Assembly: GCA_031761875.1 (NCBI GenBank)
Contig: CP134492.1
Coordinates: 1,984,001-2,048,000, forward strand
DNA: 64,000 bases
DNA from: Bacillaceae bacterium IKA-2
Lineage (GTDB): Bacteria; Bacillota; Bacilli; Bacillales; Anaerobacillaceae
Reading direction: 5' to 3'
The notes under the pieces were generated by a model. The model worked only from the letters and a program-made list of their open reading frames with translations. It was not told the DNA's origin and ran no database searches. The position numbers and the translations under genes are program-made. Of the stretch, positions 1-64,000 are shown one piece after another; positions within the stretch are counted from its first letter, which is position 1, and every line of letters starts with the position of its first letter.

Positions 1-258
1 TTCTTTTGAATAAATCTCTTTTATGGAAGTTAAGTGTTTTTTTGCGCTAGCTAGTGCAAATTCGATAAATTCTCTAATTTCATCATCCTCGACTACTTGA
101 AGGTGATGCTCAAAAACGCAACTAAACAAGGAGTCGCCAAGATAGTTGGCAAATAAATCACCTAATTCAGAGGAAACTAGTTTTTTATGTTGTTGATGCT
201 CCTTAATATAGTCAATCGTGATTGTATTTGTTGGTTGATGTTCTTCATTTTTTACCAA
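1..258 (-). CDS. DUF3231 family protein, 3' end beyond window
   Basis: Eighty-six codons are visible from a TTG start at 258 running leftwards off the window. A GGAGG ribosome site lies 8 bases before the TTG (267-271 on the other strand). The peptide contains the pattern SSELGDLFANYLGDSLFSC followed by HHLQVVEDDEIREFIEFAL and KKHL, which I recognise as the first half of a DUF3231 four-helix repeat, a family common in spore-forming bacilli and often found in spore-coat or sporulation contexts. Function is unknown. Only the N-terminal part is present, so domain number cannot be judged. A palindromic repeat lies directly upstream. Confidence 0.75.
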   Translation of the reverse strand, partial: MVKNEEHQPTNTITIDYIKEHQQHKKLVSSELGDLFANYLGDSLFSCVFEHHLQVVEDDEIREFIEFALASAKKHLTSIKEIYSKE

Positions 259-279
259 TTGTAATTCCTCCATATATGT

Positions 280-396
280 GAATGAATTTCATAATGCAGA
301 TTCCGAGCCACTGGGATACTATATCTAGTTGAACTAAAACGTTTTCAACTAGATATAGCTTGATGTGGCTAGTTTTTAGTATTATGAAATTCATTC
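280..396. repeat. Palindromic intergenic repeat, copy 1 (complete)
   Basis: A 117-base element with perfect 16-base outer arms (GAATGAATTTCATAAT at 280-295 and its complement at 381-396) and a perfect 14-base inner stem (320-333 with 344-357). The segments between arms (296-319 and 358-380) do not pair, giving a dumbbell-like hairpin. The same element recurs at least eight more times in this window, always between genes. It has no coding capacity, so it is most like a MITE or REP/BIME-type element. Confidence 0.9.
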
Positions 397-650
397 ATGT
401 AGTTATTTAGTATTGTTCGTCAAAATTTAAAAAATATCAGAGTTTTTTAATTTCCTGGCACAACTAATTCTGTTTACGGTAAGACCAGGTATAGAAGTGT
501 TCGTAATATAGAATTTAATAGTTCCCTGGACGATTATCCATTATAAAAAGCCTCTATACTTTAATATATTTAAATAAATGGTATACTGAAAAAATAAAAT
601 TTATAAAAGGGGGTGTCCCTGCTATTCTTAGTAGATATGCAGGTACTAAT
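397..650. other. Intergenic region before the BCCT gene
   Basis: AT-rich leader between palindromic repeat copy 1 and the transporter start. A TATACT hexamer at 582-587 could be a -10 box, but no good -35 partner is seen at the usual distance. I see no gene or riboswitch. Confidence 0.4.
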
Positions 651-2372
651 ATGACTTTAAACGTAAAATCAAAACCAGGTGTTGTCTTTTATATTTCCAG
701 TGTTATTATTTTATCATTTGTTCTTTGGGGGATTTTTTCACCAACTTCATTACAGACGACGGCGAACCATTTTTTAGAGTTAATGATCTCTAATTTTGGC
801 TGGTTTTATATGATAGTTACTGCTTTTTTTATCGGATTTGTTATCTTTTTGGCAATAAGTCCTTATGGAAAGCTTCGTTTAGGGAAACCTGAGGATCGTC
901 CAAAGTATTCTTATTACACGTGGATCGGGATGCTATTCTCAGCTGGAATAGGGGTTGGTTTTGTATTCTGGGGTGTAGCCGAACCAGTTCTGTATTACAT
1001 AGATACACCATTAGGAGTTACTCCTGAAACTGCAGAAGCAGCACAAATCGGGTTGCGTTATGCTGTTTTTCACTGGGCATTTCATCCTTGGGCTATCTTT
1101 TCAATAGTTGGTTTAGCTTTGGCCTATGTTCAGTATCGTAAAGATAAACCAGCACTTATTAGTAGTGTTTTCTATCCTTTAATCGGTAATCGGGTTGATG
1201 GTGTTTTTGGTAAAAGTATTGACATTTTAGCAGTCATTGCAACATCAACAGGGGTTGCAACAACATTCGGTTTAAGTGCGATCCAAATTACTGGTGGCCT
1301 TTCACACCTTACCAATATTCCTAATACTATAACAACGCAACTAATTATTATTTTTATCGTTACGATCTTATTTATTTTTTCAGCAGCATCTGGATTAGAT
1401 AAAGGAATTCGCATCTTAAGTGTTATTAATTTAACGGTAGCCGGAATTTTATTACTATTTATGATTACTTTTGGACCAACACTTTTTATTCTAGAGAGTG
1501 TCGTTACGACTTTAGGGGGCTATATTTCAAACGTAATCCCAATGAGTTTAACAATGTCTCCGTTCTCAGATAGCGTGTGGCTTGGCGCCTATACAATTTT
1601 CTTTTGGGCTTGGCATATATCGTGGGCACCATTTATGGGCTTGTTTATCGCAAGAATTTCTAAAGGTAGAACAATTCGTGAATTCGTCATTGGTGTTTTG
1701 GTTGTACCTTCATTATTAGGACTAGTCTGGTTTACTGCTTTTGGCGGGACAGCCCTTCACCTGATACGGACAAGTGGTGCTGACATCGCCGATGTTGTCT
1801 TAAATAATGTCGAACTAGCGTTGTTTGTCACGTTAAGTGAACTGCCACTTGGAATGGTCATGAGTGGTATTGCTGTATTTTTAATTTTAATATTTTTCAT
1901 TACATCTGCAGACTCTGCAACCTATGTCTTAGGGGTAATGACATCAAAGGGAAGCTTAACGCCTGCAATGTCAATTAAAGTTATTTGGGGCTTATTAATT
2001 GCTGGAACGGCTAGTGTTCTTCTTTTAAGCGGTGGGCTTTCAGGTCTACAAACTGCTTCAATTGTTGCAGCTCTACCTTTTGCAGTTATTATGGTGGCGA
2101 TGTGTTTCTCAATGATTATCATGTTTGGCAAGGACTTAAAAGAATTAAAGAATAAACGTAATCAAAAGGAATTTAACACGCTGAAAGAAACGGTTCGTGA
2201 AGAGATGTATGAAGATATGAAAGAAGATTTTTATGAAGAAGTTAAAGAAGAAATGTACGAAGAGATGAAAGAAGAGTTTTATGAAGAAGTTAAAGAAGAA
2301 ATGTACGAAGAGATGAAAGAAGAGATAATTGAACATCTTGAAAATGAAACTGATGATCCAGATAAAAAGTAG
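651..2372 (+). CDS. BCCT family betaine/choline/carnitine transporter with repetitive acidic C-terminal tail
   Basis: A 573-residue membrane protein of the BCCT family (OpuD/BetP-like), which imports trimethylammonium osmolytes such as glycine betaine with Na+ or H+. Family signatures are visible: GIGVGFVFWGVAEP near residues 99-112, HWAFHPWAIFSIVGLALAY, the tryptophan-rich FFWAWHISWAPFMGLFIARISKGRT segment in pieces, and SADSATYVLGVMTS near the C-terminal end of the membrane domain. About 12 hydrophobic segments can be drawn. Residues 517-564 form three exact-length 16-residue repeats made almost only of Glu, Lys, Met, Tyr and Phe; in BetP the cytoplasmic tail senses osmotic stress, so the tail may be regulatory. 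The start has a weak ribosome site. Substrate cannot be fixed from sequence. Confidence 0.93.
   Translation: MTLNVKSKPGVVFYISSVIILSFVLWGIFSPTSLQTTANHFLELMISNFGWFYMIVTAFFIGFVIFLAISPYGKLRLGKPEDRPKYSYYTWIGMLFSAGIGVGFVFWGVAEPVLYYIDTPLGVTPETAEAAQIGLRYAVFHWAFHPWAIFSIVGLALAYVQYRKDKPALISSVFYPLIGNRVDGVFGKSIDILAVIATSTGVATTFGLSAIQITGGLSHLTNIPNTITTQLIIIFIVTILFIFSAASGLDKGIRILSVINLTVAGILLLFMITFGPTLFILESVVTTLGGYISNVIPMSLTMSPFSDSVWLGAYTIFFWAWHISWAPFMGLFIARISKGRTIREFVIGVLVVPSLLGLVWFTAFGGTALHLIRTSGADIADVVLNNVELALFVTLSELPLGMVMSGIAVFLILIFFITSADSATYVLGVMTSKGSLTPAMSIKVIWGLLIAGTASVLLLSGGLSGLQTASIVAALPFAVIMVAMCFSMIIMFGKDLKELKNKRNQKEFNTLKETVREEMYEDMKEDFYEEVKEEMYEEMKEEFYEEVKEEMYEEMKEEIIEHLENETDDPDKK
2199..2342 (+). 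repeat. Three 48-base in-frame tandem repeats in the BCCT gene
   Basis: Units 2199-2246, 2247-2294 and 2295-2342 each encode 16 residues with the scheme EEMYEEMK-EEFYEEVK (small variations). Units 1 and 2 are nearly identical, and the first half of unit 3 also matches unit 2. Each 48-base unit itself looks like two related 24-base halves, so the tail probably grew by slippage or unequal crossing-over. Confidence 0.85.
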
Positions 2373-2377
2373 CCTTT

Positions 2378-2426
2378 AAAATCAAAGTGACGTGTGAAAA
2401 ATTAATCATACGCTGCTTTGATTTTT
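2378..2426 (+). terminator. Rho-independent terminator after BCCT gene
   Basis: AAAATCAAAG (2378-2387) pairs with CTTTGATTTT (2416-2425), which runs into a T tract. It lies 5 bases after the BCCT stop codon. Confidence 0.7.
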
Positions 2427-2535
2427 TCATTGAATTAAGTAAGAGAAATTTTTCTTGTAAAAATGTATTTTATCTCATTGATTTGATTAAAATAACTCTA
2501 GCAAAAATTTGAATATATCAATGAGGAGATGCAGT

Positions 2536-3267
2536 ATGATACTCCAAACCAAACCGATTATAGGGATTTCTAGTTCTTTCGAAAAACATAATAATACTCC
2601 AAGTGTTCATCTACATGAAAAATATGTTCGTGCTGTTATTGCTGGGGGAGGGATTCCAATAGTGATTCCAATTGTTACAGGTGAGATGGTAGAAAGATTG
2701 GTAACCATGTGTGATGGAATCATCTTAAGTGGTGGGGAAGATATTGACCCGGTTTCATATCAAGCAAACCCCATACCACAATTACAAAAAACAAATCTTA
2801 AACGAGATAAAATTGAAATTGAACTTATTAATCATGGTTTTAAAAAACAAAAACCGATTTTGGCAATTTGTCGAGGACTTCCAATGTTGAATGTTGCTTT
2901 TGGAGGAACTGTTATACAGGATATTCAGACATCTATTCAAAATTCAATCAACCATTTTCAGCAAGCAGAAAGGCCAGAGGCTACACATGACATTCAAATT
3001 GATGTTGGTAGCCGCTTCTATCAGATTTTTCAAATGTCAAAAATTCGTGTTAATAGTATGCATCATCAAGCTATTGGGGTACTTGCTCCCTCACTTAAAA
3101 TAGTAGCAACTGCACCAGATGGCGTTATTGAAGCTGTTGAAGGAATCAATGAAGCATCGCTAATTTGGGGTGTTCAATGGCATCCTGAAGAAATGGCTGA
3201 AGAAAATTCAAGTATGGATCGTCTTTTTAAAGAGTTTGTTGCTGAGTGTATATACAAGCTCCAATAG
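2536..3267 (+). CDS. Gamma-glutamyl-gamma-aminobutyrate hydrolase-like protein (peptidase C26, PuuD type)
   Basis: A class I glutamine-amidotransferase-fold hydrolase of 243 residues. The nucleophile elbow ICRGLPM gives Cys112, and GVQWHPEE near residues 212-219 supplies the His and Glu of the triad; GIILSGGEDIDPVSY near 61-75 is also typical of the C26 family, which cleaves gamma-glutamyl bonds (PuuD acts in putrescine degradation). I chose the ATG at 2536 because GAGGAG lies 7 bases upstream; an in-frame ATG at 2509 has no ribosome site. The next gene encodes a GGCT-like protein, so the two may act on the same type of substrate. No putrescine-pathway partners are adjacent, so the true substrate is uncertain. 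Confidence 0.85.
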   Translation: MILQTKPIIGISSSFEKHNNTPSVHLHEKYVRAVIAGGGIPIVIPIVTGEMVERLVTMCDGIILSGGEDIDPVSYQANPIPQLQKTNLKRDKIEIELINHGFKKQKPILAICRGLPMLNVAFGGTVIQDIQTSIQNSINHFQQAERPEATHDIQIDVGSRFYQIFQMSKIRVNSMHHQAIGVLAPSLKIVATAPDGVIEAVEGINEASLIWGVQWHPEEMAEENSSMDRLFKEFVAECIYKLQ

Positions 3268-3308
3268 TCTTTTTGAACATCAACTAGAAGGGATGTGATT
3301 AGTATATT

Positions 3309-3929
3309 ATGAAAAATGATAAATACATTTGGTATGCAAGTTACGGTTCTAATTTGAGTAGAGATCGATTTTTATGCTACATAAAAGGCGGAAAACCAGA
3401 AGGTTCCGAGATAATTGAAGTTGGGTGTAGAGACAAATCACTTCCAATAAAAGAAGCAATATTTACCATCAATTACCCTTTATACTTCGCAAAAGATTCA
3501 ATTCGTTGGCAAAATCAAGGTGTTGCTTTTATAGGATTAAAAAAAGACAACAATTACGAAACCCATAGTAGTAAATATTTAATCACAACTGAGCAATTTA
3601 TCGATGTAGTCAAACAAGAAAACAACGGAGATGAATTAAAAATTGATTTTGATGAAGTGAAAAAAGATGGCTTCCAAACAATTAGAAATTCTTGGTATGG
3701 AACTATTTTATACATTGGGAATGAAGGCGGATTACCTATTTTTACCTTTACGGCGAATTGGGATTTAGATGTCCCTTATAATAAACCATCCCAACAATAC
3801 TTAAGTATGATCATTGAAGGTTTAAAAAAGACTGTAAAACTTAATAACACAGAAATTATTGATTATTTGTGTACAAAGCAAGGGGTTGAAAGCAACTATA
3901 GTAGAAGTGAGATTGAAAAACTTCTTTAG
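3309..3929 (+). CDS. Gamma-glutamylcyclotransferase-like (AIG2/GGCT fold) protein
   Basis: A 206-residue soluble protein beginning with IWYASYGSNLSRDRF, the YGSN phosphate/substrate-loop motif that opens the gamma-glutamylcyclotransferase fold. The rest (CYIKGGKPEGSEI, GVAFIGLKK) resembles a GGCT-like subgroup in bacilli rather than the well-studied enzymes. Family members release 5-oxoproline from gamma-glutamyl dipeptides, but activity here is inference. The gene follows the C26 gamma-glutamyl hydrolase by 41 bases, with a GGGATGTGA-type ribosome site upstream, and probably shares its transcript. Confidence 0.6.
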   Translation: MKNDKYIWYASYGSNLSRDRFLCYIKGGKPEGSEIIEVGCRDKSLPIKEAIFTINYPLYFAKDSIRWQNQGVAFIGLKKDNNYETHSSKYLITTEQFIDVVKQENNGDELKIDFDEVKKDGFQTIRNSWYGTILYIGNEGGLPIFTFTANWDLDVPYNKPSQQYLSMIIEGLKKTVKLNNTEIIDYLCTKQGVESNYSRSEIEKLL

Positions 3930-4072
3930 CGATTGTAAAGAAAATAAAGGAATATACTGATCGATTATTTTCTTGGCGATGCTTTAGGTTGTGAAATGTA
4001 TTAAATTTATTTATAAGAGATTAGCGACCGCTAGAAAAAACTAATTTCAGATAAAATTGCTTTTTTGTATTC

Positions 4073-4099
4073 AGGATGATCCCGGTCATCCTCTTTTTT
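4073..4099 (+). terminator. Rho-independent terminator
   Basis: AGGATGA (4073-4079), loop TCCCGG, TCATCCT (4086-4092), then CTTTTTT. It ends the hydrolase/GGCT transcript. Confidence 0.85.
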
Positions 4100-4201
4100 G
4101 TTGTATTTGCTTTATTTTGTCATTATTCAGGACTGCTGTATGATAAAATTCATAGAGAAGCATAAATTTTGATATTTAGTAATAATGAATAGGTGGGAAA
4201 A

Positions 4202-5209
4202 ATGAAAATTAAGCCAATTGTTGGTAGAAGGATTATTAAAACAGGAATTTCAGTTTTTATTACCGCACTTGTTTGTTTATACTTTAACTTACCAGCTCAA
4301 TTTGCTGTAATAGCTGCTATTGTAACGATAGAACCGACAGCTTCAGATTCAATTAAAAAGGGGCTTGTTCGTCTCCCGGCATCAGCAATCGGTGCAGCGT
4401 TAGCTGTGACATTCGTTTCAATCTGGGGGCAATCTGCTTTTTCTTTCACAGGTGCTGCAGTTTTAACCATTTTTATCTGCCAAAAGCTTAAGTTACATGA
4501 CGGAATTCTTGTCGCAACGCTAACGGCAGTTGCGATGGTACCAGATATATACGACCATTTTTTTCTGACGTTTTTATCAAGGTTAGGCACAACTGCAATT
4601 GGGATAACGGTATCTTCCTTGGTTAACTTTTTCATTTTACCACCCAAATTCACACCGCAAATAATTGAAAAATTCTACCCTAGCTTTCGATTAGCTAGCG
4701 AAGTTTTAGTGGAGACAACTAGAAAAATTTTACTGTTAAAACAAACAAAAAGTTATGCACCTAGTAAGCAATATATAGAGCTACGCTACTCTAACGAAAA
4801 AGTTAGTGAACTGTTTTCTTTTCAAGAACGGGAGTGGAAGTACCATAGAATTAAGCTTAGTGAATACCGAGCTTTCCATAGATTGAAAAGAGCTAATACA
4901 GCTATGCAAAAAATTGTCCTGCATTTAGGAAACTTACAATATATAAATGAGCCAGGGTACTTTAGTGAGCTGGAAGAGCAGTTAGTAAAAGATATCGTTA
5001 ATTCAATAAATGCGATATTAATTTCAGAGGCCAAAAATATTCCTGATTCCCATTATTTTTTAATCAATGAGTTGGACCAGCATCTGAAATTTGAAGGCAG
5101 TAAAATATTTGAGTCAACAGAATACGTTCATCGCTTTACGACAAAGAGAATTCTGTACTTTGAATTGCTATCAATCCATGATTCTTTAGAGGAACTACAT
5201 CATATTTAA
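4202..5209 (+). CDS. Aromatic acid exporter (ArAE/FUSC) family membrane protein, YqjA type
   Basis: A 335-residue protein with an N-terminal membrane domain of about four to five helices (through FFILPP near residue 150) and a charged cytoplasmic C-terminal domain. The opening RRIIKTGISVFITALVC and ITVEPTASDSIKKG-like pattern (here IVTIEPTASDSIKKGL) match the DUF939/ArAE family of bacilli. Proteins of this superfamily are half-size relatives of AaeB aromatic-acid efflux pumps; substrate is unknown. I prefer the ATG at 4202, which has AGGTGGG just upstream, over the GTG at 4193, which overlaps that ribosome site. The gene is monocistronic as far as can be seen. Confidence 0.8.
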   Translation: MKIKPIVGRRIIKTGISVFITALVCLYFNLPAQFAVIAAIVTIEPTASDSIKKGLVRLPASAIGAALAVTFVSIWGQSAFSFTGAAVLTIFICQKLKLHDGILVATLTAVAMVPDIYDHFFLTFLSRLGTTAIGITVSSLVNFFILPPKFTPQIIEKFYPSFRLASEVLVETTRKILLLKQTKSYAPSKQYIELRYSNEKVSELFSFQEREWKYHRIKLSEYRAFHRLKRANTAMQKIVLHLGNLQYINEPGYFSELEEQLVKDIVNSINAILISEAKNIPDSHYFLINELDQHLKFEGSKIFESTEYVHRFTTKRILYFELLSIHDSLEELHHI

Positions 5210-5381
5210 TTGAAATCCATTCAATTGTCCTTAAAAAACGAGAAAATTAATCATTCTTTTTAATTGTTTTTTTAAATTATATGGCTAAAAAAGTAATATT
5301 TATAATATTCAAATATTTTTGTTCATTTCGTGGTAAAATGAATTAATCTTGTATAAGATATTATTGTTAGGAGGAATTATT

Positions 5382-5816
5382 ATGTTTAGTTTTTATTCAC
5401 GAATTGTTGTTGCGTATGATGCGTCGGAGTTAAGTAAAAAGGCATTAGAAATGGCTAAGCAGCTAGCAGAACAAGATAAGAGAATTGAGATTCATATTCT
5501 CAGTGTAATTAAGGACAAAAATGCAGGTGATGAATTCGGTGTTCCCTATGAAAAAGTCAGAGAACAGCAACAAAAGAAAGTTCAAGAATTGTTAGCAGAA
5601 GTTAAAGAGTCATTAAGTGACATGGAAAATCCAACAGAAATTGTCTTGTTAAAAGGACATCCAGCCGAAATGATCCTTGATTATGCTAAAAATAGAAATG
5701 CCGACTTAATTATCATCGGCAGTAGAGGACTAAGCACTTTTAAAGAAATTTTCCTTGGAAGTGTTAGTCATAATATTGTCCAGCATTCTCATTGTCCTGT
5801 CCTTGTGGCAAAATAA
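5382..5816 (+). CDS. Universal stress protein, UspA family
   Basis: A 144-residue single-domain USP. It opens with RIVVAYDASELSKKAL and ends with the nucleotide-binding signature GSRGLSTFKEIFLGSVS and HCPVLVAK, the G-x2-G-x9-G-S pattern of ATP-binding USPs. The ATG at 5382 is preceded by TTAGGAGGAATTATT. Such proteins are induced under starvation and stress; the mechanism is not known in detail. The gene stands alone between a weak upstream region and a clear terminator. Confidence 0.93.
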   Translation: MFSFYSRIVVAYDASELSKKALEMAKQLAEQDKRIEIHILSVIKDKNAGDEFGVPYEKVREQQQKKVQELLAEVKESLSDMENPTEIVLLKGHPAEMILDYAKNRNADLIIIGSRGLSTFKEIFLGSVSHNIVQHSHCPVLVAK

Positions 5817-5827
5817 TAAAGTAAGCG

Positions 5828-5862
5828 AACAACCTCATTTGAACTTAGAGGTTGTTTTTTTC
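5828..5862 (+). terminator. Rho-independent terminator after uspA-like gene
   Basis: AACAACCTC (5828-5836) pairs with GAGGTTGTT (5848-5856), followed by T6. Confidence 0.9.
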
Positions 5863-5974
5863 TTGTCATTTTAATGATTTCTTTTGAAAGTAATATCAGT
5901 TAACACGCTCGTACTATATACTATAGGTAGAGTCAGATTTATAAATGTAATTGCGCGAGGGGGAAGATTACGAT

Positions 5975-6964
5975 ATGGAAGAAATAAGCTTTGATCTCGT
6001 TGGGAAAGTATTAGAGGAAGATATTGTTTCAGAGTTTGATTTGTTGTTGTTAAAAAAAGGTTCTATTTTAACAGAAATAAACATCCTACTTCTAAAAAAA
6101 CATAATTATAAGCAAATTAATGTTTCTGAGGATGTTTCATTTAAAAATTTATACATAAAACATATCAATCATATTGAACATTTATTTACAAATTTAGAAG
6201 AAAAAAAGAACGTCAACATTAAATATTGGTTTGAAGAAGATCAAAAGATTGTTAGAACTGTTCAAAAAAATGATTTCTTCTTAGATCAAATGTATAAAAT
6301 TAAAAGCGATCAATCGCTATTTCGTCATAGCGTCAATGTAGGCCTGCTTTCTTTTTTTCTTGGAAAGTTATTAAGGTACTCTTATAAAAATAAGTTACTT
6401 CTTTGGAAAGTTGGTTTATTACATGACATCGGGAAATTAAAACTCAGACGGGAATTGTTGACGAAGTCAGAAAAGGATCTTACTGAAGAAGAGTTTCATG
6501 AGTATAAGCGACACCCTGAAACAGGCTGGAGTATGTTAAATGAGATGAAGGGTGTAAACGCCACAATGTTAAATGGAGCTAGGTCCCATCATGAACGCAT
6601 TGATGGTTCAGGGTACCCTAGAGGGATAAAGATTAAGTATTTACCTATTATGGTGCAGATTGTTTCAGTTGCAAATAAAATCGATAAGATATTAATGACA
6701 AATGATAATGTATTTTACTTAGTAAATACACTAATTGAAGAAACACGAGCAAATAAGCTAAACCCAGCTATCGTTATTCCGTTTGTCCGTCATATTCTTA
6801 GGAAAAATGTTGGCAAAAAAGTAGTACTTAACGATAAAACAACCGCAGAGATTTTATTTATTTTTGATCAGGAACCATCACAGCCGTTGCTCTACCTAAT
6901 AGAAACAGATATTTTTATTGATTCGCGAAAATACCATAAACTTAAAATTGTTGATTTTGCATAA
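5975..6964 (+). CDS. HD-GYP domain protein, probable cyclic-di-GMP phosphodiesterase
   Basis: A 329-residue protein. Residues 110-240 carry a full HD-GYP domain: RHSVNVG at 118-124, HDIGK at 150-154, the conserved His of KRHPETG at 180, HHERIDGSGYP at 205-215. HD-GYP enzymes hydrolyse c-di-GMP. The N-terminal 100 residues (SFDLVGKVLEEDI, a beta-rich start) resemble the N-terminal region often found in stand-alone bacillar HD-GYP proteins. The ATG at 5975 has GAGGGGGAAG 9 bases upstream; the in-frame TTG at 5951 lacks one. There is no receiver or membrane segment, so the input signal is unknown. Confidence 0.88.
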   Translation: MEEISFDLVGKVLEEDIVSEFDLLLLKKGSILTEINILLLKKHNYKQINVSEDVSFKNLYIKHINHIEHLFTNLEEKKNVNIKYWFEEDQKIVRTVQKNDFFLDQMYKIKSDQSLFRHSVNVGLLSFFLGKLLRYSYKNKLLLWKVGLLHDIGKLKLRRELLTKSEKDLTEEEFHEYKRHPETGWSMLNEMKGVNATMLNGARSHHERIDGSGYPRGIKIKYLPIMVQIVSVANKIDKILMTNDNVFYLVNTLIEETRANKLNPAIVIPFVRHILRKNVGKKVVLNDKTTAEILFIFDQEPSQPLLYLIETDIFIDSRKYHKLKIVDFA

Positions 6965-6991
6965 AAACCTAAAACACACGATATATCATGC

Positions 6992-7030
6992 AGAGGCCAG
7001 AGGCGGTAAATAAATCCGGCCTCTTTTTTT
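6992..7030 (+). terminator. Rho-independent terminator after HD-GYP gene
   Basis: AGAGGCC (6992-6998) pairs with GGCCTCT (7018-7024), followed by T7. It separates the convergent HD-GYP and DUF1836 genes. Confidence 0.85.
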
Positions 7031-7033
7031 AAT

Positions 7034-7597
7034 TCATTCTAGATTGTCAATAAGCTTTTCCGCGACTCGCCGATATAAATTGCTCGTACTTACTAATGTA
7101 GAGATTAGTAAAACTTGTTCTAAATACTGACGGTCCTTGTCTGCTAACTTTGAGACTTCTTCTTGCACTGCTAATGTTTGCGTGCTGACATCTCTTTCAA
7201 AACTTTCAAGATTTTTTTTGTTAAGCTGAAGATAGCTGTTATAGAAGGCCTCTAAGTTAATATTGTCTTTTACAATATTATCATTTATGCCTTGGAGTGT
7301 AGTTTTAATGTCATTAATAGACAGAGATCCTTTTAATTGAAAAATTAAGCTAATGATGAGGAGATGATCTTTGGAATACTTCTTATTTTGAATAGGGAAG
7401 AACACTTTAGCTTTTGCATAGTTGTTGATCATCGTTTTCGTCAGGATTTTATCAGTATCATTCCGTTTGGTTTCTTGAAATTTATTTTCAAATAGTTGGA
7501 TAACCTGGTCCATGTAAAGATCGATATTGGGAATGTCTTCGATGGAGAGTGTGTTTTCTAGTCCAAGTTGATCAATAATATCGTTTATATTTTTCAT
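7034..7597 (-). CDS. DUF1836 domain protein, putative DNA-binding regulator
   Basis: A 187-residue acidic protein with the segment LTKTMINNYAKAKVFFP followed by YSKDHLLIISLIFQLKGSLSINDIK, the hallmark of DUF1836. This family has a MerR-like winged-helix start and is assumed to bind DNA, but its role is unknown. The ATG at 7597 has GAGGTG 6 bases upstream; the longer reading from a GTG at 7606 would overlap the ribosome site. The gene is convergent with the HD-GYP gene. Confidence 0.8.
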   Translation of the reverse strand: MKNINDIIDQLGLENTLSIEDIPNIDLYMDQVIQLFENKFQETKRNDTDKILTKTMINNYAKAKVFFPIQNKKYSKDHLLIISLIFQLKGSLSINDIKTTLQGINDNIVKDNINLEAFYNSYLQLNKKNLESFERDVSTQTLAVQEEVSKLADKDRQYLEQVLLISTLVSTSNLYRRVAEKLIDNLE

Positions 7598-7620
7598 ATG
7601 CAACACCTCAAATTTTATTT

Positions 7621-7653
7621 ATCTAGCTCCAAGACACATCGGCTGAGTTACTT
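7621..7653. repeat. Short dispersed repeat, arm A
   Basis: ATCTAGCTCCAAGACACATC and the following CTGAGTTACTTC match, in inverted orientation and with few mismatches, the segment 9145-9177. The TCTAGCT start recalls widespread bacillar intergenic repeats beginning TCTAGCTCCA. No gene lies in it. Confidence 0.6.
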
Positions 7654-7764
7654 CATTAAAGGTTTAGCGACAAGTAACAGCAGGAGCAGCACCTAGCTTT
7701 ATTATACTGGATAAAGATTTTTAAGTAAATGTTGACTACTTGGTGTGGTGTGTATATTATTATA

Positions 7765-7785
7765 AGTAGTTATTAAAACTACTTA
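7765..7785. promoter_or_regulatory. Short inverted repeat upstream of hemolysin III gene
   Basis: AAGTAGT and ACTACTT around a 7-base AT centre. The half-site size suits a dimeric repressor operator, but no regulator can be named. Confidence 0.35.
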
Positions 7786-7805
7786 TGGTCATGAGGGGGA
7801 TTTTA

Positions 7806-8453
7806 ATGCACACTTATATACGCGAACCGATCAATGGATTAACACATTTAGCAGGGGCGATATTATCGTTTATTGGTTTATTAGCATTAGTTATTAAAGC
7901 TTCGATGACAACAGGATCGGCACTGGCAGTTACGGCCGTAATAATATTTGGCATTAGCATGGTGCTACTTTATTCGGCATCAGCAACGTATCATATGGTC
8001 ATTGCTAAGGGTAAGGTTATTGCTTTTCTGAGACGGATAGATCATTCGATGATTTTCATCCTAATTGCAGGATCCTACACACCTTATTGTTTAATTAGTT
8101 TAAAGGGCGTCACGGGATGGACATTTTTTGGAATTGTCAGCTTTCTAGCAGTGGCTGGAATTATCTTTAAAATGGTTTGGTTTAACTGTCCGAGATGGCT
8201 TTCAACTGGCATCTATATTGCGATGGGATGGTTGGCGATTTTTATTTTTGCTCCATTAGCAGAAAGCTTAACACTTGTAGGCATCTCATTATTAATTGCT
8301 GGAGGAGTGTTCTATACACTTGGCGGTGCCATCTACGGATTAAAACCTAAATTTCTAGAATTTAAATACATGGGCTTTCATGAAATATTTCATATTTTCA
8401 TCTTATTAGGAAGCTTATCTCACTTTCTAAGCGTCTATATGTTTGTTTTGTAG
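7806..8453 (+). CDS. Hemolysin III (HlyIII/PAQR) family membrane protein
   Basis: A 215-residue seven-helix protein of the HlyIII/PAQR family. Signatures: EPINGLTHLAGAILSF at the N-terminus, SATYHM, RRIDHSMIFILIAGSYTP, and a C-terminal FHEIFHIFILLGSLSHF. The Ser, Asp and His residues of these motifs form the metal site of the CREST superfamily. Despite the name, a hemolytic role is not established for most members. ATG 7806 has GAGGGGG upstream; the in-frame GTG-like upstream start does not. A small perfect hairpin, AAGTAGT-TATTAAA-ACTACTT, sits at 7765-7785 just before the ribosome site and may be an operator. Confidence 0.92.
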   Translation: MHTYIREPINGLTHLAGAILSFIGLLALVIKASMTTGSALAVTAVIIFGISMVLLYSASATYHMVIAKGKVIAFLRRIDHSMIFILIAGSYTPYCLISLKGVTGWTFFGIVSFLAVAGIIFKMVWFNCPRWLSTGIYIAMGWLAIFIFAPLAESLTLVGISLLIAGGVFYTLGGAIYGLKPKFLEFKYMGFHEIFHIFILLGSLSHFLSVYMFVL

Positions 8454-8474
8454 TTCCCACAAGGGTGATAGTTC

Positions 8475-8517
8475 TCCATGAATATGTCCGCGAGTGGCGG
8501 CTTCATGGGGTATTTTT
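8475..8517 (+). terminator. Terminator-like hairpin after hemolysin III gene
   Basis: CCATGAA (8476-8482) pairs with TTCATGG (8502-8508), with a further GC-rich inner stem, then GGTATTTTT. Confidence 0.65.
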
Positions 8518-8653
8518 GTGTTTATGTGGTGTCTGACACCATGTGAAGTTTGCACAATCTAGTTAAATTTGTTAAAAAACCAAAGTTAGTTTTGGTGTTA
8601 ATATCGACTAGTGTTATAATAATGAATGTAAAATTACGTTATTTGGAGGCAAT

Positions 8654-9130
8654 ATGTTAACTTTTGAACAAAAACTTACAATAATTGAATCGTACCCGGA
8701 ATTAAAACGTCACGATGTATCGCTAAATCGTGTTAACTTTCATTTTGAGGGAAGTAGTAGTGATAAAATGAATGTCGTTTATCACTTACATCCGAATGGA
8801 AATGGTTTTGTTTATGCTGGAAAATTAAAGGTTCCAAAAAAAGATCCTAAAGGGATGTTAAATATCCGCGATTTTTCAGAAGAAGATTTACGCTCAATCA
8901 TTGAACGCTCGCTTGAATCACTTTTACCAAATGCTATCGAAGAAGAGACAGATCAATTTGAAGAAGAGTTGTGGATGAATAAGGAAAATTTATCACTGAC
9001 TGTAATTAATGAAAAGGATATGTGGAACGTCTACGCTGGTGAGACTCTTGATGGAACGTTTCCTTCTTATAATGAAGCAAAGCAATATTTACTTGAAGAA
9101 GGTTTTAAACCAGGACGCTGCTGGGTCTAA
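8654..9130 (+). CDS. Conserved hypothetical protein, 158 aa
   Basis: A soluble, acidic protein I do not recognise with certainty. The ATG has TTGGAGGCAA upstream and the coding pattern is good, so the gene is real. The N-terminal half (NVVYHLHPNGNGFVYAGKL) looks beta-rich, the middle is helical (SEEDLRSIIERSLESLL), and the C-terminus has a WNVYAGETLDGTFPSYNEAKQYL segment that resembles small DUF-type domains in bacilli. No signal peptide or membrane segment. It is monocistronic. No function is proposed. Confidence 0.75.
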   Translation: MLTFEQKLTIIESYPELKRHDVSLNRVNFHFEGSSSDKMNVVYHLHPNGNGFVYAGKLKVPKKDPKGMLNIRDFSEEDLRSIIERSLESLLPNAIEEETDQFEEELWMNKENLSLTVINEKDMWNVYAGETLDGTFPSYNEAKQYLLEEGFKPGRCWV

Positions 9131-9144
9131 CAAGAAAACCAGCT

Positions 9145-9220
9145 ATGAAGTAACTCAAGGATGTGTCTTGAAGCTAGACAGAAAAAAGAAGAGGTGGTCA
9201 ACGTAATGTGACCATCTCTT
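9145..9220. repeat. Short dispersed repeat, arm B, followed by a hairpin
   Basis: Bases 9145-9177 are the inverse of 7621-7653. Just after it, AGAGGTGGTCA (9190-9200) pairs perfectly with TGACCATCTCT (9209-9219); there is no T tract, so this is a stable RNA hairpin or weak terminator rather than a clear rho-independent terminator. Confidence 0.6.
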
Positions 9221-9505
9221 CCTGCCTTACCCATTCCTTAGTCTTACTTACAATTGGGGCCGAATCGATTACTTATTTCCACACTAACACCTCATTCAGT
9301 CATGTTGAAAACATTCTTGAAATTCTGGTTTCTGTGTGAACAAAACACCACATATTGTATATCAACATCAACTAGTGATGGAATTGGGTTGTGAGGTACA
9401 TTTCTGCCCCTCAAATAATATGATGTCTCAAACAAAACAAAATATGAGATCCATTAATTGGTAAAAAATAAACCGATAAATAATCCAAAAAGAGGTTACA
9501 TCAAA
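9221..9505. other. Intergenic region before dbpA
   Basis: No ORF of note. The region is the leader of dbpA; I see no riboswitch or clear promoter pair in it. Confidence 0.4.
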
Positions 9506-10945
9506 ATGAATAATTTTAACAGCTTACGATTAAGTGAAGAAATTAGTAGAGCTCTGACAAGCTTAAATTATCTGAAACTTACAGAAGTACAAGCTCAAGT
9601 TGTCCCAGCGGCACTTCAAAAAAAAGATCTCGTCGTTAAATCCCAAACAGGAAGTGGCAAGACCGCAGCATTTGGCATTCCTATTTGTGAATTGGTGGAG
9701 TGGGATGAAAATAGACCCCAGGCTCTGATTTTGACACCAACAAGGGAGCTTGCCGTGCAAGTAAAACAGGATATAACAAACATTGGCAGATTTAAACGTA
9801 TTAAAGCTACTGCAGTGTATGGAAAATCCTCTTTTGATAAACAGAAAATAGAGCTAAAGCAAAAATCTCACGTTGTTGTAGGAACACCTGGACGCGTGCT
9901 TGACCATATTGAAAAAAAGACACTTTTATTAGATAAGGTAAAATATCTTATTATTGATGAAGCAGATGAGATGCTTAATATGGGCTTTATTGAACAAGTA
10001 GAAGCGATCATTAACGAGGTTCCCAAAGACAGAGTGACAATGCTGTTTTCTGCAACAATACCAGAACATATTAAAAAACTTAGTGTTAAATATATGCAGG
10101 ATCCAGTTCATATTGAAATTAAAGCAACAGGGATTACGACAGAAAAAATTGATCATTTTATTATTGAAGTATCCGACGAGAATAAGTTTGCGCTACTTAG
10201 AAATGTGACAATTACAGAAAATCCAGATAGTTGCATTATTTTTTGTCGTACCCATGAGCAAGTTGAATCTGTCATTACTGAATTGAATAAATTTGATTAT
10301 CCTTGTGATAAAATCCATGGTGGAATGTATCAGGATGACCGTTTTGCAGTAATGAGTGATTTTAAAAGAGGGGAATTTATTTATTTAGTAGCAACGGATG
10401 TTGCTGCCAGGGGAATTGATATTGAAAACATCAGCCATGTCATCAATTATGACTTACCTTTAGAACGGGAAAGTTATGTTCATCGTACCGGTAGAACTGG
10501 AAGAGCGGGGAAGACAGGAAAAGCAATAACATTTATAACCCCTAATGAAGAGAGAAAGCTAGCAGAAATAGAAGAATATATAGGTTTTAAAATACAAAAA
10601 ATCGATCCGCCTACGCCCGAGGCAGTTGAGAGCGGGAAAGCAGCTTTCGAAGCGAAACTAACCGCCCGTCCGACGATAAAAAAAGATAAAAGTGAAGTGT
10701 TGAATAAAGAAATTTTGAAGTTGTATTTTAACGGGGGAAAGAAAAAGAAGTTAAGAGCTGTTGATTTCGTTGGTACAATTGCCAAGTTAGAAGGAGTAAC
10801 AGCAGATGACATTGGCATTATTGAAATTCAAGATAATGTTACCTATGTTGATATTTTAAATGGCAAAGGTCCGCTAGTTTTAGCAGAAATGAAAACAACA
10901 ACAGTCAAGGGGAAGTTGTTAAAAGTACATAAAGCGAATAAATAA
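9506..10945 (+). CDS. dbpA: DEAD-box RNA helicase DbpA/YxiN
   Basis: A 479-residue ATP-dependent RNA helicase. Motif I SQTGSGKT near residues 46-53, [20 protein letters not shown] near 151-154, SAT, and [10 protein letters not shown] are all intact. The last 75 residues ([20 protein letters not shown] through [11 protein letters not shown]) are the DbpA RNA-binding domain, which in YxiN/DbpA recognises hairpin 92 of 23S rRNA and directs the helicase to 50S assembly. Start: ATG 9506 follows AGAGGT; an in-frame TTG at 9458 would add 16 residues unlike the family. plsC follows 22 bases later, so they are probably co-transcribed. Confidence 0.95.
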
Positions 10946-10967
10946 CTATTTTTAGGAGGGAGCAATA

Positions 10968-11543
10968 ATGATTTATCATATTATCAGATTCGTGGTGGGG
11001 ATGATCATCCGCGTTAAGTACCGGGTAACGATTATAGGCAAGGAAAATATTCCCGAGGGTGGTGTCATTCTAGCAATGAATCATCAAGATTTCTGGGATC
11101 CCTTAATAGTTGGGACGAATACACCGAGAAAGCTTCATATTATGGCGAAAGAAAGTTTATTTAAAAATAAATTATTAGCTTGGACGATTACAGAAATGGG
11201 AGCATTTCCAATTAATCGTGAAAAGGCAGATATTAAATCTCTGAAGCATACATTGAAAATTATCAAAGCAGGAAAGTTATTTTCTCTCTTTATCGAGGGT
11301 TCCAGAAGTAAAACAGGAGAAATGCAGGAACCAAAAAAAGGTGTTGGTTTTATCGTTGCTAAAAGTGGAGCTCCAGTCGTTCCAACTTATATTTATGGGA
11401 CGACAAATAAAAAGTGGTTTAGTAAAGCCGGAGTAATTTTCGGTGAGCCAATTGCGTTCGATGGAGAAACTGATTATGAAAAGATTGCCAATGCAATAGC
11501 GGAGTCAATTAAAAGATTAAAAGATAGAGTTTCTACCACTTAA
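10968..11543 (+). CDS. plsC: 1-acyl-sn-glycerol-3-phosphate acyltransferase
   Basis: A 191-residue PlsC-type enzyme that acylates lysophosphatidic acid at the membrane to give phosphatidic acid. Catalytic box I is NHQDFWD (NHx4D) near residues 38-44, and box III is EGSRSKTGEM; GAPVVPTYIYGT is the conserved later block. An N-terminal hydrophobic stretch can anchor it. TAGGAGGG lies before the ATG. It forms a two-gene unit with dbpA, closed by a strong terminator. Confidence 0.93.
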   Translation: MIYHIIRFVVGMIIRVKYRVTIIGKENIPEGGVILAMNHQDFWDPLIVGTNTPRKLHIMAKESLFKNKLLAWTITEMGAFPINREKADIKSLKHTLKIIKAGKLFSLFIEGSRSKTGEMQEPKKGVGFIVAKSGAPVVPTYIYGTTNKKWFSKAGVIFGEPIAFDGETDYEKIANAIAESIKRLKDRVSTT

Positions 11544-11640
11544 AATTGTCAGTTAGTTTAACAAGTCAAAAATAATTTTAAAAAGCCGAATGAAAAGATT
11601 AAGTAGTTCAGTTAACGTTTAGAAACATTAGAAACAACAC

Positions 11641-11688
11641 AAAAAACCGAGTATGAAATCTCATAGATTTCATACTCGGTTTTTTTTT
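11641..11688. terminator. Bidirectional rho-independent terminator
   Basis: AAAAAACCGAGTATGAAATC pairs with the complementary arm ending ACTCGGTTTTTTTTT. A-rich and T-rich flanks on the two sides let it serve both plsC and the convergent SET-domain gene. Confidence 0.93.
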
Positions 11689-11746
11689 GGTATATGAGTA
11701 AAACTGGCAGTTTGAAAATTCTATAGTAGCTAAGCAGATGTGTCTG

Positions 11747-12187
11747 TTAAGCTTTTTTGTCTTTTTCCTTATAATCTTCACTATCCATATCTTGATCTTC
11801 ATCCTTGTTTTGATCTTTGAGAAACCATAATGGTTCTAGGTTATCAACTTCGCCATTATAGTTAATTAGCACCTCTTGGCCTGCTTTTATATCTGTATAA
11901 GCATAGTATTCAAACGTGTGGTTCGTAAAATTAATATCATAAGTGGCATTGGGTGTATAGGAATGGTTAAACAGCATCCCATAGCCTAAGACGACAGCGG
12001 AATGATTTTTACCATATTCATAGACATAATCAGCTAGTGCAGTTTCTTCGATTAATATATGCTCCTCATTAGGATAAGGAACGACCGGTGCGACATGAAA
12101 TAACACGCCTTTTTTGATATCTTCTGACGCGAATACACCTCGATTAAATTCTCCGGTAGTTAGTGTAGAAGTTTTTACCTCAATCAT
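11747..12187 (-). CDS. SET domain-containing protein
   Basis: A 146-residue protein that is nearly all SET domain. The SAM/lysine-methyltransferase motifs are present: RGVFASEDIKKG at the N-terminus, GMLFNHSYTPNA (the NHS motif) near residues 70-81, and GQEVLINYNGE (the GEEL-x-x-Y motif). This suggests a protein-lysine methyltransferase; substrates of bacterial SET proteins of this size are mostly unknown. AAGGTG lies before the ATG. The C-terminal 18 residues are very acidic and lysine-rich. It is convergent with plsC and monocistronic. Confidence 0.85.
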   Translation of the reverse strand: MIEVKTSTLTTGEFNRGVFASEDIKKGVLFHVAPVVPYPNEEHILIEETALADYVYEYGKNHSAVVLGYGMLFNHSYTPNATYDINFTNHTFEYYAYTDIKAGQEVLINYNGEVDNLEPLWFLKDQNKDEDQDMDSEDYKEKDKKA

Positions 12188-12367
12188 TTACATCACCTTC
12201 ATATTCTATTTAATAAAAAAAATTTAAAAAAATTAATTTTGTGAAATCCAAAAAGTTTGGTCAACTAAGCAATTATTATAACATATGGAACTTAAGGTGG
12301 GGAAATCCTTTTAAAGCTAAATCAATCAATGTATTATTGAAGATATAAGTGTTTATCGAAAATGACC

Positions 12368-12411
12368 GGGTGAATTCCACTCATGTCTGGAGTAACGAGT
12401 GTCCTTCACCC
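12368..12411. other. Hairpin in intergenic region
   Basis: GGGTGAA (12368-12374) pairs with TTCACCC (12405-12411), with CACTC/GAGTG as an inner stem. No T tract. Role unknown; it lies between the SET gene and palindromic repeat copy 2. Confidence 0.5.
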
Positions 12412-12417
12412 CCATGT

Positions 12418-12532
12418 GAATAAATTTCATCATGCAGATTCTGCACCACTAGCATGCTACATATAGTTGAATTATCATTTTCAACATATGTAGCTTGATA
12501 TAGCTAATATATTGGTATTATGAAATTCATTC
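12418..12532. repeat. Palindromic intergenic repeat, copy 2
   Basis: Same family as 280-396, with arms GAATAAATTTCATCAT and ATTATGAAATTCATTC and an inner stem around ACATATAGTTGA/TCAACATATGT. It precedes the yxlE-like gene by about 45 bases. Confidence 0.85.
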
Positions 12533-12576
12533 CATTAATTACATAAAAAAAAAAGAAGTTAGAGAGGTGTTTTATT

Positions 12577-12783
12577 ATGAATGATTTAGCTCTTGATTCA
12601 ACGATGTTGATGTTAATTTTACCGGTTGCTGTTATTCAACTGATTTTAGTAATTGTTGCTTTAATTGACTGGGTGCGGACAGAGGAAACAAACGGACCTA
12701 AGTGGATGTGGTTATTGATTATTTTGCTTGTTAGTTTATTTGGACCTATTTTATATTTCATTATTGGAAGGAAGAATAGTTAA
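12577..12783 (+). CDS. PLD nuclease N-terminal (PLDc_N) domain membrane protein, YxlE-like
   Basis: A 68-residue protein with two membrane helices around the motif DWVRTEETNGPKWMWLL and ending FGPILYFIIGRKNS, the PLDc_N signature. In Bacillus subtilis the equivalent gene, yxlE, lies before yxlF and yxlG and acts as a negative regulator linked to SigY; the same gene order is seen here. The stop codon overlaps the next start by one base (TAATG), so translation is coupled. GAGAGG lies before the ATG. Confidence 0.85.
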   Translation: MNDLALDSTMLMLILPVAVIQLILVIVALIDWVRTEETNGPKWMWLLIILLVSLFGPILYFIIGRKNS

Positions 12784-13691
12784 TGCCGATACTAGCAGTT
12801 GATCACTTAAGTAAATCATTTAACGGAAATCTAGTTGTAAAGGAAGCGACATTTCAGTTTGAGCAAGGTCGCTGCGTTGCCTTACTCGGCCCAAATGGCG
12901 CTGGAAAAACAACAATTTTAAAAATGCTTGCAGGACTATTAAAACCGACAACTGGAAAAATTCAATATCAAGATGAAAAAGCAAATGCCGACTTACGGAA
13001 GTACATTGGTTATTTGCCACAGTATCCTGTATTTCACGATTGGATGACGGGAGCAGAATTTTTGCACTATGTCGGAAAACTTACTCATTTGTCTGACGCC
13101 GAGGCAAAACAAAGAACGACTGAATTATTAGAATTAGTAGGAATTGCTGATGCGAAAAAACAAAGGATCGGTAAGTATTCAGGTGGCATGAAGCAAAGAC
13201 TTGGAATTGCTCAAGCAATTATTCATCGTCCAAAACTACTGCTACTTGATGAACCGGTCTCAGCTCTTGATCCATTTGGACGTCGTGAAGTATTAGAAAT
13301 GATTAAGAAACTGAAGGAAGATACGACGATTCTTTTTTCAACCCATGTCTTAAACGACGCTGAAGAAGTAAGTGACGATGTAATTATCATTAATAATGGT
13401 GAGATTAAAGTAGCAAACAGCCTTGAGCAGTTAAGGAAAGAGCATCAGCAAGCAATGATCTACGTTGAAACAAATGAAGAAGCAAAAAAATATCTAGCAG
13501 AATGGACGAAGTGGGAACTTGTAACAGAAATAATTTTTGAAAACAATACGGCTAAAATTACTGTTACTGATTTAGATCGAGCCAAGCTAATCATTTTAAA
13601 GGAGATAGTAGAAAAAAATATTCCGATTCAAAAATTTGAGGTTGGCAGAACTACCCTCGAAGACTTATTTATAAAGGTGGTGCGAGGATGA
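12783..13691 (+). CDS. ABC transporter ATP-binding protein, YxlF-like
   Basis: A 302-residue ATPase. Walker A GPNGAGKTT near residues 36-44, signature YSGGMKQRLG, Walker B LLLLDEPVSALD and the switch His in STHVLN are intact. The C-terminal 85 residues form the extra domain typical of exporter ATPases of the CcmA/NatA type. It overlaps the YxlE-like gene by one base and the permease by four (ATGA). The set probably exports an antimicrobial or lipid-like compound, but substrate is unknown. Confidence 0.92.
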   Translation: MPILAVDHLSKSFNGNLVVKEATFQFEQGRCVALLGPNGAGKTTILKMLAGLLKPTTGKIQYQDEKANADLRKYIGYLPQYPVFHDWMTGAEFLHYVGKLTHLSDAEAKQRTTELLELVGIADAKKQRIGKYSGGMKQRLGIAQAIIHRPKLLLLDEPVSALDPFGRREVLEMIKKLKEDTTILFSTHVLNDAEEVSDDVIIINNGEIKVANSLEQLRKEHQQAMIYVETNEEAKKYLAEWTKWELVTEIIFENNTAKITVTDLDRAKLIILKEIVEKNIPIQKFEVGRTTLEDLFIKVVRG

Positions 13692-14464
13692 AGCAGTGGC
13701 TAACTTTATTTAATAAAGAATTGTTAGAAATGTGGCGTAATTTCAAATGGATCTGGCTACCGCTTGTATTTATTATTTTAGGGATGACTGATCCGCTAAC
13801 ATCTTTTTATATGCCACTAATCATTGATGCAGTTGGTGGTATGCCAGAAGGAACGATTATTCAAATTCCAACCCCCGCAGCTAATGAAGTGTTGTTGATG
13901 ACTGTAAGTCAATTGAGTACTATTGGAATATTAATTATCGTCCTCGCTTCGATGGGGAGTATTGCAGCTGAGCGAAAAAGTGGTTTAGCGGCAATGATTT
14001 TAGTGAAACCAATTCCGATCATAAAGTACGTAACAGCAAAATGGGCAAGTCTTTTACTGATTGGATTTGTTTGTCTTTTCTTAGGTTACATAACTGGTTG
14101 GTATTATACTTCAATTCTGTTCGCAACAGTTCCGTTTGAGTTATTTTTACAAAGCTACTTTATTTTTGCGATCTGGTTTACGTTTGTATTAACATTAACT
14201 CTTTTCTTTAGTGCTATTTTTAAAGTTGGCGGAATTGCTGGATTTTTAACACTTACAACAGTAGTCGGTCTGTCAATTTTAACTAATGTATTTGGTGACT
14301 TTATGGTTTGGAGTCCGGCGCAATTAACCGATAGTGTTGCGAGTCTGATCATGGTTGGTCATCTGGGTGAGAGTTTTTGGTTATCGGTTACTGCCACTGT
14401 TCTGTTAGTTATAGCGATGTTAACCGGTGCTGCAAAGATCTTTGAAAATAAAGAATTGGAGTAG
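13688..14464 (+). CDS. ABC transporter permease, YxlG-like
   Basis: A 258-residue ABC-2-type permease with about six hydrophobic segments and the AAERKSGLAAMILVKPI segment typical of the NosY/ABC-2 family. It overlaps the ATPase gene by 4 bases, and so completes a yxlEFG-like operon. No sigY, yxlC or yxlD is present in the window, so only the transport half of the B. subtilis operon is conserved here. Confidence 0.88.
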   Translation: MKQWLTLFNKELLEMWRNFKWIWLPLVFIILGMTDPLTSFYMPLIIDAVGGMPEGTIIQIPTPAANEVLLMTVSQLSTIGILIIVLASMGSIAAERKSGLAAMILVKPIPIIKYVTAKWASLLLIGFVCLFLGYITGWYYTSILFATVPFELFLQSYFIFAIWFTFVLTLTLFFSAIFKVGGIAGFLTLTTVVGLSILTNVFGDFMVWSPAQLTDSVASLIMVGHLGESFWLSVTATVLLVIAMLTGAAKIFENKELE

Positions 14465-14645
14465 ATAGACTGATTTATTCCGTTGAAGTGTCATCCTGAA
14501 ATAAAAAATAATCGTTTAAACAAAATAAATCTCTGCAAGGCTTTTTTCATATCATCATGATTAGCCCCTAACCAAAGGTACATTAAGATGATAAATAGCA
14601 GATTCTATGTTAAATTATCAGAAGGCAACTTTAGGGGGACTTAGC

Positions 14646-15092
14646 ATGGATTTTCTAGTAACATCATGGGAGTATATACTTGTGTTTCTCATAGCGGCGA
14701 TACCGGTTGTCGAAATTGCCGTTGTGATTCCAGTAGCTTTGGTTAAAGGTTTAAATCCAATATTAGTCGGTATTTTCGCTTTTTTAGGTAACCTAGCGAC
14801 TGTCTATTTACTGATTGTCTTTTTTGAGAAATATCAACTGTGGCGTGAAAAAAGAAGGCGAAAGCCTAAAAAGAGAAGTAAACGAGCCGTAGAAATTTGG
14901 AATAAATATGGCCTTCCAGGTCTTTCGATATCAGCTCCAATACTGATAGGATCGCATATTGCAGTCATTATAGCACTTGCATTTGGCGCAAAAAAAATCC
15001 TGACAATATTTTGGATGACAATTAGTCTTGGTTTATGGGCAATAGCATTTACTATTGGGTCATATTACGGGGTTGAATGGCTGATAGGGTAA
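14646..15092 (+). CDS. Small multi-drug export protein family (Sm_multidrug_ex)
   Basis: A 148-residue membrane protein with about four helices. FLIAAIPVVEIAVVIPVALVKGL and KYGLPGLSISAPILIGSH are characteristic of the Pfam small multi-drug export family, whose transport role is weakly documented. A basic loop (KRRRKPKKRSKR-like) separates the two halves. I chose ATG 14646 because TTAGGGGGAC lies 8 bases upstream; an in-frame ATG at 14607 has no ribosome site. Confidence 0.82.
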   Translation: MDFLVTSWEYILVFLIAAIPVVEIAVVIPVALVKGLNPILVGIFAFLGNLATVYLLIVFFEKYQLWREKRRRKPKKRSKRAVEIWNKYGLPGLSISAPILIGSHIAVIIALAFGAKKILTIFWMTISLGLWAIAFTIGSYYGVEWLIG

Positions 15093-15213
15093 AGAACAAG
15101 TCATTTATCCTTAAAGAGAGCCACTGCCGCAGTTATATTCAATAATTGCTGAAATCCTATTTTAAAAGAGTCGTTATGACGCTTAATTAAAAAAATATCG
15201 ACAGCAACATTCT

Positions 15214-15268
15214 AAATGCCATCATTTAATTAGATTCAGATTCTAATTCAAATGATGGCATTTTTAAA
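15214..15268 (+). terminator. Long rho-independent terminator
   Basis: AAATGCCATCATTT (15214-15227) pairs with AAATGATGGCATTT (15250-15263), with an inner AATTAGA/TCTAATT stem, then T5. It lies about 120 bases after the export gene. Confidence 0.88.
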
Positions 15269-15419
15269 AATCACCTGTGTCCTATCTTAATTACCATTTT
15301 CAAATAAAGGTGAATATACGATTATTATCGAATAATACCATAATATAACAAATTACTAACTCTGATATTTAGGTTGGTAAAGAGGAAGATTAACTTATAA
15401 TTTTGAGAGGATGATGAAT

Positions 15420-15959
15420 ATGCTTAAGAAAGATCAAACAGCATTTGTTTTAGTTGATGTCCAGGGGAAATTAGCGGAAATGGTCTATGAAAGTGAGTTT
15501 ATGATTGCAAATTTAAAAAAGTTGATTCAAGGCTTGAAAATTCTAGAGATCCCAATTATCTGGCTAGAACAGTATCCAGTGGGATTGGGGGCAACAACTG
15601 AAAAGATCTCTCAATACTTAACGGACCAACTACCAATTCAGAAAATGACTTTTAATGGTTGTAAAAGTGAGGCATTTAGAGATGCTGTAAAAGCAACGGA
15701 ACGTAGCCAAATGCTAGTAGCTGGGATCGAAGCCCACATTTGTGTTTACCAAACAGCATTTGGGTTAAAAAGCATGGGTTATGAGGTTGAAGTGTGTAAA
15801 GATGCGGTATCTTCACGAACGTTAGCTAACAAAGAAATTGGTTTTGAAAAAATTAAAGCTGCTGGAATTGCCCAGACTGGCGTTGAAACAGCTTTATTTG
15901 AGCTAATGGAAATAGCAGAAGGAGATCAGTTTAAACAAATAATTAAATTGCTTAAATAA
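15420..15959 (+). CDS. Isochorismatase family cysteine hydrolase
   Basis: A 179-residue cysteine hydrolase. The catalytic Asp is in AFVLVDVQGK near residue 13, the Lys in PIQKMTFNG, and the Cys in GIEAHICVYQTA, preceded by the typical non-proline cis-peptide-like EAH. Members include nicotinamidases and ureidoacrylate hydrolases, but this sequence belongs to the generic YcaC/isochorismatase-like group, so the substrate is open. Of three closely spaced ATGs, 15420 lies 9 bases after GAGAGG and is preferred over 15411. Confidence 0.87.
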   Translation: MLKKDQTAFVLVDVQGKLAEMVYESEFMIANLKKLIQGLKILEIPIIWLEQYPVGLGATTEKISQYLTDQLPIQKMTFNGCKSEAFRDAVKATERSQMLVAGIEAHICVYQTAFGLKSMGYEVEVCKDAVSSRTLANKEIGFEKIKAAGIAQTGVETALFELMEIAEGDQFKQIIKLLK

Positions 15960-15961
15960 TG

Positions 15962-16013
15962 GAATGAATTTCATAATGCAGATTCCGCGCCACGGGGATA
16001 CTGCATCTAGTTT
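15962..16013. repeat. Palindromic intergenic repeat, copy 3 (left half only)
   Basis: GAATGAATTTCATAATGCAG and the following CGCCACGGGGATACTGCATCTAGTT match the left half of the family; the element then breaks into a T run and the right half is missing. It begins 3 bases after the isochorismatase stop codon. Confidence 0.8.
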
Positions 16014-16184
16014 TTTTTCAATCTATTTTTCCTCGATCCAGCACTGTTTTTAGAGAATTTACCGATTTATCATCATATTTCACAGTAGGGGTAGTTTTTA
16101 CTTTTTAAATATTAGTTTTTTTGAACTATTCATAGTATTATATTATTAGAGTTCCGAAATAAATAATAAAGGGGATAGCTATTT

Positions 16185-17987
16185 ATGGCAAAAAAAACAT
16201 TTAGAAGTGAAGTTCCTGTTGAATTAACTTGGAATTTAGAAGACTTATTTGCATCAACAGAAGCATGGGAAAAAGAACTAAGTGCTGTACAAGCAGATAT
16301 TCCTATGGTTACGCAGTACAAAGGAAGACTTAAAGAAGGGGCACAGGTTTTATTAGATTGCTTAAATGCTCAAGAAGAACTATACAAACGCTTCGTACTA
16401 GTTGCTACATATGCACAATTAAAGCAAACAGAAGATGGAACAAATCCAGAGTCTCAAGGTAATTCATCAAGAACGGGAGCGGTTCTTGCAGCTGGAGAAG
16501 CGGCACTTTCCTTTATTGAATCGGAAATCCTTGCATTACCCTATGGAACGATTGAAAAGTACATAAACGAAAACAAAGGCTTAGCGGATTTTCGTATCAT
16601 GCTAGATGAACTACTAGAAAGAAAACCACATACATTAAGTCCTGAAACGGAAGAAACCTTAGCGGCTTTAGGTCAGGTTCTTTCATCACCATATACAATA
16701 TATGAAACAAGTAAATCGTCGGATATGGATTTCCCATCCTTTAAAGATGATGCGGGGAATGAACTACCGTTAACGTTTGCTTTGTTTGAAGGCCGTTATG
16801 AATTATCAGCAAATGTTGACGTGCGTCGGAACGCTTTTGAAGCTTTTACACATACGTTAAAGCAATATAAAAATACGTTTGCAACTAATTATTCAACAGA
16901 GGTAAAAAAACAAGTGGTTTTATCTCGTCAACGTAAATATGAAAGCGTTACGCATATGTTGCTTCAACCACAACAAGTGACTTTAGAAATGTATCACAAT
17001 CAATTAGACATTATTCAAAAAGAGTTAGCTCCACACATGAGACGTTTTGCTAAGTTAAAAAAACGTGTCCTCGGTTTAGACAAAATGATGTTTTGTGATT
17101 TAAATGCGCCGTTAGATCCAGAATTTAATCCTTCGATATCGTATGAAGAGGCTTCAGAAACAGTTTTGAAATCATTAGAGGTAATGGGTCCTGATTATCA
17201 TGATGTAATGAAAAAAGCATTAACTGAACGGTGGGTTGACTTAGCCGAAAACGTCGGAAAGGCAACAGGTGCTTTTTGTTCTAGTCCATACGGCGTTCAT
17301 CCGTTTATTTTAATAACATGGACAGATATGATGAGAGGTGCATTCACTCTTACTCATGAATTAGGACATGCAGGTCACTTTTATTTTGCAGGTAGTCACC
17401 AACGTTACGTTAATACGCGTCCTTCTCTTTACTTCATTGAAGCGCCATCAACGATTAACGAATTGTTACTCAGTCAGCATTTATTAAAAACAACCGAAGA
17501 TACGCGCATGAAGCGATGGTTATTATTGCAATCGTTAGGCACGTACTATCACAATTTTGTAACTCATTTATTAGAAGCTGAATTACAGCGCCGCGTTTAT
17601 ACGTTAGCTGAAGCTGGAAAACCAATTACTGCAGTGGTACTTTGCGAACAGAAGAAAGAACTTCTTGAGAACTTCTGGGGAGATACAGTGGAAATTGATG
17701 AAGGAGCAAGCCTTACATGGATGCGCCAACCTCATTATTACATGGGCTTATATCCGTATACGTATTCTGCTGGACTTACAGCATCAACAGCTGTTGCACA
17801 GTTAATTGCCGAAGAAGGTCAACCAGCTGTTGATCGTTGGTTAGAAGTATTAAAAGCGGGTGGGACGATGAAGCCACTTGATTTAATGAAGCATGCTGGT
17901 GTTGATATGTCTACACCAGACCCGCTTCGTAAAGCAGTTGCATACGTCGGCTCGTTAATAGATGATTTAGAAAAAAGCTACGAGTAA
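16185..17987 (+). CDS. pepF: Oligoendopeptidase F (peptidase M3B)
   Basis: A 600-residue cytoplasmic zinc metallopeptidase that degrades oligopeptides. The zinc motif HELGHAGHF starts at residue 391, and the downstream Glu ligand lies in FIEAPSTINELL. The N-terminal VPVELTWNLEDLF and C-terminal YMGLYPYTYSAGL segments are family hallmarks. Length matches PepF. AGGGGATAG precedes the ATG. The gene stands alone, with palindromic repeat copy 3 upstream. Confidence 0.96.
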   Translation: MAKKTFRSEVPVELTWNLEDLFASTEAWEKELSAVQADIPMVTQYKGRLKEGAQVLLDCLNAQEELYKRFVLVATYAQLKQTEDGTNPESQGNSSRTGAVLAAGEAALSFIESEILALPYGTIEKYINENKGLADFRIMLDELLERKPHTLSPETEETLAALGQVLSSPYTIYETSKSSDMDFPSFKDDAGNELPLTFALFEGRYELSANVDVRRNAFEAFTHTLKQYKNTFATNYSTEVKKQVVLSRQRKYESVTHMLLQPQQVTLEMYHNQLDIIQKELAPHMRRFAKLKKRVLGLDKMMFCDLNAPLDPEFNPSISYEEASETVLKSLEVMGPDYHDVMKKALTERWVDLAENVGKATGAFCSSPYGVHPFILITWTDMMRGAFTLTHELGHAGHFYFAGSHQRYVNTRPSLYFIEAPSTINELLLSQHLLKTTEDTRMKRWLLLQSLGTYYHNFVTHLLEAELQRRVYTLAEAGKPITAVVLCEQKKELLENFWGDTVEIDEGASLTWMRQPHYYMGLYPYTYSAGLTASTAVAQLIAEEGQPAVDRWLEVLKAGGTMKPLDLMKHAGVDMSTPDPLRKAVAYVGSLIDDLEKSYE

Positions 17988-18116
17988 AAAAATCAAAATA
18001 GAGATAGAGATAGTCTAAATAGTGGATATCTCTGTCTTGGTTTTGTTTTTTAATGCTTGAATCAGCACTAGTGAATTTGATAATATTGGTCTATTTCAAA
18101 GAAAAAGAGGTATCAA

Positions 18117-19796
18117 ATGTTAAGCTTACGGATAAAAATTTTAAGTGGTTTCGGTATTATTCTTTTATTACTTTTGATCGTATCATCGTATAGTATCTTT
18201 AATAACACGAAAATAAATAGTAATGTTGAACAAATGATTGAAAATGATCTGCAAAGATTAGCAACTAGTGATTTTTTAGCTATTAATATGGCTGAAAGGT
18301 TAGCCTTAGTAAGGGGTTATATTCTTATTGGAGACAAAGACTATAAGCAGCGTTATATGGAGCTTACTGAAGAGAGTGCTGCGATCGAAAAACAGCTCTT
18401 AGCGCTTACTGATAATGAAACAATTCACGATTTAATTGAAAAAAGTCAAAGATGGGATCTTTTGATTATTGAAAGAATAATTCCAATGTATGAAGAAAAC
18501 GGAAGAGATACTGCTGTCATGAGTATTCAGTATCAAGTTGATCCATTAGCAGAGGAAGTCATTGAAGGATACCGGCTTTTAGCTAAATCAGGGCAAGACG
18601 AAATTATTAGTAATGGCAGAGAGATCATTAAGAATGGGCATAATCTAGTTATTTTTAATATCATTGCCACATTAATTGCGATCATATTATCCGTTGTTGT
18701 TGCAATGGTTACTGCTGGGAAAATTGTAAATCCAATTTTAGCTGTTGTTAGTAGAGTTGAGCAAATAGCTAAAGGTGATTTGACAGGCAATACAATCGAA
18801 AATCATCCAAATGATGAGTTAGGACGTCTGACAGCATCAACAAATGATATGGCATGTAACCTTCGCAACTTACTTACACAAACGACAAATACATCTGATC
18901 AAGTTGCGGCTGCATCAGAACAATTAACGGCAAACTCAGAGCAAACAACAATAGCTACAAAGCAAATTGTTGCGACAATTCAGGAGGTTGCCCGAGGAGC
19001 AGATACAACAGTTAATGGAACAAAAGAAAGCGCTCGTGCTATGGAAGAAATGACAATGGGTATTCAAAGAATTGCAGAATCTTCCTCAATTGTTTCCGAA
19101 AGCTCTTTTGAAGCAACAAAAGAAGCAGAGGAAGGAAATAAGTCATTACACCGTGTTATTGAACAAATGAAGACAATTAGTGATGCTGTTAAAGAAGCGA
19201 CAACAATTATCGGCAGATTAGGAGAACGATCTTCAGAAATCGGAAGTATCGTAGGAGTGATTACAAATATTTCAAAGCAAACAAATTTATTAGCGTTAAA
19301 TGCTGCAATTGAAGCGGCTCGCGCCGGAGAACATGGCAAAGGTTTTGCTGTTGTTGCCGATGAAGTTCGTAAACTTGCCGAAGGATCACAAAAGTCTGCT
19401 GCTCAAATATCATTAGTTATTCAAGAAATACAAGATGAAACAACTTTTGCTGTTAAAACAATGGACAATGGTAGCAAGGAAGTTGAGTCAGGGATTCAGG
19501 TTGTCGAAGAAACTGGCTTAGCATTTGAAAAAATATTAGCAGCCATTCAAAATGTTTCAACTCAAATTCAAGAGGTTTCTGCAACAGCTGAAGAAATGTC
19601 AGCAAGTTCAGAACAAGTTAGTGCCTCTGTAGATGAAATGGCTCATGTTGCGATTGAAACTTCGGAGAGTTTTCAAACTGTAGCATCAGGGGCTGAACAA
19701 CAATTATTTTCTATGGAAGAAATTAAAACATCGGCAAGTAGCTTAAGTACCTTAGCTCAAGAATTACAAGATGAAATTCGTAAGTTTAAGCTCTAA
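18117..19796 (+). CDS. Methyl-accepting chemotaxis protein
   Basis: A 559-residue transmembrane receptor. TM1 is residues 7-27, a four-helix-bundle-type sensor of about 150 residues follows ([16 protein letters not shown]), TM2 is near 178-200, then HAMP ([20 protein letters not shown]) and a signalling domain with the conserved hairpin tip [20 protein letters not shown] and [15 protein letters not shown]. It relays ligand or redox signals to CheA/CheW. The ligand is unknown. GAGGTA lies before the ATG, and a terminator follows directly. Confidence 0.94.
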
Positions 19797-19803
19797 ATGT
19801 CAA

Positions 19804-19843
19804 CAAAAAAACAGCCGCATGATCAATAGTAGCTGTTTTTTTG
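19804..19843 (+). terminator. Rho-independent terminator after MCP gene
   Basis: AAAAAACAGC pairs with GCTGTTTTTTT around a CGCATGATCAATAGTA loop. Confidence 0.8.
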
Positions 19844-19856
19844 TTTGAAAAATAAC

Positions 19857-19911
19857 AGATTTCCCTCTCCGACAAGGCCCACTGCTTTAGCTCTGAGCTT
19901 TGTCAGCAAGT
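19857..19911. repeat. Short dispersed repeat, second family, copy 1
   Basis: CAGATTT... ACTGCTTTAGCT...AGC-TTGTCAG recurs at 47167-47221 with the same spacing and moderate identity. Both copies are intergenic. Too short and diverged to classify. Confidence 0.4.
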
Positions 19912-19968
19912 ATTATTGTCCTCAAAATTAACTAAGATTGTCACTATCATGCAAAGTGTTTCTTTATG

Positions 19969-21000
19969 TTATTTTAAACTTTTTTCGAAAATAACTGTAG
20001 AATACGGCGGGAGGAATACGGCGTCATTCCGAACAGAATACCCATCTTTAGAAGCAAAGATGACTTCACCCTCAGGACTATCGAGAGCAATTTCGAGATC
20101 ATTTTTTGTAAGGTTGTGAATGATATGAAACTCTTCATCATTGTATATACGTTTAAAAGCGAGACTTCCTTGTTCCCTAATTGGAGATTCAGCAATAATT
20201 CCAAATAGTAAAGTAGGTTGAGATCGGCGAAGGTAAATCATTTTTTTATAGTGATGTAGTAACGAATTTTTATCGTCAAGCTGTGTTTCAACAGACGGGG
20301 CATCTGGATCAATATTAAATTTTGGCTTAATCCATGTTGTTTGGCCACCATTTTTGTTTTCATACCAAAGCATCGGCTCGCGAATATGCTCATCTGGCTT
20401 TGTGCCTTGCATCCCAATTTCTTCACCATAATAAATGAATGGGCTTCCTGGTAAAGTTAGTAAAAGTGAGGCAGCCATTTTTGCTTGTTCGTCATTTCCT
20501 CTTAATTCACTCATAATACGATTCATATCATGATTCGTAATAAAAGTTGAATCGACAAAATCACTAGAATACCTTTCAAACTGACTAAGAGTGCGAATTA
20601 ATTTGCTAACAACAGATCCGCCCCGCTCTGATCTAGCCGCTTTTAAGATATCCTCTGCTAAATCAAAGTTAAATGTTGAGTGAAGACCGTCTTCTAAATA
20701 GGGACCTGCAACTTGAGGAAGATCCCAAACTTCACCAACAAGAAACACGTCTGGGTTGACTTTTTCCATAGCAGTCCGGAACTCACTCCACCAAATTAAA
20801 TTTTCCGATTTATCTTTCGGGAAGATATGCTTAGCCGCATCTAAACGAAATCCGTCGACACCTATCTCATCTAACCAAAATTCGCCAAAGTTGATGACTT
20901 CTTGGCGAACTTCTGGAGTGTAAAAGTTAAAGTCTGGCATCCCGCCCCAAAACACACTGAAATAATTGTTTGGTGCTTTTCCATGCCAAAACGACTTTCC
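19969..21000 (-). pseudogene. Alpha-amylase family (GH13) gene, 5' half missing
   Basis: The reading frame encodes the C-terminal two thirds of a GH13 enzyme. Region II GFRLDAAKH with the nucleophile Asp, region III GEVWD with the acid Glu, and region IV FITNHD are all intact, and the C-terminal beta domain ends normally (LPPYSTVIFEKSLK). The first barrel strands, region I and any signal peptide are absent. Homology can be read upstream of the first ATG (20955) to about 21000 as DGKSFWHGKAPNNYFSVFWG, where it stops abruptly and the sequence becomes a GerA gene. There is no ribosome site at the remaining ATG. I infer a deletion or rearrangement; an assembly misjoin is the alternative. Confidence 0.8.
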
Positions 21001-22100
21001 ATCATTAAAGCTTCAATAACAGCTGGAAAAGGAATCCCTTCCCTTTGGGAAATAATACTAATTAATAGCTGTGTTGGGATCATTTCATAATGAAAGGTAC
21101 TAACAGCGACGTAAAGAGATGGTAGTAATAGCGCTAGTAAAAAAGAAAAATATCTGATCAATCGTATAAAACTTCCCATCAAAAATGGTTGATAATAGTC
21201 TTCACTCATAGAAAGGAAGTCACTAAATATTGTCGGAGCAGTAAGGATAAAAGGGCTTCCGTCAACAAACAAGGCAAATTTCCCCGAAATCAAGTGGGCA
21301 GCGACAACATCAGGCCTTTCACTGTTATACACTAATGGAAAAGGGGTAAATGATTTATCTTCTACAAATTCTTCTAAAATTCCTGAATCAAATAGAGCAT
21401 TAGTTTTAACATCGCCAATTCTTTTTCGAATTTCTTCTAAAATTTTTAGGTTGATAATACCATCTACGTAAGCGAGATAAACTCGTGTAGATGTTTCTTT
21501 ACCAATTGTATAAGATTGAAAACGCAGTGCTGGATTTTTTATTTTTTTCCGAATTAAGCTTATATTGGTTTCAATGTCTTCAATAAAGCCATCTTTAGGA
21601 CCGCGAACGACCGTTTGGGTACTGGGTTCTTCTATGGCGCGTTTTCCAGTGGCTTGTATTTGAATCGATAAAATTAGCTTCATTCCTTCAATAAAAATAC
21701 AGGCATAACCGTTTATTATATTTTCAATAGTTTGCAACTCAAATTCGATGAAGCTGTGTTGAGATCCTGAAAAAGTCTCTCTTCCAAAATTTTTCCATTC
21801 AGATTCTGAGGTAATGTTATCTTTTTTAACAGCGGTATTTAAGATCGGGTCTAACACCTTACTTGTTACTGCCTGCCAATCAGTCATGGTCGTTAAATAA
21901 CAAAGTATACCTTTTCGCTGCCCGATCTGAATGTCTTCGATCATTAAATCAGCAGTATCTCCAAAGATTTCTTCAATTCGCTGCTTGATTTCATGTAAAT
22001 TTTCACTAAATGGTTTTAAAGTATTTTTCTGCTTCGGTAATAAGTCTTTAAGAGGAGAACTGTCTTTTGAAAGATCTTTTTTTGACCGCTTTTTAAACAT
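20871..22100 (-). pseudogene. Spore germination protein GerA family, truncated at C-terminus
   Basis: Germinant-receptor A subunit. About 366 residues are GerA-like: a soluble N-terminal part with RKGILCYLTTMTDWQAV and GPKDGFIEDIETNISLIRKKI, the FALFVDGSPFILTAPTIFSDFLSMSEDYYQPF segment (in two stretches), then the first membrane helices. Homology ends at GIPFPAVIEALMME, whereas full GerA proteins run on for 100 or more residues with further helices. The last 43 codons are the amylase sequence read in the wrong frame. Start ATG 22100 follows TAGGGA and overlaps the gerB-like stop. The receptor is therefore probably non-functional unless the join is an artefact. Confidence 0.85.
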
Positions 22101-23211
22101 CGCTTTCCCTACTTTTTTGTTGTTTTTTCTTCCATAAAACAATAACTGCTAAAATTCCGGGAATCCCAATTTGTAATGGCATATGCATATACATTGGTAC
22201 AAATCGTAATCCTTCTTCAAGATGTTCTGCATAGTTCGAAGCAATTAAAATTGAGAATATCGCAATCAATATCCCCATAGGTATTGAAAAATAGCGATAT
22301 GGAGTCTTAAAAACATATTCCAGCCCTTTTAATCCACCATAAAAAAATAAGCTTACTTTAATGAAAATACCTAACATCATCACGAAAATAATCAGGGAAT
22401 CAATCCGCTCAACGAACTCAGCAAAAGAAATTTCTCTTGCGGCGGTTAAAAGCGGAAAGGCTGCTCTTTCTGATAAATTAATGCCTAACACAGATAATTT
22501 AATTATTTTTATCAATGCTAATAATATGCCCGCAGTTATTACAGCCCCCACACTTACTTTTGATACATGCTCAAATTTAGTAGAAATTGCCATGATCATT
22601 GTAAGTACGATTGCTTCTCCAAATGGAAAGCCGATGAGTCCAGGGAAAATGGCTTCAAAAATGGGTGCAAACCCTTCCGCCAAAATAGGTTTGAGGTTAG
22701 CAGCGTTAATTTCACCGCCAGCAAAGAGAAAGATGCAGGTCAGTAATAGAAAAATAACGATGTAGGGTATAAATGCTTCAACGGTTCTGCCAATAACTTC
22801 CGGCCCTAAGTAAACGACATAAGCAACAACAAACATAAATGTAAGTGCTAACACTGCGATAGGGGTATTGGGATAAATATATGTAATAAGCAATTCCAAA
22901 AAGTCTCGTAATACTCGAGAAGCAATGTAAAAAAAATAAGTGATATAAATGAAGGAAATGATAATAGCTACAATCCTCCCAAATATTTGTCCGATGATTT
23001 CAAATAAATTCTTACCTTCATCATAGGATAGAATGAAAGAATAAATATAAATGATAAGAGCGCCAATGACGCTTGCAATTAAAATCGCGATCCAGGCGTC
23101 TTGCTTGGCTTCTTTTGCGACGCCAACAACAACTGCTGAACCAATCTGAAAAATAATGATAAGAACAAATAGTTGAAATAGGCTTATTTTTTCTACTAGT
23201 TCTTTTTTCAC
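22093..23211 (-). CDS. Spore germination permease, GerB family
   Basis: Germinant-receptor B subunit, a 10-helix spore permease related to amino-acid/polyamine transporters, located in the inner spore membrane. It has 372 residues. ISLFQLFVLIIIFQIGSAVVVGVA at the N-terminus and the FPFGEAIVLTMI segment fit the family. I chose the GTG at 23211 because GAGGAGGGG lies 5 bases upstream; the reading from 23271 would overlap the D-subunit gene. Order on the minus strand is D, B, A. The A partner is truncated, which would disable the receptor. Confidence 0.88.
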   Translation of the reverse strand: MKKELVEKISLFQLFVLIIIFQIGSAVVVGVAKEAKQDAWIAILIASVIGALIIYIYSFILSYDEGKNLFEIIGQIFGRIVAIIISFIYITYFFYIASRVLRDFLELLITYIYPNTPIAVLALTFMFVVAYVVYLGPEVIGRTVEAFIPYIVIFLLLTCIFLFAGGEINAANLKPILAEGFAPIFEAIFPGLIGFPFGEAIVLTMIMAISTKFEHVSKVSVGAVITAGILLALIKIIKLSVLGINLSERAAFPLLTAAREISFAEFVERIDSLIIFVMMLGIFIKVSLFFYGGLKGLEYVFKTPYRYFSIPMGILIAIFSILIASNYAEHLEEGLRFVPMYMHMPLQIGIPGILAVIVLWKKKQQKSRESDV

Positions 23212-23230
23212 AGCGCCCCTCCTCTGTAAA

Positions 23231-23443
23231 TCACTGGGGTTTCCGCCGTCGATAATCGACAGTGATTGCAAAAATCAAGCCAAATATAAAGGCAAAAATG
23301 AGATAATTGCTCCCAATACTTTCATCAGCATCAAAGATCATTTTTAGTGCTTTCGAAAATGAAACGCCATATAGTAACATATCAATAACCAAACTTAGTA
23401 ATAATAAGAAGGTAGCAATAATCATTGATCCCAATGTAACCAT
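23231..23443 (-). CDS. Germinant receptor D-subunit-like small membrane protein
   Basis: A 70-residue protein with two hydrophobic helices (TFLLLLSLVIDMLLYGVSF and YLIFAFIFGLIFAITV) and a basic end (DYRRRKPQ). Small two-helix D subunits accompany many GerA-type receptors in bacilli and modulate germination; position directly before the B gene (19 bases) supports this reading. ATG 23443 has GGAGG 7 bases upstream, which rules against the in-frame TTG at 23458. Confidence 0.7.
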   Translation of the reverse strand: MVTLGSMIIATFLLLLSLVIDMLLYGVSFSKALKMIFDADESIGSNYLIFAFIFGLIFAITVDYRRRKPQ

Positions 23444-23478
23444 CAGTTCAACCTCCAAGTAGTAACTGTTTTGCTTAT

Positions 23479-23507
23479 TAGAATAAGCTTAACTGGGAAA
23501 TTTATGC
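23479..23507 (-). promoter_or_regulatory. Candidate SigG promoter for the germination operon
   Basis: On the minus strand GCATA (-35, 23503-23507) is followed after exactly 17 bases by TATTCTA (-10, 23479-23485), close to the forespore SigG consensus GNATR-N17/18-CATNNTA. It is 36 bases before the D-subunit start, and germinant receptor operons are known SigG targets. Confidence 0.5.
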
Positions 23508-23541
23508 CCTCGTCGTTTCAATTCCATTAAACGGTTATCAT

Positions 23542-24453
23542 TTAATTAAATAATGAGAGAGTATCAGGTTGTAAAGAAGAAAAAGTATTATGACCATTTT
23601 CATACTGATAATTAATTACATCGGAAGATTCAATAATAATACTTAATGAACCGTTAACTACTTTTGCACAGATCAATAATGGTTGATTATGAATATTTTT
23701 AAAAGTGAAATCAGCACCAAACCAGCTAACGTTTGCGTCGCGTCCCGGTGGAACATAAGGAACGCTCCTGCTATGTGAATAACGTTGCAATATTTGAACA
23801 CCTGCTTGATCAACCGCATTAAACAATGTCGTTGAAACTTGACAAATCCCACCCCCGAAGTCGCTATATACTTTGCCTTTAATAAATACAGGTGCAGGTA
23901 AATACCCCTTCTCTAATGTACGTTTTCCGACAACTTCATTAAAAGAAAACACTTCCCCTGGAAATACGACGTGATTATTAATAGCTTCGACAGCAATGGC
24001 AATATTTTGTGCCCTTGCTTCTTTTCTTGGATTAAAGTATGTAATGTACTGACCGATTTTTTTTACATGAATACTAGCCAGTAATTCGCTATCTACTTTA
24101 GGATACTGAGGTAATAAAGGTACTGCTATTTTTAAAGGACCACTACTAAAAAAATAAGTATAAAAATCCTCGGTAAATTTTTCCTTGTTCAGTTTATAAC
24201 CAATTTCATCAGGCACAATAACCCCATGATTATTTAATGTTGCATTTAGAGGAGTTTTATATGTTTGTTCAGCTATTTTTTCAGTAAATCGCTTAAATTT
24301 TTCGTCATCAATTTGTTCATATCCAAGTAGGGATACGAACTCAGATCGATTCACGGAAGCGATCGTTTCGCCTTCGAAAGTTACAGTGAAATTATTGAAA
24401 GTTGAAAGCACTTGTACAAGAAGGAACAGAATCGTGTAACACGAAAAGTTCAT
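23542..24453 (-). CDS. VanW family protein
   Basis: A 303-residue protein with an N-terminal hydrophobic signal or anchor (residues 4-20). The C-terminal VanW domain is complete: FPGEVFSFNEVVGKRTLEKGY, GGGICQVSTTLFNAV, and HSRSVPYVPPGRDANVSW. The region before it resembles the G5/YoaR-type N-terminal domain of bacillar VanW proteins. VanW is named from vancomycin clusters, but its biochemical role is unknown; in bacilli these proteins are thought to act at the cell wall. TAGGAGGT lies 11 bases before the ATG. Confidence 0.85.
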   Translation of the reverse strand: MNFSCYTILFLLVQVLSTFNNFTVTFEGETIASVNRSEFVSLLGYEQIDDEKFKRFTEKIAEQTYKTPLNATLNNHGVIVPDEIGYKLNKEKFTEDFYTYFFSSGPLKIAVPLLPQYPKVDSELLASIHVKKIGQYITYFNPRKEARAQNIAIAVEAINNHVVFPGEVFSFNEVVGKRTLEKGYLPAPVFIKGKVYSDFGGGICQVSTTLFNAVDQAGVQILQRYSHSRSVPYVPPGRDANVSWFGADFTFKNIHNQPLLICAKVVNGSLSIIIESSDVINYQYENGHNTFSSLQPDTLSLFN

Positions 24454-24788
24454 AATGATAGATACCTCCTAAGTTTAGTATGAGTAAAGGGAGGGAGTTT
24501 CATGTGAGAAACCTACCCTGAAGTGGTTTTTCTTTCAAATTGAAAAAACACGAACCCAAGCGTTTTTTTTTTAATTACAGAAACAATTACTGTTAAATAA
24601 ACACAAATACATTTAGTGGTATATCTACAAAATAAAGTCTAGAATAAAAAAAATAAACAAACAAACTCTAAAATCGGGTAAAGAAACTATAAAATCGATT
24701 ACCTATAAGATCGCGACTTTAGGCATTGGAAGAAATAATAGACCATAGATGATGTAAAATAAACAGTTTTAAGGAGGTTGGAATAAAT
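24454..24788. other. Divergent intergenic region before sulfur cassette 1
   Basis: Separates the minus-strand vanW gene from the plus-strand sulfur genes. It holds an inverted repeat GTGGTTTTT/AAAAAACAC (about 24526-24551) and a degenerate operator-like 16-mer at 24607-24622. I see no convincing -35/-10 pair. Confidence 0.4.
24607..24622. promoter_or_regulatory. Degenerate CsoR/CstR-like operator candidate
   Basis: ATACATTTAGTGGTAT differs from the ATACC-N6-GGTAT pattern by one base in the left half. It lies 166 bases before cassette 1. Weaker than the other sites in the window. Confidence 0.35.
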
Positions 24789-25361
24789 ATGGCAGAAATC
24801 ACAGTTAATAAAGTTCTTGATGCAAAAGGGTTAGCTTGCCCAATGCCAATTATTAAAACAAAAAAAGAAATTCAAACGCTTGAGCCTGGGCAGATCATTG
24901 AAATTCAAGCAACAGACAAAGGTTCCAAAGCAGACCTTGAAGCATGGGCAAAAGCAACGGGCAATCAGTATATAGGTATGATTGAAGATGGTGATGTCCT
25001 AAAGCATTACCTCCGAAAGGCGGATCCCGCTGAACTAAAAGAAGAAACGATGCACCCTCATGTCGTAACGATTGATGAACTTCAAGAAAAGGTAAACGGA
25101 GATGAAAAAATTACAATATTAGATGTTCGGGAATCGGCAGAATATGCTTTTGGCCATATTGACGGTGCAAAATCAATACCTTTAGGAGAACTTGAAGAAC
25201 GATTTGAGGAACTTGAAAAAGATAGCGATATCCATGTTATTTGCCGCTCAGCTTCAAGAAGTGATGTAGCTGCACAACAATTGACTGAAAAAGGTTATAC
25301 GACAAAAAACGTTTTAGGTGGAATGAAAGACTGGAAAGGTTCGCTAAATAAACTTAATTAA
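24789..25361 (+). CDS. TusA-rhodanese fusion protein (YrkF/CstA-like), cassette 1
   Basis: A 190-residue sulfur carrier/transferase. Residues 1-80 are a TusA domain with the persulfide-forming Cys in LACPMPIIKTKK; residues 90-190 are a rhodanese with DVRESAEYAFGHIDGA and the active loop ICRSASRSD. In Staphylococcus CstA and Bacillus YrkF the same fusion moves sulfane sulfur during sulfide detoxification. AAGGAGG precedes the ATG. It heads a three-gene cassette (TusA-rhodanese, DsrE, dioxygenase fusion) that is a diverged relative of the two cassettes downstream; here this gene comes first, there DsrE comes first. Confidence 0.92.
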   Translation: MAEITVNKVLDAKGLACPMPIIKTKKEIQTLEPGQIIEIQATDKGSKADLEAWAKATGNQYIGMIEDGDVLKHYLRKADPAELKEETMHPHVVTIDELQEKVNGDEKITILDVRESAEYAFGHIDGAKSIPLGELEERFEELEKDSDIHVICRSASRSDVAAQQLTEKGYTTKNVLGGMKDWKGSLNKLN

Positions 25362-25376
25362 TTGGAGGTAAATCTC

Positions 25377-25772
25377 ATGACAAAACGATTAGCAATTATT
25401 GCAAGTAATGGTGGATTATTTGATGCATATAAAGTATTTAATATTGCAACAGCAGCAGCTGCAACTGATATAGAAGTAGGGATCTTTTTTACTTTTGAAG
25501 GTTTAAATTTAATTCATAAACAAGCCTATGGTAATTTGGAAATGCCAAAAGGAAAAGAACATTTTGCCGAAGGATTTAAAAATGCAAACGTGCCAAGTAT
25601 TCCAGAATTAGTTGACATGGTCGTAGAGATGGACGTTAAAATTATCGCATGTCAAATGACGATGGATGTTATGTCTTTGAAGAAGGAAGATTTTATTGAC
25701 GGTATTGATGTAGGTGGTGCAGTCGCATTTTTAGATTTTGCAAATGATGCCAATATCACACTTACATTTTAA
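25377..25772 (+). CDS. DsrE/DsrF-like sulfur relay protein, cassette 1
   Basis: A 131-residue protein of the DsrE-like fold (KRLAIIASNGGLFDAYKVFNIATAAAA at the N-terminus). The conserved Cys is in KIIACQMTMDVM, aligned with ACTMTMDLLG in the paralogues of cassettes 2 and 3. Such proteins bind sulfur as a persulfide and exchange it with TusA. ATG 25377 follows GGAGGT; the gene begins 15 bases after the TusA-rhodanese stop. Confidence 0.85.
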   Translation: MTKRLAIIASNGGLFDAYKVFNIATAAAATDIEVGIFFTFEGLNLIHKQAYGNLEMPKGKEHFAEGFKNANVPSIPELVDMVVEMDVKIIACQMTMDVMSLKKEDFIDGIDVGGAVAFLDFANDANITLTF

Positions 25773-25798
25773 GGGAAAATACGGGGGGATAAATAATT

Positions 25799-26935
25799 AT
25801 GGTAGAAGCGACAGCTATTAAAAGTATTTCTGCAAAAGAAATGACAAGAAAAGTAATCAATCATGAGCGGCTGTTTATTTTAGATGTAAGAAATGAAAAT
25901 GATTTTGATGATTGGAAAATTGAAGGTAAAGACGTTCATATTATTAATAAGCCATATTTTGAATTATTAGAAGGCCTTGAACCAATTATTGAAAAGCTTC
26001 CAAACAATGAACCAATTTATGTTGTTTGTGCAAAAACCGGTTCATCAGAGTATATAGCTGAGGAAATCGTTAAGGCTGGCTTTACAAATGTTTATTATTT
26101 GGACGGTGGAATGAAAAGTTGGAGTGAATATTCAGAACCGATTAAGATTGGGGATCTAAGTAATGGATCTATATTCCAATTTGTTAGGATAGGGAAAGGT
26201 TGTTTATCCTAGATTATTGAATCAGATGGAAAAGCGATTATCGTTGATACAAGTCGAATGATTGAACAGTATGAAAAATTTTTACATGAACATCATCTCA
26301 AACTTCTCGGATGTATCGATACACACTTACATGCGGATCATATTTCAGGTGCGAGAGAGCTAACCGATAAATTGGGAGGTACCTATTATTTACCTGAGAA
26401 AGATGCGGATGAAGTTACTTTTTCTTATCATAAATTGGAAGATGGTGCCGAAATTACCGTCGGAAATATAACTGTGAAAGTTTTATATTCTCCCGGTCAC
26501 ACAATCGGAAGTACGTCTGTAATCGTTGATAATAAATATTTATTAACAGGGGATATTTTATTTATTGATTCAATCGGTCGACCTGACTTAGCAGGAAAAG
26601 CTGAAGATTGGGTGAAAGATTTGCGAAAAACTTTATATGAGCGTTATAAACAAATAGGCGCTGATTTAATCGTTTTACCGGCTCACTTTATGGGTATTAA
26701 AGAGATGAATCAAGATGGTAGTGTTTCAAGAAAGCTCGGAACACTTTATAAGGAAAATCACGGTTTAAATATTAGTGATAAAGAGATATTTAGAAAAACT
26801 GTTTCAGAAAACTTGCCACCACAACCGAATGCCTATCAAGAAATTCGTCAAACAAATATGGGGAAAATTACTCCGGATGAAGACAAGCAAAGAGAAATGG
26901 AAATTGGTCCTAACCGCTGTGCTGTTCGTGAATAA
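25799..26935 (+). pseudogene. Rhodanese-persulfide dioxygenase-like fusion (YrkH/CstB-like), amber-interrupted, cassette 1
   Basis: A 378-codon frame with one TAG at 26210-26212 (codon 138). Before it lies a rhodanese domain (ILDVRNENDFDDWKIEG, VVCAKTGSSEY) ending [10 protein letters not shown]; after it, in the same frame, a metallo-beta-lactamase domain with [34 protein letters not shown] and PAHF, the non-heme-iron persulfide dioxygenase pattern. The intact paralogues have Tyr at the TAG position, so one base change explains the break. The downstream part has an ATG at 26258 without a clear ribosome site. Either a recent pseudogene, a sequencing error or stop-codon readthrough. Confidence 0.85.
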
Positions 26936-26953
26936 ACGGAAAATAATAATATA

Positions 26954-26996
26954 CCTTATTAGAGATTGCCTAAAAGCGCTCTCTAATAAGGTTTTT
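26954..26996 (+). terminator. Rho-independent terminator after cassette 1
   Basis: CCTTATTAGAGA (26954-26965) pairs with TCTCTAATAAGG (26980-26991), then TTTTT. Confidence 0.9.
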
Positions 26997-27073
26997 ACAA
27001 TTCGGATATTTTTCTGTGCGCTTTATATTAAACATTATGTTGACAGTGCAAACGAATGTGTATTACTATATAG

Positions 27074-27089
27074 ATACCGAGAGGGGTAT
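27074..27089. promoter_or_regulatory. CsoR/CstR-like operator before sulP operon
   Basis: ATACC-GAGAGG-GGTAT, an exact ATACC-N6-GGTAT site 25 bases before the SulP start codon. CsoR-family repressors (copper CsoR, persulfide CstR) bind such G-tract dyads. Confidence 0.65.
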
Positions 27090-27114
27090 ATTAGAAAGTT
27101 TTGAGGAGGCTATT

Positions 27115-28785
27115 ATGTTGAAAAAGTTTATTCCTGCTCTCGATTGGATGGCTAATTATAAAAGGACTGATTTAAGTGGAGACTTATCTGCAGGTTTAAT
27201 CGTAGCGATTATGTTGATTCCACAAGGAATGGCCTATGCAATGTTGGCCGGTCTGCCTCCAGTTATCGGGCTTTATGCTTCAACGATTCCACTATTGATT
27301 TATGCCTTATTTGGGACATCTAGACAGTTAGCCGTCGGTCCAGTTGCGATGGTTTCACTATTAGTACTAACTGGGGTATCAACTATAGCTAAACCAGGTT
27401 CTGAGGAATATATTGCGCTTGTATTATTGCTCATGTTAATGATTGGTGTTATTCAATTTTTGATGGGTGTTTTCAGATTAGGTTTTTTAGTCAATTTTCT
27501 ATCACATGCAGTCATTAGTGCATTTACTTCGGCAGCTGCAATCATTATTGGTTTAAGTCAATTAAAACATTTATTAGGAGTGCAATTAGAAGCAGGTAAA
27601 GATGTTTTTAAACTAATTTTTGAAGCAATCGTAAGAACATCTGAAATCAACACCATTACATTATCAATTGGTTTAATAAGTATATTAATTCTAATTTTTA
27701 TGAAGAAAAATGTACCGAAAATACCAGGCCCACTTTTAGTAGTCGTATTAAGTATTATTGTTGTTTATGGGTTAAAACTTGAAAGTTTCGGGGTTAAAAT
27801 TATCGGTGAGGTTCCAAGTGGCTTACCGTCACTTTCGCTACCTGAAATCAATATGAGTGCTTTAATGGCTTTACTTCCGATTGCAGTGACGATTTCCTTG
27901 ATTGGATTTATGGAATCTATTGCAATGGCAAAAGCAATAGCTGCAAAAGAAAAGTATAAAATTGTTCCAAACAAAGAGTTAATCGGCTTAGGACTTGCTA
28001 ATATAGGAGGATCTTTCTTCTCTGGTTATCCAGTAACAGGTGGATTTTCTCGTTCAGCAGTTAATTATCAATCAGGAGCGAAAACACCGCTGGCATCAAT
28101 CATTACCGCGATTTTAATTTTCTTAACGTTGCTATTTTTTACAGAACTATTTTATTACTTGCCAAATGCTGTTTTAGCGGCAATCATTATGGTTGCGGTT
28201 TACGGATTAATTGACATAAAGGAAGCGAAATCTTTATTTAAAGTACGAAGTCTCGATGGCTGGACATGGGTTATTACCTTTGTTGCAACATTTGTGTTAG
28301 GAATTGAGATGGGTATTTTAGTAGGTGTTGCATTTTCACTAATTGTTTTTATCGGAAGAAGTGCTTATCCACATGTCGCTGAACTCGGGTTTTTAAAGGA
28401 AGAGAACGTTTATCGTAATATTAAACGTTATCCTGATGCTTTAGTAGATGAAAAGGTGATAATCTTTCGTTTTGACGCATCATTATATTTTGCGAATATG
28501 ACATTTTTTGAAACGAAATTAAGTGAAAGAATTGTCGCAAAACCGAAAACGAAATGGGTGATTTTAGATTTTTCTGGTGTTAATACCATTGATGCTGTTG
28601 CCCTACACTCTTTAAAAGAACTTATTGAAACATATAATGAAGCCAGTATCGAGTTTTTGTTTTCTGGAGTAAAAGGTCCAGTGCTTGATTTAATGAAAAA
28701 AGCAGGGTTTACAGAAAAAACAACTAAAAAAATCTCATACTTTTCTATTGAACATGCTTTAAAAGAAATCACAGAAAATAAGTAA
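27115..28785 (+). CDS. SulP family inorganic anion transporter with STAS domain
   Basis: A 556-residue transporter. The SulP signature appears as DLSGDLSAGLIVAIMLIPQGMAYAML with GLPPVIGLYAS, then about 12-14 helices, and a C-terminal STAS domain from about residue 435 (KVIIFRFDASLYFAN, VILDFSGVNTIDAVALHSL). SulP proteins carry sulfate or bicarbonate. ATG 27115 has GAGGAGG upstream; a longer reading from 27016 would run through the operator. The next gene encodes a beta-carbonic anhydrase 13 bases on, a pairing that usually points to bicarbonate, while the sulfur-gene setting allows sulfate or sulfite export. Confidence 0.93.
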   Translation: MLKKFIPALDWMANYKRTDLSGDLSAGLIVAIMLIPQGMAYAMLAGLPPVIGLYASTIPLLIYALFGTSRQLAVGPVAMVSLLVLTGVSTIAKPGSEEYIALVLLLMLMIGVIQFLMGVFRLGFLVNFLSHAVISAFTSAAAIIIGLSQLKHLLGVQLEAGKDVFKLIFEAIVRTSEINTITLSIGLISILILIFMKKNVPKIPGPLLVVVLSIIVVYGLKLESFGVKIIGEVPSGLPSLSLPEINMSALMALLPIAVTISLIGFMESIAMAKAIAAKEKYKIVPNKELIGLGLANIGGSFFSGYPVTGGFSRSAVNYQSGAKTPLASIITAILIFLTLLFFTELFYYLPNAVLAAIIMVAVYGLIDIKEAKSLFKVRSLDGWTWVITFVATFVLGIEMGILVGVAFSLIVFIGRSAYPHVAELGFLKEENVYRNIKRYPDALVDEKVIIFRFDASLYFANMTFFETKLSERIVAKPKTKWVILDFSGVNTIDAVALHSLKELIETYNEASIEFLFSGVKGPVLDLMKKAGFTEKTTKKISYFSIEHALKEITENK

Positions 28786-28798
28786 GGAGAGGTAAACT

Positions 28799-29383
28799 AT
28801 GGACTCAATAGGGTTATCAAAAAATAACGAGAAGTTTATTAAGAATAAAAAACAAGATGATCCCAATTATTTTGAAAAACTTAGAAAAGGACAAACGCCA
28901 GAATTTTTTGTGTTAGCTTGTAGTGACTCTAGAGTAAGCCCATCTGTGATTACACAAATGCCTCTCGGAGAAATGTTTATTCATCGTAATATAGCGAACC
29001 AAGTAAATGCAAATGATGAAAGTTTTTCAACAAGCTTGTATTATGCTCTTGTTCATTTAAAAGTCAAAAAAATTATTATAAAAGGTCATACAGATTGTGG
29101 CGGAGTAAATGCTGCATGGAATAATGTTGATGATGTAGAGTTGGGTGGGTGGCTCGGTAAAATTAGAGCGGAGCTTCCAAACAGAGATGATAACGGTGAT
29201 CTTTCCCTTGATGAATTATCAAAAGAAAATCTCTTAAATCAAATTAAAAATGTAAAGCAGCATCCGATCTATTTAGAATATGGTCATTCCGTTGAGATCC
29301 TAGGTGCGCTATTTCATGTAGAATCAGGGGAAATCGAGTGGGTAAGTTTAAATGAAAAAGAAAGTCTAACTGTTAGCAAATAA
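28799..29383 (+). CDS. Beta-class carbonic anhydrase
   Basis: A 194-residue zinc enzyme that interconverts CO2 and bicarbonate. Zinc ligands are visible as Cys in ACSDSRVSPSVI (with its Asp-Arg dyad) and His and Cys in KGHTDCGGVNAA; HRNIANQV is also conserved. AGGAGAGG precedes the ATG. It is the second gene of the SulP operon and could supply or consume bicarbonate for the transporter. Confidence 0.93.
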   Translation: MDSIGLSKNNEKFIKNKKQDDPNYFEKLRKGQTPEFFVLACSDSRVSPSVITQMPLGEMFIHRNIANQVNANDESFSTSLYYALVHLKVKKIIIKGHTDCGGVNAAWNNVDDVELGGWLGKIRAELPNRDDNGDLSLDELSKENLLNQIKNVKQHPIYLEYGHSVEILGALFHVESGEIEWVSLNEKESLTVSK

Positions 29384-29405
29384 TAGTTTGATAAAGGGTG
29401 ATTAT

Positions 29406-29777
29406 ATGATTATTTTATCGATTGGTGCATTAGTGGGAAGCTATTTCTTATATAAAAATTTTTTCCCTGTATTTGAAAATTGTATAGATCCATACAATAT
29501 TGAATGCAATGAGGGGACGATGATGGTTGATCTAAGAGACTATCAAAGTTCTGATAAATACCCTATTAAAGGAGCTGTTGTGTTACCTTTTGCCTATTTA
29601 AAAAGATATCATGATGATCTCAAGGGGAAAAAACTTTATATTGTTGCACCAGGTTTAGTAGACAGAAACTTAAGTATTAGATTTTTAAAAAATAAGGGCT
29701 ATGAAGTTATCGGTTACAGCATAGTTAAAGAAAATCAACTAATAACAGATGAATTACAATTTGAAAAGTGTTGTTAG
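29406..29777 (+). CDS. Membrane-anchored rhodanese-like protein lacking the active-site cysteine
   Basis: A 123-residue protein with an N-terminal membrane helix (IILSIGALVGSYFLY) and a rhodanese-like fold (MMVDLRDYQSSDKYPIKGAVVLPF). Where active rhodaneses have CxxGxRS, this one reads IVAPGLVDRN, so the catalytic Cys is missing. A Cys pair ends the protein (FEKCC) and two Cys lie before the domain. It may be structural, or use the other cysteines. AAGGGTGA lies before ATG 29406; it follows the carbonic anhydrase by 22 bases. Confidence 0.7.
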   Translation: MIILSIGALVGSYFLYKNFFPVFENCIDPYNIECNEGTMMVDLRDYQSSDKYPIKGAVVLPFAYLKRYHDDLKGKKLYIVAPGLVDRNLSIRFLKNKGYEVIGYSIVKENQLITDELQFEKCC

Positions 29778-29817
29778 TTATTTTATAACAAAAAAATAGA
29801 AAAGAGTTGATCAATCA

Positions 29818-30180
29818 GTGGACATAGTCATCAACATAGCGCTTTTTGCAGTTGTAATTTGGTTTTTAGCACAACGGTTTATTCCTGCAAAAGGAGTAAA
29901 ACAAATCACGACTAGCGATTTAAAACCAATGCTAAAAGAAAAAAGTATTCAATTTATTGATGTCCGAACACCAATGGAATATAAATCCAACCATATACGC
30001 CAGTTTCAAAATACGCCACTAGCCAACCTAGCACAAAAATATCAGCAATTGTCAAAAGAAAAAGAAGTAGTTCTTATCTGTCAAAGTGGAATGCGAAGTA
30101 ATAAAGCGAGTAAAAAATTAAAAAAGTATGGATTTACAAAAGTGACAAATGTTAAAGGCGGTATGTCAGCCTGGGTTTGA
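29818..30180 (+). CDS. Membrane-anchored rhodanese domain protein (YqhL-like)
   Basis: A 120-residue protein with one N-terminal helix (INIALFAVVIWFLAQRFI) and a full rhodanese domain: FIDVRTPMEYKSNHI and the active loop ICQSGMRSNKA with the catalytic Cys. It probably transfers sulfane sulfur at the membrane. The start is a GTG at 29818 with a weak ribosome site (GAAAAGAG). Last gene of the SulP operon, followed by palindromic repeat copy 4. Confidence 0.85.
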   Translation: MDIVINIALFAVVIWFLAQRFIPAKGVKQITTSDLKPMLKEKSIQFIDVRTPMEYKSNHIRQFQNTPLANLAQKYQQLSKEKEVVLICQSGMRSNKASKKLKKYGFTKVTNVKGGMSAWV

Positions 30181-30190
30181 TAGAGTATGT

Positions 30191-30305
30191 GAATGAAATT
30201 CATAATGCAGATTCTGCGCCACCAGGATACTACATCTTGTTGAATTAAAACATTTCCAACTTAGTAAATTGATGTGGCTAGTTTTTGGTATTATGAAATC
30301 CATTC
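30191..30305. repeat. Palindromic intergenic repeat, copy 4
   Basis: Arms GAATGAAATTCATAAT (30191-30206) and ATTATGAAATCCATTC, same internal sequence as copy 7. It marks the left edge of the first unit of the 3-kb tandem duplication. Confidence 0.88.
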
Positions 30306-30327
30306 ATGTCAGCCGAAATTTTAATGG

Positions 30328-30356
30328 TTGACATTATCCTTTAAACGATTTACAAT
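30328..30356 (+). promoter_or_regulatory. SigA-type promoter of sulfur cassette 2
   Basis: TTGACA (30328-30333), a 17-base spacer, then TACAAT (30351-30356). A CsoR/CstR-like dyad begins at the next base, a good place for repression. Confidence 0.8.
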
Positions 30357-30372
30357 ATACCTATAGTGGTAA
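30357..30372. promoter_or_regulatory. CsoR/CstR-like operator O1, cassette 2
   Basis: ATACC-TATAGT-GGTAA, directly after the -10 box; one base from the exact ATACC-N6-GGTAT form. The same site stands at 33406-33421. Confidence 0.6.
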
Positions 30373-30389
30373 AGGTAATTAAGTGAAAC

Positions 30390-30407
30390 TTCGTCAATTA
30401 AGACGAA
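30390..30407 (+). other. Leader hairpin between the two operators, cassette 2
   Basis: TTCGTC-AATTAA-GACGAA in the untranslated leader, followed by A7-8 not T, so it is no terminator for the plus strand. Conserved at 33439-33456. Confidence 0.5.
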
Positions 30408-30425
30408 AAAAATTTACTTATAAAT

Positions 30426-30441
30426 ATACCCTACCTGGTAT
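30426..30441. promoter_or_regulatory. CsoR/CstR-like operator O2, cassette 2
   Basis: ATACC-CTACCT-GGTAT, an exact dyad 28 bases before the DsrE-like start codon. Confidence 0.65.
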
Positions 30442-30468
30442 TTAAATAAAATGAACGGGGTGAACGAA

Positions 30469-30945
30469 ATGGAAAAAAAGAAAACGACGATCATTTTATT
30501 TAGCGGAGACCTTGATAAAGCGCTTGCCGCGTTTATTATCGCAAACGGAGCTGCGGCATACGATCATGAAGTAACGATCTTCTCAACATTTTGGGGCTTA
30601 AATGCGTTCCGAAAAGATGAGCAAGTTCCTGTAAAAAAGAATTTACTAGAAAAAATGTTTGGCATGATGATGCCACGCGGCCCAAAAAAACTTGGACTTT
30701 CAAAGATGCAGTTTGCAGGTATGGGTCCAAAAATGATCAAGCATGTAATGAAAAAACATAATGCCATGCAATTGCCAGAACTAATTGAAATGGCACAAGA
30801 GCAAGGAGTAAAATTAGTCGCCTGTACGATGACGATGGATTTACTAGGCCTTAAAGAAGAAGAATTGATTGATGGTCTTGAATATGCCGGTGTAGCTGCC
30901 TACTTAGGCGATGCTGCCGACGGTAATGTTAACTTATTCATCTAA
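30469..30945 (+). CDS. DsrE-like sulfur relay protein (YrkE-like), cassette 2
   Basis: A 158-residue DsrE2-like protein. KTTIILFSGDLDKALAAFIIANGAAAYDH opens the fold, a Met-rich insert (KMFGMMMPRGPKKLGLSKM) follows, and LVACTMTMDLLGLK carries the conserved Cys. Expected to hold a persulfide and pass it to TusA domains. ATG 30469 follows GGGGTGA; an in-frame ATG at 30451 overlaps the ribosome site. First gene of the cassette; identical at protein level to the copy at 33520. Confidence 0.9.
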   Translation: MEKKKTTIILFSGDLDKALAAFIIANGAAAYDHEVTIFSTFWGLNAFRKDEQVPVKKNLLEKMFGMMMPRGPKKLGLSKMQFAGMGPKMIKHVMKKHNAMQLPELIEMAQEQGVKLVACTMTMDLLGLKEEELIDGLEYAGVAAYLGDAADGNVNLFI

Positions 30946-30949
30946 ATCA

Positions 30950-30993
30950 GTGAATTTTATAATACTAATAAACTAGCTAGATCAAGTTAATAG
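30950..30993. repeat. Palindromic repeat fragment, inverted, cassette 2
   Basis: GTGAATTTTATAATACTAAT and the following AAACTAGCTAGATCAAG match the right half of the family in reverse orientation. This fragment and the bases to about 31035 are missing from the otherwise identical spot in cassette 3. Confidence 0.6.
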
Positions 30994-31081
30994 TAACACC
31001 AAGTAACGCATAATAGCGGAGAAACTAGATTATGAATATGAATTTCATGCAATTATAATGTATTAAATAGGAGGAATGAAG

Positions 31082-31651
31082 ATGATTAAATCAAATCAAA
31101 CATTAGATGCAAAAAACTTAGCTTGCCCAATGCCTATCGTCAAAACAAAAAAAATGATTGGTGAACTTTCTCCAGGCCAAGTGCTTGAAATTCTAGCAAC
31201 GGATAAAGGCTCAACCGCTGATTTAAAAGCGTGGGCTGATGGTACGGGTCACCAATATTTAGGAACAATTGACGATGCAGGTGTCTTAAAACATTACTTA
31301 CGAAAAGCAAGTAGTGACGACGAGAAGCCGGAAACGAGTCATCCAGATGTCGTTCAAAACGAAGAATTAGCAAAGAAACAAGAAGCCGGTGAAAAGATCA
31401 CGATCTTAGACGTCCGTGAAGAAGCAGAATTTTCATTTAACCATGTTCCTGGTTCTGTTTCAATTCCACTAGGAGACTTAGAAAATCGCATTTCTGAGCT
31501 AAACAAAGAAGATGAGATTTATATTATTTGCCGAACTGGAAACAGAAGTGACTTTGCGGCACAGAAACTTACGCAAAACGGCTTTACAAAAGTATGGAAT
31601 GTTGTTCCTGGTATTTGTCAATGGACCGGTCCAACTGAGAAAAACATCTAA
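31082..31651 (+). CDS. TusA-rhodanese fusion protein (YrkF/CstA-like), cassette 2
   Basis: A 189-residue fusion. TusA domain with LACPMPIVKTKKM (persulfide Cys near residue 15) and rhodanese domain with DVREEAEFSFNHVPGS and the active loop ICRTGNRSD. Role as for the cassette 1 homologue: accepts sulfane sulfur and hands it to the dioxygenase or biosynthesis. Start ATG 31082 is 8 bases after TAGGAGGA; the ATG at 31076 is too close. The cassette 3 copy differs at a few residues, mainly in the linker. Confidence 0.92.
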   Translation: MIKSNQTLDAKNLACPMPIVKTKKMIGELSPGQVLEILATDKGSTADLKAWADGTGHQYLGTIDDAGVLKHYLRKASSDDEKPETSHPDVVQNEELAKKQEAGEKITILDVREEAEFSFNHVPGSVSIPLGDLENRISELNKEDEIYIICRTGNRSDFAAQKLTQNGFTKVWNVVPGICQWTGPTEKNI

Positions 31652-31726
31652 AGTAGAAAAATAAAAAAATTAAAAAAAATTAATAAAATTTTTTACACGA
31701 AATAATACTATAGGGGGTAATTTAGA

Positions 31727-32869
31727 ATGACTTCAAAAACACCGATTTCAAGAACGATAACTGCTGGTGAAATTACAAAAAAAGTATTTAATAAGGAGCA
31801 CTTATTCATTTTAGACGTTCGGAACGAAGATGCGTTTAGTGACTGGAAAATTGAAGGAACAAATTTTGTCCATTTAAATGTACCTTATTTTGAACTAATT
31901 GATGGCGTTGAAGAGATCCTTGATCAGCTACCAAAAAATGAAGAAATATTAGTTGCTTGTGCAAAAGAAGGCGCATCGATTATGGTTGCCGATCTGCTTA
32001 ACGAAGCGGGCATCAAAGCAGGTTACCTTGTTGGAGGAATGAAAACATGGAGTGAGCATTTAGAGCCAGTCAAAGTTGGAAACTTAAAAGATGGCGGCGA
32101 ACTGTATCAATTTGTAAGAATCGGTAAAGGTTGCTTATCATACATGGCTGTTTCAAACGGTGAAGCTGCGATCATTGATGCAACTAGAATGACAGATGTC
32201 TATCTTGATTTTGCCAAATCAATTGGTGCAGAAATTAAGCACATATTTGATACACACCTCCACGCAGATCATATTTCTGGCGGTAGAATCATTGCCGAAA
32301 CAACAGGTGCAACATACTGGTTACCACCGAAAGATGCTGAAGAAGTGGTTTTTACTTATAGCCCATTAGAAGGCGGAAATGATGTTACGATTGGAACGAC
32401 GAAAATCAATATTGAGCCAATCTATTCACCAGGACATACAATTGGTTCAACATCATTTGTCATCGATGACAAATATTTATTAACAGGAGACATTCTCTTT
32501 ATCGACTCGATCGGCCGCCCAGACTTAGCTGGACTTGCCGCAGACTGGGTAAAAGATTTAAGAGAAACATTGTATGACCGTTACAGGAAATTATCAAATG
32601 ACTTAATCGTCATGCCGGCTCATTTTATGATCGTTGCAGAATTAAATGATGACGGTAGTGTTTCAAGAAAATTAGGTACGCTTTTAGAAGAAAATCATGG
32701 TTTGAACATTACAGATGAGGAACAATTCAGAAAAATGGTTTCTGAAAACTTACCACCACAACCGAATGCATATCAAGAAATTCGTGAAACGAATATGGGT
32801 AAAATAAGCCCAGACAGCGACAAACAAACAGAAATGGAAATTGGTCCAAACCGTTGTGCCGTAAGATAA
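31727..32869 (+). CDS. Rhodanese-persulfide dioxygenase-like fusion (YrkH/CstB-like), cassette 2
   Basis: A 380-residue protein. Residues 1-125 form a rhodanese domain ([19 protein letters not shown]) with a Cys in the loop VACAKEGAS; residues 130-380 form a metallo-beta-lactamase domain with the metal ligands in [35 protein letters not shown] and PAHF, as in ETHE1-type persulfide dioxygenases. The expected reaction is oxidation of thiol persulfides to sulfite, with the rhodanese moving sulfur on or off. Here the rhodanese is N-terminal. GGGGGTAA lies before the ATG. Confidence 0.9.
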
Positions 32870-32903
32870 TGAAACAGGTAATTATAATTGAAGATTAATA
32901 GAG

Positions 32904-32946
32904 GAGAGTGTTCATTAAGGTTGATTTTACGCTTTTGAATACTCTC
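32904..32946 (+). other. Hairpin between dioxygenase and tusA genes, cassette 2
   Basis: GAGAGTGTTCA pairs with TGAATACTCTC, without a long T run. It may limit read-through or mark an RNA processing site. Cassette 3 has an unrelated hairpin at the same place. Confidence 0.55.
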
Positions 32947-32979
32947 CGGTAAAAAAATTAAAATCAGGAGTGATTTACT

Positions 32980-33213
32980 ATGTCAATGACAGCAGATAAA
33001 GTATTAGATGCAAAGAATTTAGCTTGTCCAATGCCAATCGTCAAAACGAAAAAAGCAATGAATGATCTAGAAAGCGGTCAAGTATTAGAAATTCATGCAA
33101 CAGATAAAGGAGCAAAAAATGACCTTACAGCTTGGGCAAAAGCAACTGGTCATGAATTAGTCGCTGACTCTGAAGAAAATGACATCTTTAAATTTTGGAT
33201 TAAAAAAGGTTAA
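32980..33213 (+). CDS. TusA-family sulfur carrier protein, cassette 2
   Basis: A 77-residue stand-alone TusA/SirA-like protein with the persulfide Cys in NLACPMPIVKTKKAM and the usual beta-alpha-beta pattern to FKFWIKKG. It probably shuttles sulfane sulfur between DsrE, rhodanese and the dioxygenase fusion. CAGGAGTGA precedes the ATG. Identical to the copy at 35993. Confidence 0.92.
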   Translation: MSMTADKVLDAKNLACPMPIVKTKKAMNDLESGQVLEIHATDKGAKNDLTAWAKATGHELVADSEENDIFKFWIKKG

Positions 33214-33240
33214 AAAATTGATCTATAGATAAAGTATATT

Positions 33241-33354
33241 GAATAATTTCTATAATGCAGATTCTGTGCCCCATCAATCTACATCTATTCGAATTAAAAC
33301 ATTTTCAACTTAGTAAATTGATGTGGCTGGTTTTTGGTATTATGAAATTCATTC
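33241..33354. repeat. Palindromic intergenic repeat, copy 5
   Basis: Left arm degraded (GAATAATTTCTATAAT), right arm ATTATGAAATTCATTC intact. Its right half and the following bases match copy 4, so the element is part of the duplicated unit and stands at its junction. Confidence 0.85.
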
Positions 33355-33376
33355 ATGTCAATCGAAATTTTAATGG

Positions 33377-33405
33377 TTGACATTATCCTTTAAACAATTT
33401 ACACT
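33377..33405 (+). promoter_or_regulatory. SigA-type promoter of sulfur cassette 3
   Basis: TTGACA (33377-33382), 17-base spacer, TACACT (33400-33405); one base weaker at -10 than cassette 2. Confidence 0.78.
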
Positions 33406-33421
33406 ATACCTATAGTGGTAA
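33406..33421. promoter_or_regulatory. CsoR/CstR-like operator O1, cassette 3
   Basis: ATACC-TATAGT-GGTAA immediately after the -10 box, as in cassette 2. Confidence 0.6.
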
Positions 33422-33476
33422 AGGTAATTAAGTGAAACTTCGTCAATTAAGACGAAAAAAAAATTTACTTATAAAT

Positions 33477-33492
33477 ATACCCTACCTGGTAT
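33477..33492. promoter_or_regulatory. CsoR/CstR-like operator O2, cassette 3
   Basis: ATACC-CTACCT-GGTAT in the leader, as in cassette 2. Confidence 0.65.
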
Positions 33493-33519
33493 TTAAATAA
33501 AATGAACGGGGTGAACGAA

Positions 33520-33996
33520 ATGGAAAAAAAGAAAACGACGATCATTTTATTTAGCGGAGACCTTGATAAAGCGCTTGCCGCGTTTATTATCGCAAACGGT
33601 GCTGCGGCATACGATCATGAAGTAACGATCTTTTCAACATTTTGGGGCTTAAATGCGTTCCGAAAAGATGAGCAAGTTCCCGTAAAAAAGAATTTACTAG
33701 AAAAAATGTTTGGCATGATGATGCCACGCGGCCCAAAAAAACTTGGACTTTCAAAGATGCAGTTTGCAGGTATGGGTCCAAAAATGATCAAGCATGTAAT
33801 GAAAAAACATAATGCCATGCAATTGCCAGAACTAATTGAAATGGCACAAGAGCAAGGAGTAAAATTAGTCGCCTGTACGATGACGATGGATTTACTAGGC
33901 CTTAAAGAAGAAGAATTGATTGATGGTCTTGAATATGCCGGTGTAGCTGCCTACTTAGGCGATGCTGCCGACGGTAATGTTAACTTATTCATCTAA
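33520..33996 (+). CDS. DsrE-like sulfur relay protein (YrkE-like), cassette 3
   Basis: A 158-residue protein identical in sequence to the cassette 2 DsrE-like protein; the DNA differs only at scattered synonymous bases. The conserved Cys lies in LVACTMTMDLLG. ATG 33520 follows GGGGTGA. The spacer to the next gene is 48 bases here instead of 136, because the repeat fragment seen in cassette 2 is absent. Confidence 0.9.
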   Translation: MEKKKTTIILFSGDLDKALAAFIIANGAAAYDHEVTIFSTFWGLNAFRKDEQVPVKKNLLEKMFGMMMPRGPKKLGLSKMQFAGMGPKMIKHVMKKHNAMQLPELIEMAQEQGVKLVACTMTMDLLGLKEEELIDGLEYAGVAAYLGDAADGNVNLFI

Positions 33997-34044
33997 ATAA
34001 ATGAATTTCATGCAATTATAACGTATTAAATAGGAGGAATGAAG

Positions 34045-34614
34045 ATGATTAAAACAAATCAAACATTAGATGCAAAAAACTTAGCTTGCCCAATGCCAAT
34101 CGTCAAAACAAAAAAAATGATTGGTGAACTTGCACCAGGCCAAGTGCTTGAAATTCTAGCAACGGATAAAGGCTCAACCGCTGATTTAAAAGCGTGGGCT
34201 GATGGCACGGGTCACCAATATTTAGGAACGATTGAGGATGCTGGTGTCTTAAAACATTACTTACGAAAAGCGAGTAGCGACGAAGAAAAGCCAGAAACGA
34301 ATCATCCAGATGTCGTTCAAAATGAAGAATTAGCCAAGAAACAAGAAGCGGGTGAAAAGATCACGGTCTTAGACGTCCGTGAAGAAGCAGAATATTCGTT
34401 TAACCACGTTCCTGGATCTGTTTCAATTCCACTAGGTGACTTAGAAAATCGTATTTCTGAACTAAAGAAGGAAGATGAGATTTACATTATTTGCCGAACT
34501 GGAAAGAGAAGTGACTTTGCAGCACAGAAATTAGCGCAAAATGGGTTTACAAAAGTATGGAATGTTGTCCCAGGTATTTGCGAATGGACCGGCCCAACTG
34601 AGAAAAATATCTAA
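34045..34614 (+). CDS. TusA-rhodanese fusion protein (YrkF/CstA-like), cassette 3
   Basis: A 189-residue paralogue of the gene at 31082. TusA Cys in LACPMPIVKTKKM and rhodanese loop ICRTGKRSD (Asn to Lys relative to cassette 2). Other replacements are conservative and scattered, so both copies look functional. ATG 34045 lies 8 bases after TAGGAGGA. Confidence 0.92.
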   Translation: MIKTNQTLDAKNLACPMPIVKTKKMIGELAPGQVLEILATDKGSTADLKAWADGTGHQYLGTIEDAGVLKHYLRKASSDEEKPETNHPDVVQNEELAKKQEAGEKITVLDVREEAEYSFNHVPGSVSIPLGDLENRISELKKEDEIYIICRTGKRSDFAAQKLAQNGFTKVWNVVPGICEWTGPTEKNI

Positions 34615-34681
34615 AAATAGAAAAATTAATTTAAAAAAATAAAATTTTTACACGAAATAATACAATTGGGGGTAATTAACA

Positions 34682-35824
34682 ATGACTTTAAAAACACCGA
34701 CTTCAAGAACGATAACTGCAGGTGAAATCACAAAAAAAGTATTTAATAAGGAGCACTTATTCATTTTAGACGTTCGGAACGAAGATGCGTTTAGTGACTG
34801 GAAAATTGAAGGAACAAACTTTGTCCATTTAAATATACCTTATTTTGAGTTGCTTGATGGGGTCGAAGCAATCCTTGATCAGCTACCAAAAAATGAAGAA
34901 ATATTAGTTGCTTGTGCAAAAGAAGGCGCATCGATTATGGTTGCCGATCTGCTTAACGAAGCGGGCATCAAAGCAGGTTACCTTGTTGGAGGAATGAAAA
35001 CATGGAGTGAGCATTTAGAGCCAGTCAAAGTCGGTAACTTAAAGGACGGTGGCGAACTGTATCAATTTGTGAGAATCGGTAAAGGTTGTCTATCATATAT
35101 GGCTGTTTCAAACGGCGAAGCGGCGATCATTGATGCAACACGAATGACAGATGTCTATCTTGATTTTGCCAAATCGATAGGTGCTGAGATTAAGCACATA
35201 TTTGATACACATCTCCATGCAGATCATATTTCTGGTGGTAGAATCATTGCCGAAACAACAGGTGCAACATACTGGTTACCACCGAAAGATGCTGAAGAAG
35301 TGGTTTTTACTTATAGCCCATTAGAAGGCGGAAATGATGTTACGATTGGAACGACGAAAATCAATATTGAGCCAATCTATTCACCAGGACATACAATTGG
35401 TTCAACATCATTTGTCATCGATGACAAATATTTATTAACAGGAGACATTCTCTTTATCGACTCGATCGGCCGCCCAGACTTAGCTGGACTTGCCGCAGAC
35501 TGGGTAAAAGATTTAAGAGAAACATTGTATGACCGTTACAGGAAATTATCAAATGACTTAATCGTCATGCCGGCTCATTTTATGATCGTTGCAGAATTAA
35601 ATGATGACGGTAGTGTTTCAAGAAAATTAGGTACGCTTTTAGAAGAAAATCATGGTTTGAACATTACAGATGAGGAACAATTCAGAAAAATGGTTTCTGA
35701 AAACTTACCACCACAACCGAATGCATATCAAGAAATTCGTGAAACGAATATGGGTAAAATAAGCCCAGACAGCGACAAACAAACAGAAATGGAAATTGGT
35801 CCAAACCGTTGTGCAGTAAGATAA
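34682..35824 (+). CDS. Rhodanese-persulfide dioxygenase-like fusion (YrkH/CstB-like), cassette 3
   Basis: A 380-residue paralogue of the cassette 2 gene. All metal-ligand motifs ([26 protein letters not shown]) and the rhodanese Cys are kept. Differences lie in the first 70 residues (for example [11 protein letters not shown] versus [11 protein letters not shown]); the region coding for the dioxygenase domain is almost base-for-base the same, which suggests recent duplication or gene conversion. GGGGGTAA lies before the ATG. Confidence 0.9.
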
Positions 35825-35836
35825 TGAAATAAGAGA

Positions 35837-35875
35837 GCATTCAAAAAGGTTGAGAAAGACCTTTTTGAATGTTAT
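35837..35875 (+). other. Hairpin between dioxygenase and tusA genes, cassette 3
   Basis: CATTCAAAAAGGT pairs with ACCTTTTTGAATG around a short loop. No T tract. It is followed by about 90 bases absent from cassette 2. Confidence 0.6.
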
Positions 35876-35992
35876 GCACGATAACAGAGTTTACGCTACT
35901 TTTAGCAGGTTTTGCGAAATTCCGCATGAGAAGCGTGTCAATTCTCTTTCGACTAACTAAAAATAAAAAATTAAAATCAGGAGTGATTTATT

Positions 35993-36226
35993 ATGTCAAT
36001 GACAGCAGATAAAGTATTAGATGCAAAGAATTTAGCTTGTCCAATGCCAATCGTCAAAACGAAAAAAGCAATGAATGATCTAGAAAGCGGTCAAGTATTA
36101 GAAATTCATGCAACAGACAAAGGAGCAAAAAATGACCTTACAGCTTGGGCAAAAGCAACTGGTCATGAATTAGTCGCTGACTCTGAAGAAAATGACATCT
36201 TTAAATTTTGGATTAAAAAAGGTTAA
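35993..36226 (+). CDS. TusA-family sulfur carrier protein, cassette 3
   Basis: A 77-residue protein identical to the cassette 2 TusA, with the Cys in LACPMPIVKTKK. CAGGAGTGA precedes the ATG. It closes the duplicated cassette, and a terminator follows 40 bases on, whereas cassette 2 has only a palindromic repeat after its tusA, so read-through from cassette 2 into 3 is possible. Confidence 0.92.
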   Translation: MSMTADKVLDAKNLACPMPIVKTKKAMNDLESGQVLEIHATDKGAKNDLTAWAKATGHELVADSEENDIFKFWIKKG

Positions 36227-36264
36227 CAAAACAATAAAGATTTTTAAATAAATAGTAAGTTTTT

Positions 36265-36295
36265 AAAAAGAGCTGGTAACTCAGCTCTTTTTTTG
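36265..36295 (+). terminator. Rho-independent terminator after sulfur island
   Basis: AAAAGAGCTG, loop GTAACT, CAGCTCTTTTTTT. Confidence 0.9.
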
Positions 36296-36433
36296 TTGTC
36301 AAAAGACATGTTAAGTAAATATAACAGCTAATAGTTTATTTTTTTATTTATATAGGTTTTAACATGGTTAAACGAAAATAATCAGGAAACCATAAAAACA
36401 TAGCCAATTAACTTTTTAAAGGAGGAAACAACA

Positions 36434-36556
36434 ATGAAAAAAGAACTTGAACAAGCTGTTCAACACGCTAATGAAACAAATCCTAGCTCTCGTTCTGGGG
36501 GGAAACCCAGTACATCGAAAAAAACAAAAATGAAAAAAACGAACAAACACTCTTAG
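36434..36556 (+). CDS. Small basic hypothetical protein, 40 aa
   Basis: An ORF of 40 codons preceded by AAAGGAGGAAACAACA, a near-perfect ribosome site, which argues it is real. The N-terminal half is helical (KKELEQAVQHANETN), the C-terminal half is Ser/Lys-rich and basic (SKKTKMKKTNKHS). Size and composition recall minor small acid-soluble spore proteins or other sporulation peptides, but I find no specific motif. It stands alone between the sulfur island and the opuC-like operon. Confidence 0.6.
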   Translation: MKKELEQAVQHANETNPSSRSGGKPSTSKKTKMKKTNKHS

Positions 36557-36714
36557 TAGTAATAGTGGTATTAAGGTCACGACAGATAAGTTTTTATTGT
36601 CAGAAATTTCCCTTTTATTCGACAATATGACACTATAAAGTTACATTTTTTGTCGAATGTGGTATACTTATGAAATGAATATGATTATAAGAAGAATTAG
36701 GAAAGGGAGAAAAT

Positions 36715-37860
36715 ATGATTGAGTTTAAGAACATAACGAAAACTTATGAAGATGGTTTTCAGGCCCTTAAAAAAATTAACTTGCATGTAAGGGAAGGTGA
36801 ACTTATCGTGTTAATCGGTCCTTCGGGTTGTGGAAAAACAACAACGATGAGGATGGTTAATCGGATGATTGATCCTTCCGAAGGAGAAATTTTTATTAAT
36901 GGTGAGAATATATTAGAAAAAAACCCTGTTCTGCTACGCCGTAACATCGGTTATGTTATTCAACAAATAGGTTTGCTTTCGCATATGACGATTGAAGAGA
37001 ATATAGCGATTGTGCCTAAGTTAAAAAAATGGAATAAAGAAAGATATGCTGCACGTGTTGATGAATTATTAAACTTAGTTGGAATGGATCCCGCTACTTT
37101 TAAGAAACGTTACCCTGCTGAATTATCTGGGGGCCAGCAACAACGTATTGGGGTTATCAGAGCATTAGCCGCCGATCCACCTGTTATCTTAATGGACGAG
37201 CCTTTTAGTGCGTTGGATCCAATAAGTAGAGAGCAGCTACAAGATGAATTAGTTCGCCTTCAAGATGAGATTAAGAAAACAATCGTTTTTGTTACACACG
37301 ATATGGATGAAGCGATTAAAATTGCTACTCGTATTGCCATTATGCGCGACGGTGAGATAGTCCAAGTCGATACTCCAGATAGAATACTTCGTCATCCGAA
37401 AGACGATTTTGTTCGGGATTTTATCGGGAAAGAGCGTTTGAATAAAGAGTTAGGCGCTCAGCCTACTGCTATTGACTTGATGTTAAATAAAGCTATTACT
37501 GCAAAGCCGACAAGGGGTTTAGCAGAAGCATTCAATTTGATGAAAAAAAATGCAGTTGACCAACTTTATATTTCTAGTATTCATCATCAATTGCTAGGGA
37601 TTGTTTCATTAGAGGAAGTGAAGAGCAATTATAAAGACGAGGACAAAGTTCTTCAGGACATCATGCAAACAGCGCTAATAAAAGTCGATCCTGATACATC
37701 AATGGCTGAAGTCGCAGAGCTTTTTACTACCAAAGATATACGAACTTTACCAGTTGTCGACAAAGATATCTTAAAAGGTATCATTACACGCTCAAGTATG
37801 ATTCGTGGAATTGCAGAGTGGGAGCAGCAAGAGGAGGTGGCCAATAATGACACTACTTGA
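36715..37860 (+). CDS. Osmoprotectant ABC transporter ATP-binding protein, OpuCA-like
   Basis: A 381-residue ATPase with Walker A GPSGCGKTT, signature LSGGQQQRIG, Walker B VILMDEPFSALD and switch His in VTHDMDEA, plus two C-terminal CBS domains (about residues 255-370) as in OpuCA, where they sense ionic strength. The system imports quaternary ammonium osmolytes such as glycine betaine, carnitine or choline. AGGAAAGGGAG lies before the ATG. The permease start overlaps this gene by 14 bases. Confidence 0.92.
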   Translation: MIEFKNITKTYEDGFQALKKINLHVREGELIVLIGPSGCGKTTTMRMVNRMIDPSEGEIFINGENILEKNPVLLRRNIGYVIQQIGLLSHMTIEENIAIVPKLKKWNKERYAARVDELLNLVGMDPATFKKRYPAELSGGQQQRIGVIRALAADPPVILMDEPFSALDPISREQLQDELVRLQDEIKKTIVFVTHDMDEAIKIATRIAIMRDGEIVQVDTPDRILRHPKDDFVRDFIGKERLNKELGAQPTAIDLMLNKAITAKPTRGLAEAFNLMKKNAVDQLYISSIHHQLLGIVSLEEVKSNYKDEDKVLQDIMQTALIKVDPDTSMAEVAELFTTKDIRTLPVVDKDILKGIITRSSMIRGIAEWEQQEEVANNDTT

Positions 37861-38485
37861 AGTTTTCGTTCAGAGATGGGACTTGTTAAAAGTTGCTTTT
37901 ATTGATCATATGTTTTTAGTTTTTGTTGCAATGGCCTTTGCGACAGTAATATCAGTTTCGTTAGGAATTATTTTAAGTAGTGCTAGAAAATTTGCTGAAT
38001 TTATTATTGGAATCACCGCAGTTTTACAAACAATACCTAGCTTAGCGTTACTTGGCTTTATGATTCCATTAGTTGGGATTGGAAAGACAAATGCAATTAT
38101 TGCTTTAACAGCCTATGCGTTACTGCCAATCTTACGGAATACATATACCGGAATAGTTGAAGTAGATTCGGCAGCTGTCGAAGCAGGTAAAGGAATGGGC
38201 ATGACCCGAGGTCAAATCCTCCGTAAAATAGAATTACCATTAGCTTTACCAATCATTATGGCAGGAATTCGAACCGCTACTGTTATTACGATTGGTGTAG
38301 CAACATTAGCAACTTTTGTTGGTGCAGGCGGCCTTGGGGATTTAATTATGCGTGGTATCCAAATGCAAAACACAAATTTAATTCTTGTTGGTGCTATTCC
38401 TGCAGCATTACTAGCACTTTCGAGTGACTTTATTTTAAAACGAATTGAGAAAGCTGCAACACCACAAGGACTTAAAAAAACATAA
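37847..38485 (+). CDS. Osmoprotectant ABC transporter permease, OpuCB-like
   Basis: A 212-residue inner-membrane permease with about five helices and the EAA-like loop EAGKGMGMTRGQILRKIELPLALPIIMAGIRTA (read in parts). TIPSLALLGFMIPLVGIG is the family hallmark. ATG 37847 follows GAGGAGGTGG, inside the end of the ATPase gene. OpuC operons normally have two permeases (B and D); only one is present here, so it probably works as a homodimer. Confidence 0.9.
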   Translation: MTLLEVFVQRWDLLKVAFIDHMFLVFVAMAFATVISVSLGIILSSARKFAEFIIGITAVLQTIPSLALLGFMIPLVGIGKTNAIIALTAYALLPILRNTYTGIVEVDSAAVEAGKGMGMTRGQILRKIELPLALPIIMAGIRTATVITIGVATLATFVGAGGLGDLIMRGIQMQNTNLILVGAIPAALLALSSDFILKRIEKAATPQGLKKT

Positions 38486-38510
38486 ACTAGCTTTAGAAAG
38501 GATTTTATTA

Positions 38511-39410
38511 ATGAAAAAATTATCAATAATTTTTATCGGATTACTATTTATTTTGTCAGCGTGTGGTCAAGGTACGGGTGACGACGAAATTGTTATTTCA
38601 GTATCGGGGAAATCATATACGGAGCAAATCCTGTTAACTCATATTATGTCAATTGCATTAGAAGAAAATACTGATTTGACAATTAACTCAAGACCTGATA
38701 CTGGTGCAACAGACATACTTCATCCAGCGATTCAACAGGGTGAAATTGATATATATGCTGAATATACTGGCACTGCTTATATGATTGTTATGGATCAAGA
38801 GCTAGACACAACGGATCCTGATGTCATCTATGACCGTGTAAAAGAATACTATCAAGAAGAATTTGATATTACCTGGTTAGACCCATACCATTTTAATAAT
38901 ACTTACGCAATTGCAGTTAATAGGAATACTGCTGAAGAATTAGGGTTAAAAACTGTTACAGATCTTGTCGAACACGCTTCAGAAATGACGCTTGGTTCCG
39001 ACTTTGATTTTTTAGAAAGATCAGATGGATTAACGAACTTTAATGCTAAATATGGCATTCAAGAATGGGGACGAAATGTTGGAATGGATCCTGGTTTGAT
39101 GTATGCAGCAATTAAAGAAGAAGAAGTTGATGCAATTACTGCCTACGCAACTGATGGAAGAATTCCGAGATTTGATTTAGTCTTATTAGAAGATGATCAA
39201 CAATATTTCCCACCATATTTTGCTGCACCAATTATTAGAAATGAAGTTTTAGAAGCTCACCCTGAAATTGCAGACGTTTTAAATCAAGTTTCTCCTCACT
39301 TAACAATGGAGACAATGGCAGAGCTTAATTCCAAAGTCGATATCGACGGAGATCTTGAATCAAAAGTAGCCAGAGAGTTCTTAATTGAAATTGGTCTGAT
39401 TGAGAACTAA
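38511..39410 (+). CDS. Osmoprotectant-binding lipoprotein, OpuCC/OsmF-like
   Basis: A 299-residue substrate-binding lipoprotein. The signal peptide MKKLSIIFIGLLFILSAC ends in the lipobox LSAC; the mature part has SGKSYTEQILLTHIM and RPDTGATDILHPAIQQGEIDIYAEYTGTAY, typical of QAT-family betaine/carnitine binding proteins. GAAAGGA lies before ATG 38511; longer in-frame starts run into the permease gene. Third gene of the operon, followed by a terminator. Confidence 0.92.
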   Translation: MKKLSIIFIGLLFILSACGQGTGDDEIVISVSGKSYTEQILLTHIMSIALEENTDLTINSRPDTGATDILHPAIQQGEIDIYAEYTGTAYMIVMDQELDTTDPDVIYDRVKEYYQEEFDITWLDPYHFNNTYAIAVNRNTAEELGLKTVTDLVEHASEMTLGSDFDFLERSDGLTNFNAKYGIQEWGRNVGMDPGLMYAAIKEEEVDAITAYATDGRIPRFDLVLLEDDQQYFPPYFAAPIIRNEVLEAHPEIADVLNQVSPHLTMETMAELNSKVDIDGDLESKVAREFLIEIGLIEN

Positions 39411-39422
39411 ATTTATCTAAAT

Positions 39423-39478
39423 AAAAAGGTTGATTCAGATGGTCAGAACTCGTGACTATCTGTATCAACCTTTTTTTA
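39423..39478 (+). terminator. Rho-independent terminator after opuC-like operon
   Basis: AAAAGGTTGAT pairs with ATCAACCTTTTTTT, with an inner CAGATGGTCA/TGACTATCTG stem. Confidence 0.9.
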
Positions 39479-39493
39479 AATTTTAAGTTAATT

Positions 39494-39508
39494 GAATGAA
39501 TTTCATTC
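39494..39508. repeat. Fused outer arms of the palindromic repeat (possible remnant)
   Basis: GAATGAATTTCATTC inside a longer near-palindrome (TTAATTGAATGAATTTCATTC...). It looks like the two outer arms joined without the middle, which would be the footprint of a lost copy; chance is not excluded. Confidence 0.35.
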
Positions 39509-39650
39509 AATTAAACATTGACTAAAAAACTGAAATCAATAAAATTGTCTTAAAAACAGTTTCCAAGAAAATTTACCACTATAATTTTCTTGGTGGTAAA
39601 CTTGAAATGATTAAAAGTTCACATTTATTAAATAGGAGGTTTGATTACAA

Positions 39651-40367
39651 ATGAAATATGCATTTATATCAGATATACATGGAAATGCAGTGGCTCTTGA
39701 GGCAGTCTTGGATGATATAAAAAAGCAAGCAGTAGACAAAATTGTCGTGTTAGGTGATTTATGCTATCGGGGACCTGAACCAAAGAAATCGATTGATTTA
39801 GTTCGTTCTTTAAATACGGAAGTTATCAAAGGAAATGCTGATGAGTGGATTATCCGAGGTGTCCAATCAGGAGAAGTACCAGATAGTGCATTAGATGTCA
39901 TGAACAAAGAACGTGATTGGGCCTTAGCTCATTTAGAAGCTGGTGATATTGACTATTTAGCAAGCTTACCAACGTCACATTTTTATAAAACTGGAGAAGT
40001 AAACATTCATGTATTTCATGCAACTCCAGACAGTCTATTTGAAATTATTCAACCAGATGCGGAAGATGATTTGCTTGAAAAAAAGCTAATGGTCGAAGAT
40101 GCTCAAATATTTGTGTATGGTCATATCCATATTCCTTATATAAGGTATCTAAAAGGGAAGGTTATTATTAATACAGGAAGTGTTGGTTTACCATTCGACG
40201 GACTACCAAAAGCAGCTTATGCGATTGTTGATGTTCAGTCAAATCGCATCCAAACTTCAATTGAAAGAGTAGATTATAATAAAGAAACAGTTAGTAACCT
40301 CTACAACAAAGGAAATTACCCAAACTCAGAGATGATGATCAATATTATAAAAAATGGCATGAAGTAA
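39651..40367 (+). CDS. Metallophosphoesterase (calcineurin-like)
   Basis: A 238-residue dimetal phosphoesterase. Motifs are in order: SDIHGN near residues 7-12, GDLCYRGPEP, KGNADEW, and GHIHIPYIR. Related proteins are YfcE/PrpE-like phosphatases, but substrate is unknown. TAGGAGG precedes the ATG. Diaminopropionate ammonia-lyase follows after 56 bases. Confidence 0.9.
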   Translation: MKYAFISDIHGNAVALEAVLDDIKKQAVDKIVVLGDLCYRGPEPKKSIDLVRSLNTEVIKGNADEWIIRGVQSGEVPDSALDVMNKERDWALAHLEAGDIDYLASLPTSHFYKTGEVNIHVFHATPDSLFEIIQPDAEDDLLEKKLMVEDAQIFVYGHIHIPYIRYLKGKVIINTGSVGLPFDGLPKAAYAIVDVQSNRIQTSIERVDYNKETVSNLYNKGNYPNSEMMINIIKNGMK

Positions 40368-40423
40368 TATGGCTACAGGCGGTCCGATTGAGATAGAAAA
40401 CCCTGGATTTTTAAATAGGAGGG

Positions 40424-41656
40424 GTGGGAGTTATCAAACAGTCATTGCAAACAGATATAAAGTGGGTAAAAAATAGATTTTATTGCTCAGAACACAATCA
40501 TGAAGAGCTTTCTGTTTTTCAAAAGGAAAAGATCGTTAAAGTTCATGAATTTCAAAAATCACATCAATCTTTTACGGTGACACCTTTACATCGTTTGAAA
40601 AATTTAGCTGATTTTTTAGATGTTGGAGAAATACGAGTAAAGGATGAATCATTTAGATTTGGATTAAATGCCTTTAAAGTGATGGGTGGTATTTACGCGA
40701 TCGCTAAGTACTTAGCAGACAGCTTAGGGAAAGACATCGAAGAATTATCATTTGATAGTTTAAAGAATCACAAGGAACAATTAGGTGACCTGACATTTAT
40801 CTCTGCTACCGATGGAAACCACGGACGCGGTGTCGCATGGGCCGCAAGAGAACTTGGACATAAATCAATCATCTATATGCCTAAAGGATCATCCCCCCAC
40901 CGGCTCGAAGCGATCCGTGCGGAAGGCGCTAAAGCTGATATTACCGAATTAAACTATGATGATTCTGTGAGAATGTGCGCAAAACTGAGGGAAGAAAACG
41001 GCTGGATTATGGTACAAGACACCGCATGGGAAGGCTATGACGAAATCCCCCTTTGGATTATGCAAGGTTATGGGGCGATGGCAAAAGAAATTGTTGAACA
41101 GCTAGAAGCTGAAGCGGGCCCGCAGCCAACACATATATTTTTACAAGCTGGGGTTGGTTCGTTTGCGGGAGCAATTGCAGCCTATATGGTGGAGTATTAT
41201 CGGGATAATCCGCCAGTGATTGTCGTTGTAGAGTCAGATCAGGCCGATTGTTATTTCAGGTCCTTTTCGAGCGAACAAGGGAAATTGACAACGGTAACAG
41301 GGGATATGGATACGATTATGGCTGGACTTGCCTGTGGGGAACCTAATACGAGGGCGTTTCGAATTTTACGTCAATACGCAACGGCGACCTTTTCATGTGA
41401 TGATAAAATTGCTGCTTTAGGTATGCGGATTTACGGTAATCCTATAAAGGGTGACCCGTCTGTAATTTCTGGTGAATCTGGTGCCGTCACCCTTGGACTG
41501 CTTCATGAACTTCGGAACAATAATTTCTATTCAACGATAAGTGACGAACTTTCATTAGATAGTAACTCCAATGTGATTCTCATCAATACAGAGGGAGATA
41601 CAGACCCATACGATTATAGGGAGATCGTATGGAAGGGAAATAAAGCTAATCTTTAA
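40424..41656 (+). CDS. dpaL: Diaminopropionate ammonia-lyase
   Basis: A 410-residue PLP enzyme that converts 2,3-diaminopropionate to pyruvate and two ammonia. The PLP lysine is in RFGLNAFKVMGG (Lys85), the substrate loop is TDGNHGRGVAWAA, and GLACGEPN and SGESGAVTLGL are conserved. Size fits YgeX/DpaL. The apparent start is a GTG only about 2 bases after AGGAGGG, which is very close; a nearby non-standard start cannot be excluded. A terminator follows. Confidence 0.92.
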   Translation: MGVIKQSLQTDIKWVKNRFYCSEHNHEELSVFQKEKIVKVHEFQKSHQSFTVTPLHRLKNLADFLDVGEIRVKDESFRFGLNAFKVMGGIYAIAKYLADSLGKDIEELSFDSLKNHKEQLGDLTFISATDGNHGRGVAWAARELGHKSIIYMPKGSSPHRLEAIRAEGAKADITELNYDDSVRMCAKLREENGWIMVQDTAWEGYDEIPLWIMQGYGAMAKEIVEQLEAEAGPQPTHIFLQAGVGSFAGAIAAYMVEYYRDNPPVIVVVESDQADCYFRSFSSEQGKLTTVTGDMDTIMAGLACGEPNTRAFRILRQYATATFSCDDKIAALGMRIYGNPIKGDPSVISGESGAVTLGLLHELRNNNFYSTISDELSLDSNSNVILINTEGDTDPYDYREIVWKGNKANL

Positions 41657-41724
41657 TCAATGGTCCGATTAATTTTGATAAGTAATAAATATGTTAAGAG
41701 TAGGTTTTCGTCATAACAACAATA

Positions 41725-41778
41725 AAAAATGCCAGGTGGTGTAATCCGAAAGCGGGAAACATCACTTGGCATTTTTTT
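41725..41778. terminator. Bidirectional rho-independent terminator
   Basis: AAAAAATGCCAGGTGGTG pairs with CATCACTTGGCATTTTTT. A-rich and T-rich flanks suit both dpaL and the convergent ric gene. Confidence 0.9.
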
Positions 41779-41845
41779 AGATAGACATAAAGGTTAATTA
41801 TGATGATCAAAATTCCTGACTATGTGAATTAACCTCTTTTAATAG

Positions 41846-42547
41846 TTAAGCCGACATTAAACGTTTGAATAGGATATTGTTTTCTAGGTGAACGTGCTCG
41901 TGAGTCATTGTTTCAAATTCCTCTAGTTTTAAATATGTTAATGTATACGTGTTGCATGCTCCTGGTGGTAGCTGATAATCACTTGTCACTTCACGTAACG
42001 TTTTAAGTAGATCGCCAACAGCTTCGTGCTCGGTTTCTAATTTGTTAATTTCATCTATTGCTTTATCAAGTTCAGCTTTTGAAGATTTTTCTTCATAAGC
42101 AACAACATGAGGGAAAACGTCACGTTCTTCATCTATTAAATGTTGTTCCATTTCAGACTTTAGTTTAGAGAATGTTTGGAAAACATCTCGTAAGTGTGGA
42201 TGGCTGTCACCATGAACACGATATACTTTTGTTACAAAAGCATTTAGTTCTGTCAGTACTTCACTAGTGTAAACATGATATTTATTTACGATATGATCAA
42301 CTAATTGAGCTAGCGGTGCTTCTTCCCAATTTACATCATCAATTCGATTACTACTAACATATAATTCGTTTAGTCTCGTGATAATTTCTGCTTCATTCAA
42401 GTTTTTCTCTTGAAGCACTTCGCCTATTGGACGGTCGCCACCACAACAAAAATCAATTTTATATTCCTTGAAAACCTTACTTGCAGCAGGAAGCTTTGTT
42501 ACTATATCACCAGTCTTTGTAGCATTAGTAAAGATTGTCTCATTCAT
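41846..42547 (-). CDS. ric: Iron-sulfur cluster repair di-iron protein, ScdA/RIC/YtfE family
   Basis: A 233-residue protein that repairs Fe-S clusters after nitric-oxide or oxidative damage. The N-terminal ScdA domain carries KIDFCCGGDRPIGEV; the C-terminal hemerythrin-like domain has metal-ligand histidines and glutamates in DHIVNKYHVY, DSHPHL, HLIDEERDVFP and HEHVHLEN. AAGGGGTTGG lies before ATG 42547; a longer reading to 42721 adds a hydrophobic stretch unlike the family. Useful in an organism facing nitrosative stress. Confidence 0.93.
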   Translation of the reverse strand: MNETIFTNATKTGDIVTKLPAASKVFKEYKIDFCCGGDRPIGEVLQEKNLNEAEIITRLNELYVSSNRIDDVNWEEAPLAQLVDHIVNKYHVYTSEVLTELNAFVTKVYRVHGDSHPHLRDVFQTFSKLKSEMEQHLIDEERDVFPHVVAYEEKSSKAELDKAIDEINKLETEHEAVGDLLKTLREVTSDYQLPPGACNTYTLTYLKLEEFETMTHEHVHLENNILFKRLMSA

Positions 42548-42823
42548 TTTTTTCCAACCCCTTTTATTAGTATAGTCAAAGTATACCCTCATAAATAATG
42601 TAGCAATAGGACAATTGTCACAATGGCAAAAATAAAAAAATAAATTTAAAACTATCGTTTCAATTAAAATAAACCAAAAAGGAATCAGTATTATCAATGG
42701 TAATTGAGCGTTTGTTGCCATGATATGAATTTTTATTTTATAAGAGTTTTAATTGTGATATAATGATTACTTTGAATGAATAAATCAAGATACATTGATG
42801 TTGTAAGAAAAGGAGAATAAAGG

Positions 42824-43645
42824 ATGCTAACACGGGAACAAAGAATTCAACTGCACGGCTTTAATAATCTAACAAAATCTTTAAGCTTCAATATGTATGA
42901 TATCTGTTATACAAAAACAAAAGCGGAACGAGAAGCTTATATAGAGTATATTGATGAACAATACAATGCAGACAGATTAACGAAAATTCTAGAGGATGTT
43001 ACGAGCATCATTGGTGCCCATGTATTAAATGTTGCCAAACAAGATTATGAACCTCAAGGCGCAAGTGTAACGATATTAGTTTCTGAGGGGCCTGTAAATA
43101 ATGCTCCTGGTGGCTTTTTTAAAGAAACACCTGGTCCGTTACCAGAAAGTGTTGTTGCGCATTTGAATAAAAGCCATATTACTGTCCATACTTACCCTGA
43201 ATACCATCCAGATGAGGGAATCAGTACATTTCGTGCTGATATTGATGTTTCTACTTGTGGAGAAATATCGCCACTTAAGGCTCTAAATTATCTTATCCAT
43301 TCGTTTGACACAGATATTATGACGATGGACTATCGAGTTCGTGGTTTTACGAGAGATATTAGTGGTCACAAGCTATTTATTGACCATGACATTAATTCAA
43401 TTCAAAACTACATCCCTGACGAAGTGAAAAGTCTATTTGATATGATAGACGTAAATATTTACCAAGAAAATATTTTCCATACAAAGTGCAAATTAAAAAA
43501 GTTCGATTTAAACAATTATTTGTTTGGTTACAAAAAGGATCGATTAACTGTCGAAGAACAAGTAGAAATTACGGCACGATTAAAACTAGAGATGGATGAA
43601 TTATATTACGGGAGAAATATTGTCAATCGGATGGGGCAAGAATAA
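42824..43645 (+). CDS. speD: S-adenosylmethionine decarboxylase proenzyme, long (E. coli) type
   Basis: A 273-residue pyruvoyl enzyme making decarboxylated SAM for spermidine synthesis. Self-cleavage should occur at Lys116-Ser117 in [13 protein letters not shown], with the catalytic Cys in [14 protein letters not shown]. This is the long class found in E. coli, not the short (about 125 residue) class of B. subtilis. GAGAATAAAGG precedes the ATG. No speE is adjacent. Confidence 0.92.
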
Positions 43646-43742
43646 GGAAAGTTTAATCTGACCTATACGGACAATAAAGTTATCGTGGCATGAATGTAGT
43701 GTAGTTCGATTTCAAAAACTGTTATCTGTATAAATAATAGTA

Positions 43743-43786
43743 AAAGTAGGGGGATGGATCATCCAAACCCCTACTTTGTGCTTTTA
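43743..43786. terminator. Rho-independent terminator between speD and ddh
   Basis: AAAGTAGGGG pairs with CCCCTACTTT around GGATGGATCATCCAAA-type loop sequence; it lies between convergent genes. Confidence 0.8.
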
Positions 43787-43811
43787 TTTGTCTAGCTTTG
43801 AAGCTTTGCTT

Positions 43812-44786
43812 CTATAACAGTTCTTTTCGTAGTTCGGCTGGTGATTTTGGTGATAAGTAACCAAACGGAATATCAAATACTGTTTTTACGCCAGAGAAAC
43901 CTTCTTTAGAAAATTTAAAAGTAGCTCTAGCATAAGCGATCATGACACTCGCTGTAAACTCAGGATTGCTTTCTAATGCTAGACTAAATTCGATAATTTG
44001 TTTATTATTTTCACCAGTCTTACCACTTCTAAGGACATGTCCACCATGCGGCATGGCTGAATGATCTGCTTTAAATTCTGCTTCTGTAAGAAATTGTACT
44101 TTTGTTTCGTAATCGGCAAAATAGTTAGGCATTGTAACAATATCATTTTTGATTTTCGCTAAGTCTGCTCCTGGTTTTGCAACAACATAGCAATCTCTTA
44201 AATGCTTCTCTTTTGTAGATAGCTCTGGTTCTTCACCATTTCGAACTTTGTTAACGGCTGCTTCGATAGGAAGTGTATATTGAGCAGCGAATAAGACACC
44301 ATCAACGCGACGAATTGCATCAGAATGACCTTGACTAACTCCTTTTCCCCAAAAAGTATATTCCTTGCCTTCTGGAAGAATTGCCTGTGCTAACAAGCGA
44401 TTAAGTGAAAAAAGTCCTGGATCCCAGCCAGTCGAAATGACACAGGCATTTCCGTTAGTTTTTGCAGCTGTTTCTACACTTTCAAAGTACTCAGGAATTT
44501 TTGCGTGAGTATCATAGCTATCAACGATATTAAACATTGCAGCAATTTGTGGGCCTTGTTCCGGTAAATCAGTTGCCGAACCGCCACATAATATCATGAC
44601 ATCAACTTTCCCTTTATATTGTTCAATTTCAGAAATATGTATCATATTTTTTTCTGTTGAAATTCTATCAGGTTGACGTCTAGTAAAAATTCCGACTAGC
44701 TCCATGTCAGGATTTTGCTTAATGCCTTTTTCAACGCCGCGTCCTAAATTTCCATAACCGACTATACCTACTTTAATCTTTTCCAT
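43812..44786 (-). CDS. ddh: meso-Diaminopimelate D-dehydrogenase
   Basis: A 324-residue NADPH enzyme that makes meso-diaminopimelate from tetrahydrodipicolinate in one step, for lysine and peptidoglycan. The Rossmann motif GIVGYGNLGRGVEKGI is at residues 8-23; STGWDPGLFSLNR and GKGVSQGHSDAIRRVDGV are family blocks. ATG 44786 has GGAGGT 8 bases upstream. Ddh is patchily distributed among bacilli. It is monocistronic, with palindromic repeat copy 6 upstream. Confidence 0.95.
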   Translation of the reverse strand: MEKIKVGIVGYGNLGRGVEKGIKQNPDMELVGIFTRRQPDRISTEKNMIHISEIEQYKGKVDVMILCGGSATDLPEQGPQIAAMFNIVDSYDTHAKIPEYFESVETAAKTNGNACVISTGWDPGLFSLNRLLAQAILPEGKEYTFWGKGVSQGHSDAIRRVDGVLFAAQYTLPIEAAVNKVRNGEEPELSTKEKHLRDCYVVAKPGADLAKIKNDIVTMPNYFADYETKVQFLTEAEFKADHSAMPHGGHVLRSGKTGENNKQIIEFSLALESNPEFTASVMIAYARATFKFSKEGFSGVKTVFDIPFGYLSPKSPAELRKELL

Positions 44787-44818
44787 TGGTATTACCTCCA
44801 AATTTTAATGTAAATAAT

Positions 44819-44955
44819 TGAATTTCATAATGCAGATTTGGCGCCACTGGTATACTATATCTAGTTAACTAAAACATTTGCAACTAGGGAGTTGAAATGA
44901 ACCGTTTTCAACTTAGTAGCTTGATGTGGCTAGTTTCTAGTATTATGAAATTCAT
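44819..44955. repeat. Palindromic intergenic repeat, copy 6 (enlarged centre)
   Basis: Outer arms AATTTCATAAT and ATTATGAAATT as in the family, but the centre has about 24 extra bases (CAACTAGGGAGTTGAAATGA region) that partly duplicate the inner stem. Confidence 0.85.
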
Positions 44956-45198
44956 GCAAATAGTTGCTAATTCTTGACCTGTTCAAAAAAATAAAAAAGA
45001 ACCTTTTTTGAACAACATCTTCTAGTATATCAAATAGCTTTGCGATTCGATAATAAAATGCAATATTCATCTAAAAAATGGTGTGATGGAGACATAGTTC
45101 TGGTTCATGCTATAATTAATTTGTCAGTTTGGGTCAGTTCCCAACAATCTAATCTAATAAAAGATCGTGAAAACAGAAAATAGTAGGGAGATATCGCT
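44956..45198. other. Leader of the methylase gene
   Basis: Contains a hairpin TGTTCAAAAAA/TTTTTTGAACA (about 44980-45015) and an AT-rich stretch. No gene seen. Confidence 0.45.
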
Positions 45199-46332
45199 TT
45201 GGTAAAACCGTTTGTTAAGTGGCCGGGTGGCAAGACGACTGAATTAGGAATCATTTATCAGTATCTGCCATCTAAGATAAATAATTACATAGAACCATTT
45301 TTAGGGGGAGGGGCTTGTTTTTTATCAATTAAACAAGATAATTATCAGCGAGCTTATGTTAATGACTTCTCACAAGAACTAATTTCATTGTATAGTTTCA
45401 TAAAAACAAAGAATAATCTATTTAAATTATATTTGGAGGAAATTTGGGAGTTGTGGAATTACTCTGGAAGCTTTGCTAAAGAGAATTATGATTTTATGAG
45501 AAGCCTTTATGAGAGTTATAAAGTAAATGAAATAGATAAAGAAGAAATGAAATTGAAGGTAACCAACTTTGTTGAAAGCAAACGTGATGATCTTGAAATA
45601 GTGATTCCAAAAAATCTTACTATTGATTTTGAAAGTTTAATGGACGAACTGAAAAAATCGGTCATTTTAAAATTTTCTAACCTAAAAAATAATGAGTTAA
45701 AAAAAGGAAACTTACCAGAAGAAGATTACCCGAAAAATTTTGAGGCGAGTATTCGGGCAAGTGTCTATACATATTACCGCCATCTATACAATGAAAGAAA
45801 TAAATACGCTATTAATAAGGAAATGCACATCGCTTTATTTTTTTATTTAAGAGAATTTTGTTACTCCTCTATGTTTAGATATAACAAAAAGGGCGGCTTT
45901 AATGTTCCTTATGGGGGGGCATCTTATAATAGTAAAGCTTTTATTACTAAAATAAACTATTTATGGAACGATAAACTTCAAGAAATATTGGGAAATACGG
46001 AATTTTTTCAGTTAGATTTTGAAGAATTCCTAAAAAACATCGAAATTACTGAAGATGATTTCATCTTTTTAGACCCGCCATATGACAGTGATTTTTCAAC
46101 TTATGCAAATCATTCTTTTGCTAGTAACGATCAAGAGCGCCTAGCTAACTACTTGTTAAATGATTGCAAAGGACAGTTCATGCTAATTATAAAAAATACA
46201 GATTTTATTTATCAGCTTTATCAAAAACCAGGTATTAATATTATTGGTTTTAATAAGGAGTATAGTGTTAGTTTTATGGACCGAAATGATCGAAAAGTAG
46301 AGCATATCTTAATTACTAATTACAAAAATTAA
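45199..46332 (+). CDS. D12-class N6-adenine DNA methyltransferase (Dam/DpnM type)
   Basis: A 377-residue methylase. FVKWPGGK (residues 5-12) and EPFLGGGACF are the SAM-binding motifs, DPPYDSDFSTY (from residue 292) is motif IV. This order and motif type are those of Dam/DpnM/EcoRV-type alpha enzymes, many of which methylate GATC or related sites; specificity cannot be read from sequence. The insert between motifs is long and Lys/Glu-rich. The start is TTG at 45199 after TAGGGAGA. A DUF3883 protein gene follows 44 bases on, suggesting a restriction-modification pair. Confidence 0.88.
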   Translation: MVKPFVKWPGGKTTELGIIYQYLPSKINNYIEPFLGGGACFLSIKQDNYQRAYVNDFSQELISLYSFIKTKNNLFKLYLEEIWELWNYSGSFAKENYDFMRSLYESYKVNEIDKEEMKLKVTNFVESKRDDLEIVIPKNLTIDFESLMDELKKSVILKFSNLKNNELKKGNLPEEDYPKNFEASIRASVYTYYRHLYNERNKYAINKEMHIALFFYLREFCYSSMFRYNKKGGFNVPYGGASYNSKAFITKINYLWNDKLQEILGNTEFFQLDFEEFLKNIEITEDDFIFLDPPYDSDFSTYANHSFASNDQERLANYLLNDCKGQFMLIIKNTDFIYQLYQKPGINIIGFNKEYSVSFMDRNDRKVEHILITNYKN

Positions 46333-46376
46333 TAGAGGGCAGCTGGTTTCTGTCTTCTTTTGAGGAGGCCAAGTCC

Positions 46377-47138
46377 ATGAGCAATTATCATGAACAGGAA
46401 ATTCTTGCAGTAGCAATAAAAATATTGGAAGAGACCGGTGAAATGACAACAACGGAACTTAAGGAAGCATTGGTTGTTGAAATGGATCCGACAGACAATG
46501 ATTTAATGATAAATTCAAGTAGAAAGGATACAAAATTTGATCAAAAAGTAAGAAATATGATTTCACATCGACAAAATAATGAGCTATTAAAATATTGCGA
46601 ATACAAGCGTTCCGGTACAAATGGGATTTTAAGATCAAGGTCGATGCCAAAGCAGGCAACAACTGAGATAGAAGCGAAGGAAATTAACGAACGAAAAGAG
46701 AAAAAAAGAAAATTCATTGCGAGAAAAATTAATTTTGATGAGATCAACCAGCGAAATAAATTGATTGGTTTGAAAGGGGAAGAGTTTGTTTTGGAACTAG
46801 AAAAACAAAGACTCAGTCCTGAACTTAGTGAGAAGGTCATTCATGTATCATTAGATGAAGGCGACGGGGCGGGTTACGATATCTTATCGTATGATGATAT
46901 TGGTAAACCAAGGTTTCTTGAAGTGAAAACGACAACTGGAACTGAAAAAACACCGTTTTATTTATCAGAAAATGAAAAAGCATTTATTGAAGAGTACGGA
47001 GAAGAAGTTGAGATAGTTAGGGTTTATAACTTTGATGATAGTGTAGGGACAGGAGACATATTCAGAATATCAGGAAAAGATTTTCTTGGAAAAGTTCACT
47101 TGCAGCCACTTACATATAAAGTGACGTTTCTACGTTAG
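46377..47138 (+). CDS. DUF3883 domain protein, candidate restriction endonuclease
   Basis: A 253-residue protein. The N-terminal 110 residues look like a winged-helix DNA-binding region (EILAVAIKILEETGEMTTTELKEAL), followed by a basic linker (RKEKKRKFIARK). The C-terminal DUF3883 domain has LKGEEFVLELEK and GAGYDILSYDDIGKPRFLEVKTTTG, giving the Asp and Glu-x-Lys of a PD-(D/E)XK nuclease. GAGGAGG precedes the ATG. Next to a Dam-type methylase, a restriction role is likely but inferred. Confidence 0.78.
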   Translation: MSNYHEQEILAVAIKILEETGEMTTTELKEALVVEMDPTDNDLMINSSRKDTKFDQKVRNMISHRQNNELLKYCEYKRSGTNGILRSRSMPKQATTEIEAKEINERKEKKRKFIARKINFDEINQRNKLIGLKGEEFVLELEKQRLSPELSEKVIHVSLDEGDGAGYDILSYDDIGKPRFLEVKTTTGTEKTPFYLSENEKAFIEEYGEEVEIVRVYNFDDSVGTGDIFRISGKDFLGKVHLQPLTYKVTFLR

Positions 47139-47166
47139 TAAGAAATGATGAAAATGTTTGGCGTTT

Positions 47167-47221
47167 CCAGATTTTCTGAATGTGAAACCCTTACTGCTTT
47201 AGCTATTAGCGTTGTCAGGTC
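47167..47221. repeat. Short dispersed repeat, second family, copy 2
   Basis: Matches 19857-19911 in the ACTGCTTTAGCT...AGCGTTGTCAGG section. It lies right after the restriction-modification pair. Confidence 0.4.
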
Positions 47222-47226
47222 ATCGT

Positions 47227-47261
47227 TAAGAGATTGTCCTTTGGCACACTCTCTTAATTGT
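47227..47261 (+). terminator. Hairpin after DUF3883 gene
   Basis: TTAAGAGATTG pairs with CACTCTCTTAA (one mismatch); short TTG-TTATTG tail, so termination may be weak. Confidence 0.55.
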
Positions 47262-47300
47262 TATTGAAATTTGTTGAGGAGGGAAAGGAGATCTTTTTTA

Positions 47301-48671
47301 TTGGATAGATTGATCACACGGCATACATATATTTTTTATTCGATTGTTTTTTTTCTTCATATTATAAATGTCTTTCTCAACAATGATACCCTTCAATACG
47401 GGATTGGTCTTTTAACGTTTCCAATCTTATACATTTCGTTTATTAGGGCAACAAGATTGTTTAAAATCCTTGGATCGATTTTTATGATCGTTGGGATGGG
47501 TTTATTTCTATATTCGGGTTCAGCTTTTTATGAAATTCCGCTGAATATGACTTCAACACTATCACTCCTCGCATTTTTAACGGTTCTTCCGTGGATGAAT
47601 AGTGCGGTTCGTGCCGGTCGCTATGATCGACGGATTAATCAATTAATGAAAGCTAATTCTCAAACACTAGATAAGTTTTATATGAGAAGCTCGTTAACGA
47701 CGTATATCCTGACCATTTTTGTTAACTTATCTGCACTTTCTTTATCTCAAACAGTTCTAATCGAAAATATGAAAAACATTCCAAAAAAACTTAGAGATTC
47801 ATTTATTAGTCGAACTACTTTACGAGCGTTTGCACTTGCCATTGCATGGAGTCCAATGGAAATTATGGTCGCAATTACCGTTGATGCAACTGGAGTTAGC
47901 TATTTAACTTATTTGCCTTGGTTATTTCTATGTTCTGTTATTGTGTTTAGCCTCGATCTATTTTGGGGTAAAAGAACTTTTCAAGGAATCGAATATCAAT
48001 CGTCAATTAAGACAAAAACTCGGATTTTAGCACCTAGGCAAATCGGGATGCAAATATTAAAATTATTAGTGGCGTTAGCGATTTTTTTGATGAGTGTTGT
48101 CACGATCAGCAATCAATTTGATCTCAATTTTACTTTAACTGTTACATTAGTCATTTTGCCGTTTACAATTGCTTGGTCAATTCTGATGAAACGGTGGCGG
48201 AGTTTTTTTGCAATTGGCTGGGCAACTTGGAAAATGCGCACAAATGGATTGCAAAACTTTGTTGTCTTATTTTTAACACTTGCTTTTTTTACGAGTAGTT
48301 TAAATGGAACTACTTTTCTCGAGCCTATTCAGCAGCCGTTTCTAGCTGCAGCTGATAATCCAATCTTAATTTTACTGCTGATTCAATTCACATATCTAGG
48401 AATGAGTATGATTGGGGTTCATCCAGTGGCAACGATAGCGGTTTTAGCAGAAGTTCTCTTACCATTATACGTGGTAGTTAATCCGCTTAGTATTGGAATT
48501 GTCTTAATTACCGGGGCACTAGCAACAGCTACAGTCGGAACATACGGTGTAACTGTTACAATGACATCAATGAATACACAGCAAAATCCATATCAAATTA
48601 CGTTACGAAACATGCCTTTTGCGCTTTTATATGGTGGTGTAGGCACAACACTTGCTTTTTTATTGTTATAG
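47301..48671 (+). CDS. Multi-pass membrane transporter of unknown substrate
   Basis: A 456-residue protein with about 11-12 hydrophobic segments and no soluble domain. The C-terminal part (GMSMIGVHPVATIAVLAEVLLP and GIVLITGALATATVGTYGVTVT) resembles the second repeat of ion-transporter (IT) superfamily carriers, whose two halves each hold a helix break rich in Gly/Ser/Pro; the mid part has AIAWSPMEIMVAITVDATGVSY. I cannot assign a family with confidence. The TTG at 47301 follows GAAAGGAG by 10 bases and is preferred over the TTG at 47271, which overlaps the ribosome site. Confidence 0.65.
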   Translation: MDRLITRHTYIFYSIVFFLHIINVFLNNDTLQYGIGLLTFPILYISFIRATRLFKILGSIFMIVGMGLFLYSGSAFYEIPLNMTSTLSLLAFLTVLPWMNSAVRAGRYDRRINQLMKANSQTLDKFYMRSSLTTYILTIFVNLSALSLSQTVLIENMKNIPKKLRDSFISRTTLRAFALAIAWSPMEIMVAITVDATGVSYLTYLPWLFLCSVIVFSLDLFWGKRTFQGIEYQSSIKTKTRILAPRQIGMQILKLLVALAIFLMSVVTISNQFDLNFTLTVTLVILPFTIAWSILMKRWRSFFAIGWATWKMRTNGLQNFVVLFLTLAFFTSSLNGTTFLEPIQQPFLAAADNPILILLLIQFTYLGMSMIGVHPVATIAVLAEVLLPLYVVVNPLSIGIVLITGALATATVGTYGVTVTMTSMNTQQNPYQITLRNMPFALLYGGVGTTLAFLLL

Positions 48672-48812
48672 AATTATAGTCAAGAAAACCCGATGGGCTT
48701 GTTCTTTGTTGGTTTGCTTTACTCGATATAATCTTATTTTTAAACACGCACATTGAAGGAAAAAATCTCAAGCATTATGATAAAATAAAAATATTGAAAG
48801 GGGTTTTAACAA

Positions 48813-49619
48813 ATGAATATTACTGAAGTTACCTCACATCTTGAAATTTTACGAGAGAAAAATCCGCTCGTACATAACATTACCAATGTCGTTGTTACTA
48901 ATTATGTTGCTAATGGGCTACTTTCTCTTGGTGCTTCTCCGGTTATGGCTTATGCAAAAGAAGAAGTTGCAGATATGGCTAAAATCGCAAGTTCACTTGT
49001 CTTAAATATTGGAACTTTATCTACGACCGAAATTGAAGCAATGATTATCGCAGGAAAAGCAGCTAATTTAAGCGGTGTTCCTGTTGTCCTAGATCCGGTT
49101 GGGGCAGGAGCGACAGCTTTTCGAACTGAATCTGTAAGACGAATTTTAGCAGAAGTCAAGGTTGATATCCTAAGAGGGAATTCAGCTGAAATTGCTAATG
49201 TTATCGGTGAAAATTGGCTGATCAAAGGTGTAGATGCAGGAGAGGGAGCCGGAGATATCGTGGAATTAGCCAAAAAAACGGCCACCAAACATGCGTGCGT
49301 TGTCGTTATTACTGGTAAGGATGACGTTATTACTGATGGAAATGAAACTTACATTGTTGAAAATGGACACGTTATGCTAACAAAAGTAACTGGAGCAGGT
49401 TGTTTACTTAGCGCAGTTATCGGAGCTTTTTCCGCCATTGCTGAAAATAAAGTTTTAACTTCAGTATCTGCGCTAGTTTATTATGGAATCGCCGCAGAAA
49501 TTGCTGCCAGTAAACAAGCAGAAAACGGTCCAGGTAGTTTCCAAATTGAACTATTAAATCAACTTTATAAAGTCTCAAAACCAGAACTAGAAAGTTTAGC
49601 TAAGTTTCACAAACTGTAA
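48813..49619 (+). CDS. thiM: Hydroxyethylthiazole kinase
   Basis: A 268-residue ribokinase-like enzyme that phosphorylates 4-methyl-5-(2-hydroxyethyl)thiazole for thiamine salvage. [25 protein letters not shown] and [13 protein letters not shown] are N-terminal hallmarks; [11 protein letters not shown] near residue 193 holds the catalytic Cys/anion hole. AAAGGGG lies before the ATG. It has no TPP riboswitch of its own and is separated from the thiZXY genes by 4 kb, so regulation may differ. Confidence 0.95.
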
Positions 49620-49716
49620 TTGCAGCTATTGATTATCGAGTTTGTTAAAGTTAATAAATTAATCGATTGATTAATTTATGATGGATTATTGAGTAATAAT
49701 AAATGAATATCTAGGA

Positions 49717-49831
49717 GAATGAATTTCATAATGTAGATTCTGCGCCACCAGGATACTACATCTAGTTGAATTAAAACACCTTCAACTTAGTAGCTTGATG
49801 TGGCTAGTTTTTGGTATTATGAAATTCATTC
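49717..49831. repeat. Palindromic intergenic repeat, copy 7 (complete)
   Basis: Perfect 16-base outer arms (49717-49732 and 49816-49831), internal sequence TGCGCCACCAGGATACTACA as in copy 4. One of the best-preserved copies, 115 bases. Confidence 0.9.
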
Positions 49832-49962
49832 ATTAACGATTTTTATGCTTAATGTGTTTGAGGATATTAATAGTGGGTAATAGAAAATTGTATACTCGGG
49901 AAGCTTTTGATAGAAAATAAAAGCTATCAATGTTAGTACTAAAAATTAGGGGTTGAGTATTA

Positions 49963-50388
49963 ATGAAAACAACAATAGACTGGACTGGGAAAATGGCTTT
50001 TACGGGAACGACTCCATCAGGACATCAAATTATGATGGATGCGCCACCTGAAGTAGGCGGTGAAAATAAAGCTCCAAGACCAACAGAGTTACTACTTAAT
50101 GCTGTTGCAGGTTGTACGGGAATTGACATCATTTCAATTTTAACAAAAATGCGGGCAATCCCAACATCATTTACAATGGAAGTGGAAGCTGAACGTGCAG
50201 AAGATCATCCGAAGAAAGTAACAAAGCTTCACATTCATTATGTTTTTGAAGGGGATCTTCCAGAAGATAAAGTTGTCCGTGCAATTAAATTATCCAAAGA
50301 TACTTATTGTTCAGTGTCACACTCATTAAGTGCTGAAATTACAGTCAGTTACTCTATTAATGGTAATCGTGGTGAAGAAATTATTTAA
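49963..50388 (+). CDS. OsmC family protein
   Basis: A 141-residue OsmC/YhfA-like protein. The two redox cysteines lie in NAVAGCTGIDI (about residue 52) and DTYCSVSHSL (about 116). OsmC proteins reduce organic hydroperoxides; the YhfA subgroup is less well defined. GGGGTTGAG lies before the ATG. Monocistronic, ended by a terminator at about 50430-50475. Confidence 0.9.
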   Translation: MKTTIDWTGKMAFTGTTPSGHQIMMDAPPEVGGENKAPRPTELLLNAVAGCTGIDIISILTKMRAIPTSFTMEVEAERAEDHPKKVTKLHIHYVFEGDLPEDKVVRAIKLSKDTYCSVSHSLSAEITVSYSINGNRGEEII

Positions 50389-50429
50389 GTCTTTTTTAAT
50401 GTGCGCTTACCATTTAACTTTCAATGAAA

Positions 50430-50475
50430 TAGAAATGGTACTTGTTTTTAAATAAACAGGTATCATTTTTTTTTT
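50430..50475 (+). terminator. Rho-independent terminator after osmC-like gene
   Basis: AATGGTACTTGTTT pairs with AAACAGGTATCATT, followed by T9-10. Confidence 0.85.
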
Positions 50476-50570
50476 TAATTAGTTTATCTGCCAAACCCAA
50501 TTATAGTGAATAGCTTAGCCATTGCAATCATAATTTTAACTAAGTAACTTTAGTTAGGGGGAAGTTTAAT

Positions 50571-50939
50571 ATGCCGATCACTGGTAATGACAGAGAAGAA
50601 ATGGCTAGTCGTCTTAAAGGGAACTGGCGACTTGATGATGGTCATTATGTTGTCCAAATTGAAGATGTAAATATTTGCCCAGTTATTGATGGAAGAAAAC
50701 CTCTTTGTTGGGATTTACTGATTCTTAACTCACAGCGAAAAATCGAAAAATTCCATTGGATTGATAAAAAAGGTGGAGTCTTGATGCTGATTAATGATCT
50801 TCAAAGTTTAGGTTTGGAAATTAATGCAGACAATGCGATAAATGCTTGTAATAGTTTAATTGGATCGAAAATTGAAATTGAAATGAGATCTGATGGCGAA
50901 CATGACAACATTACATTTTTACGAAAAATAATCAACTGA
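50571..50939 (+). CDS. Hypothetical protein, possibly DUF669-like, 122 aa
   Basis: A soluble protein with KGNWRLDDGHYVVQIEDV, LCWDLLILNSQRKIEKFHW and SLIGSKIEIEMRSDG, an order that recalls phage DUF669 proteins (single-strand DNA-binding-like companions of helicases). The match is by pattern only. TTAGGGGGAAG precedes the ATG. Its stop is one base before the helicase start, so the two are translationally coupled, which supports a joint role in DNA processing. Confidence 0.6.
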   Translation: MPITGNDREEMASRLKGNWRLDDGHYVVQIEDVNICPVIDGRKPLCWDLLILNSQRKIEKFHWIDKKGGVLMLINDLQSLGLEINADNAINACNSLIGSKIEIEMRSDGEHDNITFLRKIIN

Positions 50940-50940
50940 A

Positions 50941-52317
50941 ATGGTAGATGTAACAATCACAATGTCAGATAGTCTTTATCTGTCTAAGACATTATCCACT
51001 CAATTTAGGAAAATGATTTTTCAAGAACTAACAATAATAAATCCAGCCTATACAGAAGCGATCCGATTTCAAAGAAGTACAAAAGGAATTGCTCGAGAAA
51101 TTAAACTTTTTCAAGAAACAAAGGATCAGATAAAAATTCCGCGCGGCTACCTATTTCAGTTAATAAAGAAATTAAATGCTAGAAAGATTACTTATCTTTT
51201 CATTGATGAAACGATTGCCAAAGACACTCACTTTCCTAAACCTAATGGAACTCTATTAACGTATCAAAATGATGCAATCTTGAAAGCCCTAAAGTATCGA
51301 CATGGAGTTATTGTTAGTCCGTGTGGTTCTGGTAAAACTGTGATGGGAATTTATTTCATTACTTTAGCTAAACAACGAACATTGTGGATTACACATACAA
51401 AAGATTTACTTTATCAAACAATCGATCAAATCGAAAAATTCTTATCGATTCCGAAAGAAGAAATAGGGATAATTGGCGCTGGAAAAGTTAAAATAGGTGA
51501 AAAAATAACAGTTGGCCTTGTCCAAACTTTAATAAAATTTGATGAGGAGCTTATTAGTAACGGTTTTGGGACAATCATTATTGATGAAGCTCATCGCGTT
51601 CCTAGTAAGACATTTCAGGGAATAGTTGAAAAATCAAAAGCAAAATATCGCTTAGGATTAACGGCAACACCAAAAAGAATTGATGGGTTAGAATCTATTC
51701 TGTTTGGTGTTGTTGGACCAACTATTTTTGAAATTACGGAGAGAGATTTATTAGAAGAAAAGCGGATTTTAATTCCAGAAATAAATAAAATTTTTACTGA
51801 ATTTTACCATCAGGCAACTGATTATCAAAAACTAATCAAGCAATTAGTAACGTGTAAAGAACGTAACAAATTAATCGTGAAGACAATTGTAGAAACGTTA
51901 CAAAAAAATGAAGTTGCTTTATTACTATCAAGTAGAGTAGAGCATTGTCAACTGTTGGCACAGCTAATTACTGCGGAGCTGCCGACCTATCGGATAGAGC
52001 TTCTAACTGGAAAAGTAAAAAGTTTAGAAAGAGAAATGATCATTAATCAAGCTCGAACTGGCGATATCCAGCTCATTATCGCAACACAAGTAGCGGATGA
52101 AGGGTTAGACATTCCTAATTTAAGCAAATTGTATTTAGGAACTCCATCTAAGTCGAAAGCAAAAATAAAACAGCAGTTAGGTAGAATTATGAGAAAAGTA
52201 GATGTTAAAGAAACTTCAAGCGTCTATGATTTTGTCGACCTTAAAATACCTATCTTCCGGCGTCACGCCAATATCCGCAATGTCGTTTATTGTCAACTGG
52301 GCTGTCCAATCTCTTGA
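50941..52317 (+). CDS. DEAD/DEAH-box SF2 helicase, XPB/phage type
   Basis: A 458-residue helicase. Q-like lead-in LLTYQNDAIL, motif I SPCGSGKTVMG near residues 126-136, motif II IIDEAHRVPS, motif III GLTATPKR, motif V IIATQVADEGLDIPN and motif VI KQQLGRIMR are present. The short form without extra domains and the coupling to the upstream 122-residue protein resemble replication-type helicases of phages and mobile elements. ATG 50941 has no separate ribosome site. The last 20 codons may be a replaced end (RRHANIRNVVYCQLGCPIS). Confidence 0.85.
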   Translation: MVDVTITMSDSLYLSKTLSTQFRKMIFQELTIINPAYTEAIRFQRSTKGIAREIKLFQETKDQIKIPRGYLFQLIKKLNARKITYLFIDETIAKDTHFPKPNGTLLTYQNDAILKALKYRHGVIVSPCGSGKTVMGIYFITLAKQRTLWITHTKDLLYQTIDQIEKFLSIPKEEIGIIGAGKVKIGEKITVGLVQTLIKFDEELISNGFGTIIIDEAHRVPSKTFQGIVEKSKAKYRLGLTATPKRIDGLESILFGVVGPTIFEITERDLLEEKRILIPEINKIFTEFYHQATDYQKLIKQLVTCKERNKLIVKTIVETLQKNEVALLLSSRVEHCQLLAQLITAELPTYRIELLTGKVKSLEREMIINQARTGDIQLIIATQVADEGLDIPNLSKLYLGTPSKSKAKIKQQLGRIMRKVDVKETSSVYDFVDLKIPIFRRHANIRNVVYCQLGCPIS

Positions 52318-52417
52318 TTTTCTTCTTTTGTAAACAGAGTGGCGAAAACATCTCGCTTTGGATGTTCAGTGGAATTGAATTTTCCCGCAATGACATGAAC
52401 AAATCAAAAAAAACTCA

Positions 52418-52443
52418 ACAAGTGTCCTCATGGGCACTTGTTG
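52418..52443 (+). other. Hairpin after helicase gene
   Basis: AACAAGTG-TCCTCATGGG-CACTTGTT, a perfect 8-base stem followed by GGGGAC, so not a typical terminator. Confidence 0.6.
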
Positions 52444-52578
52444 GGGACAGAAATCAAAATCACTTATCGAAGTTTTCAATTATTTATTTTAATAAAAGTA
52501 AAATACTTACTAAATTAACAGAAAATTTAGTATAATAAGAAAAGTATTAGTTATTAATCGTTATTAGGGGGAAAAGCA

Positions 52579-53367
52579 ATGGATACCATTATAAATGATA
52601 AGTTAACGGAACTAGATCGAGCGATCAGTCAGTATGTGCGGACGGATACATTCCCCTTGGCCATTACTATTGTGAAGGATGAGACAAAAATACCTAAAAA
52701 AGCAAAGCGGCCATTAAGAGATTTAGGTGTTCGATTTTCGATTTGCCAAGGAATTTCAGTCGCACGAAGGTACGGTTGGACCTTAGCGATGGGAGCCGAA
52801 GATCAGTCCTGTCCAATTGCTAGAATTGCCTTTGGCTTTGAGGAAGAAGTCTCCTTTTACAAAGAAGGAAACTTACCAGAAGGAATGTATACAAAAACAT
52901 GTGAACTAGGCGCAAAAACCGAGTCTGTTGTACCGAAGTTTTCGAAAGAAGAAGCAGGAACCATTTTAATGAGTTCCCTTTCACGAACGAGTTTCAAGCC
53001 AGATATAATTCTTGTTTATGGAAATTCAGCTCAGGTGATGCGGATGGTTGCGGCAGCTTTATACAATGGCGGGGCCGAGATTACCTCGACATTTAGTGCA
53101 AGAGCTGACTGTGCTGATATTGTCATTAAAACATTGCAAACAAAAAAACCACAAGTCATTTTGCCTTGTTATGGAGATCGGGTTTTTGGACAAACGCAAG
53201 ATCACGAAATGGCATTTACACTTCCATATGAGTCGATTGATGATTTTATGGAGGGATTGAAAGGAACACATAAAGGTGGTGTAAGATATCCAATCCCAGT
53301 TTTCTCACGCTATGAGGCTCAGTTCCCACCTACTTATGAAGCATTAAGTCGAATGTTTTCAGAGTAA
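52579..53367 (+). CDS. DUF169 domain protein
   Basis: A 262-residue soluble protein of the DUF169 family, recognised from YVRTDTFPLAITIVKDE, CQGISVARRYGWTLAMGAEDQSCPIAR and LPCYGDRVFGQTQDHEMAF. Many conserved Cys suggest metal or cluster binding, but function is unknown. TTAGGGGGAAAAG precedes the ATG. Monocistronic; palindromic repeat copy 8 follows. Confidence 0.85.
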   Translation: MDTIINDKLTELDRAISQYVRTDTFPLAITIVKDETKIPKKAKRPLRDLGVRFSICQGISVARRYGWTLAMGAEDQSCPIARIAFGFEEEVSFYKEGNLPEGMYTKTCELGAKTESVVPKFSKEEAGTILMSSLSRTSFKPDIILVYGNSAQVMRMVAAALYNGGAEITSTFSARADCADIVIKTLQTKKPQVILPCYGDRVFGQTQDHEMAFTLPYESIDDFMEGLKGTHKGGVRYPIPVFSRYEAQFPPTYEALSRMFSE

Positions 53368-53375
53368 ATATTGGT

Positions 53376-53535
53376 GAATGAATTTCGTCATGCAGTTTCT
53401 GTACCACTAGAATGATATATCTAGTTGAATTAGATTATTTTCAACTAGCCACTAGGAAGCTCAATCTAGTTGAAACAGATTATTTCCAACTAGATTGAGC
53501 CTGATCTGGATAGTTTATTGGTATTAAGAAATATT
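53376..53535. repeat. Palindromic intergenic repeat, copy 8 (double inner hairpin)
   Basis: Family arms are partly degraded (GAATGAATTTCGTCAT). The centre holds two inner hairpins: TATATCTAGTTGAAT... and a second perfect-looking CAATCTAGTTGAAA/TTCCAACTAGATTG. The enlargement parallels copy 6. Confidence 0.8.
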
Positions 53536-53642
53536 GAAGTTGACTAGAAGATAATTTTTTTTTTCAATCATTATCATTGTAAATTTACTGAGGGTATGAT
53601 AGAACTAGAGTGTAGTTACATACTCAAAAATTTAATAGTTCA

Positions 53643-53729
53643 CTACTAGGGGCGCTTTAAAAGCTGAGAGAGACAATTGTCTTAACCCTTATAACCTGAT
53701 CTAGGTCATTCTAGCGTAGGAAAGAAGTG
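53643..53729 (+). promoter_or_regulatory. TPP riboswitch (THI element)
   Basis: ACTAGGGGCGC at the 5' side, GCTGAGAG, AACCCTTATAACCTGATCTAGGTCATTCTAGCGTAGGAAAG-like 3' part (conserved pieces CTGAGA, ACCTGATCT, GCGTAGGAA). This is the complete thiamine pyrophosphate aptamer. It controls the thiZXY operon. Confidence 0.93.
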
Positions 53730-53773
53730 TGGGGAAATGTTATTAGCGTCTAGCTGATAAGGATTTTCATGTA

Positions 53774-53807
53774 TAAACCACTCCTACCTAAATGGAAGTG
53801 GTTTTTT
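53774..53807 (+). terminator. Riboswitch expression-platform terminator
   Basis: AAACCACT pairs with AGTGGTTT, followed by T6, about 45 bases after the aptamer. Thiamine pyrophosphate binding would favour this terminator and stop transcription of the transporter genes. Confidence 0.85.
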
Positions 53808-53914
53808 GTTTTTTTCGAAGCTACCAAGGCGCTTTTCTCTATAATTTATTAGCGAGTAGGTGAATAGAACATGGGTGGTTGCTTGAATAAAGGGATAATA
53901 AGTGGGGCGAGTAA

Positions 53915-54685
53915 ATGACTAGGAAAGCATTGCAATTTGAAGATGTGTCTTTTGCTTATCAAAGTAGTAAGGAACCAAAAGCGATATTGGATAAACTTAA
54001 CTTTTATATTAACGAAGGTGAGTTAGTTAGTATCATCGGCCCGAGCGGATCAGGAAAAAGTACGATTTTCAAATTAATAACCGGACTAGAAAAGCCTTGT
54101 CATGGTCAGATCTTGATTAACGAGGAGCATTATCAGAACCGTTTGGGACGAGTTGGTTATATGCCGCAACAAGATTTACTGATGCCTTGGCGAACAATTA
54201 TTGAAAATGCTGCGCTACCTCTTGAAATCAAAGGGATGACAAAAAAAATGGCTTATCAAAAAGTACTCGAGCTTCTTGATCAATTTGACTTAAAAGAAGC
54301 CCGTGATTTGTATCCTAGCGAGTTATCTGGAGGAATGAAGCAACGAATTTCTTTTTTGAGGACAGTACTGAGTGGTTCTAATGTACTTTTGTTAGATGAA
54401 CCATTTAGTTCCCTCGATGCGATAACGAGACTTTCAATGCAAGAGTGGTTGCTGGGCCAATGGAAAAAATGGAAGTTGTCAATCTTGTTTATTACTCATG
54501 ATGTTGACGAAGCTTTGTTTTTATCAGACCGAGTTTTTGTTTTTACTGAAAATCCCGTACAGCGCTTTGCTGAAATAAAGGTGCCGCTAGGTCGTCCAAG
54601 AGTGATCCGTGATATTCATAGCCCAAAAGTGATTGAAGTTAAGGAACAACTTATTGAACGGCTTCGTACAAGGAGATTAATATGA
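53915..54685 (+). CDS. thiZ: Thiamine-precursor ABC transporter ATP-binding protein
   Basis: A 256-residue ATPase of the nitrate/taurine/pyrimidine class. Walker A GPSGSGKST, Q-loop MPQQDLLMPW, signature LSGGMKQRIS, Walker B VLLLDEPFSSLD, switch His in ITHDVDEA. Position behind a TPP riboswitch and with ThiX/ThiY-like partners indicates uptake of a hydroxymethylpyrimidine precursor (formylaminopyrimidine). GTGGGGCGAG lies before the ATG; it overlaps the permease gene by 4 bases. Confidence 0.92.
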   Translation: MTRKALQFEDVSFAYQSSKEPKAILDKLNFYINEGELVSIIGPSGSGKSTIFKLITGLEKPCHGQILINEEHYQNRLGRVGYMPQQDLLMPWRTIIENAALPLEIKGMTKKMAYQKVLELLDQFDLKEARDLYPSELSGGMKQRISFLRTVLSGSNVLLLDEPFSSLDAITRLSMQEWLLGQWKKWKLSILFITHDVDEALFLSDRVFVFTENPVQRFAEIKVPLGRPRVIRDIHSPKVIEVKEQLIERLRTRRLI

Positions 54686-55434
54686 AGCAATTCAAGAACA
54701 TGATCCCAGCTTTCTTGTTGATACTATTATTTTTGGGAGTCTGGCAAATGGTAGCTAGCTTGATGGCTAAGCCATTTATCTTGCCAACACCAACGCAAGT
54801 AATCATGAAATTATGGGATTTAAAAGAACCTTTATTTCTTGTCCATCTTCCGGCGACGTTACTAATTATTTTAACGGGACTAGCGCTGTCGGTCTTACTA
54901 GGTGTAGGATTAGCCATTTGGATGAATGTTAGTAAACTAGCAGAAAAAGCTTTTTACCCAATTCTAGTTTCTTCACAAACCATTCCAATCATCGCCATTG
55001 CTCCTATTTTTGTGCTCTGGTTTGGCTACTCACTATGGAGTAAAGTAGCTGTTACGTTAATTATCACATTTTTTCCAATTACCGTTAGTACCTTTGACGG
55101 TTTACGTTCCAGTAGCAAAGAATTAAAAGAGTTACTGCAAACGATGGGGGCTAGTAAAAAAGACATCTTTCTTAAATTAAATGTTCCGTCAGCGTTACCT
55201 TACTTTTTTTCTGGCCTAAAAGTAGCTGTTACGCTAAGTGTCATTGGTGCTGCGATTGGTGAATGGTTAGGAGCGCAAAGTGGCTTAGGGTACTTTAGCC
55301 GCCGGATGATGACTCAGTTTGATGCAGCAGGGGTTTTTGCACCAATTGTCTTGTTGTCAGCGATTGGGATTAGCTTATTTTTAGCCGTTGTTATCATCGA
55401 AAAAATAACTTTAAAATGGAGGAAGACAGAGTGA
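54682..55434 (+). CDS. thiX: Thiamine-precursor ABC transporter permease
   Basis: A 250-residue permease with six helices and the EAA loop ELLQTMGASKKDIFLKLNVPSALPYFFSGLKVA (read in parts). ISSQTIPIIAIAPIFVLWFGY-type segment is typical of the family. ATGA overlap with thiZ and GTGA overlap with the thiY start show tight coupling. Confidence 0.92.
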   Translation: MKQFKNMIPAFLLILLFLGVWQMVASLMAKPFILPTPTQVIMKLWDLKEPLFLVHLPATLLIILTGLALSVLLGVGLAIWMNVSKLAEKAFYPILVSSQTIPIIAIAPIFVLWFGYSLWSKVAVTLIITFFPITVSTFDGLRSSSKELKELLQTMGASKKDIFLKLNVPSALPYFFSGLKVAVTLSVIGAAIGEWLGAQSGLGYFSRRMMTQFDAAGVFAPIVLLSAIGISLFLAVVIIEKITLKWRKTE

Positions 55435-56495
55435 AAAAAGCAATTTTTATATTAATTAGCCTAATACTTCTGATTGGGATTACAGCGTGTGGACAAGAAG
55501 AAACGGAAGAAGAAGTAGGAAATTCAAATCAGGAAACAGAAAATGAAGAAAATCAAGGGCAAGAAAAAGATGCAGTTGAAAAAACTGAATTAGCCGAAGT
55601 TGATATTATGTTAGATTGGTATCCAAATGCTGTTCATAGTTACTTATATGCTGCAATTGAAAATGGATATTTTGAGGACGAAGGAATAAAAGTTAATATC
55701 CAATTCCCAGCAAACCCAACAGATCCAATTAACCTTGTGGCAGCAGGGCAAATAACATTAGGAATTTCGTACCAGCCTGATGTTGTTATTGCGCGCGGAA
55801 ATCAAGACGTACCGATTAAAGCTATTGCGGCAATCGTTCGTTCGCCGTTAAATCACACTGTATTTTTAGAAGATAGTGTAATTAATAGCCCAATAGATCT
55901 TGAAGGAAAAACAGTTGGTTACCCGGGAATTCCATTAAACGAAGCGTTAATTAAAACGATGGTGGAAACAGATGGTGGTGATTATGATAAAGTCACGATG
56001 ATTGATGTTGGCTTTGAATTGGGCTCATCTTTAACTACTGAGCGTGTTGATGCCGTCACTGGTGCTTATATCAACCATGAAGTACCTGTTTTAAAGCATA
56101 AAGGTTTTGAGACTCGTTATTTTAATCCTGTTGATTACGGTGTTCCAAGCTTTTATGAATTAGTGATTGTTACTAATGACGATACTTGGAATGAAAGACA
56201 AGCAGATATTGAAGCTTTTTGGCGAGGCGCAACGAAAGGCTATGAATTTATGAAAAACAATCCTGAAGATGCATTAGCAATTTTATTGAGTAATCAAAAC
56301 GAAGCTAATTTTCCACTTGTAGAAGAGGTAGAAACACAAAGCTTAGAAATTCTCCTGCCTAAAATGGAATCAGCTCTTGGTTTTGGCAGTCAAGATGAAG
56401 CAGCTTGGCAAGAGACGGTTGATTGGATGCTTGAGTTAGGGCTTCTTAATCAGGCGCCATCTCTAGACGATATTTTTGTGAATATTGTCAAATAA
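55431..56495 (+). CDS. thiY: Thiamine-precursor-binding lipoprotein, NMT1/THI5 family
   Basis: A 354-residue lipoprotein. Lipobox ITAC closes the signal peptide; a Glu-rich linker follows, then VDIMLDWYPNAVHSYLYAAIENGYF and SPLNHTVFLEDS, hallmarks of ThiY/THI5-like pyrimidine-binding proteins. The start is the GTG at 55431 (8 bases after GGAGG); it overlaps the permease stop. The protein binds N-formyl-4-amino-5-aminomethyl-2-methylpyrimidine in known ThiY. Confidence 0.92.
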   Translation: MKKAIFILISLILLIGITACGQEETEEEVGNSNQETENEENQGQEKDAVEKTELAEVDIMLDWYPNAVHSYLYAAIENGYFEDEGIKVNIQFPANPTDPINLVAAGQITLGISYQPDVVIARGNQDVPIKAIAAIVRSPLNHTVFLEDSVINSPIDLEGKTVGYPGIPLNEALIKTMVETDGGDYDKVTMIDVGFELGSSLTTERVDAVTGAYINHEVPVLKHKGFETRYFNPVDYGVPSFYELVIVTNDDTWNERQADIEAFWRGATKGYEFMKNNPEDALAILLSNQNEANFPLVEEVETQSLEILLPKMESALGFGSQDEAAWQETVDWMLELGLLNQAPSLDDIFVNIVK

Positions 56496-56506
56496 TACTG
56501 TTGTAG

Positions 56507-56540
56507 TAAAAACACTGACCACCTTGGTCGGTGTTTTTTC
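56507..56540 (+). terminator. Rho-independent terminator after thiZXY
   Basis: AAAACACTGACC pairs with GGTCGGTGTTTT, then T2 and CTTTG. Confidence 0.88.
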
Positions 56541-56570
56541 TTTGTAAATGAAAAATCATGACGAGGAGTT

Positions 56571-56633
56571 AGAAAGAACCAGATTATTCAAGGGGTGGTA
56601 TATGATCTTGGTCGGCGCTGGTTCTTTTTTATC
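56571..56633 (+). terminator. Second terminator-like hairpin
   Basis: AAAGAACCAG pairs with CTGGTTCTTT around a 40-base loop, followed by T6. It insulates the next gene from thi transcription. Confidence 0.7.
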
Positions 56634-56662
56634 ATTTTTTTAAAATTAATAAAATAAATTAC

Positions 56663-56691
56663 TTGAATTACCTGACGGGGTATTATACAAT
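56663..56691 (+). promoter_or_regulatory. SigA-type promoter of the HesB-like selenoprotein gene
   Basis: TTGAAT (56663-56668), 17 bases, TACAAT (56686-56691). The spacer is filled by one operator-like dyad. Confidence 0.7.
56668..56683. promoter_or_regulatory. CsoR/CstR-like operator in the promoter spacer
   Basis: TTACC-TGACGG-GGTAT, one base off ATACC-N6-GGTAT, between the -35 and -10 boxes. Confidence 0.6.
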
Positions 56692-56705
56692 GTATTTATA
56701 ATAAA

Positions 56706-56721
56706 ATACCTAACAGGGTAT
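56706..56721. promoter_or_regulatory. CsoR/CstR-like operator after the promoter
   Basis: ATACC-TAACAG-GGTAT, exact dyad, 14 bases after the -10 box and 28 bases before the start codon, the same geometry as O2 in the sulfur cassettes. Confidence 0.65.
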
Positions 56722-56749
56722 TGGAAGTGAATTTTAAGGAGGAATTAAT

Positions 56750-57019
56750 TTGAAGATTACAGATAGTGCAAAAAAACACCTGACAAAAGTTTTTTCTGAA
56801 AATACAGTTTCAAGCTTACGTGTTTTTATAGCAGGCATGGGCTGAGGTGGTCCACAATTAGGTTTGGTTCTGGAAGAACCACAAAAGAGTGACATTATCA
56901 AAGAAATTAACGGGATTAAAGTTTCATTCGAAAACAGGGCAGTAGAATTTGCTGAGCAATTTATACTCGATAGTAAAAACAGTGAGTTTTCTCTAACAAA
57001 CAGTTATAGCAATTGCTAA
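56750..57019 (+). CDS. HesB-like selenoprotein with in-frame UGA (selenocysteine 32)
   Basis: An 89-residue protein if TGA at 56843-56845 is read as selenocysteine. The frame runs KITDSAKKHLTKVF, then VFIAGMG-U-GGPQLGLVLEE, the spot where HesB/IscA proteins have their first conserved Cys, and goes on to a normal TAA; the C-terminus SNC keeps a second Cys. A bacterial SECIS-like hairpin follows: stem TGGTTC/GAACCA with loop TGGAA at 56871-56875, the loop G lying 26 bases after the TGA. HesB-related selenoproteins are a known family (TIGR01911 type). The start is TTG 56750 after AAGGAGG. It probably handles Fe-S or persulfide sulfur. Operators upstream link it to the sulfur cassettes. Confidence 0.85.
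56846..56887 (+). promoter_or_regulatory. Candidate bacterial SECIS element
   Basis: Stem bases 56865-56870 (TGGTTC) pair with 56876-56881 (GAACCA), extended below by TT/AA past a bulged C. The 5-base loop TGGAA has G in second and third position, as bacterial SelB-binding SECIS loops require a G at the first or second place, 16-37 bases from the UGA. Confidence 0.7.
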
Positions 57020-57231
57020 AATTAACTTAATTAGTGCTGTTTACCAAATTGGTAAGCAGCACTTTTGATTTTTGGTGTGATATTATATAGAAGAGGGAAG
57101 CTATTATCTAACAGTTCCAAAAGATTAGAAAAATAAAATGAATTGCAAAAAAATAAGTCTTTTTAGTTGAAATTAATTTAAGGAAAAGTATAGTGTTAAG
57201 TAGTAGTATGTTTACAAAGGTGGGAGGAAAC

Positions 57232-57870
57232 ATGACTAACTTTACAAATGTAGAAAAGTTCCCTTACGTTACGTATCCCGATGATAGGCTTCTTTTTCAG
57301 TTTGGAAAAACTGATTGGGAGTTAGATTTAAAAGATCGTAAAACACAGCAAAAAAGAAGCTTTTTTGATCGAATTATTGGTTTTGACCCAAACAAACCAA
57401 TTAAAAGAACGAGTTTTTTTGATATTGTTGACGAGGATGAGCACTTTTATCATTGTATTATTGGCTTTCGTGACGATGTTTCAGGTCAATTTACGTATAC
57501 CTTACTTTGTAAAGAAAGTGATCCTGCAAATAATATTTTTTGTGCTTTTGATGATGGACTTGTCTTGGTATCAAAAAAAGCATTTTTGGAAGCTTCGAAA
57601 CAAAATAGTGAAGCAGATTTTATGATGGGAATTATTGAGGAAAGTGCTCTTTGTAATGGAGCAAAGATTAATTCTGAAGATCAGTTAGAAAAAGGTAAAT
57701 TGAAGGATAAGTATAAAATATCATTAACAAGAAAAAGACAGCTTGTAGTAAATGGTTATCATTATGCATTTATTGCCTCAAGCTACGCGCTCTTGTATGG
57801 ATTTGATGGCTATGACGACTTTATGACCGGTCATGATATGATTGATGTTGATACTGGCGGTATGTTCTAA
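57232..57870 (+). CDS. Hypothetical protein, 212 aa
   Basis: An acidic soluble protein I do not recognise. KFPYVTYPDDRLLFQFGKTDWELDLKD opens the chain, and aromatic/Asp-rich segments (FFDIVDEDEHFYHCIIGFRDD, GYDDFMTGHDMIDVD) recur. There is no signal or membrane helix. ATG 57232 follows GGGAGGA; an in-frame GTG at 57193 has no ribosome site. Convergent with the glutamine-rich gene. Confidence 0.7.
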   Translation: MTNFTNVEKFPYVTYPDDRLLFQFGKTDWELDLKDRKTQQKRSFFDRIIGFDPNKPIKRTSFFDIVDEDEHFYHCIIGFRDDVSGQFTYTLLCKESDPANNIFCAFDDGLVLVSKKAFLEASKQNSEADFMMGIIEESALCNGAKINSEDQLEKGKLKDKYKISLTRKRQLVVNGYHYAFIASSYALLYGFDGYDDFMTGHDMIDVDTGGMF

Positions 57871-57883
57871 AAATTTTAGAAAA

Positions 57884-57914
57884 GCTACGAGAAACCTCTA
57901 GAGTTACTCGCAGC
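57884..57914. terminator. Hairpin between convergent genes
   Basis: AGCTACGAG pairs with CTCGCAGCT (one mismatch) around an inner CCTCTAGAG-type loop; no T tract. Confidence 0.45.
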
Positions 57915-57924
57915 TCAATAATTA

Positions 57925-58209
57925 CTATTGCTGGTTTGGACGATTTTGTTGCTGTTGTTGCTGTTGTGCCTGTTGAAGCTGTTGGGTCGCTTGCTGAATT
58001 TGTTGAGTTGCTTGCTGCAACTGTTGTTGTTGTTGTGGTGACGACTGTTGTGTAGCTTGGTCAATTTGTTGCTTAGCTTGTTGTAATTGTTGCTGTACTT
58101 GTGCTAATTGTTGTGGATCAGCTTGTTGCTGTGCTTGCTGCATCGCTTGCTCTGCCTGTTGAATTGCTTGCTGCGCTTGCTGAATTTGTTGTTGGTTTTG
58201 TTGTGTCAT
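57925..58209 (-). CDS. Glutamine-rich low-complexity protein, 94 aa
   Basis: More than half of the residues are Gln, with Ala next (QQAQQAIQQAEQAMQQAQQQ and similar), plus two short breaks at ADPQQ and SSPQQ. The DNA avoids a pure CAG/CAA run by mixing codons, so it is a maintained coding sequence. Heptad-like spacing of Ile/Leu/Ala suggests a coiled coil. Gln-rich small proteins occur among bacillar spore-coat and transglutaminase substrates, but nothing here proves that role. AAGGGTGA lies 9 bases before ATG 58209. Confidence 0.7.
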   Translation of the reverse strand: MTQQNQQQIQQAQQAIQQAEQAMQQAQQQADPQQLAQVQQQLQQAKQQIDQATQQSSPQQQQQLQQATQQIQQATQQLQQAQQQQQQQNRPNQQ

Positions 58210-58419
58210 AATCATCATCACCCTTAAAATTAGTTTGCCTAACAGTGATGTTCAAAAAGTTAGCTAATCAAAGTTTGTGAATCACTTCATTAGCTGTACT
58301 TATCCTTCTTAGAACACCTGCCAATAAGACAACAAGTTTAATTTGTGATAAAAACCGCTTTTTTATGTAATGAAAGATTTTTTAAAAAAAAACCAATGAA
58401 TTGGTTTGGGGGGAAAAAG

Positions 58420-58728
58420 ATGAGTAAATTAGATTTACAGACATTTTTTGAAGAGAAAGTTGGAAATGCAAAAAATCAATTTGAACGAACAATTGAATGT
58501 AAACACATCGAATTTGATGATCTTTATCCATATATGAGTGAGCAACCTCAATTTTTTTGGTACAAACGATATGTGGCTTGGCAAGAGTTAATGACAGTCA
58601 TTAAACTTTCAGAAGAGCTAGGTGAAAATTGGAGTAATGCTTTTTCAGCTAAACAAATTAAGTATATCAATGCAAAAGTGTTAGATGCCAAAGTTCTTGA
58701 TGATTGGTATGATACACCAGAAAAATAG
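58420..58728 (+). CDS. Hypothetical protein, 102 aa
   Basis: A small acidic, helix-rich protein (DLQTFFEEKVGNAKNQFERTIECKH, WQELMTVIKLSEELG) not assigned to a family. ATG 58420 follows TTTGGGGGGAAAA, and a clear terminator comes after. A longer in-frame reading from 58345 passes through an inverted repeat (AAACCAATGAATTGGTTT) and is unlikely. Confidence 0.65.
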   Translation: MSKLDLQTFFEEKVGNAKNQFERTIECKHIEFDDLYPYMSEQPQFFWYKRYVAWQELMTVIKLSEELGENWSNAFSAKQIKYINAKVLDAKVLDDWYDTPEK

Positions 58729-58748
58729 CTATAGCTAAAATAGTTGTG

Positions 58749-58790
58749 AGCATTAAGACAATAAAATGTCTTAGTGCTTTTTATTTTTTG
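58749..58790 (+). terminator. Rho-independent terminator
   Basis: AGCATTAAGACA pairs with TGTCTTAGTGCT, then TTTTATTTTTT. Confidence 0.85.
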
Positions 58791-58853
58791 TGATAAACTA
58801 AACTACTAATTGAATAATATTATAAAAAAGGAAATCAACAAGGAGATGCTACT

Positions 58854-59288
58854 TTGGATAAAGAAAAATTAAGATTACAGTTTGAGAAAGCACTAGAAAC
58901 TCACGAGGATGGGACAGGAAATTTATTTTTTTACTCACTTTTAGATTTCACGTTTGATTATCACACAGATCGAGAAGTTGTTAGTATTGAAGTACCGATT
59001 TCTAGTTTAATGTATAACCCAATAGGATTTATCCATGGAGGTATTTTTACATATATAGCTGATACTGCAATGGGGCATTTATGTGCAGCTTTTGCGGATC
59101 AACCTGGAGTTTCCCTAGAACTTAAAACACAATTTTTAAAGACCGCAAAAACAGGAACATTGTTTGCAGAAGCCTACTTCTTAAAGAAGGGGAAAAATAT
59201 TCAGTTTATTGAATGCGTGATTAAAGACGAACAAAAGCAAGTACTAACGAAAACAACAGCAACATTTTATTCAATCCACCAAAAATAA
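58854..59288 (+). CDS. PaaI-type hotdog thioesterase
   Basis: A 144-residue acyl-CoA thioesterase of the PaaI/YdiI group. The helix start NPIGFIHGGIFTYIADTAMG carries the HGG motif; SLELKTQFLKTAKTGTLFAEA is the central strand pair. Substrate unknown. TTG start 58854 after AAGGAGAT. Monocistronic. Confidence 0.87.
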   Translation: MDKEKLRLQFEKALETHEDGTGNLFFYSLLDFTFDYHTDREVVSIEVPISSLMYNPIGFIHGGIFTYIADTAMGHLCAAFADQPGVSLELKTQFLKTAKTGTLFAEAYFLKKGKNIQFIECVIKDEQKQVLTKTTATFYSIHQK

Positions 59289-59372
59289 TCATCGTTTATC
59301 TACAATTAGGTTCATCTTCCTTTTTATCTTTCATAAACATCATTTATGAGTGCTTATAAAATAGGAGGCTGA

Positions 59373-60668
59373 ATGATCATGCAGATACATGTTGTTCAAA
59401 CGGAGGAAACGCTTTGGCGAATTGCACAAGTTTATAATTCAACAGGTGAAGAAATTGCCAGTGCTAACAAACTAACTGATCCAGAGCGTTTAGTAGTTGG
59501 TCAGGCGCTGGTCATACCAATTGTAGGAAGCTTTTATTTTGTCCAGCCAGGGGATAATTTATGGTCAATTGGTCAAAAATTTGGAATTAATTACGTAACA
59601 ATTGCCCAATTAAATCAGCTTGATCCGAGTCAACCATTAGTAGTAGGTTTGAGACTGTATATTCCACCACAACCAAAACAAAGCGTTGAAACAAATGCCT
59701 ATATCGAGCCAAGAGGTACAACAGTGAGTGAAAATTTACTTAATCAAGCAAGATCAGCAGGACCATATTTAACCTATCTGGCTCCATTCAGTTATGAGGC
59801 AAGGAGAGATGGATCACTTGACGCACAACCGCTCAATGGGATACCAGAAGTAGCTGAAGAAACAGGTGCTTCATTAATGATGGTTGTAACGAACCTTGAA
59901 GAAGGTGAATTCAGTGGGGAACTAGGAAGGGATATTCTTCAAAGCGTTGCTGTTCAAGACTTGCTCATAGACAGTATTATTGCGGAAACGAGACGTGTGA
60001 CCAAATATACCGATGTTCATTTTGATTTTGAATTTTTGCCTGTTGACCAGCGAGAAGCCTATAATAATTTTCTGAGACGTGCAGCAGGAAAATTAAGAGC
60101 AGAGGGTTTATTAATATCAAGTGCATTGGCGCCAAAAACACGTCGCGACCAGCCAGGTCAGTGGTACGAAGCACATGATTATCGAGCACATGGAGAAATC
60201 GTCGACTTTGTAGTTCTGATGACATACGAGTGGGGCTATTCTGGAGGACCACCTATGGCCGTTTCACCAATTGGGCCAGTTGAGGAAGTGATCCAATATG
60301 CATTAACTGAGATGCCTGCTTCCAAAATAATGATGGGACAAAATTTATACGGTTATGATTGGACATTACCATTTGTTCCTGGAGGCCCTTATGCAAAAGC
60401 GGTAAGTCCGCAAAGAGCGATTGAAATTGCCAAACAATATAATGTTCCAATCCAATATGATAACCAAGTTCAAGCTCCCCATTTTGATTACGTTGATGAA
60501 GAAGGAGCAGCTCACAAAGTCTGGTTTGAAGATGCGAGATCAATCCAAGCAAAATTTGACCTAATCAAACGTCTAGAGCTGCGCGGGATAAGCTATTGGA
60601 AATTAGGCTTACCATTCCCGCAAAACTGGCTACTAATTGATGAGAATTTTGATGTTGTAAAACGTTAA
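59373..60668 (+). CDS. sleL: LysM-GH18 spore cortex-lytic enzyme, SleL/YaaH-like
   Basis: A 431-residue protein with two N-terminal LysM domains (IHVVQTEETLWRIAQVY to LVIPI; YFVQPGDNLWSIGQKF to LYIPP) and a C-terminal glycosyl hydrolase 18 domain. The GH18 catalytic motif is DVHFDFEFLP with the terminal Glu as acid. SleL is an N-acetylglucosaminidase that trims cortex fragments during germination. No classical signal peptide, as in SleL. Start at ATG 59373 or 59379, both close to TAGGAGG. Confidence 0.92.
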   Translation: MIMQIHVVQTEETLWRIAQVYNSTGEEIASANKLTDPERLVVGQALVIPIVGSFYFVQPGDNLWSIGQKFGINYVTIAQLNQLDPSQPLVVGLRLYIPPQPKQSVETNAYIEPRGTTVSENLLNQARSAGPYLTYLAPFSYEARRDGSLDAQPLNGIPEVAEETGASLMMVVTNLEEGEFSGELGRDILQSVAVQDLLIDSIIAETRRVTKYTDVHFDFEFLPVDQREAYNNFLRRAAGKLRAEGLLISSALAPKTRRDQPGQWYEAHDYRAHGEIVDFVVLMTYEWGYSGGPPMAVSPIGPVEEVIQYALTEMPASKIMMGQNLYGYDWTLPFVPGGPYAKAVSPQRAIEIAKQYNVPIQYDNQVQAPHFDYVDEEGAAHKVWFEDARSIQAKFDLIKRLELRGISYWKLGLPFPQNWLLIDENFDVVKR

Positions 60669-60693
60669 AAAAATAAATTAGTTATTTAGTTGA

Positions 60694-60773
60694 GTGAATT
60701 TCACAATACCAATAAATTAGCCATATCAAGCTATATCTAGTTGTATCTAGTAATTGAAATCATGAAATTCACT
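60694..60773. repeat. Palindromic intergenic repeat, copy 9 (reverse orientation, shortened)
   Basis: GTGAATTTCACAATACCAAT then AAATTAGCCATATCAAGCTATATCTAGTTG, i.e. the right half of the family inverted, ending in CATGAAATTCAC. The other half is reduced. Confidence 0.75.
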
Positions 60774-60793
60774 TAAGTAATTCGATTTTAATA

Positions 60794-60830
60794 AAAAAAG
60801 ATAGGAGCAATCACTCCTATCTTTTTTTGT
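60794..60830 (+). terminator. Rho-independent terminator after sleL-like gene
   Basis: AAAAAAGATAGGAG pairs with CTCCTATCTTTTTT around CAATCA. Confidence 0.93.
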
Positions 60831-61030
60831 GTCGATATTTAAGTTCAGAAATTGATTTGGCGGATAAATCACTAATTTGGTAAATAATCTTTATAAAACT
60901 TTTAAAACTATCATTTTATTTATTAATCTTATTATTCTGATAAAATTAAATGCTATTGCATAATTACAGTGAAAGTTTACAATGAAAATACAAATGTTTT
61001 TTCTAGAAACACAAAAGGAGGATAACTAAA

Positions 61031-62167
61031 TTGAAATTAGTATTAAAATTAATCGCTGGAATTGTAATCGGAATCATTTTAGGACTTATTGCACCTGACT
61101 TTCTTATTCGCTTACTTGTTACAATCAAAGTTGTATTTGGAAGTTTTATCGGATTTATCATACCATTAATTATTTTATTTTTTATTGCAAGTGGGGTTGG
61201 AGGTTTAGGGAAGAAATCCGGACGTCTAGTCGGGACGACAGTTGGGCTTTCCTATTTATTTACTGTCATTGCCGGATTACTAGCATTTGTTATTTCAATT
61301 ACAGTGATCCCGTTTACTTCACCAGAACAAGCTGGTATTGCTGAGGGAACTTCATTTGAACCATTTTTAAGATTAGAAATAACACCAATTATGGGAGTTG
61401 TTACAGCGCTTGTTGCAGCATTTTTATTTGGAATCGGGATGGCGAAAACAGAGAGTAAGACGTTGAAAGTTGTTTTTGATGAAGGGAAAAACATTATTGA
61501 TTTAGTTATTGCAAAAATTATTATTCCATTTTTACCAATCTATATCGCAACTATTTTTGCTGAATTAGCAGGAGAAGGAACAGTATTTGGAACATTAAAA
61601 GTATTTGGTGTCGTGTTAGTTCTGGCGATAGTAACACATTGGATTTGGTTAATTGTTCAATACGTTGCAGCAGGTGTTGTTAGTGGAAAAAATCCTTTCA
61701 TGCTCTTGAAAAATATGATGCCGGCTTATTTCACGGCAATCGGAACAATGAGTAGTGCTGCGACTATTCCCGTAACGCTTCGTTCAGTTAAACAGAACAA
61801 AGTAAAAGATGAAATCGCGGATTTTGGAGTACCTCTATGTGCGACGATTCATTTATCAGGTAGTGTGATTACAATTGTTACTTGTACGGTGGCAGTAATG
61901 TTGTTAACTCCTGAGCTACCACAACCAACATTGATGATGATGTTACCGGTTATTTTCATGCTTGGCCTAATTATGGTTGCAGCACCAGGCGTTCCTGGTG
62001 GTGCCATCATGGCGGCGCTAGGAATTTTGACAACAATGCTTGGTTTTGGTGAAGCAACAATCGGTTTGATGATTGCTCTTTACATGGCCCAAGATAGTTT
62101 TGGAACAGCAGCAAATGTTACTGGTGATGGTGCTATTAATGTGATTGTTGATAAACTGAGACTCTAA
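61031..62167 (+). CDS. Dicarboxylate/amino acid:cation symporter (DAACS family)
   Basis: A 378-residue symporter related to GltP/GltPh/DctA. PLIILFFIASGVGGLGKKSGRL, the Ser-rich hairpin MSSAATIPVTLRSVK and the tip AAPGVPGGAIMAAL are family signatures; AQDSFGTAANVTGDGA is the substrate/Na+ site region, here with Ala where other members have Arg or Cys, so it may prefer neutral or aromatic amino acids. Start TTG 61031 after AAAGGAGG. Ended by a strong terminator. Confidence 0.9.
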   Translation: MKLVLKLIAGIVIGIILGLIAPDFLIRLLVTIKVVFGSFIGFIIPLIILFFIASGVGGLGKKSGRLVGTTVGLSYLFTVIAGLLAFVISITVIPFTSPEQAGIAEGTSFEPFLRLEITPIMGVVTALVAAFLFGIGMAKTESKTLKVVFDEGKNIIDLVIAKIIIPFLPIYIATIFAELAGEGTVFGTLKVFGVVLVLAIVTHWIWLIVQYVAAGVVSGKNPFMLLKNMMPAYFTAIGTMSSAATIPVTLRSVKQNKVKDEIADFGVPLCATIHLSGSVITIVTCTVAVMLLTPELPQPTLMMMLPVIFMLGLIMVAAPGVPGGAIMAALGILTTMLGFGEATIGLMIALYMAQDSFGTAANVTGDGAINVIVDKLRL

Positions 62168-62182
62168 ACTAAAGATATATTT

Positions 62183-62216
62183 TTTTGAAAAAACCCCCTG
62201 AAATGGGGGTTTTTCT
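62183..62216 (+). terminator. Rho-independent terminator after DAACS gene
   Basis: AAAAACCCCC-TGAAAT-GGGGGTTTTT. Confidence 0.93.
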
Positions 62217-62234
62217 AGTTAATGGAGGCTAATC

Positions 62235-62272
62235 GAGGACAAACAAGAGACCGGCACTCCTGAATTGTCCTC
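62235..62272. other. Intergenic hairpin
   Basis: GAGGACAA (62235-62242) pairs with TTGTCCTC (62265-62272), both flanked by ATCGA-like bases. Function unknown; no T tract. Confidence 0.45.
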
Positions 62273-62421
62273 AATCGAGGTGCATGAAGACAAAATTGAA
62301 ACATGTTTTTTTCATTACCCAAGTCTTTCAAATAGTATATATTTAGAGAGTAATGATAAAATTTAGGCAAGAGAAATTTATCATTTTTATAAAAGTGTGT
62401 TCATAAAGGTGGGGAGAACTT

Positions 62422-63294
62422 TTGAAAATACGGTGGGTCCAATTTATCGGAATCGTTTCTTGTTTTTTGTGTGTTATATGGCTAATCGGGTTTGGACTAG
62501 CATTTACTAATTATTTTTATAAAGGAACGACAACAGTCAGTCAACTAGATGTTGTCAGCGATGAAGAAATATTTGAAGAAGCTGAACAAGGGGAATTTGA
62601 GATAAATGAGCATGGTAACGCTGAGAAAGGTGAAATTAACCTAGAAAACTCTGAAACTAGTTTTCTTGTCGTCGCTTTAGGAGATTCTCTGACAGTAGGA
62701 ATGGGCGATGCTGAAGGCAAAGGGTATGTTGGTAATGTTATCGATGACCTTCATGAACGAAAAATTAAAGATATTCATTTAGAGAACCTTGGAGTTAATG
62801 GGCTTACCTCTAATGGGCTTTTGGAGATAGTGAGCCAACCAGATGTTGAAGAGCAGATCAAGCAAGCTAAACTGATTTTGCTTACGATCGGTGGAAATGA
62901 TCTATTTCAAAGTGGACAAACACTTATCAACGTAAATCGGGAAGAAATCGATTTACTTGAACAAGCATATCTGGAAAATATTAAGCAAATCTTCACTCAA
63001 ATTCGTGCCTTAAATATAGAAGCGCCTATATATTTAAGTGGTCTTTATAACCCATTCATTGAATTTTCAGAGTCTCAAATTACTTCGGAAATTATTGTCG
63101 ATTGGAATTACAAAACGGCGCTAGAGGTTGGGAAATATTCAAAAGCAATATTTGTACCTACTTTTGATTTGTTTCAACTAAATGTAAATGATTTTTTAGC
63201 TGAGGACCGATTTCATCCGAATACAAATGGTTATGAACAAATGGCACTACGAATTGTCTCACTTTTGGCATGGGTAGGTGATGATCAATCATGA
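62422..63294 (+). CDS. GDSL/SGNH-family lipase-esterase, membrane-anchored
   Basis: A 290-residue protein with an N-terminal membrane helix (VSCFLCVIWLIGFGLAF), an acidic linker, and an SGNH hydrolase domain: VVALGDSLTVGMGD (Ser nucleophile), the block III GGNDLF, and EDRFHPNTNGYEQMA (catalytic Asp-His). It resembles YpmR/LipSM-like bacillar proteins on the outer face. TTG start 62422 follows GGTGGGGAGA. It overlaps the next ABC ATPase by four bases (ATGA), so the two form an operon, perhaps with a permease beyond the window. Confidence 0.88.
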   Translation: MKIRWVQFIGIVSCFLCVIWLIGFGLAFTNYFYKGTTTVSQLDVVSDEEIFEEAEQGEFEINEHGNAEKGEINLENSETSFLVVALGDSLTVGMGDAEGKGYVGNVIDDLHERKIKDIHLENLGVNGLTSNGLLEIVSQPDVEEQIKQAKLILLTIGGNDLFQSGQTLINVNREEIDLLEQAYLENIKQIFTQIRALNIEAPIYLSGLYNPFIEFSESQITSEIIVDWNYKTALEVGKYSKAIFVPTFDLFQLNVNDFLAEDRFHPNTNGYEQMALRIVSLLAWVGDDQS

Positions 63295-64000
63295 ATGAAG
63301 TGACTTTAACTGTAAGGGGTTTGAAAAAAAGAATTGACGGTAAGGAAATTATCAAAGGAATCGATTTCGAACTTAATAAAGGTGAAATTTTTGGTTTTTT
63401 AGGCCCGAATGGTTCTGGAAAAACAACGACTATTAGGATGATCGTCGGACTTATTAAACCTACTGAAGGAACAATTGAAATATGTGGTCATGATGTCCAA
63501 AAGAATTTCACAAAAGCTATGGAGCAGATTGGCTGTATTGTCGAAAATCCGGAACTATATCCGTACTTATCTGGTCGCGAAAATTTAAAGCTTTTTTCAG
63601 GGATGATGAAAGGGATCAAAAATGAGAGGATTAAAGAAGTTGTTGAACTAGTCGGGTTATCAGAGCGGATTGATGATAAAGTAAAAACCTATTCTCTTGG
63701 GATGCGGCAAAGATTAGGAATTGCCCAAGCGCTTCTTGGAAGCCCTAAAATTCTTATTTTGGATGAGCCGACAAACGGTTTAGACCCATCAGGAATTCGT
63801 GAAATGCGTGAATTTATAAAATATTTAGCTAGAAATGAAGGAATAAGTGTATTTATATCTAGTCATATGTTAAGTGAAATTCAATTAATGTGTGATAGAG
63901 TAGCGATTATTTCAAAAGGAAAAGTTCTTCAAGTTGGGGAAGTGAAAACACTACTTTCACAACAAGAGCAACTTCTCTGGGATATATCACCGATAGAGGT
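63291..64000 (+). CDS. ABC transporter ATP-binding protein (BcrA type), 3' end beyond window
   Basis: At least 236 residues before the window ends. Walker A GPNGSGKTT, Q-loop VENPELYPYLSG, signature YSLGMRQRLGIAQ, Walker B ILILDEPTNGLDPSG and switch His in SSHMLSE are intact. The Gln-to-Glu change in the Q-loop and the SLGMRQR signature are typical of bacitracin/lantibiotic-type exporter ATPases. It overlaps the GDSL gene by 4 bases. No stop codon is reached. Confidence 0.9.
   Translation, partial: MNEVTLTVRGLKKRIDGKEIIKGIDFELNKGEIFGFLGPNGSGKTTTIRMIVGLIKPTEGTIEICGHDVQKNFTKAMEQIGCIVENPELYPYLSGRENLKLFSGMMKGIKNERIKEVVELVGLSERIDDKVKTYSLGMRQRLGIAQALLGSPKILILDEPTNGLDPSGIREMREFIKYLARNEGISVFISSHMLSEIQLMCDRVAIISKGKVLQVGEVKTLLSQQEQLLWDISPIE

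Follow-up and report, generated by a model that had tools for sequence, protein, structure and literature searches.

A short gene on the forward strand at positions 56750 to 57019 of the window (the whole 64,000-nucleotide stretch analysed here, G000:C1:1984001-2048000 of a 4.42 Mb genome in a single contig) is almost certainly decoded with selenocysteine (Sec), as far as sequence can settle the matter. Its promoter carries two putative operators of a kind also seen before sulfane-sulfur genes, other HesB-like genes and CstR-type regulator genes of related genomes. Together, these data suggest that Sec decoding and control by a CstR-type repressor are probably combined in this gene.

The reading frame begins with TTG at 56750, seven bases 3' of a ribosome-binding site that can be read directly as AAGGAGG (56736–56742, + strand), and ends with TAA at 57017–57019. 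It comprises 89 codons with the UGA counted, and this in-frame UGA (codon 32; 56843–56845, + strand) is the sole earlier stop. Alignment with genuine Cys rows places the UGA at the Cys position of HesB/IscA relatives (GMG-U-GGPQLGL), so that the window gene has its Sec codon at the first Cys of HesB/IscA, within the motif UxGP. This confirms what had been read from the letters alone, namely a frame of this length with a good ribosome site, open except for one TGA at a conserved HesB/IscA Cys. The reading frame, profile matches and comparison with homologues all point to a HesB-like selenoprotein of 89 residues with Sec32. Two close orthologues (L029 and L030), about 52–53% identical to the window gene, start with ATG at the same place as its TTG. 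Sequence scans found terminator-like hairpins on both sides (56508–56538 on the 5' side; 57033–57063, + strand, on the 3' side), so the gene looks monocistronic, a predicted single-gene transcript. An ABC transporter gene set ends just 5' of it and is preceded by a TPP riboswitch at 53638–53739 (76.7 bits, gathering score 54.3).

In profile searches, the window gene product matched NF038090 (IscA_HesB_Se; E 3.8e-12, 46.4 bits against a curated cut-off of 85), TIGR01911 (HesB_rel_seleno; E 1.6e-9, 38.3 bits against 66.35), TIGR00049 (E 1.3e-8, below its curated cut-off) and Pfam Fe-S_biosyn (5.3e-5, 23.8 bits against a gathering score of 26.3). The comparison with TIGR01911 that the sequence-only reading had proposed therefore gives a match, but one short of the curated cut-off. 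A search of the genome with TIGR01911 returned three places, all under the cut-off, among them a second HesB-like gene with one TGA (C1:837134) and a HesB-like form without a stop (C1:3781721). A better-conserved HesB paralogue also stays under both cut-offs, scoring 55.9 with TIGR01911 and 57.1 with NF038090. Given its scores, we class the window gene as a variant of HesB-like selenoproteins and not as a member of TIGR01911; by sequence, it is a divergent HesB-like paralogue under NCBI's cut-offs. For the same reason, annotation likely misses or splits the gene.

The predicted model of the window protein (pLDDT 89.4) has the IscA fold. A fold search with this model gave IscA 1r94 as the best PDB match (E 9.4e-7), followed by 2d2a (1.9e-4), and also returned 2k4z, DsrR of Allochromatium vinosum (E 5.4e-4), an IscA-like protein of sulfur oxidation. 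The fold alignment covered 12 of 14 loci, L080 and L084 being excluded. The three Cys ligands of IscA are residues 35, 99 and 101, and Sec of the window protein sits at the first of these, Cys35. The C-terminus reads SNC, SSC and SNC in the window protein and the two orthologues, with one Cys where relatives have a pair. Sec32 and Cys89 are the only thiol or selenol ligand candidates in the window protein, short of the three-Cys set of IscA.

The Sec-decoding trait (selA, selB, selC, selD) is complete in the genome. Profile searches found selA (558.9 bits, cut-off 267.9) and selB (336.9 bits, cut-off 242.25), tRNA-Sec scores 58.7 against a gathering score of 47 and is also called as tRNA-SeC by ARAGORN, and two selD genes exceed the cut-off, each with one in-frame TGA of its own (G000:C1:2448136-2449065, L023; 3632932-3633849, L024). 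The sequence-only reading had named the absence of these genes, or unrelated sequence past the TGA in sister strains, as grounds against a selenoprotein. In fact, selA, selB, tRNA-Sec and two selD genes were found. All 10 matches in seven genomes of the genus have one in-frame TGA each and are conserved past it, with invariant alignment columns up to the last Cys. A DsbA-family frame near the selA-selD-selB genes (L012:14658-15356; PF01323, 2.3e-41) has a possible Sec in a U-P-F-C motif.

We compared homologues with and without UGA to evaluate the hairpin on the 3' side of the codon. Ten proteins from the genus were searched against 397 genomes of the order; 222 matched, with UGA and stop-free forms intermingled. 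The 113 homologues used (L028-L030, the 30 loci L087-L116 and 80 further loci) are high-scoring matches among those listed and not a random sample. All of them could be placed by a position rule for the Sec-site codon, which is UGA in 73, Cys in 36 and Glu in four; the Glu forms (L177, L183, L184 and L185) make up one clade of family f39. The UGA is accompanied by a hairpin on its 3' side.

In the window gene, the candidate SECIS hairpin UGGUUC-UGGAA-GAACCA occupies 56865–56881 (+ strand), with a stem of 56865–56870 paired to 56876–56881 and the loop UGGAA at 56871–56875. The stem starts at the 20th base from the UGA and the loop at the 26th; the sequence-only reading had described a hairpin with a five-base, G-containing loop 26 bases past the TGA. 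Nine codons past the UGA, at +25 to +27, Leu is encoded by CUG in all 73 UGA homologues and in two of the 40 others (Fisher p 4.5e-28, computed on sequences that are not independent). Leu has six codons and CUG is kept only with a UGA upstream, so constraint on the protein hardly explains it. The loop is UGGN in 73/73 UGA homologues (UGGAU in 66), while UGG stands in the loop position of 6/40 non-UGA homologues. All five inner stem pairs can form in 66/73 UGA homologues and in 0/40 of the rest. The two homologues with CUG past a Cys codon, L122 (CUGGACCAG) and L132 (CUGGAGGAA), may carry remnants of a lost SECIS.

The stem also covaries. In the UGA group, 96.7% of cells in distinct rows are paired, two-sided changes occur at four of the six pairs, and the covariation score is 0.249, whereas shuffles give 0.103 and slid structures no more than 0.043. 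The Cys/Glu group gave no stem signal, with 35.5% of cells paired and a covariation score of 0.110 (0.109 shuffled). The stem version of the window gene (GGUUC/GAACC) recurs among the 73 only in the orthologue L029. Folding energy did not single out the hairpin: the 45 nt from the UGA have z = -0.34 and a different best structure, and when three such 45-nt pieces were folded, the hairpin appeared in the best structure of orthologue L030 only. An Rfam search of positions 50000–64000 gave no SECIS-type match and only the TPP riboswitch above its gathering score. It is therefore the contrast between homologues with and without UGA that supports the SECIS assignment. The fold check suggested earlier thus failed on energy, while the hairpin itself gained comparative support from the loop (73/73) and from covariation. 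By this comparison, the hairpin past the UGA is a SECIS element. The presence of the Sec genes, the CUG and UGGN loop in every UGA homologue and the covariation strongly support what had been read as a probable selenoprotein.

Upstream of the gene, a consensus scan picked out a sigma-70-type promoter-like site, TTGAAT-17-TACAAT (56663–56691, + strand), which with 9/12 matches is a lead only. As the sequence-only reading had claimed, two CsoR/CstR-like dyads were found in this promoter region. Dyad 1, with the core TTACC-N6-GGTAT, lies between the promoter hexamers at 56667–56684 and has one mismatch to AATACCN6GGTATT, and dyad 2 (AATACC-N6-GGTATT, exact) lies between the promoter and the ribosome site at 56705–56722. 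The exact dyad is at −44 in the window gene, at −44 in L029 and at −39 in L030. A scan of the window for the dyad with up to two mismatches gave 11 places, compared to 3.34 expected, and 11 was reached by none of 100 shuffles.

The 16-base form ATACCN6GGTAT has 12 exact sites in the genome, against one for a reversed control. A looser 14-base dyad pattern was dropped (61 sites, 52 for the reversed control). Within the window, the dyad recurs around a sulfane-sulfur gene cluster on the + strand at 24789–36226 (TusA-rhodanese, DsrE-like, rhodanese/MBL, SulP, carbonic-anhydrase-like, DsrE2 and TusA genes; three identified by Pfam and the rest by eye), exactly at 27074, 30426 and 33477 and with one mismatch at 24607, 30357 and 33406. 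Two other one-mismatch dyads in the window, at 22269 and 37766, fall within frames unrelated to the cluster. The cluster includes tandem copies of a sulfur operon with dyads (30181–33217 and 33230–36230), in which 2817 of 2937 aligned bases are identical.

The targets of the exact dyads are scattered over the genome. They include two DsrE2 genes, SulP, a CoA-disulfide reductase, a thioredoxin reductase (trxB), the window HesB-like gene, a VKOR-family gene with two sites, an SBF-family transporter and a CitMHS-family transporter; of the remaining exact dyads, one falls within a LarA-like frame and another is next to a racemase/nitroreductase pair that has no evident sulfur link. The SulP, LarA-like and second DsrE2 targets were identified by eye, and the CoA-disulfide reductase scores 433 bits with TIGR03385 against a cut-off of 578.8, its frame being clipped by the end of the locus. 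Fe-S assembly genes did not appear among the targets of these 12 exact genomic dyads. A putative operator common to the window gene and to sulfane-sulfur genes was therefore found.

In relatives (G004, G006, G296 and G357), the dyad is kept before DsrE, SulP, CoA-disulfide reductase with rhodanese, TrxR, SBF and VKOR-family genes, identified by eye except at L254, L256 and L260 (Pfam). Sites compared to reversed sites numbered 10/3 in G006, 3/1 in G005, 18/1 in G296 and 12/1 in G357; the dyad is barely enriched in G004 (7/5) and not enriched in G257 (3/9). A double dyad precedes a VKOR-family membrane protein gene in two genera (G000:C1:1659144-1659189, L063; L254:2295-2340).

With one mismatch allowed in ten bases, the dyad was found within 250 nt upstream of 9/113 HesB-like homologues, where it starts 35 to 44 nt before the first codon. 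These nine comprise three genes of the window's own genus, four of f26 and two of f36, and thus span three families. Shuffled upstream stretches contained such a dyad in 9/1130 cases, and 29 other half-site arrangements reached 3/113 at best, spacers other than six bases giving no more than three. All nine are UGA homologues (9/73, compared to 0/40 of the others; Fisher p 0.025, with rows that are not independent). At up to one mismatch, no dyad precedes the remaining 64 of the 73 UGA homologues, one of which is the genome's second HesB selenoprotein (L092), so control through the dyad cannot be a rule of the family. L093 has an odd start, and its upstream stretch is shifted. A tree of the 113 proteins (93 columns, with many unresolved forks), used for this count only, requires at least three changes of the dyad label, or two when only well-supported branches count.

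We next considered which repressor might bind the dyad. The genome encodes two PF02583 proteins, P0002 and P0003. Two Cys are a trait of the CstR-like repressor YrkD, according to the part of PMC9918477 that describes it. With two Cys and without the CsoR His, P0002 is CstR-type, and P0003 has the His and is CsoR-type; residues were read by eye, using the fingerprint that separates CstR from CsoR. A search with P0002 in 22 genomes listed 49 matches, 30 of them with loci. L208 and L226 were left out of the count of regulator genes, giving 28 usable loci that were separated by eye into 25 CstR-type and three CsoR-type, with approximate start codons. Among these, 12/25 CstR-type genes and 0/3 CsoR-type genes have a dyad with up to one mismatch in their upstream 300 nt; several of the 12 are near-copies, so they do not count as 12 independent cases. 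No dyad was present in the stretch scanned at the P0002 gene itself, or within 300 nt of its four closest relatives (L203-L206), so autoregulation was not seen here.

Three of the four CsoR-type genes looked at (P0003, at −45, L223 and L231; loci L059, L223 and L231) are preceded by a similar dyad in which the half-sites stand 7 bases apart, not 6. The half-site thus appears common to both repressor types, with only the spacer setting them apart, and in these bacteria the spacing may distinguish targets of CsoR from those of CstR. The literature passages used gave no CstR operator of a Gram-positive bacterium; the oligonucleotide tested for the Thermus relative (PMC10318464) has these half-sites 2 bases apart. 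CstR controls rhodaneses and a CoA persulfide reductase in E. faecalis, per the account of its regulon in PMC9405070. In B. licheniformis, the CstR-like repressor YrkD controls a DsrE/TusA/rhodanese cluster and no longer binds its sites after treatment with elemental sulfur, as the relevant part of PMC9918477 states. The cluster at 24789–36226 holds gene kinds like those in YrkD- and CstR-controlled clusters. Based on these patterns, a CstR-type repressor likely controls the window gene, and we infer that CstR is the bound protein. The earlier guess that the selenoprotein belongs to a sulfane-sulfur regulon has gained independent support from a dyad that appears common to sulfane-sulfur, CstR-type and other HesB genes.

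We propose the following explanation. Decoding would follow the ordinary bacterial route, with the UGA at codon 32 and a SECIS hairpin 20–36 nt downstream read by SelB. Two operators would span the promoter and bind a CstR/YrkD-type repressor, which would leave the DNA once persulfides or polysulfides modify its two cysteines. The released promoter would then allow the selenoprotein to be made alongside DsrE/TusA/rhodanese proteins, SulP, CoA-disulfide reductase and thioredoxin reductase. The Sec32 selenol could take up or reduce sulfane sulfur, with Cys89 as the likely resolving partner, and electrons or sulfur could pass to thioredoxin or to the TusA/rhodanese systems. With one Cys left of the C-terminal pair, the products of the window gene and its two orthologues are easier to reconcile with a Sec-Cys redox pair than with a cluster site of three ligands. 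We put forward, tentatively and with the chemistry presumed, a role of the window selenoprotein in persulfide handling. Equally tentative is the idea that proteins of this HesB subgroup would serve specifically as selenol-based enzymes or carriers for sulfane sulfur, with the persulfide sensor CstR controlling their induction.

Other explanations were weighed against this proposal. A real stop at the UGA, leaving a decaying gene or a 31-residue peptide, is what the default table 11 reading gives, and the hairpin does not reach significance in folding energy. However, the Sec machinery (selA, selB, tRNA-Sec, selD) is complete, the 10 genus matches all have the TGA and conserve the sequence past it, and the CUG and loop are invariant in 73/73 UGA homologues; we rejected a stop or pseudogene as extremely improbable. 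Alternatively, the gene could encode a selenoprotein whose dyads belong to another repressor, such as the CsoR-type copper sensor P0003, which would make the link to sulfur indirect. The genome does have two PF02583 proteins, its CstR-type gene P0002 lacks the dyad, and P0003 has the half-sites, with a 7-base spacer, at −45. Nevertheless, the 6-base form occurs at CstR-type genes (12/25) and not at CsoR-type genes (0/3), three of four CsoR-type genes have the 7-base form, and most genes preceded by the 6-base form are sulfur or thiol-redox genes, which makes assignment to another repressor quite unlikely.

The main rival to a persulfide role is an A-type Fe-S carrier with Sec as a cluster ligand, in which case regulation by sulfur would reflect Fe-S damage and repair under persulfide stress. 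The IscA fold, the matches to Fe-S_biosyn and TIGR00049, and Sec at the position of Cys35, the first IscA Cys, are all consistent with such a carrier. The single C-terminal Cys (SNC, SSC, SNC) leaves the three-ligand set of IscA incomplete, and none of the 12 dyad targets was seen to be an Fe-S assembly gene. We consider a Sec-ligated carrier possible but unlikely, and retain the tentative proposal of persulfide handling.

The HesB-like selenoprotein family is already known and is listed with the other prokaryotic selenoprotein families. Table 1 of PMC1794560 has 11 such proteins and Table 1 of PMC13188914 gives their motif as UxGP, in agreement with the earlier statement that HesB-related selenoproteins of the TIGR01911 type exist. 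A paper on selenate reduction by Anaerobacillus (PMC11944866) mentions selenoproteins twice, once in the introduction and once in the references. Among the open-licence papers listed by full-text searches, judged by title and the start of the abstract, no link of a selenoprotein to CstR or to persulfide was found. What appears to be new is a divergent, probably unannotated HesB copy and a predicted operator link to the sulfane-sulfur regulon. An operator that ties some HesB-like selenoproteins to a persulfide-sensing regulon would make the function of the family directly testable. If the proposal is true, selenocysteine chemistry would have been recruited to persulfide detoxification or trafficking, giving a role to a long-known and functionally open selenoprotein family.

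The window protein resembles the HesB-like selenoproteins of TIGR01911 and NF038090 in having Sec at the first HesB/IscA Cys, UxGP, a downstream SECIS and about 90 residues, but differs in scoring under the cut-offs, in having one C-terminal Cys instead of CC and in the two CstR-type dyads of its promoter. The HesB-like selenoprotein of Methanococcus maripaludis was found by mutagenesis and 75Se labelling, and its function is described as not clear; decoding there is archaeal, and the passages of PMC11097638 on this protein describe no such operator. The A-type carriers IscA and SufA have the same fold (1r94, 2d2a), whereas the window protein has Sec for Cys and one C-terminal Cys. The CstR regulons of S. 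aureus and E. faecalis and the YrkD regulon of B. licheniformis have similar targets, namely rhodaneses, CoA persulfide reductase, DsrE and TusA; the passages of PMC9405070 and PMC9918477 on these regulons do not mention a selenoprotein, and the putative targets here, the window selenoprotein gene among them, are dispersed around the genome.
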